This document shows, piece by piece, positions 1 through 64,000 of a DNA stretch of 64,000 bases (positions are counted from its first letter, which is position 1; each line of letters starts with the position of its first letter). The notes beneath the pieces were generated by a model, which was given only the letters and a program-made list of their open reading frames with translations, searched no databases and was not told the origin of the DNA. The stretch is from Pasteurella skyensis (lineage in GTDB: Bacteria > Pseudomonadota > Gammaproteobacteria > Enterobacterales > Pasteurellaceae): assembly GCF_013377295.1 (NCBI RefSeq), contig NZ_CP016180.1:1550001-1614000 (forward strand). The letters run 5' to 3'. The position numbers and the translations under genes were made by a program.

Positions 1-354
1 AATGAAATCATCACTTTTCGCAAGAATACCAGCACTTAATTTAGACGCAGATTCGTGATTTGCACAAAGGAAAATAGGCACTTTAGCATTCTTTTTACGA
101 ATAACATTAACTAATTCCTCTACTTCACCTTCTTTATCTGCAGTATCTAAATCAATTAAGAACATATTGATACTGATATCAGAAAGTGCGAAACCTATTG
201 CTTCAGGGTATGTTATTGCCGTAATAACTTCAACATTTTGTCTCTCTAATTCAGAAACGATATTACCAACAAGTCTACCTGCTGCACCATCATGTTCTAA
301 ATGACGATGAACAAACAGAATCTTCTTACCAATACTATCTATTGTACTTTTCAT
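1..354 (-). CDS. N-terminal part of a second inducible Orn/Lys/Arg decarboxylase (cut by the window edge)
   Basis: Only the first 118 codons are in the window; the reading frame is open to base 1. The start is ATG at 354, preceded by a good AAGGAG ribosome site. The visible part (KKILFVHRHLEHDG near the start, VPIFLCANHESASK near residue 100) has the receiver-like fold pattern of the wing domain that opens AdiA/SpeF-type PLP decarboxylases. It looks closest to biodegradative arginine decarboxylase, judged from memory of the family. It lies downstream of potE on the same strand, but a hairpin separates the two, so it may have its own promoter. The substrate (arginine, lysine or ornithine) cannot be told from this part. 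It is not a fragment of speF, which is complete nearby with its own wing domain. Confidence 0.7.
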   Translation of the reverse strand, partial: MKSTIDSIGKKILFVHRHLEHDGAAGRLVGNIVSELERQNVEVITAITYPEAIGFALSDISINMFLIDLDTADKEGEVEELVNVIRKKNAKVPIFLCANHESASKLSAGILAKSDDFI

Positions 355-397
355 TTAATGTACTCCTTAAATTATGACTTTACTTATCAAATGAAAA

Positions 398-418
398 GGG
401 TCAAGTTAAACTTGACCC
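398..418 (-). terminator. Hairpin after potE
   Basis: A perfect 9-bp inverted repeat (GGGTCAAGT / ACTTGACCC, 3-base loop) lies just past the potE stop. On the minus strand TTTTC follows it. It is a likely intrinsic terminator, possibly a partial one, between potE and the next decarboxylase gene. Confidence 0.65.
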
Positions 419-427
419 AAAAAACTA

Positions 428-1765
428 TTATGCTTCGTCTGAAGCCTTAGCAATACCAGCATCCATTTCATCAGCCTTAATTTTTCCATAAATTACCCAG
501 CCTAAGAATGTTGCCATTCCACCCCAGTACATAGCAACCATACCACAGCTATATAATGCGTAGAAACTATAAATATTACCAATTAATGCAACAAACGTAT
601 TCATTGCCATTTGTGACTTAGGTGCATTCTCAGCACGTTGCATAGCAGCAACAGCAGCCATTGATAATACGAATGGTACTAAATTGGTTACAGCAGCTAA
701 ATCAACAATCGCACTAAACTGCTCAGCTAACTCATCACCCATTGTCATAAATGCAAGAACTGTTTGCACTACTGCTAAAATCAACATACCAGTAATAGGT
801 GCATCTTTAGCTGTTACTTTTGCAAACACTTTAGAGAAATATCCTTCATCAGCACCAGATTTGAATACTTGTGCAACAGTAAACTGCCAACCTAATAAAC
901 AACCAACACAAGCTACAACCATTGCCGCCATTACTGCTTGACCAATAGCTGGACTAAACATTTTCGCAAATACAAGACCGAATGGAGCTGTAGATTCTGC
1001 TAATTCTAAGTTAGGAACGATACCTGCCATTACGTTGGTAGAAACGATATAAATAATAGCTGTTAATGTTGTACCACCAAGTACAGCAATTGGAACGTTT
1101 TTCTCTGGATTTTCTACTGCATCAGAGTTAGCACAAGCAGATTCAAGACCTAAGAATGCCCACAATGTCATAGGAATTGAAGCACTAATTGCTTCACCAA
1201 ATGGCATATTATGTGGATTCCATGCTTCAGTATACATAGTTGGACTAAAGAAGAACCAACCGATTACAGATACTGTTAATACAGGAATAATTACACCCCA
1301 TACTGTGAAACTACCGATACGACCAGTAATTTTCGCACCACCGAAGTTAGCAACTGTAGTGATCCAAATTAATCCGATAGTTAATGCAGCACTTAAAGTT
1401 GCTGTTAAATCTATACCTAATAATACAGCAAAGTAACCAACTGCTGAAAGAGCAATTGCCACGTTTGCGATAACTAAAGACACTGCATAAGTAAAGTTTG
1501 CTAGGAAGTTTCCAGATCTACCGAAAGCATATTCAGCATAGCCTCCCATACCGCCACCTTTTTTACTAAAGCGGCCACACACAGCAAACGCATAAGCTAG
1601 TGCTAAAGAACCTCCAGCAGTCACAACCCATGATAGGATTGACATAGTACCTACTTTTGCTAATTTGGTTGGTAACATAATAATACCAGCCCCTAACATA
1701 TTAACAACTGTGATGATGGTAAGTTCTACCACTCCCATCTTATTTGATTTACCTGATTCTGCCAT
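428..1765 (-). CDS. potE: Putrescine-ornithine antiporter PotE
   Basis: This 445-residue APC-superfamily transporter is predicted to sit in the inner membrane with about 12 membrane segments. It exchanges external ornithine for the putrescine made by SpeF, and so supports acid resistance and polyamine export. The N-terminal segment carries the family pattern NMLGAGIIMLP near residues 22-32, and the length matches PotE of enteric bacteria and Haemophilus. It lies directly downstream of speF on the same strand, the classic speF-potE pair. The start at 1765 has AAGGAGA upstream. Related antiporters (AdiC, CadB) share the fold; the assignment to ornithine/putrescine rests mainly on the speF neighbour. 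Confidence 0.92.
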   Translation of the reverse strand: MAESGKSNKMGVVELTIITVVNMLGAGIIMLPTKLAKVGTMSILSWVVTAGGSLALAYAFAVCGRFSKKGGGMGGYAEYAFGRSGNFLANFTYAVSLVIANVAIALSAVGYFAVLLGIDLTATLSAALTIGLIWITTVANFGGAKITGRIGSFTVWGVIIPVLTVSVIGWFFFSPTMYTEAWNPHNMPFGEAISASIPMTLWAFLGLESACANSDAVENPEKNVPIAVLGGTTLTAIIYIVSTNVMAGIVPNLELAESTAPFGLVFAKMFSPAIGQAVMAAMVVACVGCLLGWQFTVAQVFKSGADEGYFSKVFAKVTAKDAPITGMLILAVVQTVLAFMTMGDELAEQFSAIVDLAAVTNLVPFVLSMAAVAAMQRAENAPKSQMAMNTFVALIGNIYSFYALYSCGMVAMYWGGMATFLGWVIYGKIKADEMDAGIAKASDEA

Positions 1766-1800
1766 TGTCAGTCTCCTTAAAGTAATTTAATTGATTAAAA

Positions 1801-1834
1801 AAACCTCCAATGCCGCCTCAGGCAAAAGAGGTTT
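1801..1834 (-). terminator. Intercistronic hairpin between speF and potE
   Basis: Outer arms AAACCTC (1801-1807) and GAGGTTT (1828-1834) flank a small inner GCC/GGC stem. On the minus strand the hairpin runs into a T-rich tract. It may be a partial terminator or mRNA-stabilising hairpin that sets the speF:potE ratio. Confidence 0.5.
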
Positions 1835-1843
1835 GTAAGAAAA

Positions 1844-4018
1844 TTAACTGTTCTTATCTACTACATATCCATATGCTCGAGTTGATCCATCAGCTTCTTT
1901 AGTTAAATAAACACCTTGAATTTCTGGTTCAAATCCTGGTAAGTCATTAATTCCTTGCTCTAAAGCTAAGAAATATTTCTGAGCAGCACCACCCCATACT
2001 TCACCTGGCATTACACATAGAACACCTGGAGGATAAGGTAAAGCACCTTCTGCTGCAATTTGTCCTTCAATTTCAGATAATTTAACTAATTTCACTTCAT
2101 TACGGATTAGATATTGTTGTGCTTCATTAGGGAGCATTGCCTGTTTTGGCCAGCCATGTGCACGGAACATCTCTTTCTGTAATTCTTTCATATTGTTGCT
2201 AGCATAGAAGTTATGCATTTCTTGACAAAGCTGTCTAATAGTATAGCCTTCATAAACAGATTCATTCTTCGCATAAACTGTTGGCAAGACATCTTTCATT
2301 AATGAATTCTCTTTAATGTGTCTTTCAAATTTAGCAATTTGTGCAACAAGAGACTGCATCTTAGCTAAGCTCTCTGCTGGAGTCATTAGGAATAAGATAG
2401 AGTTCAAGTCACATTTTTCTGGAACAATACCATTATCACGTAAATAGTTTGCTAACACTGTTGCAGGAATACCAAACTCTTCGTATTCACCTGTTTCAAC
2501 ATTAATACCTGGTGTTGTTAATAAGAATTTACATGGATCAACGAAGTATTGATCTTTTCCATAGTTAGCAAAAGAATGCCATTTTTCATTTGGTTCAAAC
2601 TGGAAGAAACGTCTATCATTAGCAATCATATCTGTAGGATAGTCTTGCCATAACTTACCATCAACCATTGTAGGAATAAATGGTTTAATTAATTCACAGC
2701 TCTTGAGCAATTGTTTTCTTGCTTCAATACCTACTTTCACACAGTGTTCCCAAAGTTTTTGACCTGCTCTTCCTTTATGAATACTCGCATTAATATCTAA
2801 AGACGCAAAAATCGCATAGAATGGACTTGTTGAAGCTTGAAGCATATAAGCATTATTAAAACGCTTATGATCACAATAACGTTTTTGTCCTTTGATGTGA
2901 GAATCTTTTTTATGGATTTGTGAGCTTTGTGAGAAACCTGCTTGTTGTTTATGAACTGATTGAGTAACAATGATACCTGGATCATTTTCATTTAGTTCAA
3001 GTAACATAGGAGAGCAATCACGCATCATTGGAATAAACTGCTCATAACCAACCCATGCAGAGTCAAATAAAATATAATCACATAGATGACCAATTCTATC
3101 TACTACTTGACGAGCATTGTAAATAGTACCATCATAAGTACCTAACTGAATAACTGCTAAACGGAATGGACGTTTATTCTGTGCTTTTTCTGGTGCAACT
3201 TTTTTAATTTGCTCACGGATATATTCTTCTTCAAAGCAATGATTATCAATACCACCGATAAAACCATATGGGTTACGTGCAGTTTCTAAGAATACTGGTG
3301 TTGCACCACCCATCAATAAAGCTCCTTGCTGTACTGATTTATGATTATTACGATCGAAAAGGATCAAATCATCATTTGAAAGTAAAGCACTTGTCACTAC
3401 TTTATTAGATGCTGAAGTACCATTTAATACGAAATAAGTTTTATCCGCATTAAATACTTTTGCCGCATGCTTTTGTGCTGCTAAGGCAGGACCTTCGTGG
3501 ATAAGTAAATCACCTAAACGAACATCAGCATTACATAAGTCAGTTCTGAAAAGGTTTTCACCGTAGAACTCATAGAATTGACGACCTGCAGGGTGTTTGC
3601 TGAAGAAACGTCCACCTTGGTGTCCTGGACAATCAAACGCACTATAACCTCTATCATAATACTGCTTCATTGTTCTAAAGAATGGAGGTAATACTCCTTC
3701 TTCATATTGTTGTGCAGCAGAGGTAACTTGACGCCCATACATGCCATGGTTTCTGGTTTCTCTTTGGAAAACACCTGTAAACTTAGATAAATATTCTTCA
3801 GGAACTAAGCCATCTCCCTCTACAGCAAAAAAGAGAGGAATCTCATATCCACCTAAGGATTCAAGTTTGTTTAAGGTAAAGTCAAGATCATCGTGAGTCA
3901 AAACAATTGCTGCAACTTCAGCAAAATCAGCTGTTCTAAGCTCTACTTTTTCGTATTCAGTTTCAAATAGACCTTCCAGATCCTGACTACAAGCTACTTT
4001 TAAGTAATGTTTACTCAT
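1844..4018 (-). CDS. speF: Inducible ornithine decarboxylase SpeF
   Basis: A full-length (724 residues) fold-type I PLP decarboxylase that converts ornithine to putrescine and CO2 in the cytoplasm. Residues 1 to about 105 form the wing domain and the PLP domain follows. SVHKQQAGFSQ contains the PLP-binding lysine (K357), and DSAWVGYEQF and TSPFYAIFASLD are further family motifs. The C-terminal domain includes PYPPGVLCVMPGE. The next gene on the strand is potE, its transport partner. The gene has a long AT-rich leader (4019-4763); I found no leader peptide resembling the SpeFL ornithine sensor of enterics there. GGAG lies 9-12 bases before the ATG. The identity is secure from length, motifs and context. 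Confidence 0.95.
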   Translation of the reverse strand: MSKHYLKVACSQDLEGLFETEYEKVELRTADFAEVAAIVLTHDDLDFTLNKLESLGGYEIPLFFAVEGDGLVPEEYLSKFTGVFQRETRNHGMYGRQVTSAAQQYEEGVLPPFFRTMKQYYDRGYSAFDCPGHQGGRFFSKHPAGRQFYEFYGENLFRTDLCNADVRLGDLLIHEGPALAAQKHAAKVFNADKTYFVLNGTSASNKVVTSALLSNDDLILFDRNNHKSVQQGALLMGGATPVFLETARNPYGFIGGIDNHCFEEEYIREQIKKVAPEKAQNKRPFRLAVIQLGTYDGTIYNARQVVDRIGHLCDYILFDSAWVGYEQFIPMMRDCSPMLLELNENDPGIIVTQSVHKQQAGFSQSSQIHKKDSHIKGQKRYCDHKRFNNAYMLQASTSPFYAIFASLDINASIHKGRAGQKLWEHCVKVGIEARKQLLKSCELIKPFIPTMVDGKLWQDYPTDMIANDRRFFQFEPNEKWHSFANYGKDQYFVDPCKFLLTTPGINVETGEYEEFGIPATVLANYLRDNGIVPEKCDLNSILFLMTPAESLAKMQSLVAQIAKFERHIKENSLMKDVLPTVYAKNESVYEGYTIRQLCQEMHNFYASNNMKELQKEMFRAHGWPKQAMLPNEAQQYLIRNEVKLVKLSEIEGQIAAEGALPYPPGVLCVMPGEVWGGAAQKYFLALEQGINDLPGFEPEIQGVYLTKEADGSTRAYGYVVDKNS

Positions 4019-4230
4019 TTTAGTTTACTCCACATTGGTTGATTAACATTTTTGTGAAAAAATCATATACCATGGCTTGATTATATTCTCTATTTTTTTA
4101 TTTTTCCAGATCTATTTTAATAAATATTAATTATATTTTTAATTACTTATTTTTTATTAATAAATTTCAAACAAAAAATTACATTTTTATAAAATTTGTT
4201 ACATTTTTTCTTTTAGAATAACATCATTAT

Positions 4231-4320
4231 TTTATATAACTACAAATTTTTTTGTTAAAAAAATGTTATATAAAACCCAAAATATAACAACTCTAAAAAA
4301 TAAGCAAATCGTTATATAAC
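4231..4320. repeat. Three GTTATATAAC-like palindromes upstream of speF
   Basis: TTTATATAAC (4231-4240), GTTATATAAA (4265-4274) and the perfect palindrome GTTATATAAC (4311-4320) lie within 90 bp. They could be regulator half-sites, overlapping -10 elements for speF, or an accident of the very AT-rich composition. Confidence 0.4.
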
Positions 4321-4692
4321 AATGCAATACAACACCTAAAGCATCTAGCTTAAAATAATATTCAACCACAAAAGTAACACTATATCCTTATGTTTAAATT
4401 TTATTGATTAAAAATAAACTAAGATAAAATAAAAAAACATATTGTTTATTTTATACATTTAGATATGAAAACTAAAAAATGCCGTTATTAAATATATTTA
4501 TTCATTATTTAATTCATTTATTTTGTTATATCATTGTTCATATATATTCCAACTAAACTACCGCATTTAATATTCTAGAACCACCATCAAAAACTACAAA
4601 CAAACTACATATGTGTCGGACATATTGAGCATACGTTAAAGTGTTCATAATAAGCTCTTTCAAATTATATTAAATTTATCTCAAATTAATAC

Positions 4693-4721
4693 TTGCATAA
4701 TTATGCAAAAAACCTTACTAT
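4693..4721 (+). promoter_or_regulatory. artP promoter with overlapping ArgR-like box
   Basis: TTGCATAATTATGCAA (4693-4708) is a perfect 16-bp palindrome matching the ARG-box pattern TGnATnnnnATnCA. It overlaps the -35 hexamer TTGCAT (4693-4698) of a sigma-70 promoter whose -10 is TACTAT (4716-4721) after 17 bp. Arginine-bound ArgR would therefore block polymerase, as expected for an arginine uptake operon. Confidence 0.7.
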
Positions 4722-4763
4722 CTATTCAACAAAACATATTTACATATAGGATTTTATTCAGAA

Positions 4764-5492
4764 ATGGCGATTCAAATTAACAATGTCAATTTTTTTTATG
4801 GTTCAACACAAGCCCTATTTGACATTAATTTAAACATTGAACAAGGTGATACAGTTGTATTACTTGGCCCCAGTGGTGCAGGAAAAAGTACACTAATTCG
4901 TACGCTTAACTTAATTGAAGCGCCAAAGTCAGGAATACTTAAAATTGGAGATCGTCAATTTGATCTTGCAAATAAACTAGATAATAAACAAATTGCATTA
5001 TTACGCAGAGAAGTGGGAATGGTATTTCAACAGTATCATTTATGGCCTCACTTAAATGTAATGCAAAATTTAACTGAAGCACCAATGAAAGTACTTGGTC
5101 TTTCCAAAACCGAAGCAACTGAAAGAGCAAAAGGATTATTATCTCGATTACGTCTTGAAAACTTTTCAGATCGTTTTCCATTGCAACTTTCTGGTGGACA
5201 GCAACAACGTGTTGCTATTGCCAGAGCTTTAATGATGCAACCTGAAGTATTATTGTTTGATGAACCAACAGCAGCTTTAGATCCTGAAATTACAGCTCAA
5301 ATTATTGGAATAATAAAAGAATTAACAAACACAGGTATTACTCAAGTAGTCGTTACTCACGAAGTATCCTTTGCGAAAAAAATTGCAACTAAAGTAGTTT
5401 ATATGGAGCAAGGTAAAGTTATTGAGTTTGGAGATTCTAATTGTTTCAATAATCCAAAAACAAGTGAGTTCGCAGCTTATCTTTCTCACTAA
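4764..5492 (+). CDS. artP: Arginine ABC transporter ATP-binding protein ArtP
   Basis: This 242-residue ATPase powers arginine import by the ArtPIQM system. Walker [10 protein letters not shown] is at residues 35-43, the signature LSGGQQQR near residue 143, and Walker B plus D-loop [11 protein letters not shown] follows. Length and order match the H. influenzae and E. coli art operons. It is the first gene of a four-gene plus-strand operon, 32 bp ahead of artI, and an ArgR-like box sits on its promoter. Paralogous polar amino-acid ATPases (HisP, GlnQ) look similar; the operon make-up supports ArtP. Confidence 0.93.
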
Positions 5493-5524
5493 TACATTTT
5501 TATTAAACATAAGGACACAACATT

Positions 5525-6247
5525 ATGAAAAAATTACTACTAACAGCACTATTCGCTACAACAGCTCTTTCTGTTACAGCAAAAGATACTATCACTTTTG
5601 CGATGGAAGCAACTTATGCACCTTTTGAAACAACAAATGAAAAAGGAGAAATTGTTGGCTTTGATGTTGATCTTGCAAAAGCTCTATGTACAGAGTTAGA
5701 CGCAACTTGTGAATTTAAAAATACCTCTTTCGATAGTTTAATTCAAAGTTTGAAATTTAAAAAATTTGATGCCATTATTTCTGCGATGGATATTACTGAA
5801 AAACGTCAAAAGCAGGTTGCATTCACAGCACCATACCTTGAAAATTCAGCTAGCTTTATGACATTAAAAGGAAAAGATCTAAAAGAAGTTAAAGTAGTAG
5901 GAGTACAAAATGGTTCTACTTATCAAGAATACTTAATCAAAAAAGGATCTCAATATAAATTAAAACCTTACAGTACATTACAAAATGCTGTCTTGGATCT
6001 CAAAAATGGACGTATTGATATGATATTTGGTGATACTCCAGTACTCTCGAAATGGCTGGAAACTGAAGATTCTATAACTCTCACTGATAAGAAAGTGAAA
6101 GACAAAGATTTCTTTGGTATCGGATATGGCATTGCAGTGAATAAATCGAATACCACATTACTTGAAAAATTAAATACTGCATTAAAAACAGTAAAAGAAA
6201 ACGGTACATTAGATAAAATTTACAAAAAATGGATTACTAAAAAATAA
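5525..6247 (+). CDS. artI: Arginine-binding periplasmic protein ArtI
   Basis: A 240-residue solute-binding protein (SBP_bac_3 family) with a signal peptide in about residues 1-19 (hydrophobic core LLLTALFATTALSVTA) and predicted periplasmic location. The mature part begins with TITFAMEATYAPFE and shows GFDVDLAKALC and the closing EKLNTALKTVKENGTLDKIYKKW typical of the family. It captures arginine for the ArtQM permease. Its stop codon overlaps the artQ start (TAATG). The ligand is inferred from the operon; related proteins bind lysine, ornithine or histidine. Confidence 0.9.
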   Translation: MKKLLLTALFATTALSVTAKDTITFAMEATYAPFETTNEKGEIVGFDVDLAKALCTELDATCEFKNTSFDSLIQSLKFKKFDAIISAMDITEKRQKQVAFTAPYLENSASFMTLKGKDLKEVKVVGVQNGSTYQEYLIKKGSQYKLKPYSTLQNAVLDLKNGRIDMIFGDTPVLSKWLETEDSITLTDKKVKDKDFFGIGYGIAVNKSNTTLLEKLNTALKTVKENGTLDKIYKKWITKK

Positions 6248-6918
6248 TGTCTATTGATATTTTTAACTCCTTTGTCTCAGCAACATTAGTTACACTAATG
6301 CTTGCTGTGGCAAGTTTAATGATCGGATTAATACTTGCTATTTTATTTGTTGTACTTGAAATGAATAAAATCACGTTGATTCGCCAAAGCACCAGTGTAT
6401 TCATTACACTACTACGTGGATTACCTGAAATTCTTATCGTATTTCTTATCTATTTTGGTTTGACACAACTTTTATTCCTTCTTACTGATGAATTTATTGA
6501 ATTCGATGCCTTTTGGTGTGGTGCAATAGCTTTAGGTATTATTTTTGCTGCCTATGCTTCACAATCACTACGTGGTGCAATTAAAGCCATCCCTCTTGGA
6601 CAGTGGGAGTCAGGTGCTGCGTTAGGTTTTAGCCGAGCTCAAACTTTCATCACCATTATTATGCCTCAAGTATGGCGACACGCTTTACCTGGATTAAGTA
6701 ATCAATGGTTAGTACTATTAAAAGACACTGCTCTGGTATCATTAATTGGAGTCAGTGATCTGATGCGACAATCAGAATTAATCAATGCATCCACCCACAA
6801 ACCATTCACTTGGTATAGTATTGCAGCGTTGGTCTATCTTTTGATTACGCTCATTAGTCAATTTTTTATTAGAAAATTAGAGCTGCGTTTTACTCGTTTT
6901 GAAAGAGGAAATCAATAA
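6247..6918 (+). CDS. artQ: Arginine ABC transporter permease ArtQ
   Basis: This 223-residue inner-membrane permease has about five membrane segments and the His/Glu/Gln/Arg permease loop around residues 110-145 (QWESGAALGFSRAQTFITII, then PQVWRHALPGLSNQW). It forms the translocation pore with ArtM. It overlaps artI by one base at its start and artM by one base at its end, so the genes are probably translationally coupled. Confidence 0.92.
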   Translation: MSIDIFNSFVSATLVTLMLAVASLMIGLILAILFVVLEMNKITLIRQSTSVFITLLRGLPEILIVFLIYFGLTQLLFLLTDEFIEFDAFWCGAIALGIIFAAYASQSLRGAIKAIPLGQWESGAALGFSRAQTFITIIMPQVWRHALPGLSNQWLVLLKDTALVSLIGVSDLMRQSELINASTHKPFTWYSIAALVYLLITLISQFFIRKLELRFTRFERGNQ

Positions 6919-7604
6919 TGTTGTGGGATTATTTTATCACTATTTCGCAAGGGATTAGCGCCAGTTTACAGCTTACTGTAATATCCTTACTCATTGCATT
7001 TATTATTGCTGTTGGCTTCACTTTTTTACTATCGATGGAAAATACAGTCATTAAACTATTCGTCAATATGTTTATTACCGCCTTTACTGGTACTCCTCTG
7101 CTCATCCAATTTTTCCTTATTTATAGCGGACCAGGGCAATTCCAATGGATTATCGATAGCCCATTGTGGTATTTCTTATCAGATGCATGGTTTTGTGCTA
7201 TTTTAGCTCTTGCACTCAATAGTGCAGCTTACTCAACACTGTTATTTCACGGTGCAGTAAAAGCTATTCCAAAAGGACAATGGGAAGCGTCTTTTTCTTT
7301 AGGTTTAAGCCGTTTACAAACACTTAAAATTTTAATTCCTTATGCCTTAAAAAGAGCATTACCTTCTTACAGCAATGAAATTATTCTAGTATTCAAAGGG
7401 ACATCCCTTGCCTCTACTATCACCATTATGGATATTATGGGGTATTCTCGTCAACTATACGGTATGGAATATGATGCGATCGCTATCTATGGTACAGCAG
7501 GTGTTATCTACTTAATCATTACAGGTATAATGACACTATTACTACGTAAAGTAGAAAACACTGTATTGGGATTTGAACGCTTTGAAGTTGAAAAAAAAGC
7601 ATAG
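6918..7604 (+). CDS. artM: Arginine ABC transporter permease ArtM
   Basis: The second permease subunit (228 residues) and last gene of the operon. It carries the same permease-family loop (QWEASFSLGLSRLQTLKILI, then PYALKRALPSYSNE) and about five hydrophobic segments. Its start overlaps the artQ stop (TAATG). The ATPase-contacting loop aligns with that of ArtQ, as expected for a heterodimeric pore. A strong hairpin terminator lies 40 bp downstream. Confidence 0.92.
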   Translation: MLWDYFITISQGISASLQLTVISLLIAFIIAVGFTFLLSMENTVIKLFVNMFITAFTGTPLLIQFFLIYSGPGQFQWIIDSPLWYFLSDAWFCAILALALNSAAYSTLLFHGAVKAIPKGQWEASFSLGLSRLQTLKILIPYALKRALPSYSNEIILVFKGTSLASTITIMDIMGYSRQLYGMEYDAIAIYGTAGVIYLIITGIMTLLLRKVENTVLGFERFEVEKKA

Positions 7605-7644
7605 CGGTACGATCAGTATCAAAATTTACAAATTTTAAAATATA

Positions 7645-7671
7645 AAAAAGGGAGCGTTATACTCCCTTTTT
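7645..7671. terminator. Bidirectional terminator between artM and grxD
   Basis: Arms AAAAAGGGAG (7645-7654) and CTCCCTTTTT (7662-7671) enclose a 7-base loop. A-rich and T-rich arm ends let it work for both converging genes. Confidence 0.9.
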
Positions 7672-7678
7672 AGTTATG

Positions 7679-8008
7679 TTAGATTGAACTCGTTTTTTCT
7701 GCTACTTCTTTTAACAAAGTTTGTAGTTCACCCTTTTGATACATTTCCAAAATAATATCACAGCCCCCTACTAGCTCTCCATCTACCCACAATTGTGGAA
7801 AAGTTGGCCATTGAGCATATTTAGGTAACTCAGCTCTAATATCAGGATTAGTTAAAATATCTACATAACCAAAAGGAACCTGACACCCCATTAATGCTTC
7901 TACTGCTCGCGCTGAAAAACCACAAGAAGGGAATTTTGGAGATCCTTTCATATAAATAAGAATAGGATTTTCACCAATTTGCTTCTTAATTTTTTCAATT
8001 GTTTCCAT
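7679..8008 (-). CDS. grxD: Monothiol glutaredoxin 4
   Basis: This 109-residue monothiol glutaredoxin has the CGFS active site (KFPSCGFSARAVEAL) and the glutathione-binding WPTFPQLWVDGELVGGCDI segment. The family binds a bridging [2Fe-2S] cluster with glutathione, often with BolA partners, and takes part in iron-sulfur trafficking. I start at METIEKI (8008), 6 bases after AGG. An ATG one codon earlier is also possible; an upstream in-frame TTG at 8020 has no support. The gene stands alone on the minus strand. Confidence 0.93.
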   Translation of the reverse strand: METIEKIKKQIGENPILIYMKGSPKFPSCGFSARAVEALMGCQVPFGYVDILTNPDIRAELPKYAQWPTFPQLWVDGELVGGCDIILEMYQKGELQTLLKEVAEKTSSI

Positions 8009-8134
8009 CATAAACCTCAAATTATAAACAGATCACCATTTTAGCAAATTTTTATCAAAATCGCACCGCTTATCCTCAATTTAGACAAACTTTAAAAAGA
8101 GGATTACACTCAATTTATGCATTTATATCTCTTT

Positions 8135-8959
8135 CTATCCATTATATTTCACATTTTTCTTCATTGTTTTTCTATCATCAAACTCACCTAAATGACTATT
8201 TAAAAAGAATGAACGATATTCTTTTACCCACATTGCTGTTGCACCACAAACAGCTACAGGCATAATGACTAAGTTAATCACTGGAATCAACGTCGCAATA
8301 CTTACTAATGTTCCAAAAGTAAAATTCATTGTTTTATACTGAGAAAGCGCTTTTTGCATTCGAATAAAACTAATTTTATGATTATCAAAAGGATAATCAC
8401 AATACTGAATGGCCAACATCCAACAACTGAATACAAAAAACAGCAATGGAATGACAGTTTGACCAAGTAGTGGTGTAAAACCAAGAATAAATAAAAATAA
8501 TACTCTAGGCAACGCATACATCATCTTTTGCCATTCCCTTTTTAACATTCTAGGTATATCCTTTAGCATATCTGTCAAAGAAGTATTAAGAACCAACTCT
8601 CCTGTTAATTGTAGCTCGACTTTCTCTGCTAATAAGACATTAAAGGGTGCCGCAATAAAATTAGCTAATGTCGTAAAAGTAAAATAAAACACAATAATTA
8701 AACTTAAAATCGCAAGAGGAACCAGCACAACTGTAATCCAATCTAACCAGCTTGGCATAAAGCTCACTAAAGAATTAAGCCAGTCATCAATATTAATGAT
8801 AAAAAGCCACAACAATCCCACAATCAATCCGATATTAATCAGTAATGGAAAAAGGATAAAAACAAATAATTTATGTTGAAAAATTAAACGCCAACCAAAG
8901 GTAAAGTAATAAATCCCCTTTTCAAACTGATTTTGAGGAGGAGATAGCAATAAAGTCAT
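8135..8959 (-). CDS. cysZ: Sulfate transport protein CysZ
   Basis: A 274-residue inner-membrane protein of the CysZ/EI24 family, with four to six hydrophobic segments and the family region NFIAAPFNVLLAEKVE near residues 100-115. It carries sulfate into the cell for cysteine synthesis. It is divergent from zipA, with a 96-bp shared promoter region; the cysZ-zipA-ligA arrangement is common in Pasteurellaceae and enterics. The extended C-terminal tail ends in KKNVKYNG. Confidence 0.9.
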   Translation of the reverse strand: MTLLLSPPQNQFEKGIYYFTFGWRLIFQHKLFVFILFPLLINIGLIVGLLWLFIINIDDWLNSLVSFMPSWLDWITVVLVPLAILSLIIVFYFTFTTLANFIAAPFNVLLAEKVELQLTGELVLNTSLTDMLKDIPRMLKREWQKMMYALPRVLFLFILGFTPLLGQTVIPLLFFVFSCWMLAIQYCDYPFDNHKISFIRMQKALSQYKTMNFTFGTLVSIATLIPVINLVIMPVAVCGATAMWVKEYRSFFLNSHLGEFDDRKTMKKNVKYNG

Positions 8960-9055
8960 AATATTTTTCCTTATATTTTTTAAAAAATGCGTAGAAATAT
9001 GGTAAGCTATTCCAACTATTTTTACAAAGCATAAACTTTAAATAACGAGGACACA

Positions 9056-9850
9056 ATGGAACTCTCAATAATTTTCTTTATTTCTGCAGGAATACTGATT
9101 GCTCTGTTAATTGGCTATTCTATACTGTCTTCCCACAAAGAAAAATCACAGATGTTTGAAAATAATTTTTCAAACAGACCTCAACAGCCTATTACACCTT
9201 TAAATGAGCCATCTTTCAAGAAAACATCTCAGACAGCATCTCAACCTGAGAGAGCAATAAATGCTGGAAGCAATCGTGATATGGAACAATCACTGAAAAG
9301 TATCAAAATCAGTTTAAATGATGAGGAAAGTGTTCCAAATAAACAACAAATTGAAGAGATTCAGCCGTCTTTATTTTCCAATCAAGATACAGAAGAACAA
9401 GAACCTGAATTGGATGCTCCAAAAATAGCTGAACAAGAAAAAAGTGATGTAAAAGAGCAAATTATTACACTGTACCTCGTTGCTCCTGAAAATACAGAAT
9501 TTAAAGGTGAAGAGATTATACATAAACTAGAGGAGATGGGATTCCAATATGGTGAGCATCAAATTTTCCATCGCCATATAGATAATGCTGCAAGTCCTAT
9601 TATTTTCAGTGTTGCCAATATGATACAACCTGGCGTTTTTGATCTCAGTAAAATAGATAGTTTTTCAACCATTGGATTGGTCTTTTTTATGCATATACCC
9701 TCATTATCAGGAAAAGATGTTGCCAATTTACGCTTGATGATCAGTACTGTAGAAAGTTTATCTCAGTCACTTGGTGGCTTCGTCTTAAATGATAAACATA
9801 CTTTATTTGATGAACAATCTCACTTAGAATATATACAACGTGTACAATAA
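9056..9850 (+). CDS. zipA: Cell division protein ZipA
   Basis: This 264-residue bitopic membrane protein tethers the FtsZ ring to the inner membrane early in septation. The N-terminal segment (residues 3-24, IIFFISAGILIALLIGYSIL) spans the membrane. A Gln/Pro/Ser/Glu-rich linker runs to about residue 130, and the C-terminal FtsZ-binding domain follows (IITLYLVAPENTEFKGEEI to the end). ACGAGGAC precedes the start. It lies upstream of ligA, but a hairpin containing an uptake signal separates the two. FtsZ and FtsA are also encoded in this window. Confidence 0.93.
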   Translation: MELSIIFFISAGILIALLIGYSILSSHKEKSQMFENNFSNRPQQPITPLNEPSFKKTSQTASQPERAINAGSNRDMEQSLKSIKISLNDEESVPNKQQIEEIQPSLFSNQDTEEQEPELDAPKIAEQEKSDVKEQIITLYLVAPENTEFKGEEIIHKLEEMGFQYGEHQIFHRHIDNAASPIIFSVANMIQPGVFDLSKIDSFSTIGLVFFMHIPSLSGKDVANLRLMISTVESLSQSLGGFVLNDKHTLFDEQSHLEYIQRVQ

Positions 9851-11944
<2,094 letters not shown>

Positions 11945-11958
11945 GTGATAAATAACAA

Positions 11959-11989
11959 AAACCTCGTGCTTTGATTTCACACGAGGTTT
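11959..11989. terminator. ligA terminator, probably also the original lpxC terminator
   Basis: Arms AAACCTCGTG (11959-11968) and CACGAGGTTT (11980-11989) form a 10-bp stem. The minus strand continues TTTTTGTT, so the hairpin can stop both ligA and transcripts coming from lpxC. Confidence 0.85.
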
Positions 11990-12008
11990 CTTGAGGTTTA
12001 AAATAAAA

Positions 12009-12034
12009 GGCATAGTAGACAAAATAGTTGGTAA
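12009..12034 (+). repeat. IS left terminal inverted repeat
   Basis: This 26-bp end begins GGCATAGTAGACAAAATAG and is identical to the complement of 13073-13098. Confidence 0.92.
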
Positions 12035-12050
12035 TTTTGAGGAGCTATGC

Positions 12051-12076
12051 CCATAGTAGACAAATGAGTTGGTTTT
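12051..12076 (+). repeat. Second, diverged copy of the IS end inside the left end
   Basis: CATAGTAGACAAATGAGTTGG (from 12052) repeats the terminal sequence 42 bp further in with a few changes. CTATGCC at 12045-12051 also mirrors GGCATAG at 12009. It may be a subterminal transposase-binding site or a relic of a rearranged end. Confidence 0.6.
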
Positions 12077-12093
12077 TATTATTTTATAAATAA

Positions 12094-13022
12094 TTACCAA
12101 CTCCTTTTATTTAGAAAATCTTTTATAAACATAATCTTATGGTATTTGGTTAAACCATTATGATTAGATAGTTTTCGTTTAAGTTCTCCAAATAAACTTT
12201 CAAGCCTATTTGTTGTTTTTTCTATATTTAATTCAGGATATTTTTCAAAAGTAAATAAATAATCCATATTATATTTTAAGCTCCTGTAAGCACTTCTTAT
12301 ATTACGATGTTTAAAAGGATATTTACCCTTTTCATTTATTTTATCGGAGCGTTCATTTAAATATTCTTTATGTTTTAAATACCAATAATGTAAATTAATA
12401 TAGAACTCGTTTTTAGAGCTATTTTTTAATGTTTTAACTAATATTTTTAGCTCTTTTCCCGCTTCAGATTTAGGGTTCCTTGTTAATTTCCTTATTACAT
12501 TTGTTATTTGATGAAATTGGCAAAGTTGTGCAGGCGTATTTAAAAAATCTCTTAATAATCCTCGTCTTCCATCACAAGTAATAGATTGAATAATATAGCC
12601 TTTTTCTCTTAATTTATTCATTGCTAATAGATAATAAAGATTTTTTTCTGTTGTCACAATTTGATGATAAATTACCTTCTTTGATAAAGTGTCCATAAAA
12701 ACGAGAACACCAAAATTTCGACCAAAGAAAGTGGTATCCATCATTAAGTTCAATTTATTATTTTGTGGGATATTTAATGGCGTTTTAGGGGCTTTTAAAA
12801 CATATCTTTGAATAGTTCTAACAGAGCAATTATATTTAATTGCTAGTTGCTTATAGGTTTGTTTACCTTCTGTGTAATCTAGCCAAATTTGGCTTGAATT
12901 TAAGGATTTTTTGAAGGTAAAAGTTTTATTACAAATAGAGCATTTATAACGTTGAACATTATTTTGGGTACCATATTTGTGAATATTCGTTTTATGACAA
13001 AAAGGACAAGTTTTTTATTCAT
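12094..13022 (-). CDS. IS transposase, with start codon and body in different frames
   Basis: The uninterrupted frame runs from about 13014 to the stop at 12094. It encodes a zinc ribbon (CPFC near its start, CSIC about 19 residues later), a helix-turn-helix region (YKQLAIKYNCSVRTIQRY) and a DDE catalytic core (first D in MMDTTFF, second in CDGRRG, E in NRLESLF). No ATG exists in this frame before MMDTTFF; a TAA at 13017-13015 closes it upstream. The natural ATG at 13022 reads M-N-K-K and is one base out of frame across a run of six A's. Seven A's would join it perfectly to TCPFC. This is either a frameshift mutation or slippage-controlled expression. Confidence 0.75.
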
Positions 13023-13072
13023 TTTCAAAAAAGTGGGCTAAAGCACAGTAATATAAAGCTTTAACCCATTTT

Positions 13073-13098
13073 TTACCAACTATTTTGTCTACTATGCC
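13073..13098 (-). repeat. IS right terminal inverted repeat
   Basis: This 26-bp perfect partner of 12009-12034 is followed directly by the AAATAAAA target duplication. Confidence 0.92.
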
Positions 13099-13114
13099 AA
13101 ATAAAACGAACTTT

Positions 13115-14032
13115 CTAAACAAGCATATGCTGTTTCACTTGATATCCTCGTGGTACCGTTACTTTATCTTCAAAAGTCACAAACTCCCACGCATTTTCAT
13201 TTTCAAGTACTGCTCTTAATAATTTATTATTAACACCGTGTCCTGATTTATATGCAGTAAATTCACCAATGATATTATAACCACACATAAATAGATCGCC
13301 TACTGCATCTAACATTTTATGACGCACTAACTCATCAGGAAAGCGTAACCCCTCTTCGTTTAAAATACGATATTTATCAAATACAATAGCATTATCTAAA
13401 CTTCCACCTAAAACAAGTCCCATTGATTGAAGTTTTTCAATATCTTTCATAAACCCAAAGGTTCTTGCACGACTAAGCTGTTGAATAAAGTTCTGTGCAG
13501 AAAACTCCATTTGATAGTGACCTACATCCTTACTGATTGCAGGGTGAGAAAAATCAATAGTAAAATCTAATTTAAATCCATTATAAGGTTTCAATTCTGC
13601 CCATTTGTCTTCTTCTACTACTCGTACCGTCTCTTTTATGCGAATAAATTTTTTCAATGCATTTTGCTCTTCAATCCCTGCACTTAATAATAAATAAATG
13701 AAAGGGCTTGAACTGCCATCCATAATTGGAATTTCAGGCGCATCAACCTCAACAATGATGTTATCTAAACCAACAGCTGACATTGCCGCATTCAAATGCT
13801 CCACAGTTGAAATTTTCACACCATCATCATTAACCATACAAGTACAAAGAGTAGTATCACGAATACTATCCGCTCTAGCAGGAAAATAAACAGCAGGATC
13901 TAAATCAGTACGAACATAAAGCACCCCAGTATTACTAGGAGCAGGACGTAACCTGAGAGTTACTTTTTTACCACTATGTAACCCTATTCCTGTTACTTTT
14001 ATCGCTTTCTTAAGTGTTCTTTGCTTAACCAT
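13115..14032 (-). CDS. lpxC: UDP-3-O-acyl-GlcNAc deacetylase LpxC
   Basis: This 305-residue zinc enzyme makes the committed step of lipid A synthesis in the cytoplasm. The zinc-binding histidine motif [13 protein letters not shown] is near residue 77, and the [14 protein letters not shown] motif near residue 238 supplies further ligands. The C-terminal histidine region includes [14 protein letters not shown]. Length matches the family. It is the last gene of the dcw segment, 24 bp after ftsZ on the same strand. The insertion sequence ends 17 bp beyond its stop, between the gene and its likely terminator. In many gammaproteobacteria secM-secA follow; here they do not. Confidence 0.97.
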
Positions 14033-14056
14033 ATATATTAATTTAACCCATTCATT

Positions 14057-15268
14057 CTATTTCTTTAAAAAATCAGGAATTGATGATGGAGAAAATAATT
14101 TATTCTCATCAACTCTATGAGGTTGATTACTGCTTTTCTCAAACTGCTGAGATTGAGCTGGTTCATAACCAGCACTTCCCGTTGGTGTTGGTTCAACTTG
14201 AGGTTGCTGAGATTGCTGTACTCTTTGCTGATAATTAACATTGATATTACGCATATTTCTGCCATTCAATGCTTTTAGTTCTTGCTCAGAAGGCCCTATA
14301 CCTGTAGCAACAAGTGTTACTCGAATCTGCCCTTCCATTTCTGGATAAATTGAAGTACCAAATACTACAGTCGCATCAGAAGAAGCATATTCGTGAATAT
14401 AATCCATCACTTCATAAACTTCACTTAATTCAATATCCATACCTGATGTAATACTAACCAAAATCCCCTTAGCTTCAGACCAATCTACATCTTCCAATAA
14501 TGGGCTTGCAACGGCATCTTGTGCAGCTTTTTCTGCTCTACCTTCTCCCTCTGCAATACCTGTACCCATCATTGCTCGTCCCATCTCTGACATTACTGTC
14601 TTAACATCAGCAAAATCCACATTGATTAGACCAGGAGACGTAATCATATCTGTAATACCTAATACTGCATTACGTAATACATCGTTTGCTGCTTTAAAAG
14701 CATCTAACATCTTAATGTTTTTAGGTAAAACTTTTAATAGTTTATCATTAGGAATAATAATTAATGAATCAACGTGCTTAGATAATTCTGCAATGCCTTG
14801 CTCAGCGTAACTCATACGCTTAGCACCTTCAAATCTGAAAGGCTTTGTCACAATGGCAACTGTTAACGCAGGCGGTTCAGCATTTTTTGCTATCTCTGCA
14901 ATAACAGGCGCTGCACCAGTACCAGTACCTCCCCCCATACCTGCAGAAATAAACACCATATCAGCACCAGATAACATATTCGTCAAAGCATCTCTATCAT
15001 CTTCAGCCGCTTGACGACCTACGTTTGGATTAGCGCCAGCACCAAGCCCTTTAGTAATTTTATCACCGATTTGGATTGTTTGACGTACAGCTGTTTTACG
15101 CAATGCTTGAGCATCAGTATTTACTGAAAAAAACTCAACACCACTTCCGACTTCACTATCCTCAGATTGACCTTCAACCATATGATTTAGTGCGTTACCG
15201 CCACCGCCGCCAACGCCAACAACCTTAATTACTGCATCAGGTGTTACTTCATATACTGGTTCAAACAT
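14057..15268 (-). CDS. ftsZ: Cell division GTPase FtsZ
   Basis: A tubulin-like GTPase (403 residues) that forms the cytokinetic ring. The signature [10 protein letters not shown] is near residue 107, the N-terminal nucleotide motif [15 protein letters not shown] near residue 17, and T7-loop [11 protein letters not shown] near residue 210. A Gln/Pro-rich linker ([14 protein letters not shown]) leads to the conserved C-terminal peptide SIPDFLKK, which binds FtsA and ZipA. Strong ribosome site AGGGAG. The 271-bp gap to ftsA (15269-15539) is unusually long within the cluster and probably holds ftsZ promoters; I see no gene there. Confidence 0.98.
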
Positions 15269-15539
15269 TATTTATTCTCCCTAATGTGCAAATTCTAAAC
15301 TCACACTTTCTATCTAAAAACGTTATTTGTTTCAATTATATAAACTTCCAAAAAACTTTATTATTATTCACTGTTCATTATTCATTTTGAGTCTATTCTA
15401 AACCGATATACTACCACAATCAAAACAGCATTGCATACTTAGTGTATTTATAATCCATAAAAATGACTATTTTATAACAAATTATTAATCAAAATAAGTG
15501 ATTTATGTTAATTTTCTTCTCAGCTTCAACACGAGCAAA

Positions 15540-16808
15540 CTAAAAGTTGGATTTTACCCAATTATATAATCTTTTAAAAACACTAAAAATTCCACTATCA
15601 TTATTTAATGGTAATGGTTGATTATTCATATCATCACTATTTAAGTAGCTATATTGTAATAAGCCTAGTACAGTGGCATATTGTGGTTTATTTACATAAT
15701 CTGTTAAACCTGTAATATTCAAAGGATAACCAACTCGAGCAGTAATACCAAAAACAGATTTTGCACATTCTACAATATCCTCTGCCTGTGCCCCACCCCC
15801 CGTCAATACAACACCTGCTGTTAAATCAAATTTAATCTCTTTTTGTTTTAGTTCAACTTGTAAAATTTCTAATTCACGCTGAATTAATTTTAACAAATCA
15901 GTATAACATTCTGAAGTAATGGCAGAAAAATCCTGCTTAGTAATATTTTGTGGTTGGCGACCACCTAAACCTGAAACTTCTATTTTTTTATCTACAAATG
16001 TACTTGGTGGAAAAATAGCGCTCGCATATTTTACTTTAATATTTTCAGCATCATTCGGTGATGTTGTAAAGGTTTTAGACACGTATTGAGTCACATCAAT
16101 ACCCGCAAATGGAATAACTTTACTATAGCGTAATGCACCATCCGCATACACCAAAATATCCATTGTTCCACCACCAATATCAACAAGGCACACCCCTAAT
16201 TCCATTTCATCTTCAGTTAAAACAGAATAACTTGATGCAATCCCAGAAAAAACAACTTGGTCAATATTTAATTTGTTATTTTCAACTGCTTTACGCAAAT
16301 TACGTAACCAATCTTGGTGACAAGTAATAAGATGAACTTGAGCTTGTAAGCGAACACCTTCTAAACCTAATGGTTTTTTAGTTCTTTCTAAATGATCGAC
16401 TTTATATTCCTGTGGAATAACGTGCAGCATCTCTGCGCCTTCTGTTAACTTTACAGAACGAGCCGTATGAATTGCAAAATCGATATCACTATGAGTTACT
16501 TCCCCATTTTTAATTGCAACACTTCCAAGTTCATTAACGGTACGAATATGCTCTCCAGTAATCGCTAACGTTACACCTTTAATATCACAATTAGCAATAG
16601 ATTCTGCTTGTTCGATTGCTCGTCTTATCGCATTCGTTACAGCTTCTAAATCTATCACACTACCACGTTTAATACCTTTAGAAGGACAAACTCCTGTTCC
16701 TAGCACATTTACAACTGCATCTGGCAACACTTCACCAACAACAGCAACGATCTTCGACGATCCTACTTCCAAACCAACAATAATCTTAGATTCTGCAATT
16801 TTTGACAT
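15540..16808 (-). CDS. ftsA: Cell division protein FtsA
   Basis: This 422-residue actin-like ATPase anchors FtsZ filaments to the membrane. The N-terminal [18 protein letters not shown] phosphate-1 loop, the SHS2/1C domain, and [20 protein letters not shown] (phosphate-2) are clear, as is [14 protein letters not shown] (adenosine motif). The C-terminal amphipathic helix ([14 protein letters not shown]) is the membrane-targeting sequence. It lies 6 bp after ftsQ and upstream of ftsZ, as in the canonical cluster. Confidence 0.97.
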
Positions 16809-16814
16809 ATTTTT

Positions 16815-17630
16815 CTACTTATTTTTTAAAACAAATCCTACCGCAGCGCCATATTTATAACGCAAATCGACATAGGATATCATTTTTCCTTTTGGCACAT
16901 CAATTTTAGGGAAAATTTTCACAAAACGATCTATTTTAGGAAGCCAATCCCCCCTTCCCAATAATAACTGTATTCCATTTGATAATGTAATCTTCCACGA
17001 ACCTCTACTATCTATGGCAACAGATTGTAATATTAAGTTCCGTACAATTAAATCTTGCTTAATCTTCCCCCACGCATTTAATACTTTTTTTCCTTCTGTT
17101 TCAGGTCCATAGAGTATTGGAAACCCCGATCGATTCACTCTATCAAAAGGTAAATTAAACACCACACCTCGATCTGATAATAATTTAGTATCATTCCATA
17201 ATGCAATTGGATTATGCTCAAAAAGCGTTAAACTCAGCTTATTCGGCCACACTTTTCTCACTACTACACTTCTAACCCAAGGAATGGCTAACAACTTTTT
17301 CTCAATCTGCTTTACATCTTGTCCAAAGTAACCTTTCATCGGAGAACCTGTAACCAGCGCATCTCGAATATCAGTATCCGTTGTAAATTGAAGCTTGTGA
17401 GTCAGTCCATAAACCTCTATTGGTGTACGATCAAGTTTTTCAAACCAACGCGTTTCACTACTATAAATAGCATAAATCGATACTATACAAAATAATATTA
17501 CCAAAGGACGAATAAAAATAAAAATAAAAAGAGAGTATGATTTATGCTCACGCCCCTTACGTAATCCCTTTCTTACCTTTTTACTTTGTTTCTTCCGTTT
17601 AGCAAATACCTGATCACTTTTGTTAAACAT
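16815..17630 (-). CDS. ftsQ: Cell division protein FtsQ
   Basis: A 271-residue bitopic inner-membrane protein linking early and late divisome parts. A basic cytoplasmic start (about 35 residues rich in K/R) precedes one membrane segment (YSLFIFIFIRPLVILFCIVS). The periplasmic POTRA domain follows (VYGLTHKLQFTTDTDIRDAL), then the beta domain (LSLTLFEHNPIALWND, SWKITLSNGIQLLLGRGD). It overlaps the ddlB stop by one base and is 6 bp before ftsA. Its partner FtsL is encoded at 52772-53083. Confidence 0.93.
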   Translation of the reverse strand: MFNKSDQVFAKRKKQSKKVRKGLRKGREHKSYSLFIFIFIRPLVILFCIVSIYAIYSSETRWFEKLDRTPIEVYGLTHKLQFTTDTDIRDALVTGSPMKGYFGQDVKQIEKKLLAIPWVRSVVVRKVWPNKLSLTLFEHNPIALWNDTKLLSDRGVVFNLPFDRVNRSGFPILYGPETEGKKVLNAWGKIKQDLIVRNLILQSVAIDSRGSWKITLSNGIQLLLGRGDWLPKIDRFVKIFPKIDVPKGKMISYVDLRYKYGAAVGFVLKNK

Positions 17631-18541
17631 TACACACTTAACTCCAGAATACGCTCAACAAGTTGCTCAAAAGTATAACCTATTTTTTGAGCAGCAAAAG
17701 GAAAATAACTGTGTGTTGTCATACCTGGACAAGTATTCGCTTCCATAAGGAAAAACTCCCCTTTAGCATTTTCCATCACATCAATTCTACTCCAAGCTCT
17801 GCATCCCAATACTTTATGAGCTTTCATCACTAATTCAGCAATTTCAGCTTGACGTTTATCATCTAATGCAGGACAAATATATTGTGTTTTATCAGAAATA
17901 TATTTAGCGTGATAATCATAAAACTCACCATCTGGAATCACCTGTACCGTAGGTAGCACTTCATCGCCTAATACTGGTACAGAATACTCCGCTCCTGCTA
18001 AAAATTCTTCAATTAATACGGTGTCATCATACTTTAAGGCTTCTTCAATGGCTGGAATTAATTGTTCTTTTTCTTTTACTTTTACCACACCAACACTTGA
18101 ACCTTCACAAGCAGGTTTCACAAAAAGAGGGAGCCCTAATTTTGCAAAAATTTCATCGGATCGTACCGCTTCCCCTTTGCGTACAATTTCCATTTCCGCA
18201 GTTGGAAGCCCTACTGCCTTCCATAACAGTTTTGTTCTAAACTTATCCATTGTTACCGCAGAAGCCATTACACCACTACCAGTATAAGGAATATTTAACT
18301 GATCTAAAACACCCTGTAATATCCCATTTTCACCAATACCACCATGTAAAATATTAAATACTCGCTGAAAACCCATCTCTTTTAATTGTTCTACTGGAGT
18401 AAATTTAGTATCTACCGCTTCAACGTTATAACCTAAACTTTTCAATGCATCAAAAACAGCTTGACCCGATGTTAATGACACCTCTCTTTCCGAAGAAACA
18501 CCACCAAATAGAACTGCTATTTTTTCTTTTTTTAAATTCAT
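17630..18541 (-). CDS. ddlB: D-alanine--D-alanine ligase B
   Basis: This 303-residue ATP-grasp enzyme joins two D-alanines for the UDP-MurNAc-pentapeptide. It shows [17 protein letters not shown] at the N-terminus, the central ATP-binding region ([17 protein letters not shown]), and the C-terminal [19 protein letters not shown] motif with the metal ligands. It overlaps both murC and ftsQ by a single base, a tight translationally coupled arrangement typical of this cluster. Confidence 0.97.
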
Positions 18542-19968
18542 TATTCTCTCCAGCTTTCTGCCAAATTACGTGAAATCTTACTCACACTTCCAGCACCTTG
18601 AGCTAACACTAAATCGCCATCTTGAATGACTTGATCTAACACCTCCCCAAGTTGCTCTACATCAGAGACTAAAATGGGATCAATTTTACCTAAATTACGA
18701 ATAGAGCGACACAAAGATCGACTATCTGCTCCTGTAATCAGTGTTTCCCCTGCAGCATACACTTCAAGCATAACCAATACATCCACATTCGACAAGACTT
18801 TTACAAAATCATCAAATAAATCACGAGTTCGAGAATAACGATGAGGCTGAAAAATCATCACTATTCTTTTTCCTTTCCAACCATCCCTTGCTGCCTTGAT
18901 AGTGACATCAACCTCAGTAGGGTGATGTCCGTAATCATCAACAAGGCGAACTTTGCCTTTTGGACGAATAAATTCACCCAACTGATCAAAACGTCTTCCA
19001 GCGCCCTGAAAATCTGCTAAAGCGGTTAAAATCGCTTCATTATCAATATTCTCTTCTTTCGCAACGGCTAAGGTCGCCGTTGCATTCAGTGCATTATGCT
19101 TACCCGGTACATTTAACAATACATTTATTTTTTCACCCGTTGGGCAAATCACAGTATAGTGACCTTGAAATCCTGTTTGCTCATAATTATCAATGCGATA
19201 ATCCGCCGTTTCACTAAACCCATAAGTAATCACCTGACGCCCAACCTTAGGAACCATTTCCATTAAATCAGCATCATCTGCACACATTACTGCCAATCCA
19301 TAAAAAGGTAAATTATGTAAAAATTTAACATAGGTTTCTTTCATTTTATCAAAAGACCCACCATAAGTATCCATATGATCGGGTTCAATATTCGTCACCA
19401 CAGACACCATCGGTTGTAGATGTAAAAATGACGCGTCACTTTCATCTGCTTCAGCAATCAAATAACGACTTGCACCAAGATGAGCATTTTTCCCAGCAGA
19501 TTTAACTAATCCACCATTAACAAAAGTAGGATCTAATTTTGCTTGAGCATACACCATTGAAAGCATTGCTGTTGTTGAGGTTTTACCGTGTGTCCCCGCC
19601 ACAGCAATACCGTGACGAAAACGCATAATCTCCGCTAACATTTGAGCGCGTTGAATAACAGGAATACGTTGTTGTTTTGCAGCAACCACTTCAGGATTTT
19701 GTTCATCAATCGCACTAGACACCACTACTACATTTGCACCATCAATATTTTCAGCACGATGACCTATAAAAACCTTTGCACCATTTTTAACAAAATTTTG
19801 TGTTATAGGGCTTTCAGCAATATCTGAACCTGAAATTTGATAACCTTCATTCAACAAAATTTCTGCAATACCACTCATTCCTGCACCACCAATTCCAATA
19901 AAATGGATCTGCTTCACACGACGCATCTCAGGAATAATCTTTCTCACTTTATCTTGATAATTTTTCAT
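18541..19968 (-). CDS. murC: UDP-N-acetylmuramate--L-alanine ligase MurC
   Basis: A 475-residue Mur ligase adding the first L-alanine to UDP-MurNAc. The N-terminal [22 protein letters not shown] binds [19 protein letters not shown] is the ATP P-loop near residue 119; [16 protein letters not shown] near residue 345 belongs to the C-terminal domain. Its stop overlaps the ddlB start; 23 bp separate it from murG. Confidence 0.97.
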
Positions 19969-19991
19969 TATTATTATTATTTATCCTTTGT

Positions 19992-21053
19992 CTATTTCGT
20001 TACTTCAATAATTACTTCTGCAACTCGTTTTGCAGAGAGAGGGGTAGCAGCTTCACGAGCCTTTAATGCCATTGCTAATAACTGCGGACGATCTGCTACT
20101 AAAGGTTGTAACTGCTTTATTAAATTGTCAGCAGTAAAGTCTTTTTGTTCAATAATAATGGCCGCTTTTATTTCTTCTAAATATTTTGCATTTAAGTATT
20201 GTTGACGATCCTTGTGCTGAAATGGTACAAAAACAGCAGGTACTCCCGCTGCAGCTATTTCACACACGGTTAATGCACCTGAGCGACAAATCACAAGATC
20301 TGCATCACCATAAGCTTGTGCAACATCATCAATAAATTCAGTCACCACGACATTTTCCGCCGATTGTTCAGCATAAAGCTGTTGTACACATTCTAAATTA
20401 CCCTTACCGACTTGATGTAAAATTGCAATTTTTGATCCAAATGTACCCGCTATTTGTGGCAATGTTTGGTTTAAAATTCTTGCTCCTTGTGAGCCTCCCA
20501 TTACTAGAATTTTTATGGCTCCTTCACGTTGTGCAAAACGTTGTTCTGGTGTTGGAAGTTGAAATAAATCTTGACGAACAGGATTTCCTACAACTTCTGC
20601 ATTTTTAAATGCATTAGGAAAAGCTTGTAATACACGAGTTGCGACTTTTGATAACAATACATTGGTTAAGCCTGCAACAGCATTTTGCTCGTGTAATACC
20701 ACAGGAACACCACATAATTTTGCCGCAATACCACCTGGTCCTGACACATAACCACCCATACCTAAAACGGCATTGGGTTGATACTGTTTAATAATTTTAC
20801 GGGCTTGCCATACTGCTCTTATAGTCATAAAAGGTGCCTTTAACAATGCACCCATTCCTTTACCTCGCAATCCTGAAATTTGAATAAACTTAATTGGAAT
20901 ATTATATTTTGGTACTAACTCTGCTTCCATTCGGTCTTTTGTACCCAGCCAACAAATCTCCCAGCCTTGCTGTTGCAATTGTGTTGCCACTGCTATAGCA
21001 GGAAAAACGTGTCCTCCTGTTCCCCCTGCCATCACAAGTAATTTTTTTGTCAT
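19992..21053 (-). CDS. murG: Lipid II-forming GlcNAc transferase MurG
   Basis: This 353-residue peripheral inner-membrane GT28 enzyme turns lipid I into lipid II. The lipid-binding glycine loop [15 protein letters not shown] opens the protein, [16 protein letters not shown] is near residue 102, and the UDP-GlcNAc binding region [25 protein letters not shown] is near residue 263. Its position between ftsW and murC matches the canonical dcw order. About 134 bp separate it from ftsW and contain an uptake-signal-like sequence. Confidence 0.97.
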
Positions 21054-21187
21054 TTGTTCTCTTTCTCTATTTTCTTTTATTTATATCTAAATTCAGTCAA
21101 TATTTTAACCTAAACGGTTTCATTTCAAAAAGATAGCGGTATGATTTGACAAACTTTTTGCAAATCACTCTCCTCTATCAATATAAG

Positions 21188-22372
21188 TTACTCATCAATC
21201 TTAGGAATTGCATATTTAACATCGGCTAAACGGTTTTCATAATCAATTCTTAGTAAAATAGCAACAGCAATAGACATTATCATTAAACTGGATCCGCCAT
21301 AACTCACCAAAGGAAAGGTTAATCCTTTTGTTGGAAGCAAACCTGATGCCACTCCTAAATTGACAAAACTTTGTAAAAAAATCCATATTGCAATACCAAA
21401 ACTAAAAAAGCCTTTAAAACGTTCTTCTAACAGCAACGCTTGACGACTAATTTTTAAGGCTCTCAAAGAGAGTAATACAAACAGTAGAGTAATACCTAAA
21501 ATACCAATAAAGCCAAGTTCTTCACCCACTACAGCCATCACAAAATCGGTATGAGCTTCAGGTAAATAACCTAATTTTTGAACCGAATTACCTAATCCCT
21601 TTCCAAATAACTCACCTTGCCCAAATGCCATTTGAGAATTTGTTAATTGAAAACCATCCCCGTACGCATCTGCCCAAGGGTCTAAAAATGTTTTTACTCG
21701 CTTTAATCGATACTCAGAAGTCAAAATAAAAAAGAAGAAAAGACCACCACCTGTAATACCTAAAAATAAAAATTGGAGTATTCTTGCTCCCATAATAAAT
21801 AACATCGCAAAAGTGAGAACAAAGATAACAACAGTACTTCCTAAGTCTGGTTGCAAAATAAGCAATACACTAAAAAGACTCAAAATGACCATTGGGCGAA
21901 CAAAACTCATCATTCTATTTCGCATTTCATCAAATTTTCTCACATAAAAACTCGCAAAGTAGCAAATAATCGCCAATTTAGCTAATTCCGCAGGTTGGAA
22001 ATTAACAGGTCCCAGTGAGATCCAACGTGTTGCACCATTAATATTACGCCCCACAAACAAAACGGTAAACAATAATACAAAAGCAATAAAAAATAACAGA
22101 ATATTGTATTTTTCCCATTGCCTTACAGGAATCTGAATAAAAAAGACAAAAATGCATAATGATGTAATCACATAAGCACCGTCTCTAATTGCAAAATAGA
22201 AAGGGTTATTAAATAACCTTGTACTCACAGGGATCGATGCCGACGTCACCATCACAAAACCAAACACCAACAAAGCTAAAAACAACCAAACTAATGTACG
22301 ATCATAAAGAGATGTTTTAGGTGTTAATCGAAACCATTTGTCAGGCATTAACCATTCAAACATAACGCCCAT
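21188..22372 (-). CDS. ftsW: Septal peptidoglycan polymerase FtsW
   Basis: A 394-residue SEDS-family glycosyltransferase with about ten membrane segments that polymerises lipid II at the septum with its partner FtsI (also in this window). Family motifs include PVNFQPAELAKLAIICY near residue 128, LILQPDLGSTVVI near residue 170, and the C-terminal GLTFPLVSYGGSSLM near residue 358. It overlaps murD by 17 bp. A start at MFEWL, three codons later, is possible. Confidence 0.95.
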   Translation of the reverse strand: MGVMFEWLMPDKWFRLTPKTSLYDRTLVWLFLALLVFGFVMVTSASIPVSTRLFNNPFYFAIRDGAYVITSLCIFVFFIQIPVRQWEKYNILLFFIAFVLLFTVLFVGRNINGATRWISLGPVNFQPAELAKLAIICYFASFYVRKFDEMRNRMMSFVRPMVILSLFSVLLILQPDLGSTVVIFVLTFAMLFIMGARILQFLFLGITGGGLFFFFILTSEYRLKRVKTFLDPWADAYGDGFQLTNSQMAFGQGELFGKGLGNSVQKLGYLPEAHTDFVMAVVGEELGFIGILGITLLFVLLSLRALKISRQALLLEERFKGFFSFGIAIWIFLQSFVNLGVASGLLPTKGLTFPLVSYGGSSLMIMSIAVAILLRIDYENRLADVKYAIPKIDE

Positions 22373-23663
22373 CTCCTAATGCTAATTCCATAAATTTTTG
22401 TCCTCGTACTTCAAAGTTAGGAAATTGATCTAAACTTGCACAAGCAGGTGACAGCAATACCATATCCCCTTGTCTTAAACGTGGACGAATCTGCGCCACC
22501 GCCTCTATCATTGACTCTACTATCACACTTTGCTCTGTTAACTGAGCCAGTTTAGCGCCGTCTTTTCCAAAACAATAACACTGAATATACGGTTGATTAA
22601 TTAACGGAGTTAATTCTGAAAAATCAGCCCCTTTACCATCACCACCTAATAATAAATATAATGTCCCTTCAACGTTCAAACCTGTTAAGGCAGCAACAGT
22701 ACTGCCAACATTGGTCGCTTTCGAATCGTTAATCCAAATAATACCATCATTAGTCGGCACTAGCTGAAAGCGATGATCTAAACCACCGTAAGTGTATAAT
22801 GCGTTAATTATTCCGTGAGAGGGAATGTTAGCTGCCTCTGCCAAAGCGACCGCTGCCAGAGCATTTAACATATTATGACGCCCTGTTATTTTTAATTTTT
22901 CAATCTCTATCATTGGTCTTTGATAAGAATATAACTGTCCGTTTTTAACAGAATACCTTGCACCATTTTCTGCAAAATCTATCTCAGAACTAACCGCTTC
23001 ATCAGGATAAGTTTGTTTATCTTCGCTATTAACAATCACATTTTCAGCATTATGGTAAATTCGCAATTTTGCCTGACGATACCCTTCTAATGATTCATAA
23101 CGATCCATATGATCTTCACAAATATTCAACACTGTCGCTGCTTTTGCTTTAAGGGAAAACGTGGTTTCTAATTGAAAACTAGATAGCTCTAACACATATA
23201 ATTCATACTCTTTTTTTAATAACGTTAACGCAGGCACACCAATATTTCCACCCATACCCACTTTTAACCCTGCTTGTCTTGCCATATCTGCGGTTAATGC
23301 AGTCACAGTACTTTTACCGTTAGAACCAGTAATCGCAATAATTGGTGCAGTCGCTTCACGGCAAAATAATTCAATATCTCCAACGACTTCAATACCTGCT
23401 TTTAAAACCTGTTGAATTTCAGGTGTTGCTAATGCAAGACCAGGGCTAATCACCACTAAATCAGAGTTTAATAACCAATCCAAATTTAAGCTACCCGTGT
23501 GTAATGCAATCTCTTTTGGCAATTTATCCACACCAGTCGGATGAGGTCGAGTATCAATCACTCGTAACTCAACTTTTTTATCTAAAAAATAATCGACACA
23601 AGAAAGACCTGTTTGACCTAAGCCAACAATAGTCACTTTTTTTCCTTGGTATTGATTGCGCAT
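22356..23663 (-). CDS. murD: UDP-MurNAc-L-Ala--D-Glu ligase MurD
   Basis: This 435-residue ligase adds D-glutamate to the stem peptide. The N-terminal VTIVGLGQTGLSCVDYF binds UDP, the P-loop IIAITGSNGKSTVTAL is near residue 108, and INDSKATNVGSTVAAL near residue 310 and LLGGDGKGADF follow. It opens the distal dcw segment. Normally mraY lies immediately upstream; here the upstream neighbour is divergent holB, and mraY is 23 kb away. Confidence 0.97.
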   Translation of the reverse strand: MRNQYQGKKVTIVGLGQTGLSCVDYFLDKKVELRVIDTRPHPTGVDKLPKEIALHTGSLNLDWLLNSDLVVISPGLALATPEIQQVLKAGIEVVGDIELFCREATAPIIAITGSNGKSTVTALTADMARQAGLKVGMGGNIGVPALTLLKKEYELYVLELSSFQLETTFSLKAKAATVLNICEDHMDRYESLEGYRQAKLRIYHNAENVIVNSEDKQTYPDEAVSSEIDFAENGARYSVKNGQLYSYQRPMIEIEKLKITGRHNMLNALAAVALAEAANIPSHGIINALYTYGGLDHRFQLVPTNDGIIWINDSKATNVGSTVAALTGLNVEGTLYLLLGGDGKGADFSELTPLINQPYIQCYCFGKDGAKLAQLTEQSVIVESMIEAVAQIRPRLRQGDMVLLSPACASLDQFPNFEVRGQKFMELALGDGRYV

Positions 23664-23805
23664 AAATCTGAAATCCTAAAATAACGAAAAAATTCTGTTA
23701 ATTATCGCATAAATAACCCTATAAGCGGTAAGATTTATAGAAAAATTTGCAAAAAAACGCTAAAATAATGAAATACACACACCATTTTTTTAGCATACAA
23801 TCTTT

Positions 23806-24792
23806 ATGAAACTTTATCCTTGGCAATATAACTTATACCAACAGCTTACCGATGCATTTTTACAAAACCATCGCCATCACGCTTTACTGTTTAAAACAGA
23901 ACTCGGTTTAGGTACTGATAAATTAATTCGCCATTTTGCTCATTGGTTGTTATGCCATCAGCCTCATAATGATCAACCTTGTTACCAATGCAAAAGCTGT
24001 TTATTAGTAGAAAGTGAAAATCACCCAGATTTTCATCTATTGCAATCTATAGACAATAAAGAAATAGGTATCGATCAAATTCGTGGCTTGAATAGCCAGT
24101 TACAACAATTTGCACAACAAGATGGCAATATTGTGGTGTATATTTCAGATATAGATAAACTTAATGAATCCAGCGCCAATGCACTGCTTAAATCCTTAGA
24201 AGAACCAAATAACGATATCTATTTTCTTCTAAAATCACCATTACAATCTACTATTATTGCTACAATTCAAAGCCGTTGCCAACAATGGATTATTCACTCG
24301 CCACAACAACAAACTAGCGTAGAATGGCTTCAGCAGCAATATCCCAAAATAACCTCAGAAGAAATAGAAACAGCACTTAAACTCTGTCATTATCGCCCAC
24401 TTTTTTGCAAAAAGTTCATTGAATCTGACCGCTTATCACAGCGGAAAAGTTTTTTACAAACCTTTTGGCGATTTTATAAAAGTAACAATATTCTATTACT
24501 GCTACGTGCTTTTGATAAAGAAAAAGAAGATATATTAGAACAACTTGACTGGCTAGCTTCATTTTTTAGTGATGCTCTAAAAGCTCAAATGAATATTAAT
24601 ACTCATTGGATAAATCCAGATTTACAAAAAGGTATTGTGATATTTAGTCAACAACTCACCGCTCAAAAATTATTGAAAGGACATAACATTATCCAACAAA
24701 CTCAACAAGATCTCATTCATATTAACACAGTCAATCAAGAGCTAATGCTCATCGATTGCTTAACAAAACTTGTGTTGGATGTTTTTGAATAA
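23806..24792 (+). CDS. holB: DNA polymerase III delta-prime subunit HolB
   Basis: A 328-residue clamp-loader subunit. It shows the family opening MKLYPWQYNLYQQL, a zinc-binding cysteine set (CHQP, CYQC, then C three residues on, residues about 50-66), IGIDQIRGLN, KLNESSANALLKSLEEP near residue 125, and the SRC arginine-finger motif in IQSRCQQW near residue 165. The nucleotide loop is degenerate, as is normal for delta-prime. No clear ribosome site precedes the ATG. An uptake-signal-like run at 24402-24437 is translated within the gene (LFCKKFIESDRL). Confidence 0.93.
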   Translation: MKLYPWQYNLYQQLTDAFLQNHRHHALLFKTELGLGTDKLIRHFAHWLLCHQPHNDQPCYQCKSCLLVESENHPDFHLLQSIDNKEIGIDQIRGLNSQLQQFAQQDGNIVVYISDIDKLNESSANALLKSLEEPNNDIYFLLKSPLQSTIIATIQSRCQQWIIHSPQQQTSVEWLQQQYPKITSEEIETALKLCHYRPLFCKKFIESDRLSQRKSFLQTFWRFYKSNNILLLLRAFDKEKEDILEQLDWLASFFSDALKAQMNINTHWINPDLQKGIVIFSQQLTAQKLLKGHNIIQQTQQDLIHINTVNQELMLIDCLTKLVLDVFE

Positions 24793-24795
24793 GTG

Positions 24796-24894
24796 TTATT
24801 TACGATCTGGTGTATCTTTTAAAGAATGCTCTATTGCCCAAAGGATACCCAAAGCTATTACCAGCACAATACTTAAACCCACTGTTAACCACAT
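24796..24894 (-). CDS. Very small single-span membrane protein (32 aa)
   Basis: This ORF reads MWLTVGLSIVLVIALGILW followed by a short polar tail AIEHSLKDTPDRK. One membrane helix spans about residues 2-20. AGGAG lies about 8 bases upstream, inside the end of the 78-aa gene before it, so the two are likely translationally coupled. The tail converges on the holB stop. The size and MW start recall oxidase accessory peptides such as CydX, but no oxidase genes are near and I do not recognise the family. Confidence 0.6.
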   Translation of the reverse strand: MWLTVGLSIVLVIALGILWAIEHSLKDTPDRK

Positions 24895-24896
24895 TA

Positions 24897-25133
24897 TCAA
24901 CTCCTTTCTTGATATTTTGATTTATTATTTCTTAAAATTTTTGCTTCTAATAAAAAAATGTAGCCTACCAGAGCTAACATAGTCATATTAGCACCTTTAA
25001 AAATAAAAGTATATTCTCCATATAACACCGCAGGCATAGCAATAAATGCTATTTTAGCCAAGTCTTCAAGAATTTTAGCCCAAGCTTCAATAGTATCTTC
25101 TGAAATGGGACGAGAAAATAAATTAATTTTCAT
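24897..25133 (-). CDS. Small two-span membrane protein (78 aa), unknown
   Basis: I place the start at ATG 25133 because GGAG sits 6 bases ahead. The protein has a polar start (MKINLFSRPISEDTIEAWAK), then two hydrophobic stretches (IAFIAMPAVLYGEYTFIF and MTMLALVGYIFLLEAKIL) and a basic tail. Coding character is supported by the ribosome site and by the coupled 32-aa gene three bases downstream. I do not recognise the family; the pair may form a small membrane complex. Confidence 0.65.
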   Translation of the reverse strand: MKINLFSRPISEDTIEAWAKILEDLAKIAFIAMPAVLYGEYTFIFKGANMTMLALVGYIFLLEAKILRNNKSKYQERS

Positions 25134-25287
25134 AATATCTCCTATAATAACAATGCAAATTATCAAATAATTGATTTAAAATAAAAATGAGCTAACGTTA
25201 TTTTTACGATCTCAAACGCAAAAATAGCTATTATCTCTTTACAAAAATTACGTTATAATTCTCTTTATTTTTACATTCAGATTAAAA

Positions 25288-25860
25288 ATGCATCAAGATA
25301 ACCACAAGGTTGAAGATCTTATCCAAATTTTCAACGATACTTTTTTTAACACATACAACGTTAAACTCGACTTTGACTTTGGTACTGATTATCCTATTTA
25401 TCTTCCTCAATTTTTAGATGAAGGAGGAATACCCTGTAAGCGAAATTACAATGTTATTTTATTTTCTAATGGTTACTACAGCAGTGCCTTACACGAAATT
25501 TCACACTGGCTAGTAGCAGGGAAAGAGCGTCATAAATTAGAAGATTTTGGTTATTGGTATGAACCTGATGGACGCAATGAGCAACAACAACGTGAATTTG
25601 AAAAATTTGAAGTGAAGCCACAAGCCCTCGAATGGATACTCGCTACTGCCGCTAATTTCCGCTATTTTGCAAGTACTGATAATCTGACTGGTAATACTGG
25701 AGATACCACTCCTTTCAAACAAGCGGTATATAATCAAGTTAAACTATATGCAAAACAAGGTCTACCACAAAGAGCCGAACAACTGCGCCATGCACTCAGC
25801 CAATTCTACTCTACTCCTGATTATATTGATCTCACACGTTTTGATATATCAAAAATTTAA
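25288..25860 (+). CDS. epmC: Elongation factor P hydroxylase EpmC
   Basis: A 190-residue protein of the YfcM/EpmC family, which hydroxylates the beta-lysyl-lysine on EF-P. Diagnostic features are SSALHEISHWLVAGKERH near residues 71-88 with the metal-binding HExxH-like motif, DFGYWYEPDGRNEQQQREFE, and EVKPQALEW. Length matches the family. EF-P itself and its EpmA/EpmB modifiers are not in this window. Confidence 0.9.
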   Translation: MHQDNHKVEDLIQIFNDTFFNTYNVKLDFDFGTDYPIYLPQFLDEGGIPCKRNYNVILFSNGYYSSALHEISHWLVAGKERHKLEDFGYWYEPDGRNEQQQREFEKFEVKPQALEWILATAANFRYFASTDNLTGNTGDTTPFKQAVYNQVKLYAKQGLPQRAEQLRHALSQFYSTPDYIDLTRFDISKI

Positions 25861-25923
25861 ATAAATAAGGTTATTTTTTATTCTAACAAATCATAAAGGA
25901 TAGCTTTTCATTCTTTTTTTATC

Positions 25924-25929
25924 TATAAT
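25924..25929 (+). promoter_or_regulatory. -10 box of the tRNA gene
   Basis: A consensus TATAAT is followed by the GC-rich discriminator GCCCCTCGC, a pattern typical of stringently controlled stable-RNA promoters. No clear -35 hexamer is visible. Confidence 0.55.
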
Positions 25930-25952
25930 GCCCCTCGCTTTAGTCCTAACCT

Positions 25953-26029
25953 CCCCCCGTAGCTCAGTTGGTTAGAGCAGTCGACTCATAATCGATTGGT
26001 CACTGGTTCAAGTCCGGTCGGGGGGACCA
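25953..26029 (+). tRNA. tRNA with CAU anticodon, probably tRNA-Ile2 (lysidine type)
   Basis: The sequence folds into a complete cloverleaf: acceptor CCCCCCG with CGGGGGG, D arm with AGCTCAGTTGGTTAGAGC, anticodon stem GTCGA/TCGAT around loop CTCATAA, T arm ACTGG/CCGGT with loop TTCAAGT, discriminator A and encoded CCA. The anticodon arm and variable loop (GACTCATAATCG, TTGGTC) resemble E. coli tRNA-Ile2, whose CAU is modified to lysidine by TilS to read AUA. They differ from elongator tRNA-Met; initiator features are absent. The first pair is C-G rather than the usual G-C. Confidence 0.9.
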
Positions 26030-26109
26030 TTTCTAAATGTTCTCTTCATTCTCTCTTTTGTGAATACTTAAAAACTACTTTTTATTACATCTATATACCG
26101 ACTAAATAA

Positions 26110-27081
26110 CTATATTATTCTCTCCACAAACTCGCTCTCAATACCTACTAATGGAAGGCTAACATCTGAAAAAGATCTTATTAACTGGTGCTCCATTAAA
26201 TTGAGGGTATCTAACCCTGCAAGGGTGTGAGGGGTATATTTTTGCGAAAATTGAGCAAGCTGAGAAAGAGCAAGACTGGATTCAATACTGGAACTAATCA
26301 CGGCCTGTAACCCCTGTTGATGCGCTTGGTCGATGATATTTTGACACTTTTCCAATGAACCTATAAGCGTTGGTTTAATAATAATAGCGGTCACATTTTG
26401 TTGTTTTTTTACAAAAAAATGTGACTCTCGACTGGTTTCATCCCACGCAATAGGAAGCTGAAACTCATTAGCAAAGTGTTGTGAAAACTTTGGCGTCTGG
26501 CAAGGTTCTTCGATAAATTCTAATCTTGAGCGGTAACATTTTGCAAATTTTTTACCAAATGTGACCGCTTGTTGCCAATCCCATTTACGATTCCCATCTA
26601 AACGCAATGTTAGATCAGGCACTTGAGCAAAAAGCTGATTGATCATTTCTGCTTCTTTCTCTGGTGCTTGCAAAGCAACTTTTAGTTTACCTATTTTATT
26701 TTCCATTTGGTTTAATTGAGTGATAAATTGCCCCATATCACCTTTAAAAAGAGGCACAGACTGAAAAGAAGAAGGTTCTATTTTCAATTCATTATTTAAC
26801 TCTGCCAATGCACAACTTAACCCAAATGCCACACTTGGATATAGTTGATTTAATTGCAAATTTTCACCATTATGTAACCGCTTAAAAACAGCTTTTATTT
26901 GTTGCTCTGCCTGTACTAATGTTTCAGTACTAAAAAAGGGCAAGGGAGAAATTTCACCCAAACCTATTTTTTCACCTTTAATAAGTTTAATAATTAAACC
27001 CTGTCGAGTTTTAAACGCATTCCCTCGTAAAATCAATCCAGTTTGGATAGGTAAAGTATAACGATAAAGTTCTAATTGCAT
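26110..27081 (-). CDS. menC: o-Succinylbenzoate synthase MenC
   Basis: This 323-residue enolase-superfamily enzyme dehydrates SHCHC to o-succinylbenzoate in menaquinone synthesis. Catalytic features are visible: the KLK lysine pair (KIGKLKVAL, near residue 133), metal ligands in LRLDGNRKWDW, FIEEPC and IAWDE, and the second lysine in IIIKPTLIGS. Two uptake-signal inserts (26386-26399 and 26528-26572) are translated as QNVTAI and QAVTFGKKFAK. No other men genes lie in the window. Confidence 0.93.
   Translation of the reverse strand: MQLELYRYTLPIQTGLILRGNAFKTRQGLIIKLIKGEKIGLGEISPLPFFSTETLVQAEQQIKAVFKRLHNGENLQLNQLYPSVAFGLSCALAELNNELKIEPSSFQSVPLFKGDMGQFITQLNQMENKIGKLKVALQAPEKEAEMINQLFAQVPDLTLRLDGNRKWDWQQAVTFGKKFAKCYRSRLEFIEEPCQTPKFSQHFANEFQLPIAWDETSRESHFFVKKQQNVTAIIIKPTLIGSLEKCQNIIDQAHQQGLQAVISSSIESSLALSQLAQFSQKYTPHTLAGLDTLNLMEHQLIRSFSDVSLPLVGIESEFVERII
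26528..26572. repeat. Inverted pair of uptake-signal cores inside menC
   Basis: GAGCGGTAACATTTTGCAAA faces ACCGCTTGT (26564-26572) across a T/A-rich centre. On the coding strand this gives QAVTFGKKFAK. Confidence 0.7.
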
Positions 27082-27201
27082 TGTCAGCTATCTATAAAAA
27101 AACACCTTAAAAGTATAACTGACTTTTAGGGTTTTAAAAGTAATAAATTCACCTATTACTTGAAGCTAAGGCATAAGGTAAAACAACATCATAAAAATTA
27201 T

Positions 27202-27245
27202 TAAGAATTATTCTCATTGACATATATACTGTTAATAATTATCAT
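27202..27245 (+). promoter_or_regulatory. fbpA promoter with Fur-like boxes
   Basis: TAAGAATTATTCTCA (27202-27216) matches the Fur 7-1-7 pattern on its complement (TGAGAATAATTCTTA). It abuts a perfect -35 TTGACA (27217-27222), followed after 17 bp by -10 TATCAT (27240-27245). A second Fur-like stretch, TTAATAATTATCATC, covers the -10 region. Iron repression of fbpA is the expected outcome. Confidence 0.75.
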
Positions 27246-27308
27246 CCTCTCTATTCCTATTAACCAAATAGGTCTTTTTTCTTTTCTAATCAAAAATCTA
27301 AGGAAACT

Positions 27309-28331
27309 ATGATGAAAAAAATGTTATCAACTTGTGCTTTAGCACTTCCACTCGTTTTATCTACCTCTGCCCTTGCCAAAAATGAAGTGAACGTCTACTC
27401 CTATCGTCAGCCTCATCTCATTAACCCAATGTTAGAGCAGTTTGAAAAAGATACAGGTATTAAAGTCAATGTGCTTTTTTCTGGTAAAGGTTTGATTAAA
27501 CGTATCCAAGCGGAAGGTGAACTTAGCCCAGCAGATCTATTGTTAACCGTTGATATTTCTCGTGTAATGGAATTAGTAAATGAAGGATTTGCTCAAAAAG
27601 TAAAATCTACGGTTTTAGAAAAAAATATCCCATATCAATTCCGTGATTCAGATGGTGACTGGTTTGCATTAACCACTCGTGCAAGAGCAATTTACACCTC
27701 AAAAGATCGTGTAGGTAAATTACCCGCTGGCTTTGATTATATCGATTTAGCAAAACCTGAATACAAAGGCAAAATTTGTATTCGCTCTGGTAAAAATGCA
27801 TACAACGTATCCCTCTTCGCATCTTTAATTGAGCATTATGGCGTTGATAAAACACGTGATTTCTTAAAAGGCTTAAAAGCTAATTTAGCACGTAAACCAC
27901 AAGGTAATGACCGAGCTCAAATTAAAGGTATTGCAGCAGGTGTCTGCGATTATGCCATCGCAAACAGCTACTATTTCGGTAAAATGCTCACAGATGAAAA
28001 ACAGAAAGCACAAGCTGAAAAAGCCATTATCAACTTCCCTACTGGAAAATATGCAACTCACTTAAATATTAGTGGTATGGCATTAAGTAAATATGCACCA
28101 AATAAAGCGAATGCAATTAAATTGATGGAATATTTATCTGAAAATACTGCACAAAAATTGTATGCTGAATTAAACCACGAGTTCCCTGTTAAAGAAGGTG
28201 TTGAACGTTCTAAATTAGTGGCAAGTTGGGGTGAATTTACAGCAGATAAACTGCAATTAGAAAAAATTGCAGAGCATTATAAACAAGCACTTCAATTAGT
28301 TGATGAAGTACAATTTGATATTGAAAAGTAA
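27309..28331 (+). CDS. fbpA: Ferric iron-binding periplasmic protein FbpA
   Basis: A 340-residue transferrin-like solute-binding protein (FbpA/HitA/AfuA family) with a signal peptide in about residues 1-23 ending STSALA. The mature start reads VNVYSYRQPHLINPM. The adjacent tyrosines in ANSYYFGKML near residue 220 match iron-ligating tyrosines of the family. AAGGAAAC precedes the start. Its partner genes fbpB and fbpC are not adjacent but begin 4.1 kb downstream, with accessory genes between. A Fur-like promoter controls it. Confidence 0.92.
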   Translation: MMKKMLSTCALALPLVLSTSALAKNEVNVYSYRQPHLINPMLEQFEKDTGIKVNVLFSGKGLIKRIQAEGELSPADLLLTVDISRVMELVNEGFAQKVKSTVLEKNIPYQFRDSDGDWFALTTRARAIYTSKDRVGKLPAGFDYIDLAKPEYKGKICIRSGKNAYNVSLFASLIEHYGVDKTRDFLKGLKANLARKPQGNDRAQIKGIAAGVCDYAIANSYYFGKMLTDEKQKAQAEKAIINFPTGKYATHLNISGMALSKYAPNKANAIKLMEYLSENTAQKLYAELNHEFPVKEGVERSKLVASWGEFTADKLQLEKIAEHYKQALQLVDEVQFDIEK

Positions 28332-28356
28332 TTTTTGAAATCATCTTTCGTAGAGC

Positions 28357-28384
28357 GTAGAGACGTAGCATGCTACGTCTCTAC
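28357..28384. repeat. Perfect 28-bp palindrome after fbpA
   Basis: GTAGAGACGTAGCA is followed directly by its exact complement TGCTACGTCTCTAC. There is no T-tract beyond it, so it looks more like a dispersed palindromic repeat than a plain terminator. It may still stop or stabilise fbpA mRNA. Confidence 0.75.
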
Positions 28385-28456
28385 AAATATCATTATAAGT
28401 CAAACACTTACATAATAATATTGATAGGCTATAACCATTTTTTTGTCCGTTATGCC

Positions 28457-28846
28457 TTATTTTTTAACTTGTAATGCTTCGACTAAAGTTTGTAAGGTCT
28501 TAATTTCACGCTCTTTTTCGCTCAGTAATTCGTCTTTATGGATAAGGGTGAGTTTTAGTTTCTCAATTTCTGCGGTAAGTTCTTGTGATGAACCATAATA
28601 ATTGCTGCTGTGAGTACTATTTTCACTGACTAAACAAATAACACTTTTATCGCTCACTGATAATAATTCGACTAAATCCATATCAAACACTTTGGCAATT
28701 TTTTCTAATTTATCTAAATGTAATCCTGTTTCACCACGCTCAATTTTGGCATAGCCATTGGTAGACATTGCTAATTTATCTGCCATATCCTCCTGTGACC
28801 AATTATGTGTTTCACGCACCATTCGGATTTTTTCATTTACTTTCAT
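28457..28846 (-). CDS. XRE-family regulator, second of a tandem pair
   Basis: This 129-residue protein has an N-terminal helix-turn-helix (residues about 4-60: WSQEDMADKLAMSTNGYAKIERG) and a C-terminal coiled-coil-like region (EIEKLKLTLIHKDELLSEKEREIKTLQTLVEAL). The start is ATG 28846 behind AAGGGCA; an upstream in-frame ATG lacks a ribosome site. It is nearly identical to the gene at 28863-29252 through the DNA-binding half, and a few changes cluster in the C-terminal half. Gene spacing of exactly 406 bp shows a tandem duplication. Target genes are unknown; the small genes upstream are candidates. Confidence 0.85.
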   Translation of the reverse strand: MKVNEKIRMVRETHNWSQEDMADKLAMSTNGYAKIERGETGLHLDKLEKIAKVFDMDLVELLSVSDKSVICLVSENSTHSSNYYGSSQELTAEIEKLKLTLIHKDELLSEKEREIKTLQTLVEALQVKK

Positions 28847-28862
28847 TTTATTGCCCTTTTTA

Positions 28863-29252
28863 TTATTTTTTTGATTGTAATGTTTCAACTAAAGTTTGAA
28901 GTGTTTTGATTTCTCGCCCTTGTTGAGCTAATAATTCTTCTTTATGAATAAGGGTAAGTTTTAGTTTCTCAATTTCTGTACTTAACTCTTGTGATGAGCC
29001 ATAATAATTACTGCTATTAGTACTATTTTCATTAACTAAACAAATAACACTTTTATCGCTCACTGATAATAATTCGACTAAATCCATATCAAACACTTTG
29101 GCAATTTTTTCTAATTTATCTAAATGTAATCCTGTTTCGCCACGCTCAATTTTGGCATAACCATTGGTAGACATTGCCAATTTATCTGCCATATCCTCCT
29201 GTGACCAATTATGTGTTTCACGCACCATTCGAATTTTCTCATTTACTTTCAT
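28863..29252 (-). CDS. XRE-family regulator, first of a tandem pair
   Basis: The upstream copy (129 residues) has the same helix-turn-helix core and coiled-coil tail as its twin, differing mainly after residue 85 (for example SNYYGSSQELSTEIEKLK, then EELLAQQGREIK). The start is ATG 29252 behind AAGGGCA. It is 16 bp upstream of its twin's start codon region, so both are probably co-transcribed. Such pairs may form heterodimers or antagonise each other; this is inference. It is divergent from a small-protein gene at 29464. Confidence 0.85.
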   Translation of the reverse strand: MKVNEKIRMVRETHNWSQEDMADKLAMSTNGYAKIERGETGLHLDKLEKIAKVFDMDLVELLSVSDKSVICLVNENSTNSSNYYGSSQELSTEIEKLKLTLIHKEELLAQQGREIKTLQTLVETLQSKK

Positions 29253-29463
29253 TGTATTGCCCTTTATGTATATCAATCAGCATTTTGCATTGTATTTAAT
29301 TCATCTGTAAAAGTAAACTGATTTAGATTTTGTGTGGGTAATGTTTAGTTTTTGGGAGGGTTAGAGGGAATAGTTGTTTGTGTTTAAAAAATAATAAAAA
29401 GGTATGATCTCAGCTAGGGCTTAATTCAATAGCAATATTATTAATTTTTTATGGAGGTTAGTT

Positions 29464-29616
29464 ATGAGTATGTCTTATGAATGTTGGGCTTATAAAAATG
29501 GTAGCCCTTATAAAATGGTACACGTAGTTGCGTCTAGTAAATCAGAAGCTGAACAACTTACCTGGGCTAAATTTAGAAGTATGGGAATTGAACCAGAATT
29601 TGTTAATTGTAAATAA
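29464..29616 (+). CDS. Small cytoplasmic protein (50 aa), unknown
   Basis: The frame begins MSMSYECWAYKNGSPYKMV and ends GIEPEFVNCK. A strong ribosome site (ATGGAGGTTAG) lies just before the ATG, and the middle looks like a compact alpha/beta peptide (VVASSKSEAEQLTWAKFRSM). There is no signal peptide or membrane helix. I do not recognise it. It is followed 63 bp later by a secreted protein gene on the same strand. Confidence 0.6.
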   Translation: MSMSYECWAYKNGSPYKMVHVVASSKSEAEQLTWAKFRSMGIEPEFVNCK

Positions 29617-29679
29617 TAAATTTATTGGTGGATATATTTTTTAATATCCACCTTATGCTAAAAATTTAGAGAGGTTATT

Positions 29680-30087
29680 ATGAAAAAAATATTATTAGTA
29701 ATACTTGGTATTTCTTTATCTATAAATAGTTTTGCCAGATCTTGTGATTCAAGTGAATATGATAAAGCTGAATATTTTGCAAGTTCATATGGTAAAAAAT
29801 TAGCCAATAAATATCCATTAGCAAAAGATATTAGAACAACACTACCTTCTTGTAGCTATAACAGCTATTCGGAAAGATTTAAAACTAAAGTAGAAATTTA
29901 TTGGACTGGTGGATTTAGTGGAGATAGTTACAATATTGATGGAGATTTAATATTTGATTCTGATGGTACAAATGGTCACTTCTCTTCAAGTTATAAAAAT
30001 CAAAATGTGAAAGATTTAGAATCTTGGGGTAAATTTATAGGTGTAGTAGGTGGTGCTATAGTTTTAGGGGCTGCATCAAGTCAGTAA
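29680..30087 (+). CDS. Small secreted protein (135 aa), unknown
   Basis: A signal peptide (MKKILLVILGISLSINSFA) precedes a mature part with two cysteines (RSCDSSEY and TLPSCSY). The middle is Tyr/Ser/Gly-rich and beta-like (KVEIYWTGGFSGDSYNIDGD), and the C-terminus is a hydrophobic Gly/Ala segment (FIGVVGGAIVLGAASS). GAGAGG precedes the start. Location is probably periplasmic or outer surface. I do not recognise the family. A broken copy of its first 15 codons recurs at 30136-30181. Confidence 0.65.
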   Translation: MKKILLVILGISLSINSFARSCDSSEYDKAEYFASSYGKKLANKYPLAKDIRTTLPSCSYNSYSERFKTKVEIYWTGGFSGDSYNIDGDLIFDSDGTNGHFSSSYKNQNVKDLESWGKFIGVVGGAIVLGAASSQ

Positions 30088-30135
30088 TATATTTTTAATA
30101 TCCCCTTATTCTAACAATTATGAGGACAATACTGT

Positions 30136-30290
30136 AAAAATACTATTAGTAATACTTGGTATTTCTTTATCTATAAATAGTAAAAAATAATGCTGTTTTT
30201 GCTAATTATATTCTCTCAGTTTTGTTAGGAATAGTTTATCTGTTTTCAACCTCAATTCCATATCAAAATATACTAAATATAATATAAAGT
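30136..30290 (+). pseudogene. Decayed duplicate of the 5' end of the secreted-protein gene
   Basis: Bases 30136-30181 repeat 29685-29730 with one mismatch, that is, the signal-peptide codons for KILLVILGISLSINS. The start codon is lost and a stop follows at once. A frame one base off then encodes a short hydrophobic stretch (NAVFANYILSVLLGIVYLF) ending near 30286. This looks like a duplicated and frameshifted relic, possibly of a related small exported protein. Confidence 0.65.
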
Positions 30291-30353
30291 TTATTTTGGG
30301 GATAAGACTTGAAGATGTTTTTTTAAATTACGTTTAGCTAAGGAGCTTCAGCT

Positions 30354-30686
30354 ATGAATAATAAATTAAAAAATAATTGTATTATGTATGGATTATTTCT
30401 CCCTGGTACTGCATTCTCTGTAATATTAATGGCTTTACTTCCCTTAAAGTATCAGAAACCAATATTGGAAGTATATTCAAGTATTGCTATTTTATTTAAT
30501 CTTGATAGAAGTAATGGTGTGTCCTTTATACTAATAAATGCTTTTTTTGTTGGATTAGTTTGTTCATTACTTATATTTGTACTTCATGATGAAAATGACA
30601 ATAGCGATTCTGTGCCTCCTAAGCATTATGTTTCTGGTATGTTTTTTATATGGTGTATAATATTAGCAGCTTATTTATTAAGCTAA
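30354..30686 (+). CDS. Small membrane protein (110 aa), unknown
   Basis: Three hydrophobic segments are visible (MYGLFLPGTAFSVILMALL, VSFILINAFFVGLVCSLLIF, YVSGMFFIWCIILAAYLL) with a charged loop DENDNSDS between the last two. TAAGGAG lies 9 bases before the ATG, a convincing start. I do not recognise the family. It lies between the decayed relic and the toxin-antitoxin operon. Confidence 0.65.
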   Translation: MNNKLKNNCIMYGLFLPGTAFSVILMALLPLKYQKPILEVYSSIAILFNLDRSNGVSFILINAFFVGLVCSLLIFVLHDENDNSDSVPPKHYVSGMFFIWCIILAAYLLS

Positions 30687-30870
30687 CATTATATTAATAC
30701 CAAAGAATTTAAGCGTAAATTTATGGAGTATTCAGGGTAATAATAAAATGCAAAGCGGCTACATTTTGTCAGAAATTTACAAATGGTACATTTACTTCAT
30801 AACCATAACACCATTTAAAATAGATAAAGCTAATATGTATGGAAAATTAAATATTGTTTGTAAATAAAAA

Positions 30871-30917
30871 TTGATTTTTATTTCTATAGCACTACAATGT
30901 ATTACAAATTGTTACAT
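30871..30917 (+). promoter_or_regulatory. Toxin-antitoxin promoter and likely operator
   Basis: A sigma-70 promoter, TTGATT (30871-30876) and TACAAT (30893-30898), has a 16-bp spacer. ATGTA and TACAT arms (30897-30917) form an imperfect inverted repeat over the -10 and start region, fitting autorepression by the ribbon-helix-helix antitoxin. Confidence 0.5.
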
Positions 30918-30938
30918 TTTAATGCATCGGAGGATTCT

Positions 30939-31178
30939 ATGAGTTGTAGTGTTAGTGTAAGATTAGAAGACGATATCAAAAAGCGTCTTGATGAGATTGC
31001 AAAAATTCAGGATCGCACGCCCCACTCTTTGATGAAAAGAGCAATAGAGCGTTTTATTCAACAAGAAGACGCAGAGCGAGAATGGTTTAAGAGCCGTGTT
31101 AGAGCAATGGAAGAAGATAAAGCAAACAGAAATCTTGTGCCAATTGAAAAAGCCCTAGAAATGTTGAGAGCAGAATAA
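30939..31178 (+). CDS. Ribbon-helix-helix antitoxin (ParD/RelB-like)
   Basis: This 79-residue protein starts at ATG 30939 behind CGGAGG. The N-terminus MSCSVSVRLEDDIKKRLDEI is the DNA-binding beta strand and first helix of the ribbon-helix-helix fold; RTPHSLMKRAIERFI continues it. The C-terminal half is charged and likely wraps the toxin. It overlaps the toxin start by one base (TAATG), the usual coupled layout. It would neutralise the toxin and repress the operon. Confidence 0.88.
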   Translation: MSCSVSVRLEDDIKKRLDEIAKIQDRTPHSLMKRAIERFIQQEDAEREWFKSRVRAMEEDKANRNLVPIEKALEMLRAE

Positions 31179-31489
31179 TGCTAAAAGTTGAATTATCCCA
31201 ACAAGCATTGGATGATTTGTTGCGATTAAAACGTTATATTCTTGCTAATGGTGGTTATCAAACTACAGTTAATACTTTGGCTAATGCAGTTGAAGAGGCG
31301 TGGAGTTTATTAAGAGAAAATCCACAAATAGGCAGAGAATATGAATATGATAATTTCTACAGAGAACTTGTTATCACCGTTGGTAAGAAGCGAACTTGTA
31401 TTGCTTTATATAGATATTACCCACTTGAAAATTTAGTGGTAATTATTGCAATAAAAGATGGTAGAGAAGAAAAGTATCAAATATGCTGA
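31178..31489 (+). CDS. ParE/RelE-superfamily toxin
   Basis: A 103-residue protein with the fold pattern of ParE/RelE toxins: VELSQQALDDLLRLKRYI at the start, EEAWSLLRENPQIGREY in the middle, and YRYYPLENLVVIIAIKDGREEKYQ at the end. The target (gyrase for ParE, ribosome-bound mRNA for RelE) cannot be set from sequence alone, though pairing with a ribbon-helix-helix antitoxin favours the ParE side. The frame is intact, so the pair may be active. Confidence 0.85.
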   Translation: MLKVELSQQALDDLLRLKRYILANGGYQTTVNTLANAVEEAWSLLRENPQIGREYEYDNFYRELVITVGKKRTCIALYRYYPLENLVVIIAIKDGREEKYQIC

Positions 31490-31574
31490 TATAAGAAAAT
31501 TTTACCATTGATATAACCGCTTGTTTAAATTACTGATGCCTAAAAGACAATGTTAAGTGAAGAAGGAAAAATTT

Positions 31575-32186
31575 ATGAAACATAAAATATATGCAACATT
31601 TATAACTTGTTTAGCTCTTAGTTTTTTAACAGGTTGTGTTCAACAACCTAAAAAAACGATTGTTATTGATCCCGGTCACGGAGGAGCAGATGTTGGAGCA
31701 CAAAGTAAAACATCAAATGAAACAGAAAGTTCATTCGCTCTGAAACTTGCAGATAAAATTATAGAATTAAATAAAAATCAAAACCTTGAAATTATTTCAA
31801 CAAGAATCTTTGATCGTTTTATAGAACTTCAAGAACGAGTAGATAAAATCAATAAGATTAAACCTGATTTTGCGATTTCCTTACATGTTGGTTCGTATCC
31901 TGATAGGAGAAGAAATGGCATAGGAACTTATTATTCTAAAAAAAGTATTGTTGCCAAAAAGTCACAACAACTTTCACAAAAGATGTTGAACTGTTTAGGA
32001 AAAGGTAAATTAAAAAAAGATAGTAACGACTCTTTCGATGGAGCTGTTTTAAGAAAAACTAAATCACCAGCAATTCTAATAAATGTAGGTTTTTTCACAA
32101 ATCCACCAGACCGAGATTACTTAATATCTAAACAAGGTCAAGATGAATTGGCTAAATTAATTTATGGTTGTTTAAAAGAAATGTAA
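31575..32186 (+). CDS. Lipoprotein amidase_3 homologue lacking one catalytic glutamate
   Basis: This 203-residue N-acetylmuramoyl-L-alanine amidase-like protein starts at ATG 31575 (AAGGA upstream). Residues 1-20 are a lipoprotein signal with lipobox LTGC (C21). The zinc-binding set is visible as DPGHGG (H35), E51 and SLH (H104). The conserved PxxLxExGF motif reads PAILINVGFF, so the catalytic glutamate is asparagine (N170). It is therefore probably inactive, altered, or a peptidoglycan binder. No close amidase partner (EnvC/NlpD) is near. It lies directly upstream of fbpBC. Confidence 0.8.
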   Translation: MKHKIYATFITCLALSFLTGCVQQPKKTIVIDPGHGGADVGAQSKTSNETESSFALKLADKIIELNKNQNLEIISTRIFDRFIELQERVDKINKIKPDFAISLHVGSYPDRRRNGIGTYYSKKSIVAKKSQQLSQKMLNCLGKGKLKKDSNDSFDGAVLRKTKSPAILINVGFFTNPPDRDYLISKQGQDELAKLIYGCLKEM

Positions 32187-32207
32187 TTTCTGTAGATACT
32201 TACTATC

Positions 32208-32225
32208 TAAGATAATATTATCTTA
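32208..32225. promoter_or_regulatory. Fur-like palindrome upstream of fbpBC
   Basis: TAAGATAATATTATCTTA is a perfect 18-bp palindrome made of GATAAT/ATTATC half-sites without the usual one-base spacer. It could give fbpBC its own iron control, or it could be an AT-rich coincidence; no clear promoter accompanies it. Confidence 0.35.
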
Positions 32226-32360
32226 AAAAGACTTAATTATTATTTGCTTCAGCTAAAAAAATAGTGGAATATATTTTTTACTACAATAATGATAGAATAA
32301 AATTGAAGTTCGGAAGATTGAATTTGCTCCATACTCAATTTTATCAATAATTTATCTATA

Positions 32361-32391
32361 TGTGAGAGCTAGGTTATATCTAGATCTCACA
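32361..32391 (+). terminator. Strong hairpin just before fbpB
   Basis: Arms TGTGAGAGCTAG (32361-32372) and CTAGATCTCACA (32380-32391) pair with one mismatch, followed by TAATTGTTTT. It lies 18 bp before the fbpB start. It could be a terminator for upstream transcripts, an attenuator, or an operator. Confidence 0.55.
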
Positions 32392-32409
32392 TAATTGTTT
32401 TAAAACACT

Positions 32410-34077
32410 ATGAAAAACCACCATTTTATTTGGAAATTTAGCGCCCTTCTTATTACCACAATGGTTCTGCTGCCTTTGCTTGCCATTGTTTATAATTCTT
32501 TTGATGGCGAAATCGATAATCTTATCCATTTATGGAATACCACACTAGGTATTTATGTGGTTAATTCTGGCTTATTAGTCCTTGGAACGGTAGGCTTTGC
32601 ACTCTTTTTTGCTCTTCCCTCTGCTTGGATTGTTTCTAGTTATCAATTTAAAGGTAAACAAAGTTTACAATGGCTTCTGTGTTTGCCTCTTGCTATTCCA
32701 GCGTATTTAAGTGCGTATATTTATACGGATTTATTAGATTATTCAGGTGAAATTCAAACCCTATTGCGAGATATTTTTGGTTGGCAAAATGCTCAGGATT
32801 ATTGGTTTCCACAAGCGAGAACAATGTATGGGGCGTGTTTTATTTTAGCCCTTGTGTTGTATCCTTATATTTTTTTAGTGGTACGAGTAGCACTGCTTGA
32901 GAAGTCTGAAAACTTATTACAAAGCGCTAAAATTTTAGGGGCAAAAAAATTACGTTTATTTACAAAAGTGACTTTTCCTCTTATTCGTTCAGCAATTGTG
33001 GTAGGAATAAGTTTAGTTGCAATGGAAACCTTAGGGGATTTTGGCACTGTTTCTTATTTTGCTGTTTCCACTTTAACCACCGCCATTTATGATTCTTGGT
33101 TAGGTTTTGGTGATTTTGGTACGGCAAGTCGTATTGCTGTTTTTATGTTATTTATTATTTTTTTACTGATTTCAGTAGAAAATTACAGTCGCCGTAAACA
33201 AAAAATTTATCAACGTGGTTATGAACAAAAAGTGCATCAAAAACAGTTGCGTGGTAAAGGGTTATTTTTTGCTTATTTATGGTGTGGTTCATTGCTAAGC
33301 CTTGCTTTTTTTATTCCTTTTGGACGTTTACTTTATTGGTCATTTCATTATTTTGAGCAGTCTTGGAACTCAGGCTTTTTAGAATTTGCAAAAAATAGTT
33401 TACAAGTATCCGCTATCGCTTCGATAATTGCGATTATATTGGCATTAATTTTACATTTTACTGCACGGTTTTCACAAAGAACCCCTGTTGAACAGAATTT
33501 ATCTCGATTATCATTACAAGTGTCCTCAATGGGCTATGCGATTTCTGGTACCGTCTTGGCGATAGGGTTATTATCGGTTTTAAATTTGGCGGATCATAAA
33601 TTACATTGGTTACTCAAATTATTCGATCTTCCGCCTGTTGGATTAATTTTTTCAGGTTCAATTTTTGCGTTAATTATTGCTTACGTTATTCGATTTTTAG
33701 CAATGGCAATTGGGAGTATCGATAACTCCCTGAGTAAGATTTCACCCTCTTTAGATATGGCAAGCCAAACAATGGGTAAAAATGGCATAAAAATGCTCAC
33801 AAAAGTGCATTTCCCCCTTATATCAAAAGGCATTATTACTGCAGGTTTAATGGTGTTTATTGAGTGTATGAAAGAGCTTAATGCTTCACTATTATTACGT
33901 CCTTTTAACTTTGAAACCCTTGCCACTTATTTGTTTAATTTAACTTCAACAGAGCAACTGGAAGAAGCAGCACTGTCTGCAGTAATTTTGGTCATTATTG
34001 GTATCATTCCCGTTATTTGGCTAACTCGTTCCCTTATTTCACAATCACAAAAAGAGCATCACAATGAAATTACTTGA
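32410..34077 (+). CDS. fbpB: Ferric iron ABC transporter permease FbpB
   Basis: A 555-residue inner-membrane protein with about 12 membrane helices in two fused permease halves. Each half has an ATPase-contacting EAA-type loop (SAKILGAKKLRLFTKVTFPL near residue 178, SQTMGKNGIKMLTKVHFPL near residue 455). It forms the channel for ferric iron delivered by FbpA. It overlaps fbpC by 14 bp. No strong ribosome site is seen and a hairpin lies immediately upstream. The separation from fbpA is unusual; in Haemophilus and Neisseria the three genes are contiguous. Confidence 0.92.
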   Translation: MKNHHFIWKFSALLITTMVLLPLLAIVYNSFDGEIDNLIHLWNTTLGIYVVNSGLLVLGTVGFALFFALPSAWIVSSYQFKGKQSLQWLLCLPLAIPAYLSAYIYTDLLDYSGEIQTLLRDIFGWQNAQDYWFPQARTMYGACFILALVLYPYIFLVVRVALLEKSENLLQSAKILGAKKLRLFTKVTFPLIRSAIVVGISLVAMETLGDFGTVSYFAVSTLTTAIYDSWLGFGDFGTASRIAVFMLFIIFLLISVENYSRRKQKIYQRGYEQKVHQKQLRGKGLFFAYLWCGSLLSLAFFIPFGRLLYWSFHYFEQSWNSGFLEFAKNSLQVSAIASIIAIILALILHFTARFSQRTPVEQNLSRLSLQVSSMGYAISGTVLAIGLLSVLNLADHKLHWLLKLFDLPPVGLIFSGSIFALIIAYVIRFLAMAIGSIDNSLSKISPSLDMASQTMGKNGIKMLTKVHFPLISKGIITAGLMVFIECMKELNASLLLRPFNFETLATYLFNLTSTEQLEEAALSAVILVIIGIIPVIWLTRSLISQSQKEHHNEIT

Positions 34078-35077
34078 TATTCAACAACTTAGCTATCAAT
34101 TTGGTACAACAGAAGTATTAAAAAACTTAGATTTACAAGTAAAAGAAAATGAAATTATTTGTTTACTTGGTGCGAGTGGCTGTGGAAAAACAACGCTTTT
34201 AAAAGCTATTGCAGGTTTACTGGAAATCAAGCAAGGCACTATTACTCTTGCCAATCAAAATTTGAATACTGTTGCAGTGGAAAATCGACAAATTGGCTTT
34301 ATTTTTCAAGATTATGCGCTTTTTCCACATTTAACGGTAGCTGAAAATATTCAATTTGGATTAAGCAAACTTTCCAAAAAAGAGCAACAATTTGCTACTG
34401 AGCGAGTGTTAGAAACTGTTAAATTACAAGGTTTTGAAAAACGTTATCCTTACGAGTTATCAGGCGGACAACAACAGCGAGTGGCGATTGCTCGCTCATT
34501 GGTTTGTAACCCTAAATTACTGTTACTTGATGAACCTTTTTCCAACATTGATACCCAAACTCGTTATGAGATGATTGATGAAATTAAAGCGATTTTAAAA
34601 AGTCAAAATGTCCCCGCTATTTTTGTGACTCACAGTAAAGAAGAGGCTTTTGCTTTTGCAGATCGTATTGCAATTATGGATCAAGGTAAAATTGTACAAT
34701 ATGAAACGCCAACAACCCTTTATAGTAAACCCCATAATAAATTTGTGGCGGATTTTTTAGGTGAAACGAATTATTTAGATTGTGAAGTGATAGATGAACA
34801 TCACTTAAATACCATTTTAGATAAACACTATTTTGATAAAATTAATTATTCAAAAGGAAAATATCAATGGCTTGTTCGTCCTGAACAAATCGCAATAAAT
34901 CTTAATTCTCAAAGCAAGGGGAAAGTGATTAAAAAATTATTTTTAGGACAACAATATCGCTATAATATTGCAATAAATGAATTATATCTTACCGCTTACC
35001 ATCGCCAAGATATTCCTATTGGAACGATGGTTGATGTTGGGGTTATTTGTGATGAGGTAGTGTTGTTGAACTTTTAA
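34064..35077 (+). CDS. fbpC: Ferric iron ABC transporter ATPase FbpC
   Basis: This 337-residue ATPase has Walker A LGASGCGKTT near residue 34, signature [15 protein letters not shown] near residue 132, Walker B LLLDEPFSNID, and the switch histidine in FVTHSKEEAFAFAD. A C-terminal TOBE-like regulatory domain runs from about residue 230. It powers FbpB. The frame overlaps fbpB, indicating coupling. A bidirectional terminator follows. Confidence 0.92.
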   Translation: MKLLDIQQLSYQFGTTEVLKNLDLQVKENEIICLLGASGCGKTTLLKAIAGLLEIKQGTITLANQNLNTVAVENRQIGFIFQDYALFPHLTVAENIQFGLSKLSKKEQQFATERVLETVKLQGFEKRYPYELSGGQQQRVAIARSLVCNPKLLLLDEPFSNIDTQTRYEMIDEIKAILKSQNVPAIFVTHSKEEAFAFADRIAIMDQGKIVQYETPTTLYSKPHNKFVADFLGETNYLDCEVIDEHHLNTILDKHYFDKINYSKGKYQWLVRPEQIAINLNSQSKGKVIKKLFLGQQYRYNIAINELYLTAYHRQDIPIGTMVDVGVICDEVVLLNF

Positions 35078-35093
35078 AGAAACAGTCTCAAAC

Positions 35094-35120
35094 AAAAGGG
35101 GAGTTTTATTTCCCCCTTTT
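35094..35120. terminator. Bidirectional terminator between fbpC and licD
   Basis: AAAAGGGG (35094-35101) pairs with CCCCTTTT (35113-35120) between two converging genes. Confidence 0.85.
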
Positions 35121-35138
35121 CCTTTGAATAGTAAAATA

Positions 35139-35942
35139 TTATTCTAAAATATAAACTTCCGTTGTATGATGAGGCTTCTGTTCTTCCTCTGGAGGAAGCG
35201 TCATATAATCGCCATAATACATTGTTAAATGTTCGTGATATCCTTTCATTACAGGGTATTTCTCACCCTCAAAGTCAACATAAACTACATCATCAAAATA
35301 GTTTTTCGGCATATAAGATTTTTTCCAACCACCATAATCAGATAACACTAAACCTATATGGTCAGCTTTTTCAATAGGATAGTTTTTTTGAAACAGAGTT
35401 AAATTTTCTGTCATTTTATTAAACAAATAATGGGATAAAGTTGAAAAGATCTTACCGCTTATAGATCCCTCTTTTGCTCTTTTCCATCTTTTTTTACAAG
35501 AAGAAAACCGTAATTTAAGGCGTCTGTGCTTTTTCATCATTTTATAAAGAATATCTGGATTATTTGGTACAGCATCATAAATGAAAATATCAATAAAAAT
35601 ACCTGATTTTCTACCTTTAGGATCAACTAAGAGGGTGTTTTCATCAAAAATTTTAGTCATTTCTCCACAAAATTGCCCCTCAATATCTTCCGCAAGAGAA
35701 ATACTATACTGTTTATGGTCATTTTGACTTTGCCAAATATTTACAAACTTTTGGTATTCATCACGACACATATAAACATCAATATCATCATCCCAAGGAA
35801 TAAAACCGCTATGACGAATTGCACCTATTAAAGTGCCACCACCTAAAGAGTAGACGATATTATTCTCTCTACAAATCATATCAAAATATTTCAATATATC
35901 TAATGCAATTAGTTGATGCTCTCTTAAATTAATTTTTTTCAT
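35139..35942 (-). CDS. licD: Phosphorylcholine transferase LicD
   Basis: A 267-residue LicD-family protein that transfers phosphocholine from CDP-choline to lipopolysaccharide sugars. The family core is clear near residues 30-60: IVYSLGGGTLIGAIRHSGFIPWDDDIDVYMCRDEY, a nucleotidyltransferase-fold metal site with the DDD run. It is the last gene of the lic operon and overlaps licC by 14 bp. The acceptor sugar is unknown; LicD variants differ in acceptor. No other LPS glycosyltransferase is nearby. Confidence 0.92.
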   Translation of the reverse strand: MKKINLREHQLIALDILKYFDMICRENNIVYSLGGGTLIGAIRHSGFIPWDDDIDVYMCRDEYQKFVNIWQSQNDHKQYSISLAEDIEGQFCGEMTKIFDENTLLVDPKGRKSGIFIDIFIYDAVPNNPDILYKMMKKHRRLKLRFSSCKKRWKRAKEGSISGKIFSTLSHYLFNKMTENLTLFQKNYPIEKADHIGLVLSDYGGWKKSYMPKNYFDDVVYVDFEGEKYPVMKGYHEHLTMYYGDYMTLPPEEEQKPHHTTEVYILE

Positions 35943-36636
35943 TCTTTTTTCCTACTAAATTATTCAAAATAAAATTATATTGAATTAAATTATCCATTTC
36001 ATATCCCTCTGATAACGGTATTTGCTCAGTAGTGACATTGAGTTCTTGAATTATTTCCATTGGAATATTATCCCAATAAAGTTTAGGGTTTAATAAGGTA
36101 TCTTTTTCAAGATAATTCATAAACTCGTCCTTTATTTTGTCACAATCAGGTTTTGCCCAATAAGAAATACCGAGTAAACTTGGTTCGCACTCGTTGGTTA
36201 CTTTAATTTGTCTCACCTTGTTTGATGATAATACTGGCACCCATTCTTTATCACTACTATTAGGGCGTTCTATTACAAAATAACAACTTTGCTCTCGTTG
36301 TTTTTTAAAGATATTTTTAAATAACACAACATCGGAATCGATCACATAGCTATTATTAAAATAATTCATTGCCTGATAAAAAGAGTAAATATTATTATAT
36401 TCACGGTATTTATCATTTTTTAACAAGTGGCAACCATATTTATCGGATAAATAACTAAATTGCTCTGCAAGATGTCCTGTAACAATATAAATATCCGTAA
36501 TTCCTGCTTCGTGTAGATATATAATCGTTCTTTCAATATTAGGAATACCATTGATAGGTAACAGTGCTTTATGTGTTTTTTGTGTAATATCTTTAAAGCG
36601 ACTGCCTAATCCTGCTGCTAATATAATCGCATTCAT
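35929..36636 (-). CDS. licC: CTP:phosphocholine cytidylyltransferase LicC
   Basis: This 235-residue sugar-nucleotidyltransferase-fold enzyme makes CDP-choline for LicD. The N-terminus MNAIILAAGLGSRFKDITQKTHKALLPINGIP holds the nucleotide loop and signature lysines, and YVIDSDVVLF near residue 100 is a metal-binding motif. It overlaps licB by 4 bp and licD by 14 bp, so the operon is tightly coupled. Confidence 0.92.
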   Translation of the reverse strand: MNAIILAAGLGSRFKDITQKTHKALLPINGIPNIERTIIYLHEAGITDIYIVTGHLAEQFSYLSDKYGCHLLKNDKYREYNNIYSFYQAMNYFNNSYVIDSDVVLFKNIFKKQREQSCYFVIERPNSSDKEWVPVLSSNKVRQIKVTNECEPSLLGISYWAKPDCDKIKDEFMNYLEKDTLLNPKLYWDNIPMEIIQELNVTTEQIPLSEGYEMDNLIQYNFILNNLVGKKNEKN

Positions 36637-37547
36637 AATTTTTCTCGCTTATCTTTGAGGGTAATAGTTGTACCTACAACAACTCCTATTGTGAGCAGTA
36701 CTATTGATATATTCATTTCTGTTCTTCCCAATATCACACTTAGTAACACAATCCAAAATCCATAAGTGATATTTAACATCATTGCTCTAATTGGTTTAAT
36801 CAAATAAATGGCTTGATAATAAAGCAAATAAGAGAGCATTGAAGAAGAAAATATAAGACCTAACAGAAAAACAAAATGAGACTCTGTAAAGGATTTAAAC
36901 AGTGTGGCGGTATCTAATTCAAAAAAGAACAACAAAAACAAATAACCTAAACTCGCCCCTAGCTGTCTAAAAAAATACACAACAGTAGAGGGTAAAAACT
37001 GCATTACATAAGATGAAAGCACAATCTCTGCTCCCCAACTTAATGCACTAATAAAGGCAAGCCCTACGCCGAATAATAAAATTTGTGAAGAACTCAAATC
37101 AAGGCTTAATAAAAGTGTGCAAAATATCGCTATACTAAAACCGATAATTCCCCACTTTGTCATACGCTCTTTTAAAAATAGAAAAGATAATAATGCCCCA
37201 AATACAGGATAAAGAGATGAAATAGGGGCTGCATAGCCCACACCAATATAACTGATTGCTTGTAAGTAGCAAAACATTCCAACTGGACCACCGATTAAAC
37301 CTGCAATTACTGCTAGTATACCTACTCGTTTATGCTTTATTAATTTATGATGTTGCGGTACTTTTTTATAGCAAAGTAACCCAGCAAATAATAAAGAACC
37401 ACTTTCAATCAAAAAAAGTAGTGATAATATAATCACTAAGGAAGTAACAAAGGGATAATCTTCATTTAATACTTCATATAGAATCCCGGTGACACCCCAG
37501 AGCAAGCCTGATAATAGACCGAATATATAACCGTGATATTTTACCAT
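36633..37547 (-). CDS. licB: Choline permease LicB
   Basis: A 304-residue EamA/DMT-superfamily transporter with about ten membrane helices, the usual size for LicB. It shows the family opening GLLSGLLWGVTGILYEVL and the second repeat GVGLAFISALSWGAEIVLSS. In the lic1 system it imports host choline. The substrate is inferred from its position between licA and licC. Confidence 0.9.
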   Translation of the reverse strand: MVKYHGYIFGLLSGLLWGVTGILYEVLNEDYPFVTSLVIILSLLFLIESGSLLFAGLLCYKKVPQHHKLIKHKRVGILAVIAGLIGGPVGMFCYLQAISYIGVGYAAPISSLYPVFGALLSFLFLKERMTKWGIIGFSIAIFCTLLLSLDLSSSQILLFGVGLAFISALSWGAEIVLSSYVMQFLPSTVVYFFRQLGASLGYLFLLFFFELDTATLFKSFTESHFVFLLGLIFSSSMLSYLLYYQAIYLIKPIRAMMLNITYGFWIVLLSVILGRTEMNISIVLLTIGVVVGTTITLKDKREKL

Positions 37548-38440
37548 TCACAATTCTCTTGTTCTTTCCAGTTTTTCATAAATTGAATGGCTCTCTCAAT
37601 TCTTATTTGTCCGTAATCATCAAAAAATTCGTTATTTTCTTCTTTTACTAATGTCCAAATAAACCATAAAATATCTTGTGTGAATTGATATAAATGAATT
37701 TTTTTCAATAACTCGCCATCTTCTTCTCCATCAAAATAGTGGTGTAAGAAAAAGGCTTGCTCTTCTTCATTTAATTTTGATTCAAGTAAAAAAGCAGCAA
37801 TATCAAACATAGGATCATTCATTCCTGAATATTCCCAATCAATAAAATAAACTGATTGTTGTTTAAGTAAAATATTTTCAGGTACAAGATCATTATGACA
37901 AGGTACTAGTACTTTGTTATTAGTTAAGTAAGAACTGATAGATTTCAAAAATAGGAGTAAATCAGGAATATCTTTACTATATTCATAAAATGAATACTTA
38001 TTTTTTAACAATCCAATATATTTATCTAATTCATTGAAAACATTGAACTCATTAGCAAATTTAACAGTACTACAATGTAATTTTTTTAAAGTTTTGGCAA
38101 TAAGCTCTAAATTAGAATGTGCTTTGATTGTGGTATGATCTAATGCTGTGCTATCTGATAGATATTTAGTAATCTTGATACCTGAATTAGCATCAATAAA
38201 GCAGGTTTCAACATTAAAATGTTGCTCTGACATTAATAAACTATTAACAGATTCATAATCTCGTTCAATGAGTCTTTCTGTCATTGCGCCTGGTATACGA
38301 ACAACAACATAGTCTATGTGTTTGTTTTCTATACAAACCAAATAATTTTTATTTGTCATTCCACCTAAAAACGAAATATCTTTTATTGCAGAAAATGGCA
38401 GAGCTAAATTTTCTCGAACTATTTTTATGATTTCTTTCAT
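37541..38440 (-). CDS. licA: Choline kinase LicA
   Basis: A 299-residue choline/ethanolamine kinase-family protein that phosphorylates choline. The N-lobe reads ISFLGGMTNKNYLVCIENK. The catalytic Brenner motif VPCHNDLVPENILL near residue 190 is followed by YFIDWEYSGMNDPMFDIAAF. It is the first gene of licABCD. Unlike lic1 of H. influenzae, the start region and upstream 200 bp contain no CAAT or other tetranucleotide tract, so the usual phase-switch mechanism is not visible. Confidence 0.93.
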   Translation of the reverse strand: MKEIIKIVRENLALPFSAIKDISFLGGMTNKNYLVCIENKHIDYVVVRIPGAMTERLIERDYESVNSLLMSEQHFNVETCFIDANSGIKITKYLSDSTALDHTTIKAHSNLELIAKTLKKLHCSTVKFANEFNVFNELDKYIGLLKNKYSFYEYSKDIPDLLLFLKSISSYLTNNKVLVPCHNDLVPENILLKQQSVYFIDWEYSGMNDPMFDIAAFLLESKLNEEEQAFFLHHYFDGEEDGELLKKIHLYQFTQDILWFIWTLVKEENNEFFDDYGQIRIERAIQFMKNWKEQENCEW

Positions 38441-38578
38441 CTGATTATAATATTTTTGAAATAAAAAGAGATTAATACCCTTGTAATAAGAGTTGAAATT
38501 ATATCATAAATACTCCTTGATTCTGTAATTATCCCCAAATAAATTTACAGTGTTAACTGTCTTCGCACAAAACAAAAA

Positions 38579-38603
38579 ACCGCTTATAATATCTATAAGC
38601 GGT
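38579..38603 (-). terminator. nrdA terminator made from an uptake-like inverted pair
   Basis: ACCGCTTATA (38579-38588) and TATAAGCGGT (38594-38603) form a 10-bp stem. The minus strand continues TTTTTTGTTTTG. However, it lies downstream of nrdA and upstream of the stretch leading to licA, so it mainly ends the nrdBA transcript. Confidence 0.8.
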
Positions 38604-38639
38604 AAGATTGTATTAAAAATTTGCAATTATAGGATTACA

Positions 38640-40307
38640 TTATCCCTCACAACTACTACAACTTAGTAAATTACGATTAAATACCTGTGCTGCACTCATA
38701 CTATATTGATAGTAAATAGATTTAACCCCTAATTCTTCAGCGGTTAAATAGAGTTGGTTCAAATCTCTTGCTGGTGTATTAGGATGTACCATTAGGTTAA
38801 TACTCTGCCCTTGATCAATATACGTCTGACGCTGTGCTGCTTGTTGAATAACACTTAATTGACTGATTTCAGAGAAAGTTTTAAAGACCTCTTTTTCGTG
38901 TTCTGATAATTCCGTTAAATGTTGTACTGAGCCATCATTTACCAAAATGCTCTCCCACACTTTTTCATTATCTAACCCTTTCTCTTGCAATAATTTTTCT
39001 AAGAAAGGATTTTTATAGACCATTTTTATTTTCGCTAGATCTTTTACATAGTAATTTGATTTAAAGGGTTCAACGGATGGCGATACACTACCTAAAATAA
39101 AACTACTTGATTTGGTTGGGGCAATACTCATTAAAGTCGTATTACGACGTCCATACCCTTGTAAAATTTCAGGTTCTCCAAAATATTCAGCCAATTCTTG
39201 AGAAGCCTTGAATGTTTTTTGCTGTAGCACTTGAAAAATTTCATTGTTTTTTTGCATTGCCTCAAAACTATCAAAGGCAATATGATTAGCTTGTAAATAA
39301 CTATGCCAACCCAATACACCTAAACCTAACGCTCGGTGACGTTTTGCAAAGCGATTTGCTTTATCCAAAAATGGCACTGTTGCACTTTTTTCAATAAATT
39401 CACTCATTACTGCATCTAAGAAATACGTAAGCACTTCTGGTGCATCAGTATCCTTCCACTCATCAAAATACAGTAGGTTCATTGAAGATAAACAACACAC
39501 AAAACTCTCTTCTGAATTTGAAGGTAACATAATTTCAGTACACAAATTAGAAGCGTGAATATTCATATTTTTATCTTTATACACATCAGGGCGACCTGCA
39601 TTGGCATTATCCTTAAAAAATAAATAAGGGATACCTGTTTCTGTTTTACGTTGTAAAATCCTTGCCCACATTTGACGCTTATAAGGATCGCCAGCTTTCA
39701 TTGATTCAAGCCATTCGTGACCAACACATACGCCATAGTACATCAACTGAATAGGATTACCCTCAGTATGAATATCAAGCCACTCTTCAATATCTGCGTG
39801 TTCAATATCAATATAACCTGCAAACTGCCCTTTTCGAGAGGTGCCTTGTGAAATTACATCAATAGTGGTGTCAAATAATTTACTAAAATTAAAGGAACCA
39901 TCAGATTTTCCATTATTGCTAATATTACTACCACGAGGGCGAATATCACCAAAATAAGCTGAAGTACCACCTCCTGTTTTACTCATCATTCCCACTTCTG
40001 CAACGGTAGACATAATATCTGCGATTGAATCACCAATATAACTCCCAAAGCAAGAAATAGGCAAACCACGATCTAAGCCAAAATTAGACCAAATTGGCGA
40101 AGAAAGAGAGAAATAACCTCGTGCCATATAATGGTAAAATTTATCTCCAAAGCCTTTAATCTTTAGCTTTTGTTCTGCGTGATCGGCAATATAGCGAATA
40201 CGCTCTAAGGCGGTAGTTCCCTCTAATAGGTAACCTCGTTGTAAAAATAAACGGCTATCATCATTTAGCCATTCAAAATCAGGTCTTTCGGTATTAAAAT
40301 AAGTCAT
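38640..40307 (-). CDS. nrdA: Class I ribonucleotide reductase alpha subunit, short form without ATP cone
   Basis: This 555-residue catalytic subunit reduces ribonucleotides to deoxyribonucleotides. Active-site parts are all visible: C in PISCFGSYIGDS, the N-x-C-x-E set in NIHASNLCTEIMLP, C in FVCCLSSMNL, the radical-relay tyrosines in VKSIYYQYS, and a C-terminal CSSC pair for rereduction. It starts almost directly with the catalytic domain, so the N-terminal ATP-cone of the roughly 760-residue enteric/Haemophilus NrdA is absent and ATP/dATP overall control may be missing. It lies downstream of nrdB with a 14-bp overlap, the reverse of the common nrdA-nrdB order. Confidence 0.88.
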   Translation of the reverse strand: MTYFNTERPDFEWLNDDSRLFLQRGYLLEGTTALERIRYIADHAEQKLKIKGFGDKFYHYMARGYFSLSSPIWSNFGLDRGLPISCFGSYIGDSIADIMSTVAEVGMMSKTGGGTSAYFGDIRPRGSNISNNGKSDGSFNFSKLFDTTIDVISQGTSRKGQFAGYIDIEHADIEEWLDIHTEGNPIQLMYYGVCVGHEWLESMKAGDPYKRQMWARILQRKTETGIPYLFFKDNANAGRPDVYKDKNMNIHASNLCTEIMLPSNSEESFVCCLSSMNLLYFDEWKDTDAPEVLTYFLDAVMSEFIEKSATVPFLDKANRFAKRHRALGLGVLGWHSYLQANHIAFDSFEAMQKNNEIFQVLQQKTFKASQELAEYFGEPEILQGYGRRNTTLMSIAPTKSSSFILGSVSPSVEPFKSNYYVKDLAKIKMVYKNPFLEKLLQEKGLDNEKVWESILVNDGSVQHLTELSEHEKEVFKTFSEISQLSVIQQAAQRQTYIDQGQSINLMVHPNTPARDLNQLYLTAEELGVKSIYYQYSMSAAQVFNRNLLSCSSCEG

Positions 40308-41271
40308 CGGCGGTTATCTGCTTCATTTTTTTGCTGTAATCAGTACTACGTTTGTTAAAGAAATCTGTCTCTTTACCAGATAAAATTTCAATATCAAACC
40401 ACTCTGTTTCTTTTAACAATTCGTTATCCACTTGATAAGGTAGTTCAATACCTAAGGTTGATAATGAATTGTTATAACGGTTAGTGATATAATTTTCTAC
40501 GGTTTTTAAATCAATAAAATCAAGATCTCCTTCTTCAAAAATCCACATAAGAATATTACGTTCTGCTTCAAGTGCTTGATTCGCTAGTGATTTTAATTCT
40601 TCATAAAAATCATCACCAAACAGTTCACTATGTTCATTTCTTAAAATTTCATAAAGTGCAATGCCAAAACGTCCGTGAATTTCCTCTTCTTTTGAGGTTG
40701 CTTCAACAGCATTGGAAATCCCTTTAAATAAATTCTTATGTTTATTAAAAGACATCATAATTAAAAACTGTCCAAACAAGGAGATATGTTCCACAAAAAG
40801 AGAAAATAATACTAAGGATAAAATAAACTGTTCTTTCCCTTCTTCTTTTTCTCGCATAAATTCTTCCATATAATTTATACGATCCATAAGCGGTTGAATT
40901 TCTGTAATATTTGCAAACATATCATTCAAACCCAACTTTTCGAGTAAAAAAGAATAAGCATCTTTATGGCGAACTTCACTTTCTGCAAAAGTGCCACCTA
41001 CATCATCAATTTCAGGTTTTGGAAAATAGCGATACAAATCACCCCAAAAACGTTTAACACTAACCTCAACTTGAGAAATAGCTAACATTGCACGAGTTAA
41101 AACACTACGCTCTTTTTCATTTATGACTGTTTTATAATCTTGAATATCACCCGTAAAATTAAATTCAGTATGTAACCAATAAGAATGACGAATTGCATCT
41201 TTAAACTCCAATAATTCAGGGTATTCATAGGGTTTAATTTGGATTCGTTTTTCAAAAAGATTTCTCGACAT
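40294..41271 (-). CDS. nrdB: Class I ribonucleotide reductase beta (radical) subunit
   Basis: I start at ATG 41271 (325 residues; MSRNLFEKRIQIKPYEYPEL); the longer frame would need a TTG. The ferritin-like metal site is complete: E in ISQVEVSVKRFW, E and H in SESEVRHKDAY, E in LFVEHISLF, and E and H in SKEEEIHGRFG. The tyrosine four residues after the first histidine (HKDAY) is at the radical position. The variants that lack carboxylate ligands (class Ie) are therefore excluded. The exact subclass (Ia, Id or phage-like) cannot be fixed by eye. A Fur-like palindrome lies 60 bp upstream. Confidence 0.88.
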   Translation of the reverse strand: MSRNLFEKRIQIKPYEYPELLEFKDAIRHSYWLHTEFNFTGDIQDYKTVINEKERSVLTRAMLAISQVEVSVKRFWGDLYRYFPKPEIDDVGGTFAESEVRHKDAYSFLLEKLGLNDMFANITEIQPLMDRINYMEEFMREKEEGKEQFILSLVLFSLFVEHISLFGQFLIMMSFNKHKNLFKGISNAVEATSKEEEIHGRFGIALYEILRNEHSELFGDDFYEELKSLANQALEAERNILMWIFEEGDLDFIDLKTVENYITNRYNNSLSTLGIELPYQVDNELLKETEWFDIEILSGKETDFFNKRSTDYSKKMKQITADDLF

Positions 41272-41331
41272 AATAGCTCTATATTTTGGTTGAAAATAAC
41301 CGCTAATATACAATAAAAATCAACTTTAAGC

Positions 41332-41351
41332 TAATAATAATTATTATTATC
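41332..41351 (-). promoter_or_regulatory. Fur-like box upstream of nrdB
   Basis: TAATAATAATTATTATTA (41332-41349) is a perfect palindrome. Read on the minus strand from 41351, GATAATAATAATTATTATT matches 16 of 19 positions of the Fur consensus GATAATGATAATCATTATC. It lies between divergent nrdB and rnhB. AT-richness lowers its specificity. Confidence 0.5.
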
Positions 41352-41426
41352 CATAAAAGAATATTTACAAAAAAATTGTTTTGAGCCACAATACCCACAA
41401 CATCTATTTTTGATAAAATTTACATA

Positions 41427-42032
41427 ATGAAAACGACATTTATTTACCCTAATAGTACCCTTATTGCAGGCGTTGACGAAGTAGGACGTGGTCCTCTTGT
41501 TGGAGCCGTTGTTACAGCAGCGGTGATCCTCGACCCTCACAATCCGATCGCAGGTTTAATGGATTCTAAAAAACTGTCTGAAAAACGCCGTGAAGCCTTA
41601 GCAGAAGAAATAAAACAAAAAGCCCTTTGTTGGTCTTTAGGCAGAGCTGAACCAGAGGAAATTGATAAGTTGAATATTTTAAATGCTACAATGCTAGCTA
41701 TGCAACGAGCAGTAAAAGCACTAACTATACAACCTAATTTTGTATTAGTTGATGGCAACCGAACACCTGATTTTTCAATACCCTCACAAGCAATAATAAA
41801 AGGAGATAATTTGGTTGCTGAAATCAGTGCGGCTTCTATTCTCGCAAAATTAGTACGTGATAATGAAATGAAAGAACTAGACAAACTCTTTCCCGAATAC
41901 GGTTTTGCTAGACACAAAGGCTATCCAACCAAGTTACATTTTGAAAAATTAGCGGAATTTGGAGCAACGCCTTTTCATCGTAAAAGTTTTGCTCCTGTGG
42001 CTAAAATTATTGAACAAAAACAAATTTTATAA
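41427..42032 (+). CDS. rnhB: Ribonuclease HII
   Basis: A 201-residue enzyme that removes misincorporated ribonucleotides from DNA. The catalytic start [17 protein letters not shown], then [28 protein letters not shown] and [18 protein letters not shown] are all family motifs. It is divergent from nrdB and its 3' end overlaps the convergent ribF by 6 bp. Its adjacency to a ribonucleotide reductase may be chance. In many relatives it follows lpxB instead. Confidence 0.95.
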
Positions 42033-42983
42033 CTTAAAAAATGCTCTGACTTGTTCCACATCTTGTTGAATTTGTTGTTTTAGATCGTTAAAACTAGGAA
42101 ACTTTATCTCAGAGCGTATTTTTTTTAGAAACACCACTTCAATACTTTGCCCATAAATCGTACGATTAAAGTTAAAAATATGTACTTCTAATAGTGCATT
42201 TACACCATTAACTGTTGGTCGATTACCTACATTTGCAATACCATTTAAACATTCATCATTCAGTTTCACCTGCACGGCATAAACGCCGTGAATTGGAACA
42301 ACAAAACGATCAAGCATTACATTTGCCGTTGGAAAGCCAATGGTTCTCCCTAATTTTTTACCATGAATAATGCGCCCTGCAATAGAGTAAGGTTTTCCTA
42401 ATAACCGTTCTGCCAGTGCCAAATCATCATTTTGTAGTGCCTTTCGAATAAAAGTACTACTCACTCGTTGATGGTTAAAATGATAGGTTTGATGGTCTTC
42501 CACAATAAAACCGTATTTTTTACCTGCCTGTTTTAACGTATCAAAATCCCCCATCCGCTCAGCACCAAAACGAAAATCATCTCCCACACTTAGATAAGTA
42601 ACATTAAGTTTTTCTACCAAACACTGATCAATAAATTCTTCCGCTTGCAGGCTTGCAAACTGTTGAGCAAAACGAATACACAACACAAAGTCGATTTCTT
42701 CCTGTTTAAGGTAATGTAGTTTATCTCGTAGTCGCATTAAACGAGCTGGAGCGGTAACATTTTTCCCATTTTTTGCAAGTTTTTTAACAAAAAACTCTCT
42801 TGGATGAAGCTCAAATAGCATCACTACCGTTGGAACATTAAGCTGTTTCGCTGTCTGTTTTAAACGCAACAAAATCTGTTGATGACCACAATGTACTCCA
42901 TCAAAATTGCCAATAGTTAAAGCACAACCTTTGGATAAAGTTGGAGCATTTTTTAGATTATAGAGACCTCGAATAAGTTGCAT
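42027..42983 (-). CDS. ribF: Bifunctional riboflavin kinase/FAD synthetase RibF
   Basis: This 318-residue enzyme makes FMN and FAD. The N-terminal adenylyltransferase domain shows [18 protein letters not shown] and [25 protein letters not shown]; the C-terminal kinase domain shows [13 protein letters not shown] and GVYAVQV. An uptake-signal sequence near 42750-42790 is translated as AKNGKNVTA in the N-terminal domain. It is followed upstream on the same strand by ruvX after 5 bp. Confidence 0.95.
42750..42790. repeat. Uptake-signal-like sequence inside ribF
   Basis: AGCGGTAACATTTTT followed by TTTTTTGCAAG keeps the extended uptake-signal layout (core plus T-rich and TTGCAA parts). On the ribF strand it encodes AKNGKNVTA. 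Confidence 0.65.
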
Positions 42984-42988
42984 TTTTC

Positions 42989-43405
42989 CTACTTATTGGC
43001 TTCAAACCAACTTTCTAAAATTAAACACGCAGATATAGAATCCACTTTCCCTTTAGTTAGTGCTTTATAGCCCCCTCGAGCAAAGATTTCTTCTTTCGCT
43101 GCAACAGTGGTTAAGCGTTCATCTTGTAACTCAACAGGTAAACTAAAGCGTCCATTTAAACGATTAGCAAATTTTTTAGCACGTTGAGTAAGAGGTTGTT
43201 CTGTGCCATCCATATTTAACGGTAATCCTACCACTAATAAATCAGGCTTCCATTCTTTTAACACTTGCTCGATTTGTTGCCAATTAGGAATGCCATCTTG
43301 TGCTTTAAAAGCAGGTAGTCCCTGTGCTGTTCCAGTGATACTCTGCCCTACTGCACAACCAATACTTTTCGTACCAAAATCAAATGCAATTAACGTTTTG
43401 CTCAT
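42989..43405 (-). CDS. ruvX: Putative pre-16S rRNA nuclease / Holliday junction resolvase-like YqgF
   Basis: A 138-residue RNase H-fold protein of the YqgF/RuvX family, linked to pre-16S rRNA processing. Motifs: [47 protein letters not shown] and [16 protein letters not shown]. It overlaps the yqgE stop by one base (43405). The yqgE-ruvX pairing is widely conserved. Confidence 0.93.
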
Positions 43406-43962
43406 TAAGCCCGTCCTGCTTTCGCTAACAACATATCAATGCCAAGCAACTGATTCGCCTCATTCCAACGATCCATATAACCTGTTTCAAATAAAGTCTT
43501 TTCATTACTCGGTGCAACAATCCAATAGTTACGTGCAATTTCTTGCTCTAATTGTTCAGGAGCCCACGTAGCACAACCTAAACACGCTAAAAATTTTTCA
43601 GGGGCATTAGGTTTTCCTAACACATCTAAAATATCACTCGAAACAGTCATCATCACATTAGGTGAAATTTGCTGACTTTGCGCAAAATGTTGTGAAGTTT
43701 GGGTATGCAAAATAAAACCTCTATCTTGCTTCACAGGCCCTCCACTCAAAACAATTTGATCTTTGGTATAATCACGCTGATTTGCCATTAAAAAATCCAT
43801 TTTAGCCAATAATTCCATTACTGAAAGATCCGTTGGTACTGTGATCATTAGTCCCATAGAACCCTCACTATTATGCTCACAGATATAAATGACAGAACGC
43901 TCAAAATAATCATCGTCCATATCAGGTGTTGCAATTAAAAAGTGATTTTTCAAATTCATCAT
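43405..43962 (-). CDS. yqgE: UPF0301/AlgH family protein YqgE
   Basis: This 185-residue protein begins [31 protein letters not shown] and contains [11 protein letters not shown] and [16 protein letters not shown], the hallmarks of UPF0301/AlgH. The biochemical role is unknown. I choose ATG 43962 (or 43959), which overlaps the rsmE stop, over an upstream in-frame start. It lies between rsmE and ruvX, the conserved neighbourhood in gammaproteobacteria. Confidence 0.9.
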
Positions 43963-44696
43963 TCGCTTAAATCCCCAAAACAAAGTTGCAAAGCAGTAAT
44001 CGCAGCCAGTGATGCAGTTTCCGTTCTTAATACTCGTTTTCCTAATAGCACTTCTGTAAATCCTTGTTGTTCTGTCATCGCAATTTCATCAGCCGACAAC
44101 CCACCTTCTGCACCAATCAACAGACGAACACCTGCTTGTGGCACAGTCGTTAATTGCTTAATACCTTGTTTGGCTCGTGGATGTAAATTTAATTTCAGCA
44201 TTTCATCTTGTTCCTGACACCAATCTGTCAGTTTCATTATCGGACGAATTTCAGGAATAGTGTTACGCCCGCACTGCTCACAGGCTGCAATCGCAATTTT
44301 TTGCCACTGCTGTAATTTTTTACCTTGACGATCGCTATCTAACTTAACACCACAACGCTCCGACCAAAGAGGAGTAATTACATTCACACCTAATTCAACG
44401 GATTTTTGAATGGTAAATTCCATACGATCGCCACGAGAAATCACTTGCCCCAAATGAATCGGAAAATGAGATTCACGATCATCAAAAGTTTGCGATAAAA
44501 TCTCAACTTCAACACGTTTTTTAGTGGTTTCCGTAATCACAGCGTCAAAAGTGTGGCTCGAACCATCAAACAGGATCAACTCCTGCCCCACATTCATACG
44601 CAATACACGCCCAACGTGATTCGCTGCGTCCTCACTCAAACTACATTCTTTTTTCCCTGCTAATGGTGCTGGGTGGTAAATTCTTGGTTTTCTCAT
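43959..44696 (-). CDS. rsmE: 16S rRNA m3U1498 methyltransferase RsmE
   Basis: A 245-residue SPOUT-fold methyltransferase. The N-terminal PUA-like domain ([30 protein letters not shown]) precedes the knot domain with [16 protein letters not shown] and [18 protein letters not shown]. It is first in the rsmE-yqgE-ruvX-ribF run on the minus strand. The gap upstream to the nuclease-helicase gene (44697-44855) holds no clear feature. Confidence 0.95.
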
Positions 44697-44855
44697 TGTT
44701 ATTATATTTTCTCTAAAATTATTTATCTTCTATAAATCTCATCTAGAATTTTACTTGCTCAAGCTAGCAACTCATTAATATTTTGGTATATATTCTAAAT
44801 AGTATACTATTACCATTTTTTCCATTATTATGTCTTGTTGTACTAAATATAATAA

Positions 44856-46730
44856 TTAAAGAGCAAACAAACCTGCAATTATAGAAAATAGCTCAGCACC
44901 TAAAACTATAAACTCACCAGTCTCTTTTAACTTTTCTCTAGAAGGCTTTGGTAAATTTGTTAATTTTGATAATCCTTTTAAAGTGTTTTCTTCATTATCA
45001 CAATTTTCATCCATATTTTTAGTACTGTATTTCTTCAATATATTTACTACTTCTTCTATCTTACTACTAATATTCTGCTCACTAATAGATAAATAAAGAT
45101 TTTTTTGAGATCTTGTTATAAGTACATAGATTTTTCTAAAAAATATATTTTTATCGGAATTATAAGATGTATGTAAAAAACTATTAAAACTATGAATAAT
45201 AATATTTTTTGCTTCAAGACCTTTGACTGATTGCATAGTCATCACTCTAATAACATCATCTTTATTAATTTTTCTTACAATATCTTCAATTATTGCTTTT
45301 TGATTTTTTGAATGTGTTAAAACTATTGTTTCTTCTTTTTGCTTTTTAAGTAAATTTTCTAAGTCTATAAATTTATCCCAATCATCAATATAAATATTTC
45401 CATCCTCTAATACACAATTTATATCATTTAAAAAATCATTATTTAAATATTTTGCTCTTTTATAATATTGATTTATCTTTGTATCTTTAGATAGAATTTC
45501 AAAAGCACATTTTGATATATTCGAAGGTGTTCTATAAACATTCTTAAGATTTTTAACCCTACCTTGCATTGAAATTTTTTCAAATTTAGGATGATGGAAA
45601 ACCTGAGCAATACTATCCATAGAATATGGATAAAATTTTTGAGCTTCATCTATAAAAAAAATACAATCTTGAATTTCTTCATAAATTAGGCGAATAAATG
45701 CTTTTGGCATATCTTGTGTTTCATCACAAATAACATAATCTATTGGGTTGAATTTTAAATATTCTTTTAGTTTTTTTCTAAATTCTGAAATAGCAACATC
45801 CCCTTCAAAGACTTCAAATTTATCTTCTATATAGCTATTTTCATCCAACCCTATCCTTTTATAATCAAATTTTATTTCTTTTAAAAAACCTAAAATAGAT
45901 TTTATATTTATATTTTTCTTATATTTATTTTCTTCAAAAATATTTTCTAAATTGTTGACTAATTTTTTATTAAAACATAAAACTAAAAATTTCTCACTAC
46001 AATCTTTATGTAATCTATTATTAATAAAATGACTTAAAATTACAGTTTTACCAGTACCAGCAACACCTCTAATAATTCTAAATCCATCAGTATAGCCATT
46101 TAAAACACTTAACTGTTTATGGTCAAAAAAAAGTATTTCATCATTACTGATGATTGGTAATATTTTATCTTTTGTTTTTGCAATTTTTTTCTTATCTATC
46201 AATAAGGATGCAACCTCTAAAAACTGTTTTTTATTTGGTAAACATGTCACTTGAGTCTTAAAAAATCTTTTGAAATTTTCTTTTGCCTGTAAATCTTCTT
46301 TAAAGAAAGAATTAATTTTATATGCATTTAAACTCGCGTGTTCTTTAAAAAACTCTCTAGCATCTTCATAAGTTAAAGAAGGGAATATAATTCTAAACTC
46401 TACATTAATAGGCACTTCACCTAGCCTATCTTTAATTTTTCCTAATAACAAATTACGATATTGTTTTGCTTGTTCAAAGGGATTATTTTTACTTATATCT
46501 AATTTAGTCCAATTCTTAACTTCAATAACAAATATTCCATATACAGGATGTAGAAGAATAACATCAACTTCTCTACTTGAATTAAAATCTTCAATTTGAA
46601 TTTTAGGAAGAATAAAAAAATTACTATATTTTCCTTTCCCTTTTAGTAATTTTGTTATTGCTTCTATTACTTCAACTTCTCCATTATTTCCTTTTGATAT
46701 TCTTTGAAAAACATTTAATAAAGATTTCAT
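44856..46730 (-). CDS. NERD nuclease - SF1 (UvrD-like) helicase fusion, candidate defence protein
   Basis: This 624-residue protein begins with a NERD nuclease domain (residues about 14-120): NGEVEVIEAI, then SREVDVILL with D56 and FVIEVKNW with E70 and K72, the PD-(D/E)xK-like set. A superfamily 1 helicase follows: Walker A RGVAGTGKTV (222-229), Walker B YVICDETQDMP (DETQD 336-340), GRVKNLKNVYRTP, VMTMQSVKGLEAKNI and VLITRSQKNLYLS as motif VI. The C-terminus is hydrophobic (FIVLGAELFSIIAGLFAL), a possible membrane anchor. AGGAGCAAGG precedes the start. It lies directly after mraY with no terminator seen. Function is unproven; a host DNA-repair role is the alternative. Confidence 0.8.
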   Translation of the reverse strand: MKSLLNVFQRISKGNNGEVEVIEAITKLLKGKGKYSNFFILPKIQIEDFNSSREVDVILLHPVYGIFVIEVKNWTKLDISKNNPFEQAKQYRNLLLGKIKDRLGEVPINVEFRIIFPSLTYEDAREFFKEHASLNAYKINSFFKEDLQAKENFKRFFKTQVTCLPNKKQFLEVASLLIDKKKIAKTKDKILPIISNDEILFFDHKQLSVLNGYTDGFRIIRGVAGTGKTVILSHFINNRLHKDCSEKFLVLCFNKKLVNNLENIFEENKYKKNINIKSILGFLKEIKFDYKRIGLDENSYIEDKFEVFEGDVAISEFRKKLKEYLKFNPIDYVICDETQDMPKAFIRLIYEEIQDCIFFIDEAQKFYPYSMDSIAQVFHHPKFEKISMQGRVKNLKNVYRTPSNISKCAFEILSKDTKINQYYKRAKYLNNDFLNDINCVLEDGNIYIDDWDKFIDLENLLKKQKEETIVLTHSKNQKAIIEDIVRKINKDDVIRVMTMQSVKGLEAKNIIIHSFNSFLHTSYNSDKNIFFRKIYVLITRSQKNLYLSISEQNISSKIEEVVNILKKYSTKNMDENCDNEENTLKGLSKLTNLPKPSREKLKETGEFIVLGAELFSIIAGLFAL

Positions 46731-46817
46731 TTTCCTTGCTCCTAAATTTACATCGTATGATTTAAGCTACAATCAACTATCAAAATATCATTTCTATTTT
46801 TTAACGTAATATTTGTA

Positions 46818-47900
46818 TTATCTCAACTTCAACGTCACTAACCCCACCAACACCAACATCAAAGTAATAATCCAAAATCGCATAATTACACGTGGTTCTG
46901 GCCAGCCTTTGAGTTCAAAGTGATGATGAATAGGTGCCATTCTGAAAATACGTTTTCCTCGTAGTTTAAATGACCCAACTTGTAAAAGAACAGAAAGGGT
47001 TTCTACGACAAACACACCGCCCATAATAACAAGTAACAATTCTTGACGAACTAAAATTGCGATAACGCCCAATGCTCCGCCTAATGAAAGTGAGCCGACA
47101 TCGCCCATAAAGACTAATGCGGGGTAGGTGTTGTACCATAGGAAGCCAAGCCCTGCACCAACAATGGCGGTACACACAACAGCTAATTCACCACTAAATT
47201 TGATAAATGGAATATGTAAATATTGAGCGAAGTTGATATTCCCTGTTGCCCACGCAATCAAACCGAATGCAGCTGCAACCATAATAGTTGGGACGATGGC
47301 TAGACCGTCTAAGCCGTCTGTTAAGTTTACGGCATTACTCGTACCCACGATCACAAAATAACCTAAAACAATGTAAAAAATCCCTAACTGTGGCATAAAT
47401 TCTTTAAAGAATGGTACGACTAATTGTGTTGCGGCGGTGTCTTTACCGATAGCGTACATACCAAAAATTGCCACTAATGCGATGACTGAAAGCCAAAAAT
47501 ATTTCCAGCGAGCGATTAAACCATCAGTGCTTTGACGTGTGATTTTCCAGTAATCGTCCACAAAACCAACTACGCCATAGCCAAAGAGAACGAACATCAC
47601 AAACCACACATAAGGGTTGGCTAAATTTGCCCATAATAGAACACTTACACCAATTGCAAACAGAATAATAATTCCGCCCATTGTTGGTGTGCCACGCTTT
47701 TTATAATGGCTTTCTGGTCCATCGTGACGTACTTCTTGTCCAAATTTTAAGATTTGTAAACGACGAATAACTTTTGGTCCAATCCATAAACCAATCCCCA
47801 TAGCGGTTAATAACGCCATAATGGCACGAAATGTAATATATGAAACTACGTTAAACGCAGTGTTATATTGCACTAAATATTCTGCAAGCCAAACTAACAT
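46818..47900 (-). CDS. mraY: Phospho-MurNAc-pentapeptide translocase MraY
   Basis: A 360-residue integral membrane enzyme that forms lipid I on undecaprenyl phosphate. Ten membrane helices are expected. Family motifs: [14 protein letters not shown] near residue 73, FVDDYWKI (catalytic aspartates) near residue 115, [13 protein letters not shown] near residue 190, [15 protein letters not shown] near residue 265, and [19 protein letters not shown] near the end. It overlaps murF by 7 bp. In the usual cluster murD follows; here the next gene is the NERD-helicase. Confidence 0.97.
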
Positions 47901-49291
47901 TGTTCATCCTTATTACTTAATTGTTCAACTAAAAGAGCGATTAACTCTTCCATTTTTTGACTACGTGAGCCTTTTGCCAATAATACAAGCGGTTGCTTTT
48001 GTTGTACTTTTTGCAAAATTACTGGCATTAAAAAATCACTCATTGCTTGTTTATTGGTAAAATGATGTGCGGAATTATTACTGATCACCGCACTTTCTTT
48101 ACCAAAAGAAACCACCAAATCAAGCTTAGCGTCCTTGACAAAATCCGCTATCTGTTGATGACATTGTTTACTTTCACTACCTAACTCACCCATATCAGCG
48201 ACAGCTAAAATTCTAAATGCAGGGTAATTTTTTAATACTGAAACCGCAGATTTTAATGAGCCCACATTGGCATTATAAGTATCATCAATCAGTAATAACT
48301 TCTCATTGATTTCAATCGGATACAAACGCCCTTTTACTTTTGATTGTTGTTCAAGACCTAATTTTACGGCTTTCAAATCTGCCCCCACCGCCATCGCAAG
48401 TGAAGTCGCCGCCAACGCATTACTGATATTATGTTCGCCCAAATAAGAGGAATGAATTTCAATCTCACCTTGTGGCGTGCCTAAAATAAAATTTGCACCA
48501 TTTAAGGTTAATTGAATATTTTTCGCATAAAAATCTACTGACTGATCACTGGCTGAGAAAGTTTGTGTTTTTCTATTTGCGATCCTTTGTTGCCATAAAT
48601 TTTTCCACTCTGAGTAATCTAAATTAACAATCGCTGTGCCATCATCTGCCAAACCTTGATAAATCTCACCTTTTGCCTTTGCAACACCTTCCAGCGAGCC
48701 AAAGCCTTCTAAATGTGCAGAGGTTACATTATTGATTAAGCACGCATCAGGTTTCACCAAATCAACAGTATAAGCAATCTCACCTAAGTGATTTGCCCCT
48801 AGCTCAACCACCGCAAATTTATGGTTTTCATTTAATCGTAGCAAGGTTAAAGGCACACCTAAATCGTTGTTTAAATTACCAAAGGTAAACAACACCTCAT
48901 CAGAACAAGCGGTCACATTTTGCAAAATTTTTGCAACCATTTCTTTCACCGTTGTTTTACCTGATGATCCAGTAATCGCAACCGTTTTTGGATTGATTTT
49001 TGCTTTTAGCCATTTTCCCAACTGACCTAAGGCCAAACGAGTATCTTTCACAATCAGTTGTGGCACATTGATATCCATTTCTCGCTCAACCACAACCGCT
49101 ACACAACCTTGCTCAACGGCTTGGGTTAAATAATTATGAGCATCAAAATTTTCGCCTTTTAATGCAAAAAATAGTCTATTTTCCACTGCTTGACGAGTGT
49201 CGGTGCTAATGTTTTCAATACTGATGTTTTCATCGCCTACTAAATGAGCATTGAGAATATCAGCAATCGTTTTCAAATTTAATTTAATCAT
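47894..49291 (-). CDS. murF: UDP-MurNAc-tripeptide--D-Ala-D-Ala ligase MurF
   Basis: This 465-residue ligase adds D-Ala-D-Ala to the stem peptide. P-loop [16 protein letters not shown] is near residue 108; [28 protein letters not shown] and the C-terminal [14 protein letters not shown] are family motifs. It overlaps murE by 8 bp and mraY by 7 bp. Two uptake-signal cores lie inside the gene (47985-47993 and 48905-48913); the second encodes KILQNVTAC immediately after the P-loop helix. Confidence 0.97.
48905..48937. repeat. Full-length uptake signal inside murF
   Basis: ACAAGCGGTCACATTTTGCA continues into AAATTTTTGCAA, the best match in the window to the extended Actinobacillus-type uptake signal. 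It is translated on the murF strand as KILQNVTAC. Confidence 0.8.
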
Positions 49292-50777
49292 TGATATATT
49301 TCTTCACTTCTTCTTGGTCTGAAAAATGATATTTTTTCATACCAATAATTTGATAATCTTCGTGTCCTTTACCCGCAATTAACACTACATCTTTTGAATC
49401 AGCTTTTGCCATTGCTTCTTGTATTGCATATTGTCGAATGTGCATTACCGTGACTTTTTTCGGTTTGATAAAACCTTTTAAAATGTCATCGGTAATGGTT
49501 TCAGGATCTTCAGTGCGTGGGTTATCGTCCGTTACGATCACTTTGTCTGCATAACGCTCAGCAATTTCTGCCATTTGTGGGCGTTTACCCGTATCACGAT
49601 CGCCACCGCAACCAAATACGCACCATAAATCGCCTTCGCAATGTAAACGTGCTGCCTGCAAAGCTTTTTCAAGGGCATCTGGCGTATGAGCATAATCTAC
49701 AATAGCAGTTGGATTTCCTTCTGCATTAAATGATTCCATACGTCCACATACACCTGTTAGAAGCGGTACGATTTTAATCAAATTTTGCAAATTATGTCCT
49801 AATGCTAATAAAGTCGCTAATGCGGTAAGTAAATTGCTAACATTAAATGCTCCAATCAATTTACTTTCAATTTTGCCATCGCCCCAACTTGATGAAAATT
49901 CAATGCTTGCACCTTGTTGATTAAAAGTAATGTGTGTTGCTTGTAACCACTGTTTTTGAGTTATTGTCGCTTTTGGATCACAACTGACTGCAACCGCATT
50001 CGGTAATTGTTCGAGCCATTTTTTACCCACCTCATCATCAAAATTGATGATTTTATGTTGAGTATTTAATTCACTGAATAGACGAAATTTTGCCTTTTCA
50101 TATTCATCCATTGTTTTATGGTAATCCAAATGATCACGGCTTAAATTGGTAAACACCGCCACATCAAATTCCAATGCTTCCACACGATGTTGCACTAAAC
50201 CGTGAGATGATACTTCCATTGCACAAAAATCAGCTCTTTGCTCTACAAATTGTGATAAGTATTGCTGAATTTCAACTGCTGAACCTGTTGTATTAATCGC
50301 CTCTTGCATATTAGGATACAAACCATTTCCAATCGTTCCCATTACTGCTGATTTACCACCCATTAGGTGATGCCATTGTGCTAAAAGCTGTGCAACAGTC
50401 GTCTTACCATTTGTTCCTGTTACCCCAACTAAGGTTAATTTTTTTGAAGGATTAGCATAAAATTCACCTGCGATTTGTGAGACTTTTTGTGCTAAATTAG
50501 GAATGCAAAGGATAGTACAAGCGGTAAGATTTTTTTCATTTTTTGCAAATTTTTGCTCAAATGTTACCGCTTGTTGATCGTTTTCTGCTTCACTTAAAAT
50601 TAAGCAAGCGCCTTGTTCTATCGCTGTTGGAATAAAATCTCGTCCATCAACTTGATGTCCTTTTAGAGCAATAAATAAATCACCCTGTGCAACTTGACGA
50701 CTATCTAAACAAATATGATTTAACTCCATAACTGGTAATTCAGCAAGCTCTGGAATGATATGAATTAAACGTTTCAT
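49284..50777 (-). CDS. murE: UDP-MurNAc-L-Ala-D-Glu--meso-DAP ligase MurE
   Basis: A 497-residue ligase that adds meso-diaminopimelate, as shown by the DNPR motif in [12 protein letters not shown] near residue 415. The P-loop [16 protein letters not shown] is near residue 118, and [15 protein letters not shown] and [12 protein letters not shown] are also present. An inverted pair of uptake cores (50517-50574) inserts a Lys/Asn-rich peptide ([15 protein letters not shown]) into the N-terminal domain. It overlaps murF by 8 bp and ftsI by 1 bp. Confidence 0.97.
50517..50574. repeat. Inverted pair of uptake-signal cores inside murE
   Basis: ACAAGCGGT at 50517-50525 faces ACCGCTTGT at 50566-50574, with TTTTTTGCAAATTTTTGC between. 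The reading frame passes straight through, giving [19 protein letters not shown]. Confidence 0.85.
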
Positions 50778-52771
50778 TATTCTTCTTCATTTCCTAAATT
50801 ATCTGGTTTAACGTTACGCTCTTTTAACGTATAACCCATTATTTTTGAGAATACAGGGGCTGAAATAGCACCACCATAATATTTTTTACCTCTCGGTTCA
50901 TTTATTAGCACCACTAAAGCAAAGCGTGGATTACTTGCAGGGGCAACGCCTGCGGTATAAGCAAGATATTTTTCTACATATACCCCTTTTTCAAGCTTCT
51001 GAGCAGTTCCTGTTTTAACCGCCACACGATAACCATCAACAGCAGCTTTGACTCCTCCGCCTCCTTTTTTGGCAACACTTTCCATCATATGCACCACATC
51101 TTTCGTAATTTTTTCAGGTAACACACGTTCACCAATAATAGGAGGAGTGACTTTGGTGATAGAAAGAGGACGGTAAATACCAAAGCTACCCAGTGTTGCA
51201 TAAGCTCTGGCTATTTGTAATGGTGTTGCCATTAGACTATAACCATAAGAGATTGCAGCGCGATCAATATCTGACCAACGATCACGACTTCCATCTCTCC
51301 CAATTTGTTCATTTAAACCTAATCCTGTATCTTTCCCAAATCCTACTTTTGAATATGTATTTACCAGTACATTGGGGGACATACGTAATGCAAGACGACT
51401 AACTCCGACATTACTTGATTTTTGTAAAATTCCTTCAATAGAAAGTTTTTCTCGTGGAGCAACATCATGAATACGCTTTTGTCCTATATAAAATGGACGA
51501 GTATTAATCACTTCATCTTTATAAGTAACTCCATTTTGTAATGCCGTTAAGATCACAAAAGGTTTTACTGTGGAAGCAGGTTCAAAGGTATCAGTAATAG
51601 CAAGGTTTCGTGCTAAAGATGATTTATATTCTTTTCGATTATTTGGATTAAAAGAAGGTGCATTTGCCATCGCTAACACCTCTCCAGTATGAATATCGAC
51701 CAACACAGCAGTACCTGATTTTGCTTTTTGCTCTATTACCGCTTTTTTTATCTCACGATAAGTCATCGTTTGTAATTCTTCATCAATACTTAACACAACA
51801 TCTTGAGGATCATACTGTTTTTCATCACGAATATGTTCGATCACATTACCTCGAAAATCTTTACGGATGACTTTCTTTCCATCCTTACCAATCAATAACG
51901 AATCAAAACTTCTTTCCAATCCTTCTATGCCATGTTCATCATTCATATCTGTAAAACCAACTAACTGTGATACAGCCTCTGCCAACGGATAAACACGTAA
52001 ATATTCTGTTTTTAACACTAATGCATTAATTTTAAGCTCTTTTGCATAATTCCCGATTTCCTCTGAGCGATGGCGAGCGATATACGCAAAACGGCGTTGG
52101 GAATATTTGTATATTTTTGCCATTAAATGACGATACGTTTGTCCTAAATTTTTAGCTAACGCCTGCCACTTTATTTTTTCAATTTTTGCAGCGTCTTTAT
52201 CTAAACGTACAAACTCTGAATAAGGATTATTGTGTACTTTGGTCAACAATAAATTGTAATCAAGCCCTGTTACCTGTGAAAGTAGTGTCCAATATTTATC
52301 ACTTTTAGGATTTAAAATCATTCGAGGATTATATTTAGGTTTTTTCTTAGATTTTAAAAAACGGCTTAAATTGGCTTGAATTTCACTGGCAGAACGTCCT
52401 GTTTCCATTGCCAAAATTTTCCAACGGCTACGACTACGCTTTATTTGAGTTTCAAAATATAATTTTGGATCTAAAGTAATTGAATAACGAGGATCACTCA
52501 CTGAAATCAAACGATGGTTACGATCTAAAATACGGCCACGTGTAAAATGAATCTGCTGAGTACGAATTGAACGATCATTAGCTTCTTCAATTAATCTTTT
52601 TGAATCAACAAGTTGAATATAAGCAACTTTGCCAATTAGCCCAAATACCATTACCGCAATGGTAAAATAGACCCAATAAAATCGAAAAGGTAAATAACTC
52701 TTTACTTTATCTTCTGTGACAGCTTTTTTAGCCTGTTTTTTTTGAGATTTTAATTTTGCTGGTTCCATCAT
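50777..52771 (-). CDS. ftsI: Septal transpeptidase FtsI (PBP3)
   Basis: This 664-residue class B penicillin-binding protein cross-links septal peptidoglycan with FtsW. One N-terminal membrane segment ([17 protein letters not shown], residues about 32-48) is followed by the dimerisation domain ([13 protein letters not shown]) and the transpeptidase domain with SxxK (PASTVKPF), SxN ([11 protein letters not shown]) and KTGT ([14 protein letters not shown]). It is longer than the E. coli protein (588 residues) because of an enlarged region around residues 115-235. It overlaps murE by one base. Confidence 0.96.
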
Positions 52772-53083
52772 TTACTCAACTATTATCACTTCTTGCTCTT
52801 TCTGAATAGATTGCAACCCAAATTTCTTTGCTGCTGCCTCAACACGTAATTTCTGTGTTTTTGAATTTTCTTCTAGCTGTAAATGAACATATTGATCATT
52901 TAATTTATGCTTCTGTTTCACCAACAGCTCTTGCTCTGCGATCAACAAGCGGGTCTTATGAGTGAGCCAAACCGTTGAAATTGCTGTGCCTGTCAATAAA
53001 ATCAACAAAAAAATTGCTAATTTATTATGATTGACTAAATCATCAAAAATAACCTGTCGTAATGGATAACGTTCATTTGCCAT
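52772..53083 (-). CDS. ftsL: Cell division protein FtsL
   Basis: A 103-residue bitopic membrane protein with one helix (LAIFLLILLTGTAISTVWLT, residues about 22-41) and a leucine/glutamine-rich periplasmic coiled coil (LLIAEQELLVKQKHKLNDQY). It bridges FtsB/FtsQ and FtsWI in the divisome. It is directly upstream of ftsI and 8 bp after rsmH, the standard order. Sequence is poorly conserved in this family; identity rests on topology and position. Confidence 0.93.
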   Translation of the reverse strand: MANERYPLRQVIFDDLVNHNKLAIFLLILLTGTAISTVWLTHKTRLLIAEQELLVKQKHKLNDQYVHLQLEENSKTQKLRVEAAAKKFGLQSIQKEQEVIIVE

Positions 53084-53091
53084 TCGTTCTT

Positions 53092-54045
53092 TTACCTTGT
53101 TATAACTCGTTTCTCTGCAACACGTAGTACCGCACTACGTGAGCGTGGGTTGATTTTAATTTCATTTACACTAGGTTTAACCGCTTTACCCACTGTTTTT
53201 AAAGGAATATCTTTATTTAACTCACTTTCTAAAATAGGCAACCCTTTTGGAACAACCTTCCCCTTGCTATTTTTACGCATAAACTGTTTAACCATTCTAT
53301 CTTCCAACGAATGAAAACTAATAATAGACAATCGTCCTGCTTCATTAAGTACATCAATAACCGAATTTAACGCTTTTTCTAGCTCATCCAGTTCACTATT
53401 AATATAAATACGAATAGCTTGAAAAGAACGAGTAGCAGGGTGTTTATGCTTATCTTTAAAAGGTACAGCTTCTGCGATAATTGATGCGAGCTGCAAAGTA
53501 CGAGAGATTTTCTCAACGTGAGACTGATTATAAGAAACAATGGCTGTCGCAATACGCTTCGCAAAACGTTCCTCGCCAAAGGTTTTTAGCACCCAAGTCA
53601 AATCGTCAATAGACACCCGTGCTAACCACTCCATTGCGGATAACCCTTTTGTGGTATCCATTCGCATATCCAAAGGACCATCTTTCATAAAGCTAAAGCC
53701 CCGTTCCGCTTCATCAAGTTGTGGCGAAGATACGCCAAGATCGAGTAAGATACCGTCAATTTTGCCTGTTAATTGTAATTTTTCACAAATTTCAGGAATA
53801 AAAGAAAACGCATTATGTTCAATATGAAAACGAGGATCAGAAATCGTTTGAGCTTCGGCAATCGCACGAGGATCACGATCGATAGCAATCAAATGCCCTT
53901 TTTCTCCTAATTGACTTAAAATTAACCGAGAATGTCCACCACGTCCAAAAGTACCATCAATATAGATACCATCAGGCTTAATCGCTAATCCATCTACTGC
54001 CTCATTTAATAAAACAGTGATATGTTGGGGGGCATTGCTCGTCAT
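53092..54045 (-). CDS. rsmH: 16S rRNA m4C1402 methyltransferase RsmH (MraW)
   Basis: This 317-residue SAM-dependent enzyme methylates C1402. Motifs: [29 protein letters not shown] (SAM loop), [22 protein letters not shown], and [17 protein letters not shown] near residue 240. It opens the proximal dcw segment. mraZ, normally just upstream, is absent; instead holC-valS lies divergently. Confidence 0.97.
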
Positions 54046-54197
54046 TATTGCACCAATAAGTTAAAAGTAAGTTACAAACTTGAAATTTTAACGATTTACA
54101 CTTGATACGGCAAGCTGTTTTATCCATCTTCCTCTGTGTACATTTTTATTTTAGTGAGTTAAAATTACTTTTTTATTTCAAACTGGTAAAAAAATCT

Positions 54198-54638
54198 GTG
54201 AAAAAAGCCACTTTTTACCTTCTTCAACAACAAAAAATAGGCGAATATGATGCTATTATTTCTATAGCATGTGATTTGGCAGCAACAGCTTGGCGATCAG
54301 GTAAGCGAGTATTGATTAGTTGCGAAAATGAAGAGCAAGCTTTAAATATTGATGAAGTATTATGGGCAAGAGATCCTGATCAGTTTGTGCCACATAATCT
54401 ATCAGGTGAAAGCACAACTTATGCCACTCCAGTGGAAATAAGTTGGAAAGAAAAACGTAACACACAACGCAGAGACTTATTGATCAACTTACAAAATCAA
54501 CTACCTGATTTTATCAGTAGCTTTAACCAAATTATTGATTTTGTCCCTGTTGAAGAAACACAAAAAGTACAAGCACGTGAACGTTACAAACAATTACGCC
54601 AATTAGGTTGGCAGTTAGATACTGAGAAAATAGATTAA
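54198..54638 (+). CDS. holC: DNA polymerase III chi subunit HolC
   Basis: A 146-residue protein linking the clamp loader to SSB. I choose the GTG at 54198 (VKKATFYLLQQQKIGEYD) because family members start this way; the longer frame adds an unlikely hydrophobic N-terminus that also overlaps the likely rsmH promoter. Motifs: AWRSGKRVLISCENEEQA, LWARDPDQFVPHNLSGE and ERYKQLRQLGWQLDTEKI. It precedes valS, the conserved holC-valS pair. HolB is encoded elsewhere in the window. Confidence 0.92.
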   Translation: MKKATFYLLQQQKIGEYDAIISIACDLAATAWRSGKRVLISCENEEQALNIDEVLWARDPDQFVPHNLSGESTTYATPVEISWKEKRNTQRRDLLINLQNQLPDFISSFNQIIDFVPVEETQKVQARERYKQLRQLGWQLDTEKID

Positions 54639-54640
54639 CA

Positions 54641-54649
54641 ACAAGCGGT
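54641..54649 (+). repeat. Uptake signal between holC and valS
   Basis: ACAAGCGGT followed by TACATTTTTATAAAAATTTG is an intergenic uptake signal directly after the holC stop. Confidence 0.75.
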
Positions 54650-54693
54650 TACATTTTTATAAAAATTTGTAAAATTATCACCAAACTACGTAA

Positions 54694-54713
54694 AGACAGG
54701 ATCGGCCCTGTCT
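54694..54713. repeat. Small hairpin ahead of valS
   Basis: AGACAGG and CCTGTCT arms around GATCGGC-type loop lie 33 bp before valS. It resembles in layout the 28-bp palindrome at 28357 (GTAGAGAC/GTCTCTAC) and could be another member of a dispersed family, or a weak attenuator. Confidence 0.4.
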
Positions 54714-54745
54714 AAAAAATTAAAACAAAAAACAGAGAATCCACA

Positions 54746-57610
54746 ATGACACAAACATTTGAAATGGCAGATCGTTTTAATGCCAGCGCAGTAGAACAAG
54801 CACTTTATAAACACTGGGAAGAAAGTGGTTATTTTAAACCGACAATGACGGAAAATAATCCAAGCTTTTCAATCGCTATCCCACCGCCAAATGTAACAGG
54901 TAGTTTACATATGGGACACGCATTCCAACAAACTTTAATGGATACTTTGATCCGTTTTAATCGTATGGAAGGCAACAATACCCTTTGGCAAGCAGGGACT
55001 GACCACGCGGGTATCGCAACGCAAATGGTGGTTGAGCGTAAGATTGCAGCCGAAGAAAACAAAACTCGTCACGATTATGGACGTGATGCATTTATTGATA
55101 AAATTTGGGAATGGAAATCACAATCAGGTGGCACAATTTCTGAACAAATGAAACGTTTAGGTAACTCAGTGGACTGGGAACGTGAGCGTTTTACAATGGA
55201 TGATGGTTTATCGGAAGCAGTAAAAGAAGTGTTCGTTCGCTTACACGAAGAAGGCTTGATTTATCGTGGTAAACGCCTTGTAAACTGGGATCCAAAACTT
55301 CACACTGCGATTTCAGATTTAGAAGTTGAAAACAAAGAATCAAAAGGCTCTATGTGGCATTTCCGCTATCCATTATCGAACGGTGAGAAAACTGCAGACG
55401 GCAAAGATTATGTAATTATTGCTACTACTCGTCCTGAAACAATGCTTGGCGATACGGCGATTGCGGTACACCCAGAAGATGAGCGTTATCAAGCGTTAAT
55501 CGGTAAAACAGTATTATTACCATTAGTAAACCGTGAAATCCCAATTATTGCCGATGATTATGTAGAAAAAGAGTTTGGAACGGGTGTGGTTAAAATTACC
55601 CCAGCTCACGATTTTAACGACTATGAAGTAGGTAAACGCCATAATTTACCGATGATCAACATTATGACGATCAATGCAGATATCCGTGATGTGCCAGAAG
55701 TAGTGGGATCAAACGGTAAAGAATTAGCGAATTTTGACGCTAAAATTCCTGCGGATTTCCGTGGGCTAGAGCGTTTTGTGGCGCGTAAAAAAGTCGTTGC
55801 TGATTTAGAGGCATTAGGCTTATTAGAAAAAATTGAACCACACGAATTAAAAGTGCCTTATGGCGATCGTGGTGGTGTGCCGATTGAACCAATGCTAACG
55901 GATCAATGGTATGTTGCGGTACAAGAATTAGCAAAACCTGCAATTGAAGCGGTGGAAAATGGCGATATTCAATTCGTACCAAAACAGTATGAAAACTTAT
56001 ATTTCTCGTGGATGCGTGATTTACAAGACTGGTGTATTTCTCGCCAATTATGGTGGGGACACCGTATTCCTGCGTGGTATGACGAGCAAGGTAATGTTTA
56101 CGTTGGTCGTGATGAAGCAGAAGTGCGTCAAAAACATAATATCGCTGAAAATATCGCATTACGCCAAGATGATGATGTGCTTGATACTTGGTTCTCATCA
56201 GCACTTTGGACATTCTCAACCTTAGGTTGGCCAAAACAAACACCTGAGTTAAAAATGTTCCACTCAACGGACGTATTGATCTCTGGTTTTGATATTATTT
56301 TCTTCTGGATTGCACGTATGATTATGATGACGTTGCACTTTGTTAAAGATGAAAATGGTAAACCACAAGTACCATTCAAAACGGTGTATATTACTGGTTT
56401 AATTCGTGATGAAAATGGTCAAAAAATGTCAAAATCTAAGGGGAACGTACTTGATCCATTAGATATGATTGATGGTATTGATTTAGAATCGCTTGTTAAA
56501 AAACGTACTGGCAATATGATGCAACCACAACTTGCAGCAAAAATTGAAAAATCAACTCGCAAGCAGTTTGAAGATGGCATTGCCGCTCACGGAACGGACG
56601 CTTTACGATTTACCCTTTCAGCATTAGCAACCAACGGACGTGATATCAACTGGGATATGAAACGTCTTGAAGGCTATCGTAATTTCTGTAATAAATTATG
56701 GAATGCGAGCCGTTTTGTATTAACCAATGAAAAATTAGATTTAAGCGAAGGCGAGATCGAATATTCTGTGGCAGATCGTTGGATCGAATCTGAATTTAAC
56801 CGCACCGTTGAAACATTTAGAAACAGCTTAAAACAGTTCCGTTTTGACCTGTGTGCAACAGCAATTTACGAGTTTACTTGGAATCAATTCTGCGACTGGT
56901 ACTTAGAATTAACTAAGCCTGTTTTTGCAAACGGCACACAAGCTCAAATTCGTGGTGCAAGTTACACCTTGATTAACGTTTTAGAAAAATTATTACGTTT
57001 ATCACACCCAATGATGCCATTTATCACCGAAGAAATTTGGCAAAAAGTGAAAGGTTTTGCAGACATTGAAGCTGACACCATTATGCTACAAGCTTTCCCA
57101 CAAGTGGAAAGCGAATTAACAGATCTTGACGCTGAAAAATCAATGAACTGGTTAAAAGACGTGGTAACGGCAGTGCGTAATATCCGTGCAGAAAGCAACA
57201 TTGCACCAAGCAAAGCATTAACTTTATTATTCAGAAATGCAACTGAAAATGACCGTGTAATGTTAGCTCAAAATGAGGAATTATTAAAAGCCATCGCTAA
57301 ACTTGACGAAGTGAATTTGCTAAATACCGATGAAAAAGCACCCCTTAGCGTGGCAAAATTAGTGGGTAATACCGAAGTGTTAGTGCCAATGGCTGATTTC
57401 ATCAATAAAGATGCTGAACTTGCTCGCTTAAACAAAGAGATTGAGAAATATCATAACGAAATTAGTCGTATTGAGAAAAAACTCGGTAATAAAGCCTTTG
57501 TTGCCAAAGCACCTGCTCAGGTTATTGAAAAAGAAAAAGCCAAAATGGCAGATTACCAAGCGGGATTAGAAAAATTACAAGTTCAATATAAAGAAATTGA
57601 AGCACTGTAA
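54746..57610 (+). CDS. valS: Valyl-tRNA synthetase
   Basis: This 954-residue class I synthetase charges tRNA-Val. The HIGH-type motif [15 protein letters not shown] is near residue 55 and [15 protein letters not shown] near residue 560. The editing domain contains [22 protein letters not shown]. The C-terminal coiled coil ([27 protein letters not shown]) binds tRNA. It follows holC, with GAGAATCC before the start. Codon use here is more biased (CAAC, GGTA, CGT) than in neighbours, as expected for a highly expressed gene. Confidence 0.98.
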
Positions 57611-57676
57611 TTAAGTTAAAGTGAGTAGACATAAAACTATTATGCCTCTATGGTTATCTCAAAACTAACACAATAT

Positions 57677-57732
57677 TAAGCGGTGAGTTACAATAAAAAA
57701 TTTGCAAATTTCTGATTGTAACTCACCGCTTA
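57677..57732. terminator. Long hairpin between convergent valS and rlmJ
   Basis: A perfect 18-bp inverted repeat (57677-57694 and 57715-57732) contains TAAGCGGTGAG and its complement around an ATTTGCAAAT centre. It combines an uptake-like inverted pair with terminator geometry for both genes. Confidence 0.75.
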
Positions 57733-57740
57733 TTTATGAT

Positions 57741-58580
57741 TTACTCTGGTGTAATCCAACTCACCTTCCAACTTCCAGTACCTTCAGGAACAAGAGTTTT
57801 AGTTAAATAAGGCAGAATGGATTTCATCTGTTTTTCTAGCTGCCATGGAGGATTGATAACTATCATTCCGCTTGCTGTCATTCCACGTTGGTCAGAATCA
57901 GGGCGTACAGCAAGTTCAATTTGTAAAATTTTACGAATACCCGTTTCTTCTAAGCCTCGTACCATACGCTTAATATGTTGACGTAATACAACTGGATACC
58001 AAATTGCATAACAACCTGTTGCAAAGCGTTTATAGCCTTCACGAATTGCGGTTACTACTAATTCATAATCTTCTTTTAATTCATAAGGTGGATCTATTAA
58101 CACCAAACCACGCTTCTCTTTCGGAGGTAAAGCTGCTTTTAATTGTTGAAAACCATTTTCACGTTTGGTAACAACATTTGCTCTTTTAGCAAATTCATTA
58201 CGTAATAACGGGTAATCTTTAGGATGAAGCTCTGTTAACAATGCTCTATCTTGCCCTCGAAGTTGTTGTATAGCAAGCAAGGGAGAACCTGCATAAAAAC
58301 GTAATTTTTCTTTATTAATCCTTTTAATTTCAGCTACATAGTTAGCGACCTCTGGAGGTAAATCATTGCGATCCCAAAGTCGCACAATACCTTCAATATA
58401 CTCCCCTGTTTTTTCTGCTTCTCTACTCAATAAACTATAGCGCCCTGTACCCGCATGAGTATCAAGATAAAAAAATCCTTTTTCTTTTTGCTTTAATGAT
58501 TCTAAAATTAAAAGTAAAACGATATGCTTTAATACATCCGCATGGTTGCCTGCATGAAAACTATGACGATAACTTAACAT
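57741..58580 (-). CDS. rlmJ: 23S rRNA m6A2030 methyltransferase RlmJ
   Basis: A 279-residue SAM-dependent enzyme (YhiR/ComJ family). It begins MLSYRHSFHAGNHADVLKHIVLL, has YLDTHAGTGRY as SAM motif and the adenine-methylation motif LIDPPYE near residue 162, and GSWKVSWITPE at the end. It stands alone and is divergent from ampD with a 43-bp gap. In Haemophilus the homologue ComJ/OrfJ was first noted near transformation genes; here no competence genes are adjacent. Confidence 0.95.
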   Translation of the reverse strand: MLSYRHSFHAGNHADVLKHIVLLLILESLKQKEKGFFYLDTHAGTGRYSLLSREAEKTGEYIEGIVRLWDRNDLPPEVANYVAEIKRINKEKLRFYAGSPLLAIQQLRGQDRALLTELHPKDYPLLRNEFAKRANVVTKRENGFQQLKAALPPKEKRGLVLIDPPYELKEDYELVVTAIREGYKRFATGCYAIWYPVVLRQHIKRMVRGLEETGIRKILQIELAVRPDSDQRGMTASGMIVINPPWQLEKQMKSILPYLTKTLVPEGTGSWKVSWITPE

Positions 58581-58623
58581 TTTGGTTCTCTTTTTTATAA
58601 AATAGAAGCTATTCTAACTTAAT

Positions 58624-59199
58624 ATGAGTATAATTTATAGAATGAAATCAGATCTAAATATTAAAAATGGCTGGCTAACCCAAAGTAAGCGGGTACTTTC
58701 TCCCCATTTTTCGCAACGTCCTAATGTTGATGATATTTCATTATTAGTTATTCACTACATTAGTCTTCCTCCCGAACAATTTGGAGGAGATTTTATTGAT
58801 CGATTTTTTGAAGGAACCTTAGATCCTAAACTACATCCTTATTTTGAAGAGATTAAAGAGTTAAAAGTGTCTTCACATTGTTTAATCAACCGCTTAGGTG
58901 AGATCACTCAATATGTAAGCTTTAACGATATGGCTTGGCACGCTGGTACTTCTTGCTTTCAGAAAAGAGAAAAATGTAATGAATTTTCTATTGGGATAGA
59001 ATTAGAAGGGAGCAATGAACAACCTTTTACGGAATATCAATATCAAAGTCTTGTTAAATTAACAAAAATTATCATTCAACACTACCCTCAAATTACCTTA
59101 GAGCGTATCGTTGGACATTGCGATATCGCGCCACTACGTAAAATTGATCCTGGTAAGTACTTTGATTGGGTATATTATAGAAAATTACTCACACTATAG
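58624..59199 (+). CDS. ampD: 1,6-anhydro-MurNAc-L-alanine amidase AmpD
   Basis: This 191-residue cytoplasmic zinc amidase recycles anhydro-muropeptides. Zinc-site histidines appear in SLLVIHYISLP and IVGHCDIAPLRKIDPG (with the aspartate), and SSHCLINRLGEITQYVSFNDMAWHAGTS is the amidase-2 core. The protein may begin at the second ATG (58642, MKSDLNIKNGWL), which fits family length a little better; neither has a strong ribosome site. Its product pool feeds back to the Mur ligases encoded in this window. Confidence 0.95.
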   Translation: MSIIYRMKSDLNIKNGWLTQSKRVLSPHFSQRPNVDDISLLVIHYISLPPEQFGGDFIDRFFEGTLDPKLHPYFEEIKELKVSSHCLINRLGEITQYVSFNDMAWHAGTSCFQKREKCNEFSIGIELEGSNEQPFTEYQYQSLVKLTKIIIQHYPQITLERIVGHCDIAPLRKIDPGKYFDWVYYRKLLTL

Positions 59200-59243
59200 C
59201 GGTATGATGTGATGAAAAAAATGCAAAATTGTTAAGCTTATAA

Positions 59244-59269
59244 AAAATGCTCCTATTAAGGAGCATTTT
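59244..59269. terminator. Bidirectional terminator between ampD and the Wzz-like gene
   Basis: AAAATGCTCC (59244-59253) pairs with GGAGCATTTT (59260-59269) between converging genes. Confidence 0.9.
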
Positions 59270-59276
59270 CATTACA

Positions 59277-60758
59277 TCAACTATTTTTTCGGTTATTTAA
59301 AAAACTCGCCCGCATCAAAGCAATTGCAATTCCAATAAACAAACCCATAAATGTTGCAGCTAAAAGTACAAGCAAGCTTCTTTTCAATGGAAAGCTTAAC
59401 GAATTTACGACATAAGGCGATGCCACCGAGCTATATAGTGAACTCCCTTTATTAAGAAACAGCGTATTATACTTTTCTAATAACAACATAAAGACTTGCT
59501 GTGATTTATTAATTTTTTCAGCTGTTTGTGCAAAAATAGAAGGTAATAGATTAACTACTTTCTGTTGGTTCTCCACATCTACATTATTGATATTACCACT
59601 GATCATATCAATTTCTTTTTCCAGTGAAAATAATTTCTCTGAAGCCGCAATTCTTTTATTAATAATCTCTTTTTTAAGATCTGATGAAGATACTTTAGAA
59701 CCCAAATCTAATAAATCATTTAATACATTTTGATCTAAATTTGCTTCAATAGCTCGCTGTTTCAAAGGTTGTTGTGAGTGAGTACTTACACCAGTGTTAC
59801 TGTTCAATTTTGTTAAGACAAAATCGTAAGCCTCTATCTTTTTCTGGATTTCCGCTCTATCTAGCTCTTTTACTCTTAATTGAGAAAAAATCTGTATTTC
59901 TAAAAATTTATTGTGTTTAATTAACTCTGGAGAAACTGAGTAGGCGTAAGAGCGCATAACATTGATATCATTATTAATAATATCATTCACCTTACGACTT
60001 AGATCATTGAGATTTTGATCACCAATAGAGATTGAGTGACTTCCTTGCAGTCCTGATAAACCTTTAAATGCAGCACTTAAATCTTTACTATAACTCAATA
60101 ACTTATCATAATTATCAATAATTGCGGCCTCTTTATCATAAACAAAACTTTCCTTAGGATAAGAAATATTTGGATTAATCAACCCTTTCTTAATTGAATT
60201 TTCTGCCCAAGTGTTTACTATCACTTTCAATAATTCTTTAGCCCGTTCATCAGCAAGCCTTATTTTAGATAAATCTAAAGTCAAAGTAATATAAGTCTGC
60301 GTATTATTTTTCAATAATTTTAATGCCTCTTTAACTTCTTTCACTTGCTCTTGAGGAATTTTTTTCTGAGCTAAACTCTGTAATAATGATGCTTCCGTAT
60401 CTTTAATTAATGCATTTGTGGCATCAACAGAAATGGCATCAAAAAACAATTTTATATCCGTATCAATATGCGTACTCTCTAAAGAGGATTTAATATTTTC
60501 AGGGCTAATAATATCTTCTGGAGAAAAACTTGTTCCATTAGGATAGTTTTTATCCCCTGAAGCAATAAATTCTACCGCAATAGGATAACTCACTGCTTTT
60601 GGTGCATAAAAGGCTAATTTAGAAAATTGGAATGCTCCTCCCAGCAATAAAAAAGCCAGTGTGAAAGCAATAATTAAACCTCTTTGTCTAAAGAGGTTTT
60701 TTATAATCGCCAATAAATCAATTTCATCATCAATTATTGGGCTATTTGTGTCGTTCAT
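59277..60758 (-). CDS. Wzz-like polysaccharide chain-length determinant
   Basis: A 493-residue polysaccharide co-polymerase-type protein. The N-terminal part (DDEIDLLAIIKNLFRQRGLII) leads into a first membrane helix (AFTLAFLLLGGAF). A long periplasmic helical region follows, and the second helix near the C-terminus reads LLVLLAATFMGLFIGIAIAL, the two-helix Wzz topology. No cytoplasmic kinase domain is fused. I start at MNDTN (60758) with GGAAAA ahead; the frame is open to 60788. Proteins of this family set the length of O-antigen, capsule or enterobacterial common antigen chains. No polysaccharide cluster is adjacent, so the substrate is unknown. Confidence 0.8.
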   Translation of the reverse strand: MNDTNSPIIDDEIDLLAIIKNLFRQRGLIIAFTLAFLLLGGAFQFSKLAFYAPKAVSYPIAVEFIASGDKNYPNGTSFSPEDIISPENIKSSLESTHIDTDIKLFFDAISVDATNALIKDTEASLLQSLAQKKIPQEQVKEVKEALKLLKNNTQTYITLTLDLSKIRLADERAKELLKVIVNTWAENSIKKGLINPNISYPKESFVYDKEAAIIDNYDKLLSYSKDLSAAFKGLSGLQGSHSISIGDQNLNDLSRKVNDIINNDINVMRSYAYSVSPELIKHNKFLEIQIFSQLRVKELDRAEIQKKIEAYDFVLTKLNSNTGVSTHSQQPLKQRAIEANLDQNVLNDLLDLGSKVSSSDLKKEIINKRIAASEKLFSLEKEIDMISGNINNVDVENQQKVVNLLPSIFAQTAEKINKSQQVFMLLLEKYNTLFLNKGSSLYSSVASPYVVNSLSFPLKRSLLVLLAATFMGLFIGIAIALMRASFLNNRKNS

Positions 60759-60880
60759 ATTTTTTTCCATATGTTTATTTATTTTCATTAAATGCGTAAA
60801 AACAACTTATTTTTACTCTATATTCATCGCTATTATAACAAATTGTTTACTATTCCAAAGCAAATTTTATGCTTCTGTAA

Positions 60881-61729
60881 CTAAATATTCTCTAACTGGC
60901 GATGCCTAATCTTCACTGTATAATCTTTATTTTTGAGATAATGATACAGTTGTTCTGCGACAAAAACAGAACGGTGTTTACCACCAGTGCAACCAATAGC
61001 AATAGTTAAATAACTACGGTTATTTTTTTCTAAAAAAGGTAACCAAGAGACTAAATATTGGTTGGTTTGTTCAACAAATTGATTCACAATAGTGTGTTGT
61101 GATAAAAAATCTATAACGGGTTGTTCCAAACCTGTCATTGGACGTAGATCTATATCCCAGTGTGGATTAGGCAGAAAGCGTACATCAAAGACATAATCCG
61201 CATCAGAAGGAATACCATATTTAAAACCAAATGATTCTACAATAATATAAAGCTCTCTGTTTTCTTCTCCTCGTAATAAATTACGTAATTTATCTGCCAA
61301 ATCATGTGTGGAAAGAAAGGTAGTATCAATAATATCATTAGCATATTGATATAAGGGCTCCAATATTTTTGTTTCTAATCTAATCGCACTATCAAGAGAC
61401 AGATCTTGAGTTGAAAGAGGGTGTAAACGACGAGAATCACTGTAGCGTTGAACCAAAACATTAGGATCACAATCCAGAAAAATAAATCTTATATCAAGAT
61501 ATGATGGAAGCTCTGCTAATGCCTCATCTAATTTTTCAATATAATTAGGAAGGTTTCGTACATCCAAACTGACGACAATAGAACGCTTGGTTTTGGATAA
61601 AATATTCACCAAATTAGGAATTAACGAAAGAGGGATATTATCTACACAATAATATCCCATATCTTCCAATGCCCTAAGTGCAACAGATTTACCTGAACCT
61701 GAACTCCCACTAATGATAATCAACTCCAT
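60881..61729 (-). CDS. rapZ: RNase adapter / nucleotide-binding protein RapZ
   Basis: A 282-residue P-loop protein: Walker [17 protein letters not shown] at residues 6-21 and the C-terminal [19 protein letters not shown]. In E. coli RapZ senses glucosamine-6-phosphate and guides RNase E to the sRNA GlmZ, so it links to UDP-GlcNAc supply for cell wall and LPS. It lies 21 bp after ptsN, the conserved pairing. Whether GlmY/GlmZ exist here is unknown. Confidence 0.95.
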
Positions 61730-61750
61730 CTTATATTCCTCTATTTCACA

Positions 61751-62317
61751 CTAATTTTCACTTTGTTCCTGCTCGTTATTTTCTGTTGTCACTTGTATGT
61801 TATCTTCAATTTCTTTATTTTTTTGTTCTAATAAAACATCTGCATTATCAAATACAGACCAGATATCTTCTACAAATTTAGTTGTTCTTAACAACTTAGA
61901 CAACTGTTTATTATTCAATATGGTTACAATTTTTTGAAAATCGCTTTTATACTCTTCATTTTCTTGATCAGGAAAAATTACCGCAAAAATTAAATCTATT
62001 TCTTTATTTTCAGCTGTTTCATAATCAATTGAATTTTCAAGCTGTAAAAAAATAGCAATGGGTTCCTCTCCTTGCCAATTTGGAAACTTCGTATGTGGTG
62101 CTGCGATGCCATAATTAATACAAGTTGAGCCTAATTTTTCACGTTTACACAAACAAGAAAAGCACTCTTCAGCAGATAGATTATCTTCTAAAGCTAAAGA
62201 TTGTTGCACTAAATAATCGGCGGCCATAGTACCAATTACTTCCAATGCCCGTTTTTTACTTGAAAGGTAGACACCTAAACGAACTAACTCTGGTTTAAGA
62301 TATTTTGTTAATTTCAT
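61751..62317 (-). CDS. ptsN: Nitrogen PTS EIIA protein PtsN
   Basis: A 188-residue EIIA-Ntr domain protein. The phosphorylated histidine lies in NYGIAAPHTKFPN near residue 74. The protein is about 25-30 residues longer than the E. coli one and ends in a Gln/Glu/Asn-rich acidic tail (IQVTTENNEQEQSEN). It is a regulatory phosphoprotein rather than a sugar transporter. rpoN and hpf, which lie between lptB and ptsN in enterics, are absent here, as in other Pasteurellaceae. Confidence 0.93.
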   Translation of the reverse strand: MKLTKYLKPELVRLGVYLSSKKRALEVIGTMAADYLVQQSLALEDNLSAEECFSCLCKREKLGSTCINYGIAAPHTKFPNWQGEEPIAIFLQLENSIDYETAENKEIDLIFAVIFPDQENEEYKSDFQKIVTILNNKQLSKLLRTTKFVEDIWSVFDNADVLLEQKNKEIEDNIQVTTENNEQEQSEN

Positions 62318-62355
62318 TCTTTATTTTAGTCTTATATTCGTTTTATCAAACCAAT

Positions 62356-63081
62356 TTACAGTTTAAATTGATCACCTAGATATACTTGTTTAACATCACT
62401 ATTTTCGAGTATTTGTGCAGGGGTTCCCGTTGCTATCATTTTACCATCGCCCACAATATAAGCTCGCTCACACACATCTAATGTCTCTCTCACATTATGA
62501 TCCGTGATTAATACTCCTAGCCCTCTTTCTTTTAAATTTACAATAATTTGCTTAATATCAATCACTGAAATAGGATCAACACCCGCAAAAGGTTCATCTA
62601 AAAGAATAAACTTGGGATTGGCAGCCAATGCCCTTGCAATTTCTACTCGACGGCGCTCTCCACCTGATAAAGACTGTCCCAAACTATGACGTATATGCTG
62701 AATATTAAATTCTGAAATTAATTCATCTGCCCTTGCTTTTCGTTGACAATGATCTAAATCTTTACGAACTTGTAATACTGCCATCAAATTATCATAAACA
62801 CTTAAACGGCGAAAAATAGATGCCTCTTGAGGAAGATAACCAATACCTTTAATGGCTCTATTATGCATAGGTAGCAAACTAATATCTTCATTATCTATCT
62901 TGATTTTTCCAGCATCATGACGAACTAATCCGACAACCATATAAAAAGTAGTTGTTTTTCCTGCGCCATTAGGCCCCAATAATCCTACAATTTCCCCAGA
63001 CTCAACATTCAAACTAACGTCTTTTACCACTTGTCGAGCTTTATAACTTTTTGCTAAATTTTCAACGTAAAGAGTTGACAT
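62356..63081 (-). CDS. lptB: LPS export ATPase LptB
   Basis: This 241-residue ABC ATPase drives LPS extraction by LptB2FGC. Walker [17 protein letters not shown] is near residue 34, signature [15 protein letters not shown] near residue 138, Walker [14 protein letters not shown], and the switch histidine is in [11 protein letters not shown]. It is 11 bp after lptA in the lptC-lptA-lptB order. Confidence 0.97.
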
Positions 63082-63092
63082 TATTGACCTTT

Positions 63093-63590
63093 CTATTTAT
63101 TTAACTGTGTTGGAATCAACGTTGTTTTAACTCGAGACATTTTTCCATCTCGAAGTGCTTTCAACTGCTGTTTTTTAACATCATAAGTGATTTTATTTGC
63201 TTTGACCGAACTATCCAGTTGTTGTAATTGAGCCGCACCCGTCAATGTTATAAATTCTGAACCTAAATCATAATGCATTTTGGAAGCTTGACCATTAACA
63301 GGTTTACCACTTTCAAGCATTTGATAAAACTTTACTGGCGAACCATAGGCAGTCATTACTTCACTTTTATTTTCTTGACGGACTACAATCACCTTTTCTG
63401 CTGTGATTTTAATTGTTCCTTGAGTAATAACTACATTTCCATTTAAAGTGATAGTATTTGTTTCCATATCAAAAGATTGACTTGCGGATTCAATATCAAT
63501 GGGTTGTTCTGTATCACTATTTAAAGCATAAACAGGTACATTAATAACTAATAATATAGTCAAAATGAAAAACCGTAATATAAAATTCAT
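63093..63590 (-). CDS. lptA: Periplasmic LPS bridge protein LptA
   Basis: A 165-residue OstA-like protein with a signal peptide ([22 protein letters not shown]). The mature part has the beta-jellyroll pattern: [39 protein letters not shown], then [19 protein letters not shown]. It forms the transenvelope bridge that carries LPS from LptC to LptD. It lies between lptC and lptB, 9 bp after lptC. Confidence 0.95.
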
Positions 63591-63599
63591 TTTTTATCC

Positions 63600-64000
63600 T
63601 TAATATTCTGCTTCTGATTGTTTTAACTTAGTTGGCTCTATATGAGTTTTTACATTTTCTTTTAATACCACAAACTGTTTTTTCAAATTACCTTCTAAAC
63701 CCTTTCCCATTGTACTAAAACCGATGCCTTTCGCTATTAATTTCTTATCAGTAAATACATCTTGAGTATTCAAATCCACAAAAAGCTGTTCTGTTTCAAT
63801 TTGTTGTAGTTGCGACAGTCGGTCAAGACTTTTTATTTTAACGTTCCCTTCTAATCGCAATATCTTCTCTTTAGTAATTTCAGCATTATCAGACGTTAAT
63901 TTCCATTTTTTTAATGCCTCTACCGAATCAAACAAATTAAATAATGGATTCATTAATTCAACTTGCCCCGTCTCCTCATAATGCTTTATCTCATCTGCTT
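63600..64000 (-). CDS. lptC: LPS export membrane protein LptC (5' end beyond the window)
   Basis: The frame is open to the right edge (from 63998), so the N-terminal membrane anchor is not in view. The visible 133 codons show the LptC jellyroll: ETGQVELMNPLFNLFDS, LRLEGNVKIKSL, FVDLNTQDVFTDKKLIAKGIGFSTMGKGLEGNLKKQ. It receives LPS from LptBFG and passes it to LptA, the next gene. Identity follows from motifs and the lptCAB order. Confidence 0.92.
   Translation of the reverse strand, partial: ADEIKHYEETGQVELMNPLFNLFDSVEALKKWKLTSDNAEITKEKILRLEGNVKIKSLDRLSQLQQIETEQLFVDLNTQDVFTDKKLIAKGIGFSTMGKGLEGNLKKQFVVLKENVKTHIEPTKLKQSEAEY

Follow-up and report, generated by a model that had tools for sequence, protein, structure and literature searches.

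Nhi of Staphylococcus epidermidis combines a nuclease and a helicase in one polypeptide. The NERD nuclease domain (PF08378) is found in Nhi-like systems, which consist of a single gene (from Millman et al. 2022), and in Mokosh type I defence systems (PMC10952713). Phage SSB activates several helicase-nuclease defences, namely Nhi, Hna, AbpAB, and Hachiman (PMC10732053). NERD and UvrD have also been linked to CRISPR systems, as they are on a list of putative CRISPR auxiliary genes (Altae-Tran 2023, PMC10910872). Finally, the fused nrn-corA genes of relatives of A. butzleri, and the wyl genes in such loci, have been described (PMC10600005).

We analysed a 64,000-nucleotide stretch of the chromosome of Pasteurella skyensis ("the window"), which includes a gene for a fusion of a NERD nuclease and an SF1 helicase (Table 1). 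Our best explanation, which we consider likely, is that this gene is an autonomous, Nhi-like nuclease-helicase that acts against phages or plasmids, and that it was acquired horizontally from a Campylobacterota-type gene pool and swapped into a hotspot between mraY and rsmE.

Table 1. Features of the NERD-helicase gene and of the slot that it occupies. Positions are those of the window, and residues are those of the 624-aa protein.
Feature	Position	Strand	Evidence
NERD nuclease-SF1 helicase gene, 624 aa	44856..46730	minus	ORF list, Pfam/PADLOC, conservation in relatives
NERD PD-(D/E)XK nuclease domain, residues 13-108 (E18, D56, E70, K72)	46407..46694	minus	Pfam PF08378
SF1 UvrD-like helicase core, about residues 200-560	45051..46133	minus	PF09848, alignment, Foldseek
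Walker A GVAGTGKT, residues 222-229	46044..46067	minus	ORF translation, alignment
Walker B DETQD, residues 336-340	45711..45725	minus	ORF translation, alignment
Conserved hydrophobic C-terminal helix EFIVLGAELFSIIAGLFAL, residues 606-624	44859..44915	minus	hydropathy, pairwise identity, AF2
mraY, left border of the hotspot	46818..47900	minus	ORF list
87 bp between the mraY stop and the NERD-helicase gene, with ribosome-binding site	46731..46817	minus	
24 nt left over from an earlier cargo of the slot, the 3' end of a DUF4357 (GIY-YIG-like) gene	44723..44746	minus	nucleotide match
rsmE, right border of the hotspot	43959..44696	minus	ORF list

The open reading frame is intact. It starts with ATG, an AGGAG ribosome-binding site lies just upstream, and the gene is single-copy in the 2.25-Mb genome. 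The original prediction, which was made from the DNA sequence alone, was that a NERD nuclease and a UvrD-like helicase are joined in one protein. This was borne out, as both domains have Pfam matches above the cut-offs (PF08378, 47.7 bits versus a cut-off of 22.1, residues 13-108; and PF09848, 40.1 bits versus 24, residues 219-403). A match to UvrD_C_2 at residues 494-547 was slightly below the cut-off (25.3 bits versus 27.4). The positions that had been given for D56, E70, and K72 and for both Walker motifs were all correct, and helicase motifs I-VI are readable in the alignment (GVAGTGKT, DETQD, FIDEAQ, NVYRTPSNI, TMQSVKGLE, and YVLITRS). The catalytic residues of the NERD domain are kept in every relative whose sequence spans the region. 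Relatives at 43-61% identity have kept both the active site and the helicase motifs, so this architecture is not due to chance.

Pfam identifies both domains and Foldseek identifies the SF1 core; the AlphaFold (AF2) model is mediocre (pLDDT 66, pTM 0.42). The top Foldseek matches of the model were UvrD, PcrA, Upf1, and Gabija; the global TM-scores are uninformative, and we took only the assignment of the SF1 core from this model. Among solved structures, nothing matched the single sequence, and a profile gave only a weak match to an F-box helicase.

The gene is far more AT-rich than its surroundings, as the original prediction had suggested from its codons. It has a GC content of 23.5% and a GC3 of 11.8%, while the surrounding dcw, rsmE, valS, nrdA, and ribF genes are 35.6-42.1% GC. 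This composition matches that of the homologous genes from Arcobacter (21-22% GC). In a survey at the level of species, with one genome for each, we found the gene in just 1 of 140 genomes from the family; the 139 genomes that lack it include three species from the same genus. So its presence varies between species, and it is neither universal in the family nor does it have a housekeeping phylogeny.

A sample of 398 genomes from the phylum contained only distant NERD or helicase proteins, with partial matches at 24-38% identity. Scanning contigs with the single protein gave nothing, but a three-sequence alignment found six relatives. The close relatives (43-61% identity) are nearly all from Campylobacterota (Arcobacter plasmids, Hydrogenimonas, Campylobacter, Sulfurovum, and Helicobacter); the only other one, besides the host, is from a Lysobacterales metagenome bin. 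The nearest relatives, at 59-61% identity, are on Arcobacter plasmids. In a phylogenetic tree, the protein is sister to two Arcobacter proteins (support of 1.0) and not to proteins from its own phylum. Given its position in the tree, its matching composition, and its absence from the rest of the family, the sequence data indicates that this gene was acquired horizontally. We did not find a relative in viral contigs or phage records, so a phage-borne origin is not obvious.

Each of the four species of the genus has mraY next to rsmE, but the intervening genes differ. The NERD-helicase gene is the sole cargo in P. skyensis. The slot contains a complete Hachiman system in one sister species (G114, L014; 282 bits for HamA and 785 bits for HamB) and a complete Kiwa system in another (G112, L013; 243 bits for KwaA and 352 bits for KwaB). 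Besides Kiwa, the slot of G112 has genes for a DUF1016 nuclease and for DUF4357 and AlbA_2 proteins. In the third (G113, L012), the slot contains a DUF1016 nuclease, a fragment of HsdS, an AlbA_2 protein, and a DUF4357 protein (the DUF1016 and DUF4357 genes were named from their near-identity to the genes in G112). Thus, examining the neighbours for a defence island, as had been proposed, uncovered two known defence systems that occupy this slot in sister species.

The slot also retains a trace of its previous contents. Just before rsmE, downstream of the NERD-helicase gene, is a 24-nt scar that is identical (24/24 nt, E = 1.6e-8) to the end of the DUF4357 gene from G112, including its stop codon (L013:6198-6221). 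The same region is 90% identical to G113 over 39 nt. On the other side, the 87-bp gap is unlike the sequence from the three sister species from the stop codon of mraY onward. The scar beside the gene implies that an earlier cargo was replaced. A scan for promoters and terminators did not rise above the chance level. Overall, the genomic context gives good support for a role of the gene in defence, and the mraY-rsmE gap is a defence hotspot of this genus, with cargo that turns over between species.

The original prediction also placed this gene at a breakpoint in the dcw cluster. It is indeed flanked by mraY and rsmE, and the remainder of the cluster (murD to lpxC) is at 13-24 kb of the window, about 23 kb away. 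However, the gene does not mark the breakage, because the junction predates it. In a genome from another genus (G115), mraY and rsmE are joined, with 78 bp between them and no insert, so the split of the cluster is older than the insertion of the NERD-helicase gene. This rules out that the insertion broke the cluster. In the other genomes of the family that we sampled outside the genus, these two genes are distant from each other or on separate contigs.

We noticed some other features near these genes. The stretch that separates the parts of the split dcw cluster contains a lic1-like operon (licD, licC, licB, and licA by inspection; window 35139-38440), which is presumably for phosphorylcholine incorporation. 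We did not find a tetranucleotide repeat array in this stretch. Two tandem copies of a 406-bp unit, which are 90% identical, are at 28457-29265. An AT-rich (26% GC) transposase-like ORF (12094-12753) lies beside lpxC, where the far part of the cluster ends. In G115, whose genus shares the mraY-rsmE junction, a gene for a DUF1016-like nuclease lies between yqgE and ruvX (L090:512-1537). The whole block around yqgE/ruvX and mraY-rsmE may attract defence genes.

The neighbourhoods of the relatives point to immunity as well. Three relatives (L002, L003, and L031) are encoded in type III CRISPR loci, but the gene from the window is not. On the Arcobacter plasmid CP134857, the homologue is flanked by genes for a WYL regulator and for a DHH-CorA fusion; beyond DHH-CorA are a Cmr (III-B) operon, Cas1, and Cas2, and there is a gene for a Card1-like nuclease nearby. 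On pACLO from A. cloacae, the homologue heads a Csm (III-A) locus. In Sulfurovum, a gene for a Card1-like nuclease is followed by the homologue and then by the start of a gene that matches the N-terminus of DHH-CorA, so the gene order Card1-like nuclease, NERD-helicase, DHH-CorA recurs there.

Other relatives have different surroundings. The homologue from Campylobacter concisus is near an integrase-bearing island, and the one from a rumen Campylobacter is solitary between housekeeping genes. When we searched the draft genomes of these two Campylobacter for the palm domain of Cas10, we found only sub-threshold matches, and the ones that we inspected were GGDEF response regulators. (GGDEF proteins contaminated this search across the relatives' genomes.) The only match that looked like Cas10, among those inspected, was from the Helicobacter host and was on another contig than the homologue. 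The relative in Helicobacter sp. 11-8110 (L034:6798-8741) is split into two ORFs of 395 and 240 amino acids, which is possibly a frameshift or a phase-variable state.

The host of the window gene has two CRISPR loci. A type III-B Cmr locus (L109:6275-14622, or G000:C1 about 404774-413121) is about 1.2 Mb from the NERD-helicase gene, and its cmr1 is split into two frames. At the end of this locus is a gene for a 311-aa protein that contains hydrophobic segments and has no match in PADLOC. The other locus is of type I-F, and between its cas1 and cas2-3 is a 1245-aa ORF, also with no match in PADLOC (L094:6114-9851, or G000:C1 about 1634113-1637850).

Could the protein be an accessory effector of type III CRISPR, one that requires signalling by Cas10 or the sensing of target RNA and that serves the host's Cmr system in trans? 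Three relatives are in type III contexts, two of them adjoining the signalling effectors DHH-CorA and Card1-like nuclease; NERD and UvrD are among the putative CRISPR auxiliary genes mentioned above; and the host has its own III-B locus. Nevertheless, we think that this is unlikely. A Pfam search of the protein did not identify a CARF, SAVED, or other known nucleotide-sensing domain, and in C. concisus, in the rumen Campylobacter, and in P. skyensis, the gene is outside of any CRISPR locus. The two Campylobacter have no detectable Cas10 in their draft genomes, and the split in cmr1 also argues against a role for the host's Cmr system. Cas10 is present in 14 of the 140 genomes from the family, so its co-occurrence with our gene in this host is weak evidence. 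We consider it very improbable that the protein is instead a helicase-nuclease for DNA repair or plasmid maintenance that rides on mobile elements and has no immune role. The slot holds defence systems in sister species, several relatives lie beside genes for CRISPR effectors and not beside genes for replication or repair, and the transfer of a single gene to the chromosomes of other phyla is a better fit to immunity. These observations outweigh, in our view, that SF1 UvrD-like helicases are common in repair, or that relatives are found on plasmids and adjoining an integrase or a TraG-like gene.

A third alternative concerns the C-terminus. The original prediction described a hydrophobic C-terminal stretch, which is real: residues 606-624 are the most hydrophobic 19-mer of the protein (Kyte-Doolittle hydropathy of 2.01). 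In the family alignment, the tail is conserved past a variable linker, with a pairwise identity of 0.49 versus 0.25 in the preceding linker. Since this segment is at the extreme C-terminus, it could be an anchor, and a membrane-tethered nuclease-helicase could attack DNA where the phage enters. However, the tail is only about 19 residues long, its hydropathy is borderline (1.56-2.01 in seven members of the family), and a Glu or Gln is conserved in its middle. In one relative (L033), the tail is charged and amphipathic (hydropathy of 0.59) and is clearly not transmembrane. The AF2 model has a helix at 606-623, but with a confidence below 50. So the case for the tail as a transmembrane anchor is not convincing, the description of this protein as membrane-linked is not supported, and we rate tethering as rather improbable. 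It is at least as likely, and we would say probable, that the helix mediates oligomerisation or docking, on its flexible linker, rather than spanning the membrane.

We return to our preferred explanation, an autonomous defence gene. The original prediction of a one-gene defence system combined two ideas. The defence context is supported by the hotspot, by the relatives in type III loci, and by the pattern of horizontal transfer. Action by one gene is likely: because the two Campylobacter hosts carry the gene alone and have no detectable Cas10 in their draft genomes, the NERD-helicase can probably act alone. On the other hand, we counted it against autonomy that both P. skyensis and the Helicobacter host carry a type III system elsewhere in the genome.

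We infer a role in phage defence, along with a DNA target, a trigger, autonomous action, and a role for the tail, from motifs and genomic context. In such a system, the SF1 motor would load on free or single-stranded ends, or on replication intermediates, of the invading DNA. It would then translocate using ATP, which would deliver the fused NERD PD-(D/E)XK domain to the DNA for cleavage. The invader would be degraded, or replication would be halted in the infected cell. The hydrophobic helix at the C-terminus, on its flexible linker, would probably allow the enzyme to oligomerise or to dock. Replication intermediates are a plausible trigger because related helicase-nuclease defences are activated by phage SSB (PMC10732053).

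These results link an unstudied gene of type III CRISPR islands (those with DHH-CorA and Card1-like nucleases) to a free-standing copy in a hotspot of another phylum. This makes it possible to test cleanly whether nuclease-helicases that are associated with CRISPR provide immunity by themselves. Also, the mraY-rsmE hotspot is a place to look for further defence systems.

How does this protein compare to known systems? It is a nuclease-helicase fusion of the Nhi type, as the original prediction proposed, with the NERD and SF1 helicase domains in one protein. It shares with Nhi-like systems the intact catalytic residues, the patchy distribution, and the location in a defence slot, so both the nuclease-helicase type of defence with a NERD domain and the defence context are the same. 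This likeness is one of domain content and context, and the conserved hydrophobic tail and the association with type III and CorA are features of our family. In contrast to Nhi of S. epidermidis, the protein does not match PADLOC's model of Nhi (at E<=1), and just 1 of 8 relatives matches it, weakly (3e-6).

The best match in PADLOC is to C3a187 or "NERD+UvrD" (7e-25, 85.8 bits), a model without a curated cut-off that matches 8 of 8 family members. C3a187 has the same pair of domains, but our family is divergent: only residues 55-413 of the protein align, to positions 47-400 of the 559 in the profile. The C3a series are probably clusters that are associated with type III CRISPR, as C3a116 matches the DHH part of DHH-CorA. 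GajB of Gabija has the same SF1 helicase core, and the Gabija AB complex is among the Foldseek matches, but PADLOC's GajB model gives the protein a score of just 25 bits. Unlike GajB, the protein has its own nuclease domain and no GajA partner, and its neighbours are mraY and rsmE. The closest homologues are housed in the type III-B CorA islands of Arcobacter (with DHH/NrN-CorA, WYL, and Cmr), while the gene from the window is outside any CRISPR locus.

We tentatively suggest that proteins with NERD, an SF1 helicase, and this C-terminal helix could form a distinct immune family, although we see this as a possibility and would not bet on it. Such proteins might serve as a partner in the type III/CorA islands of Campylobacterota and also stand alone, and the tail might help the enzyme to assemble or to localise, perhaps to the membrane, unlike what has been described for Nhi or Gabija. 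"Nhi-like" systems with NERD and a helicase are already known, as is the NERD+UvrD model of PADLOC. What is new is a Campylobacterota-centred family that has a conserved C-terminal helix, is linked to type III CRISPR and CorA, and is present here as an orphan in a chromosomal hotspot.
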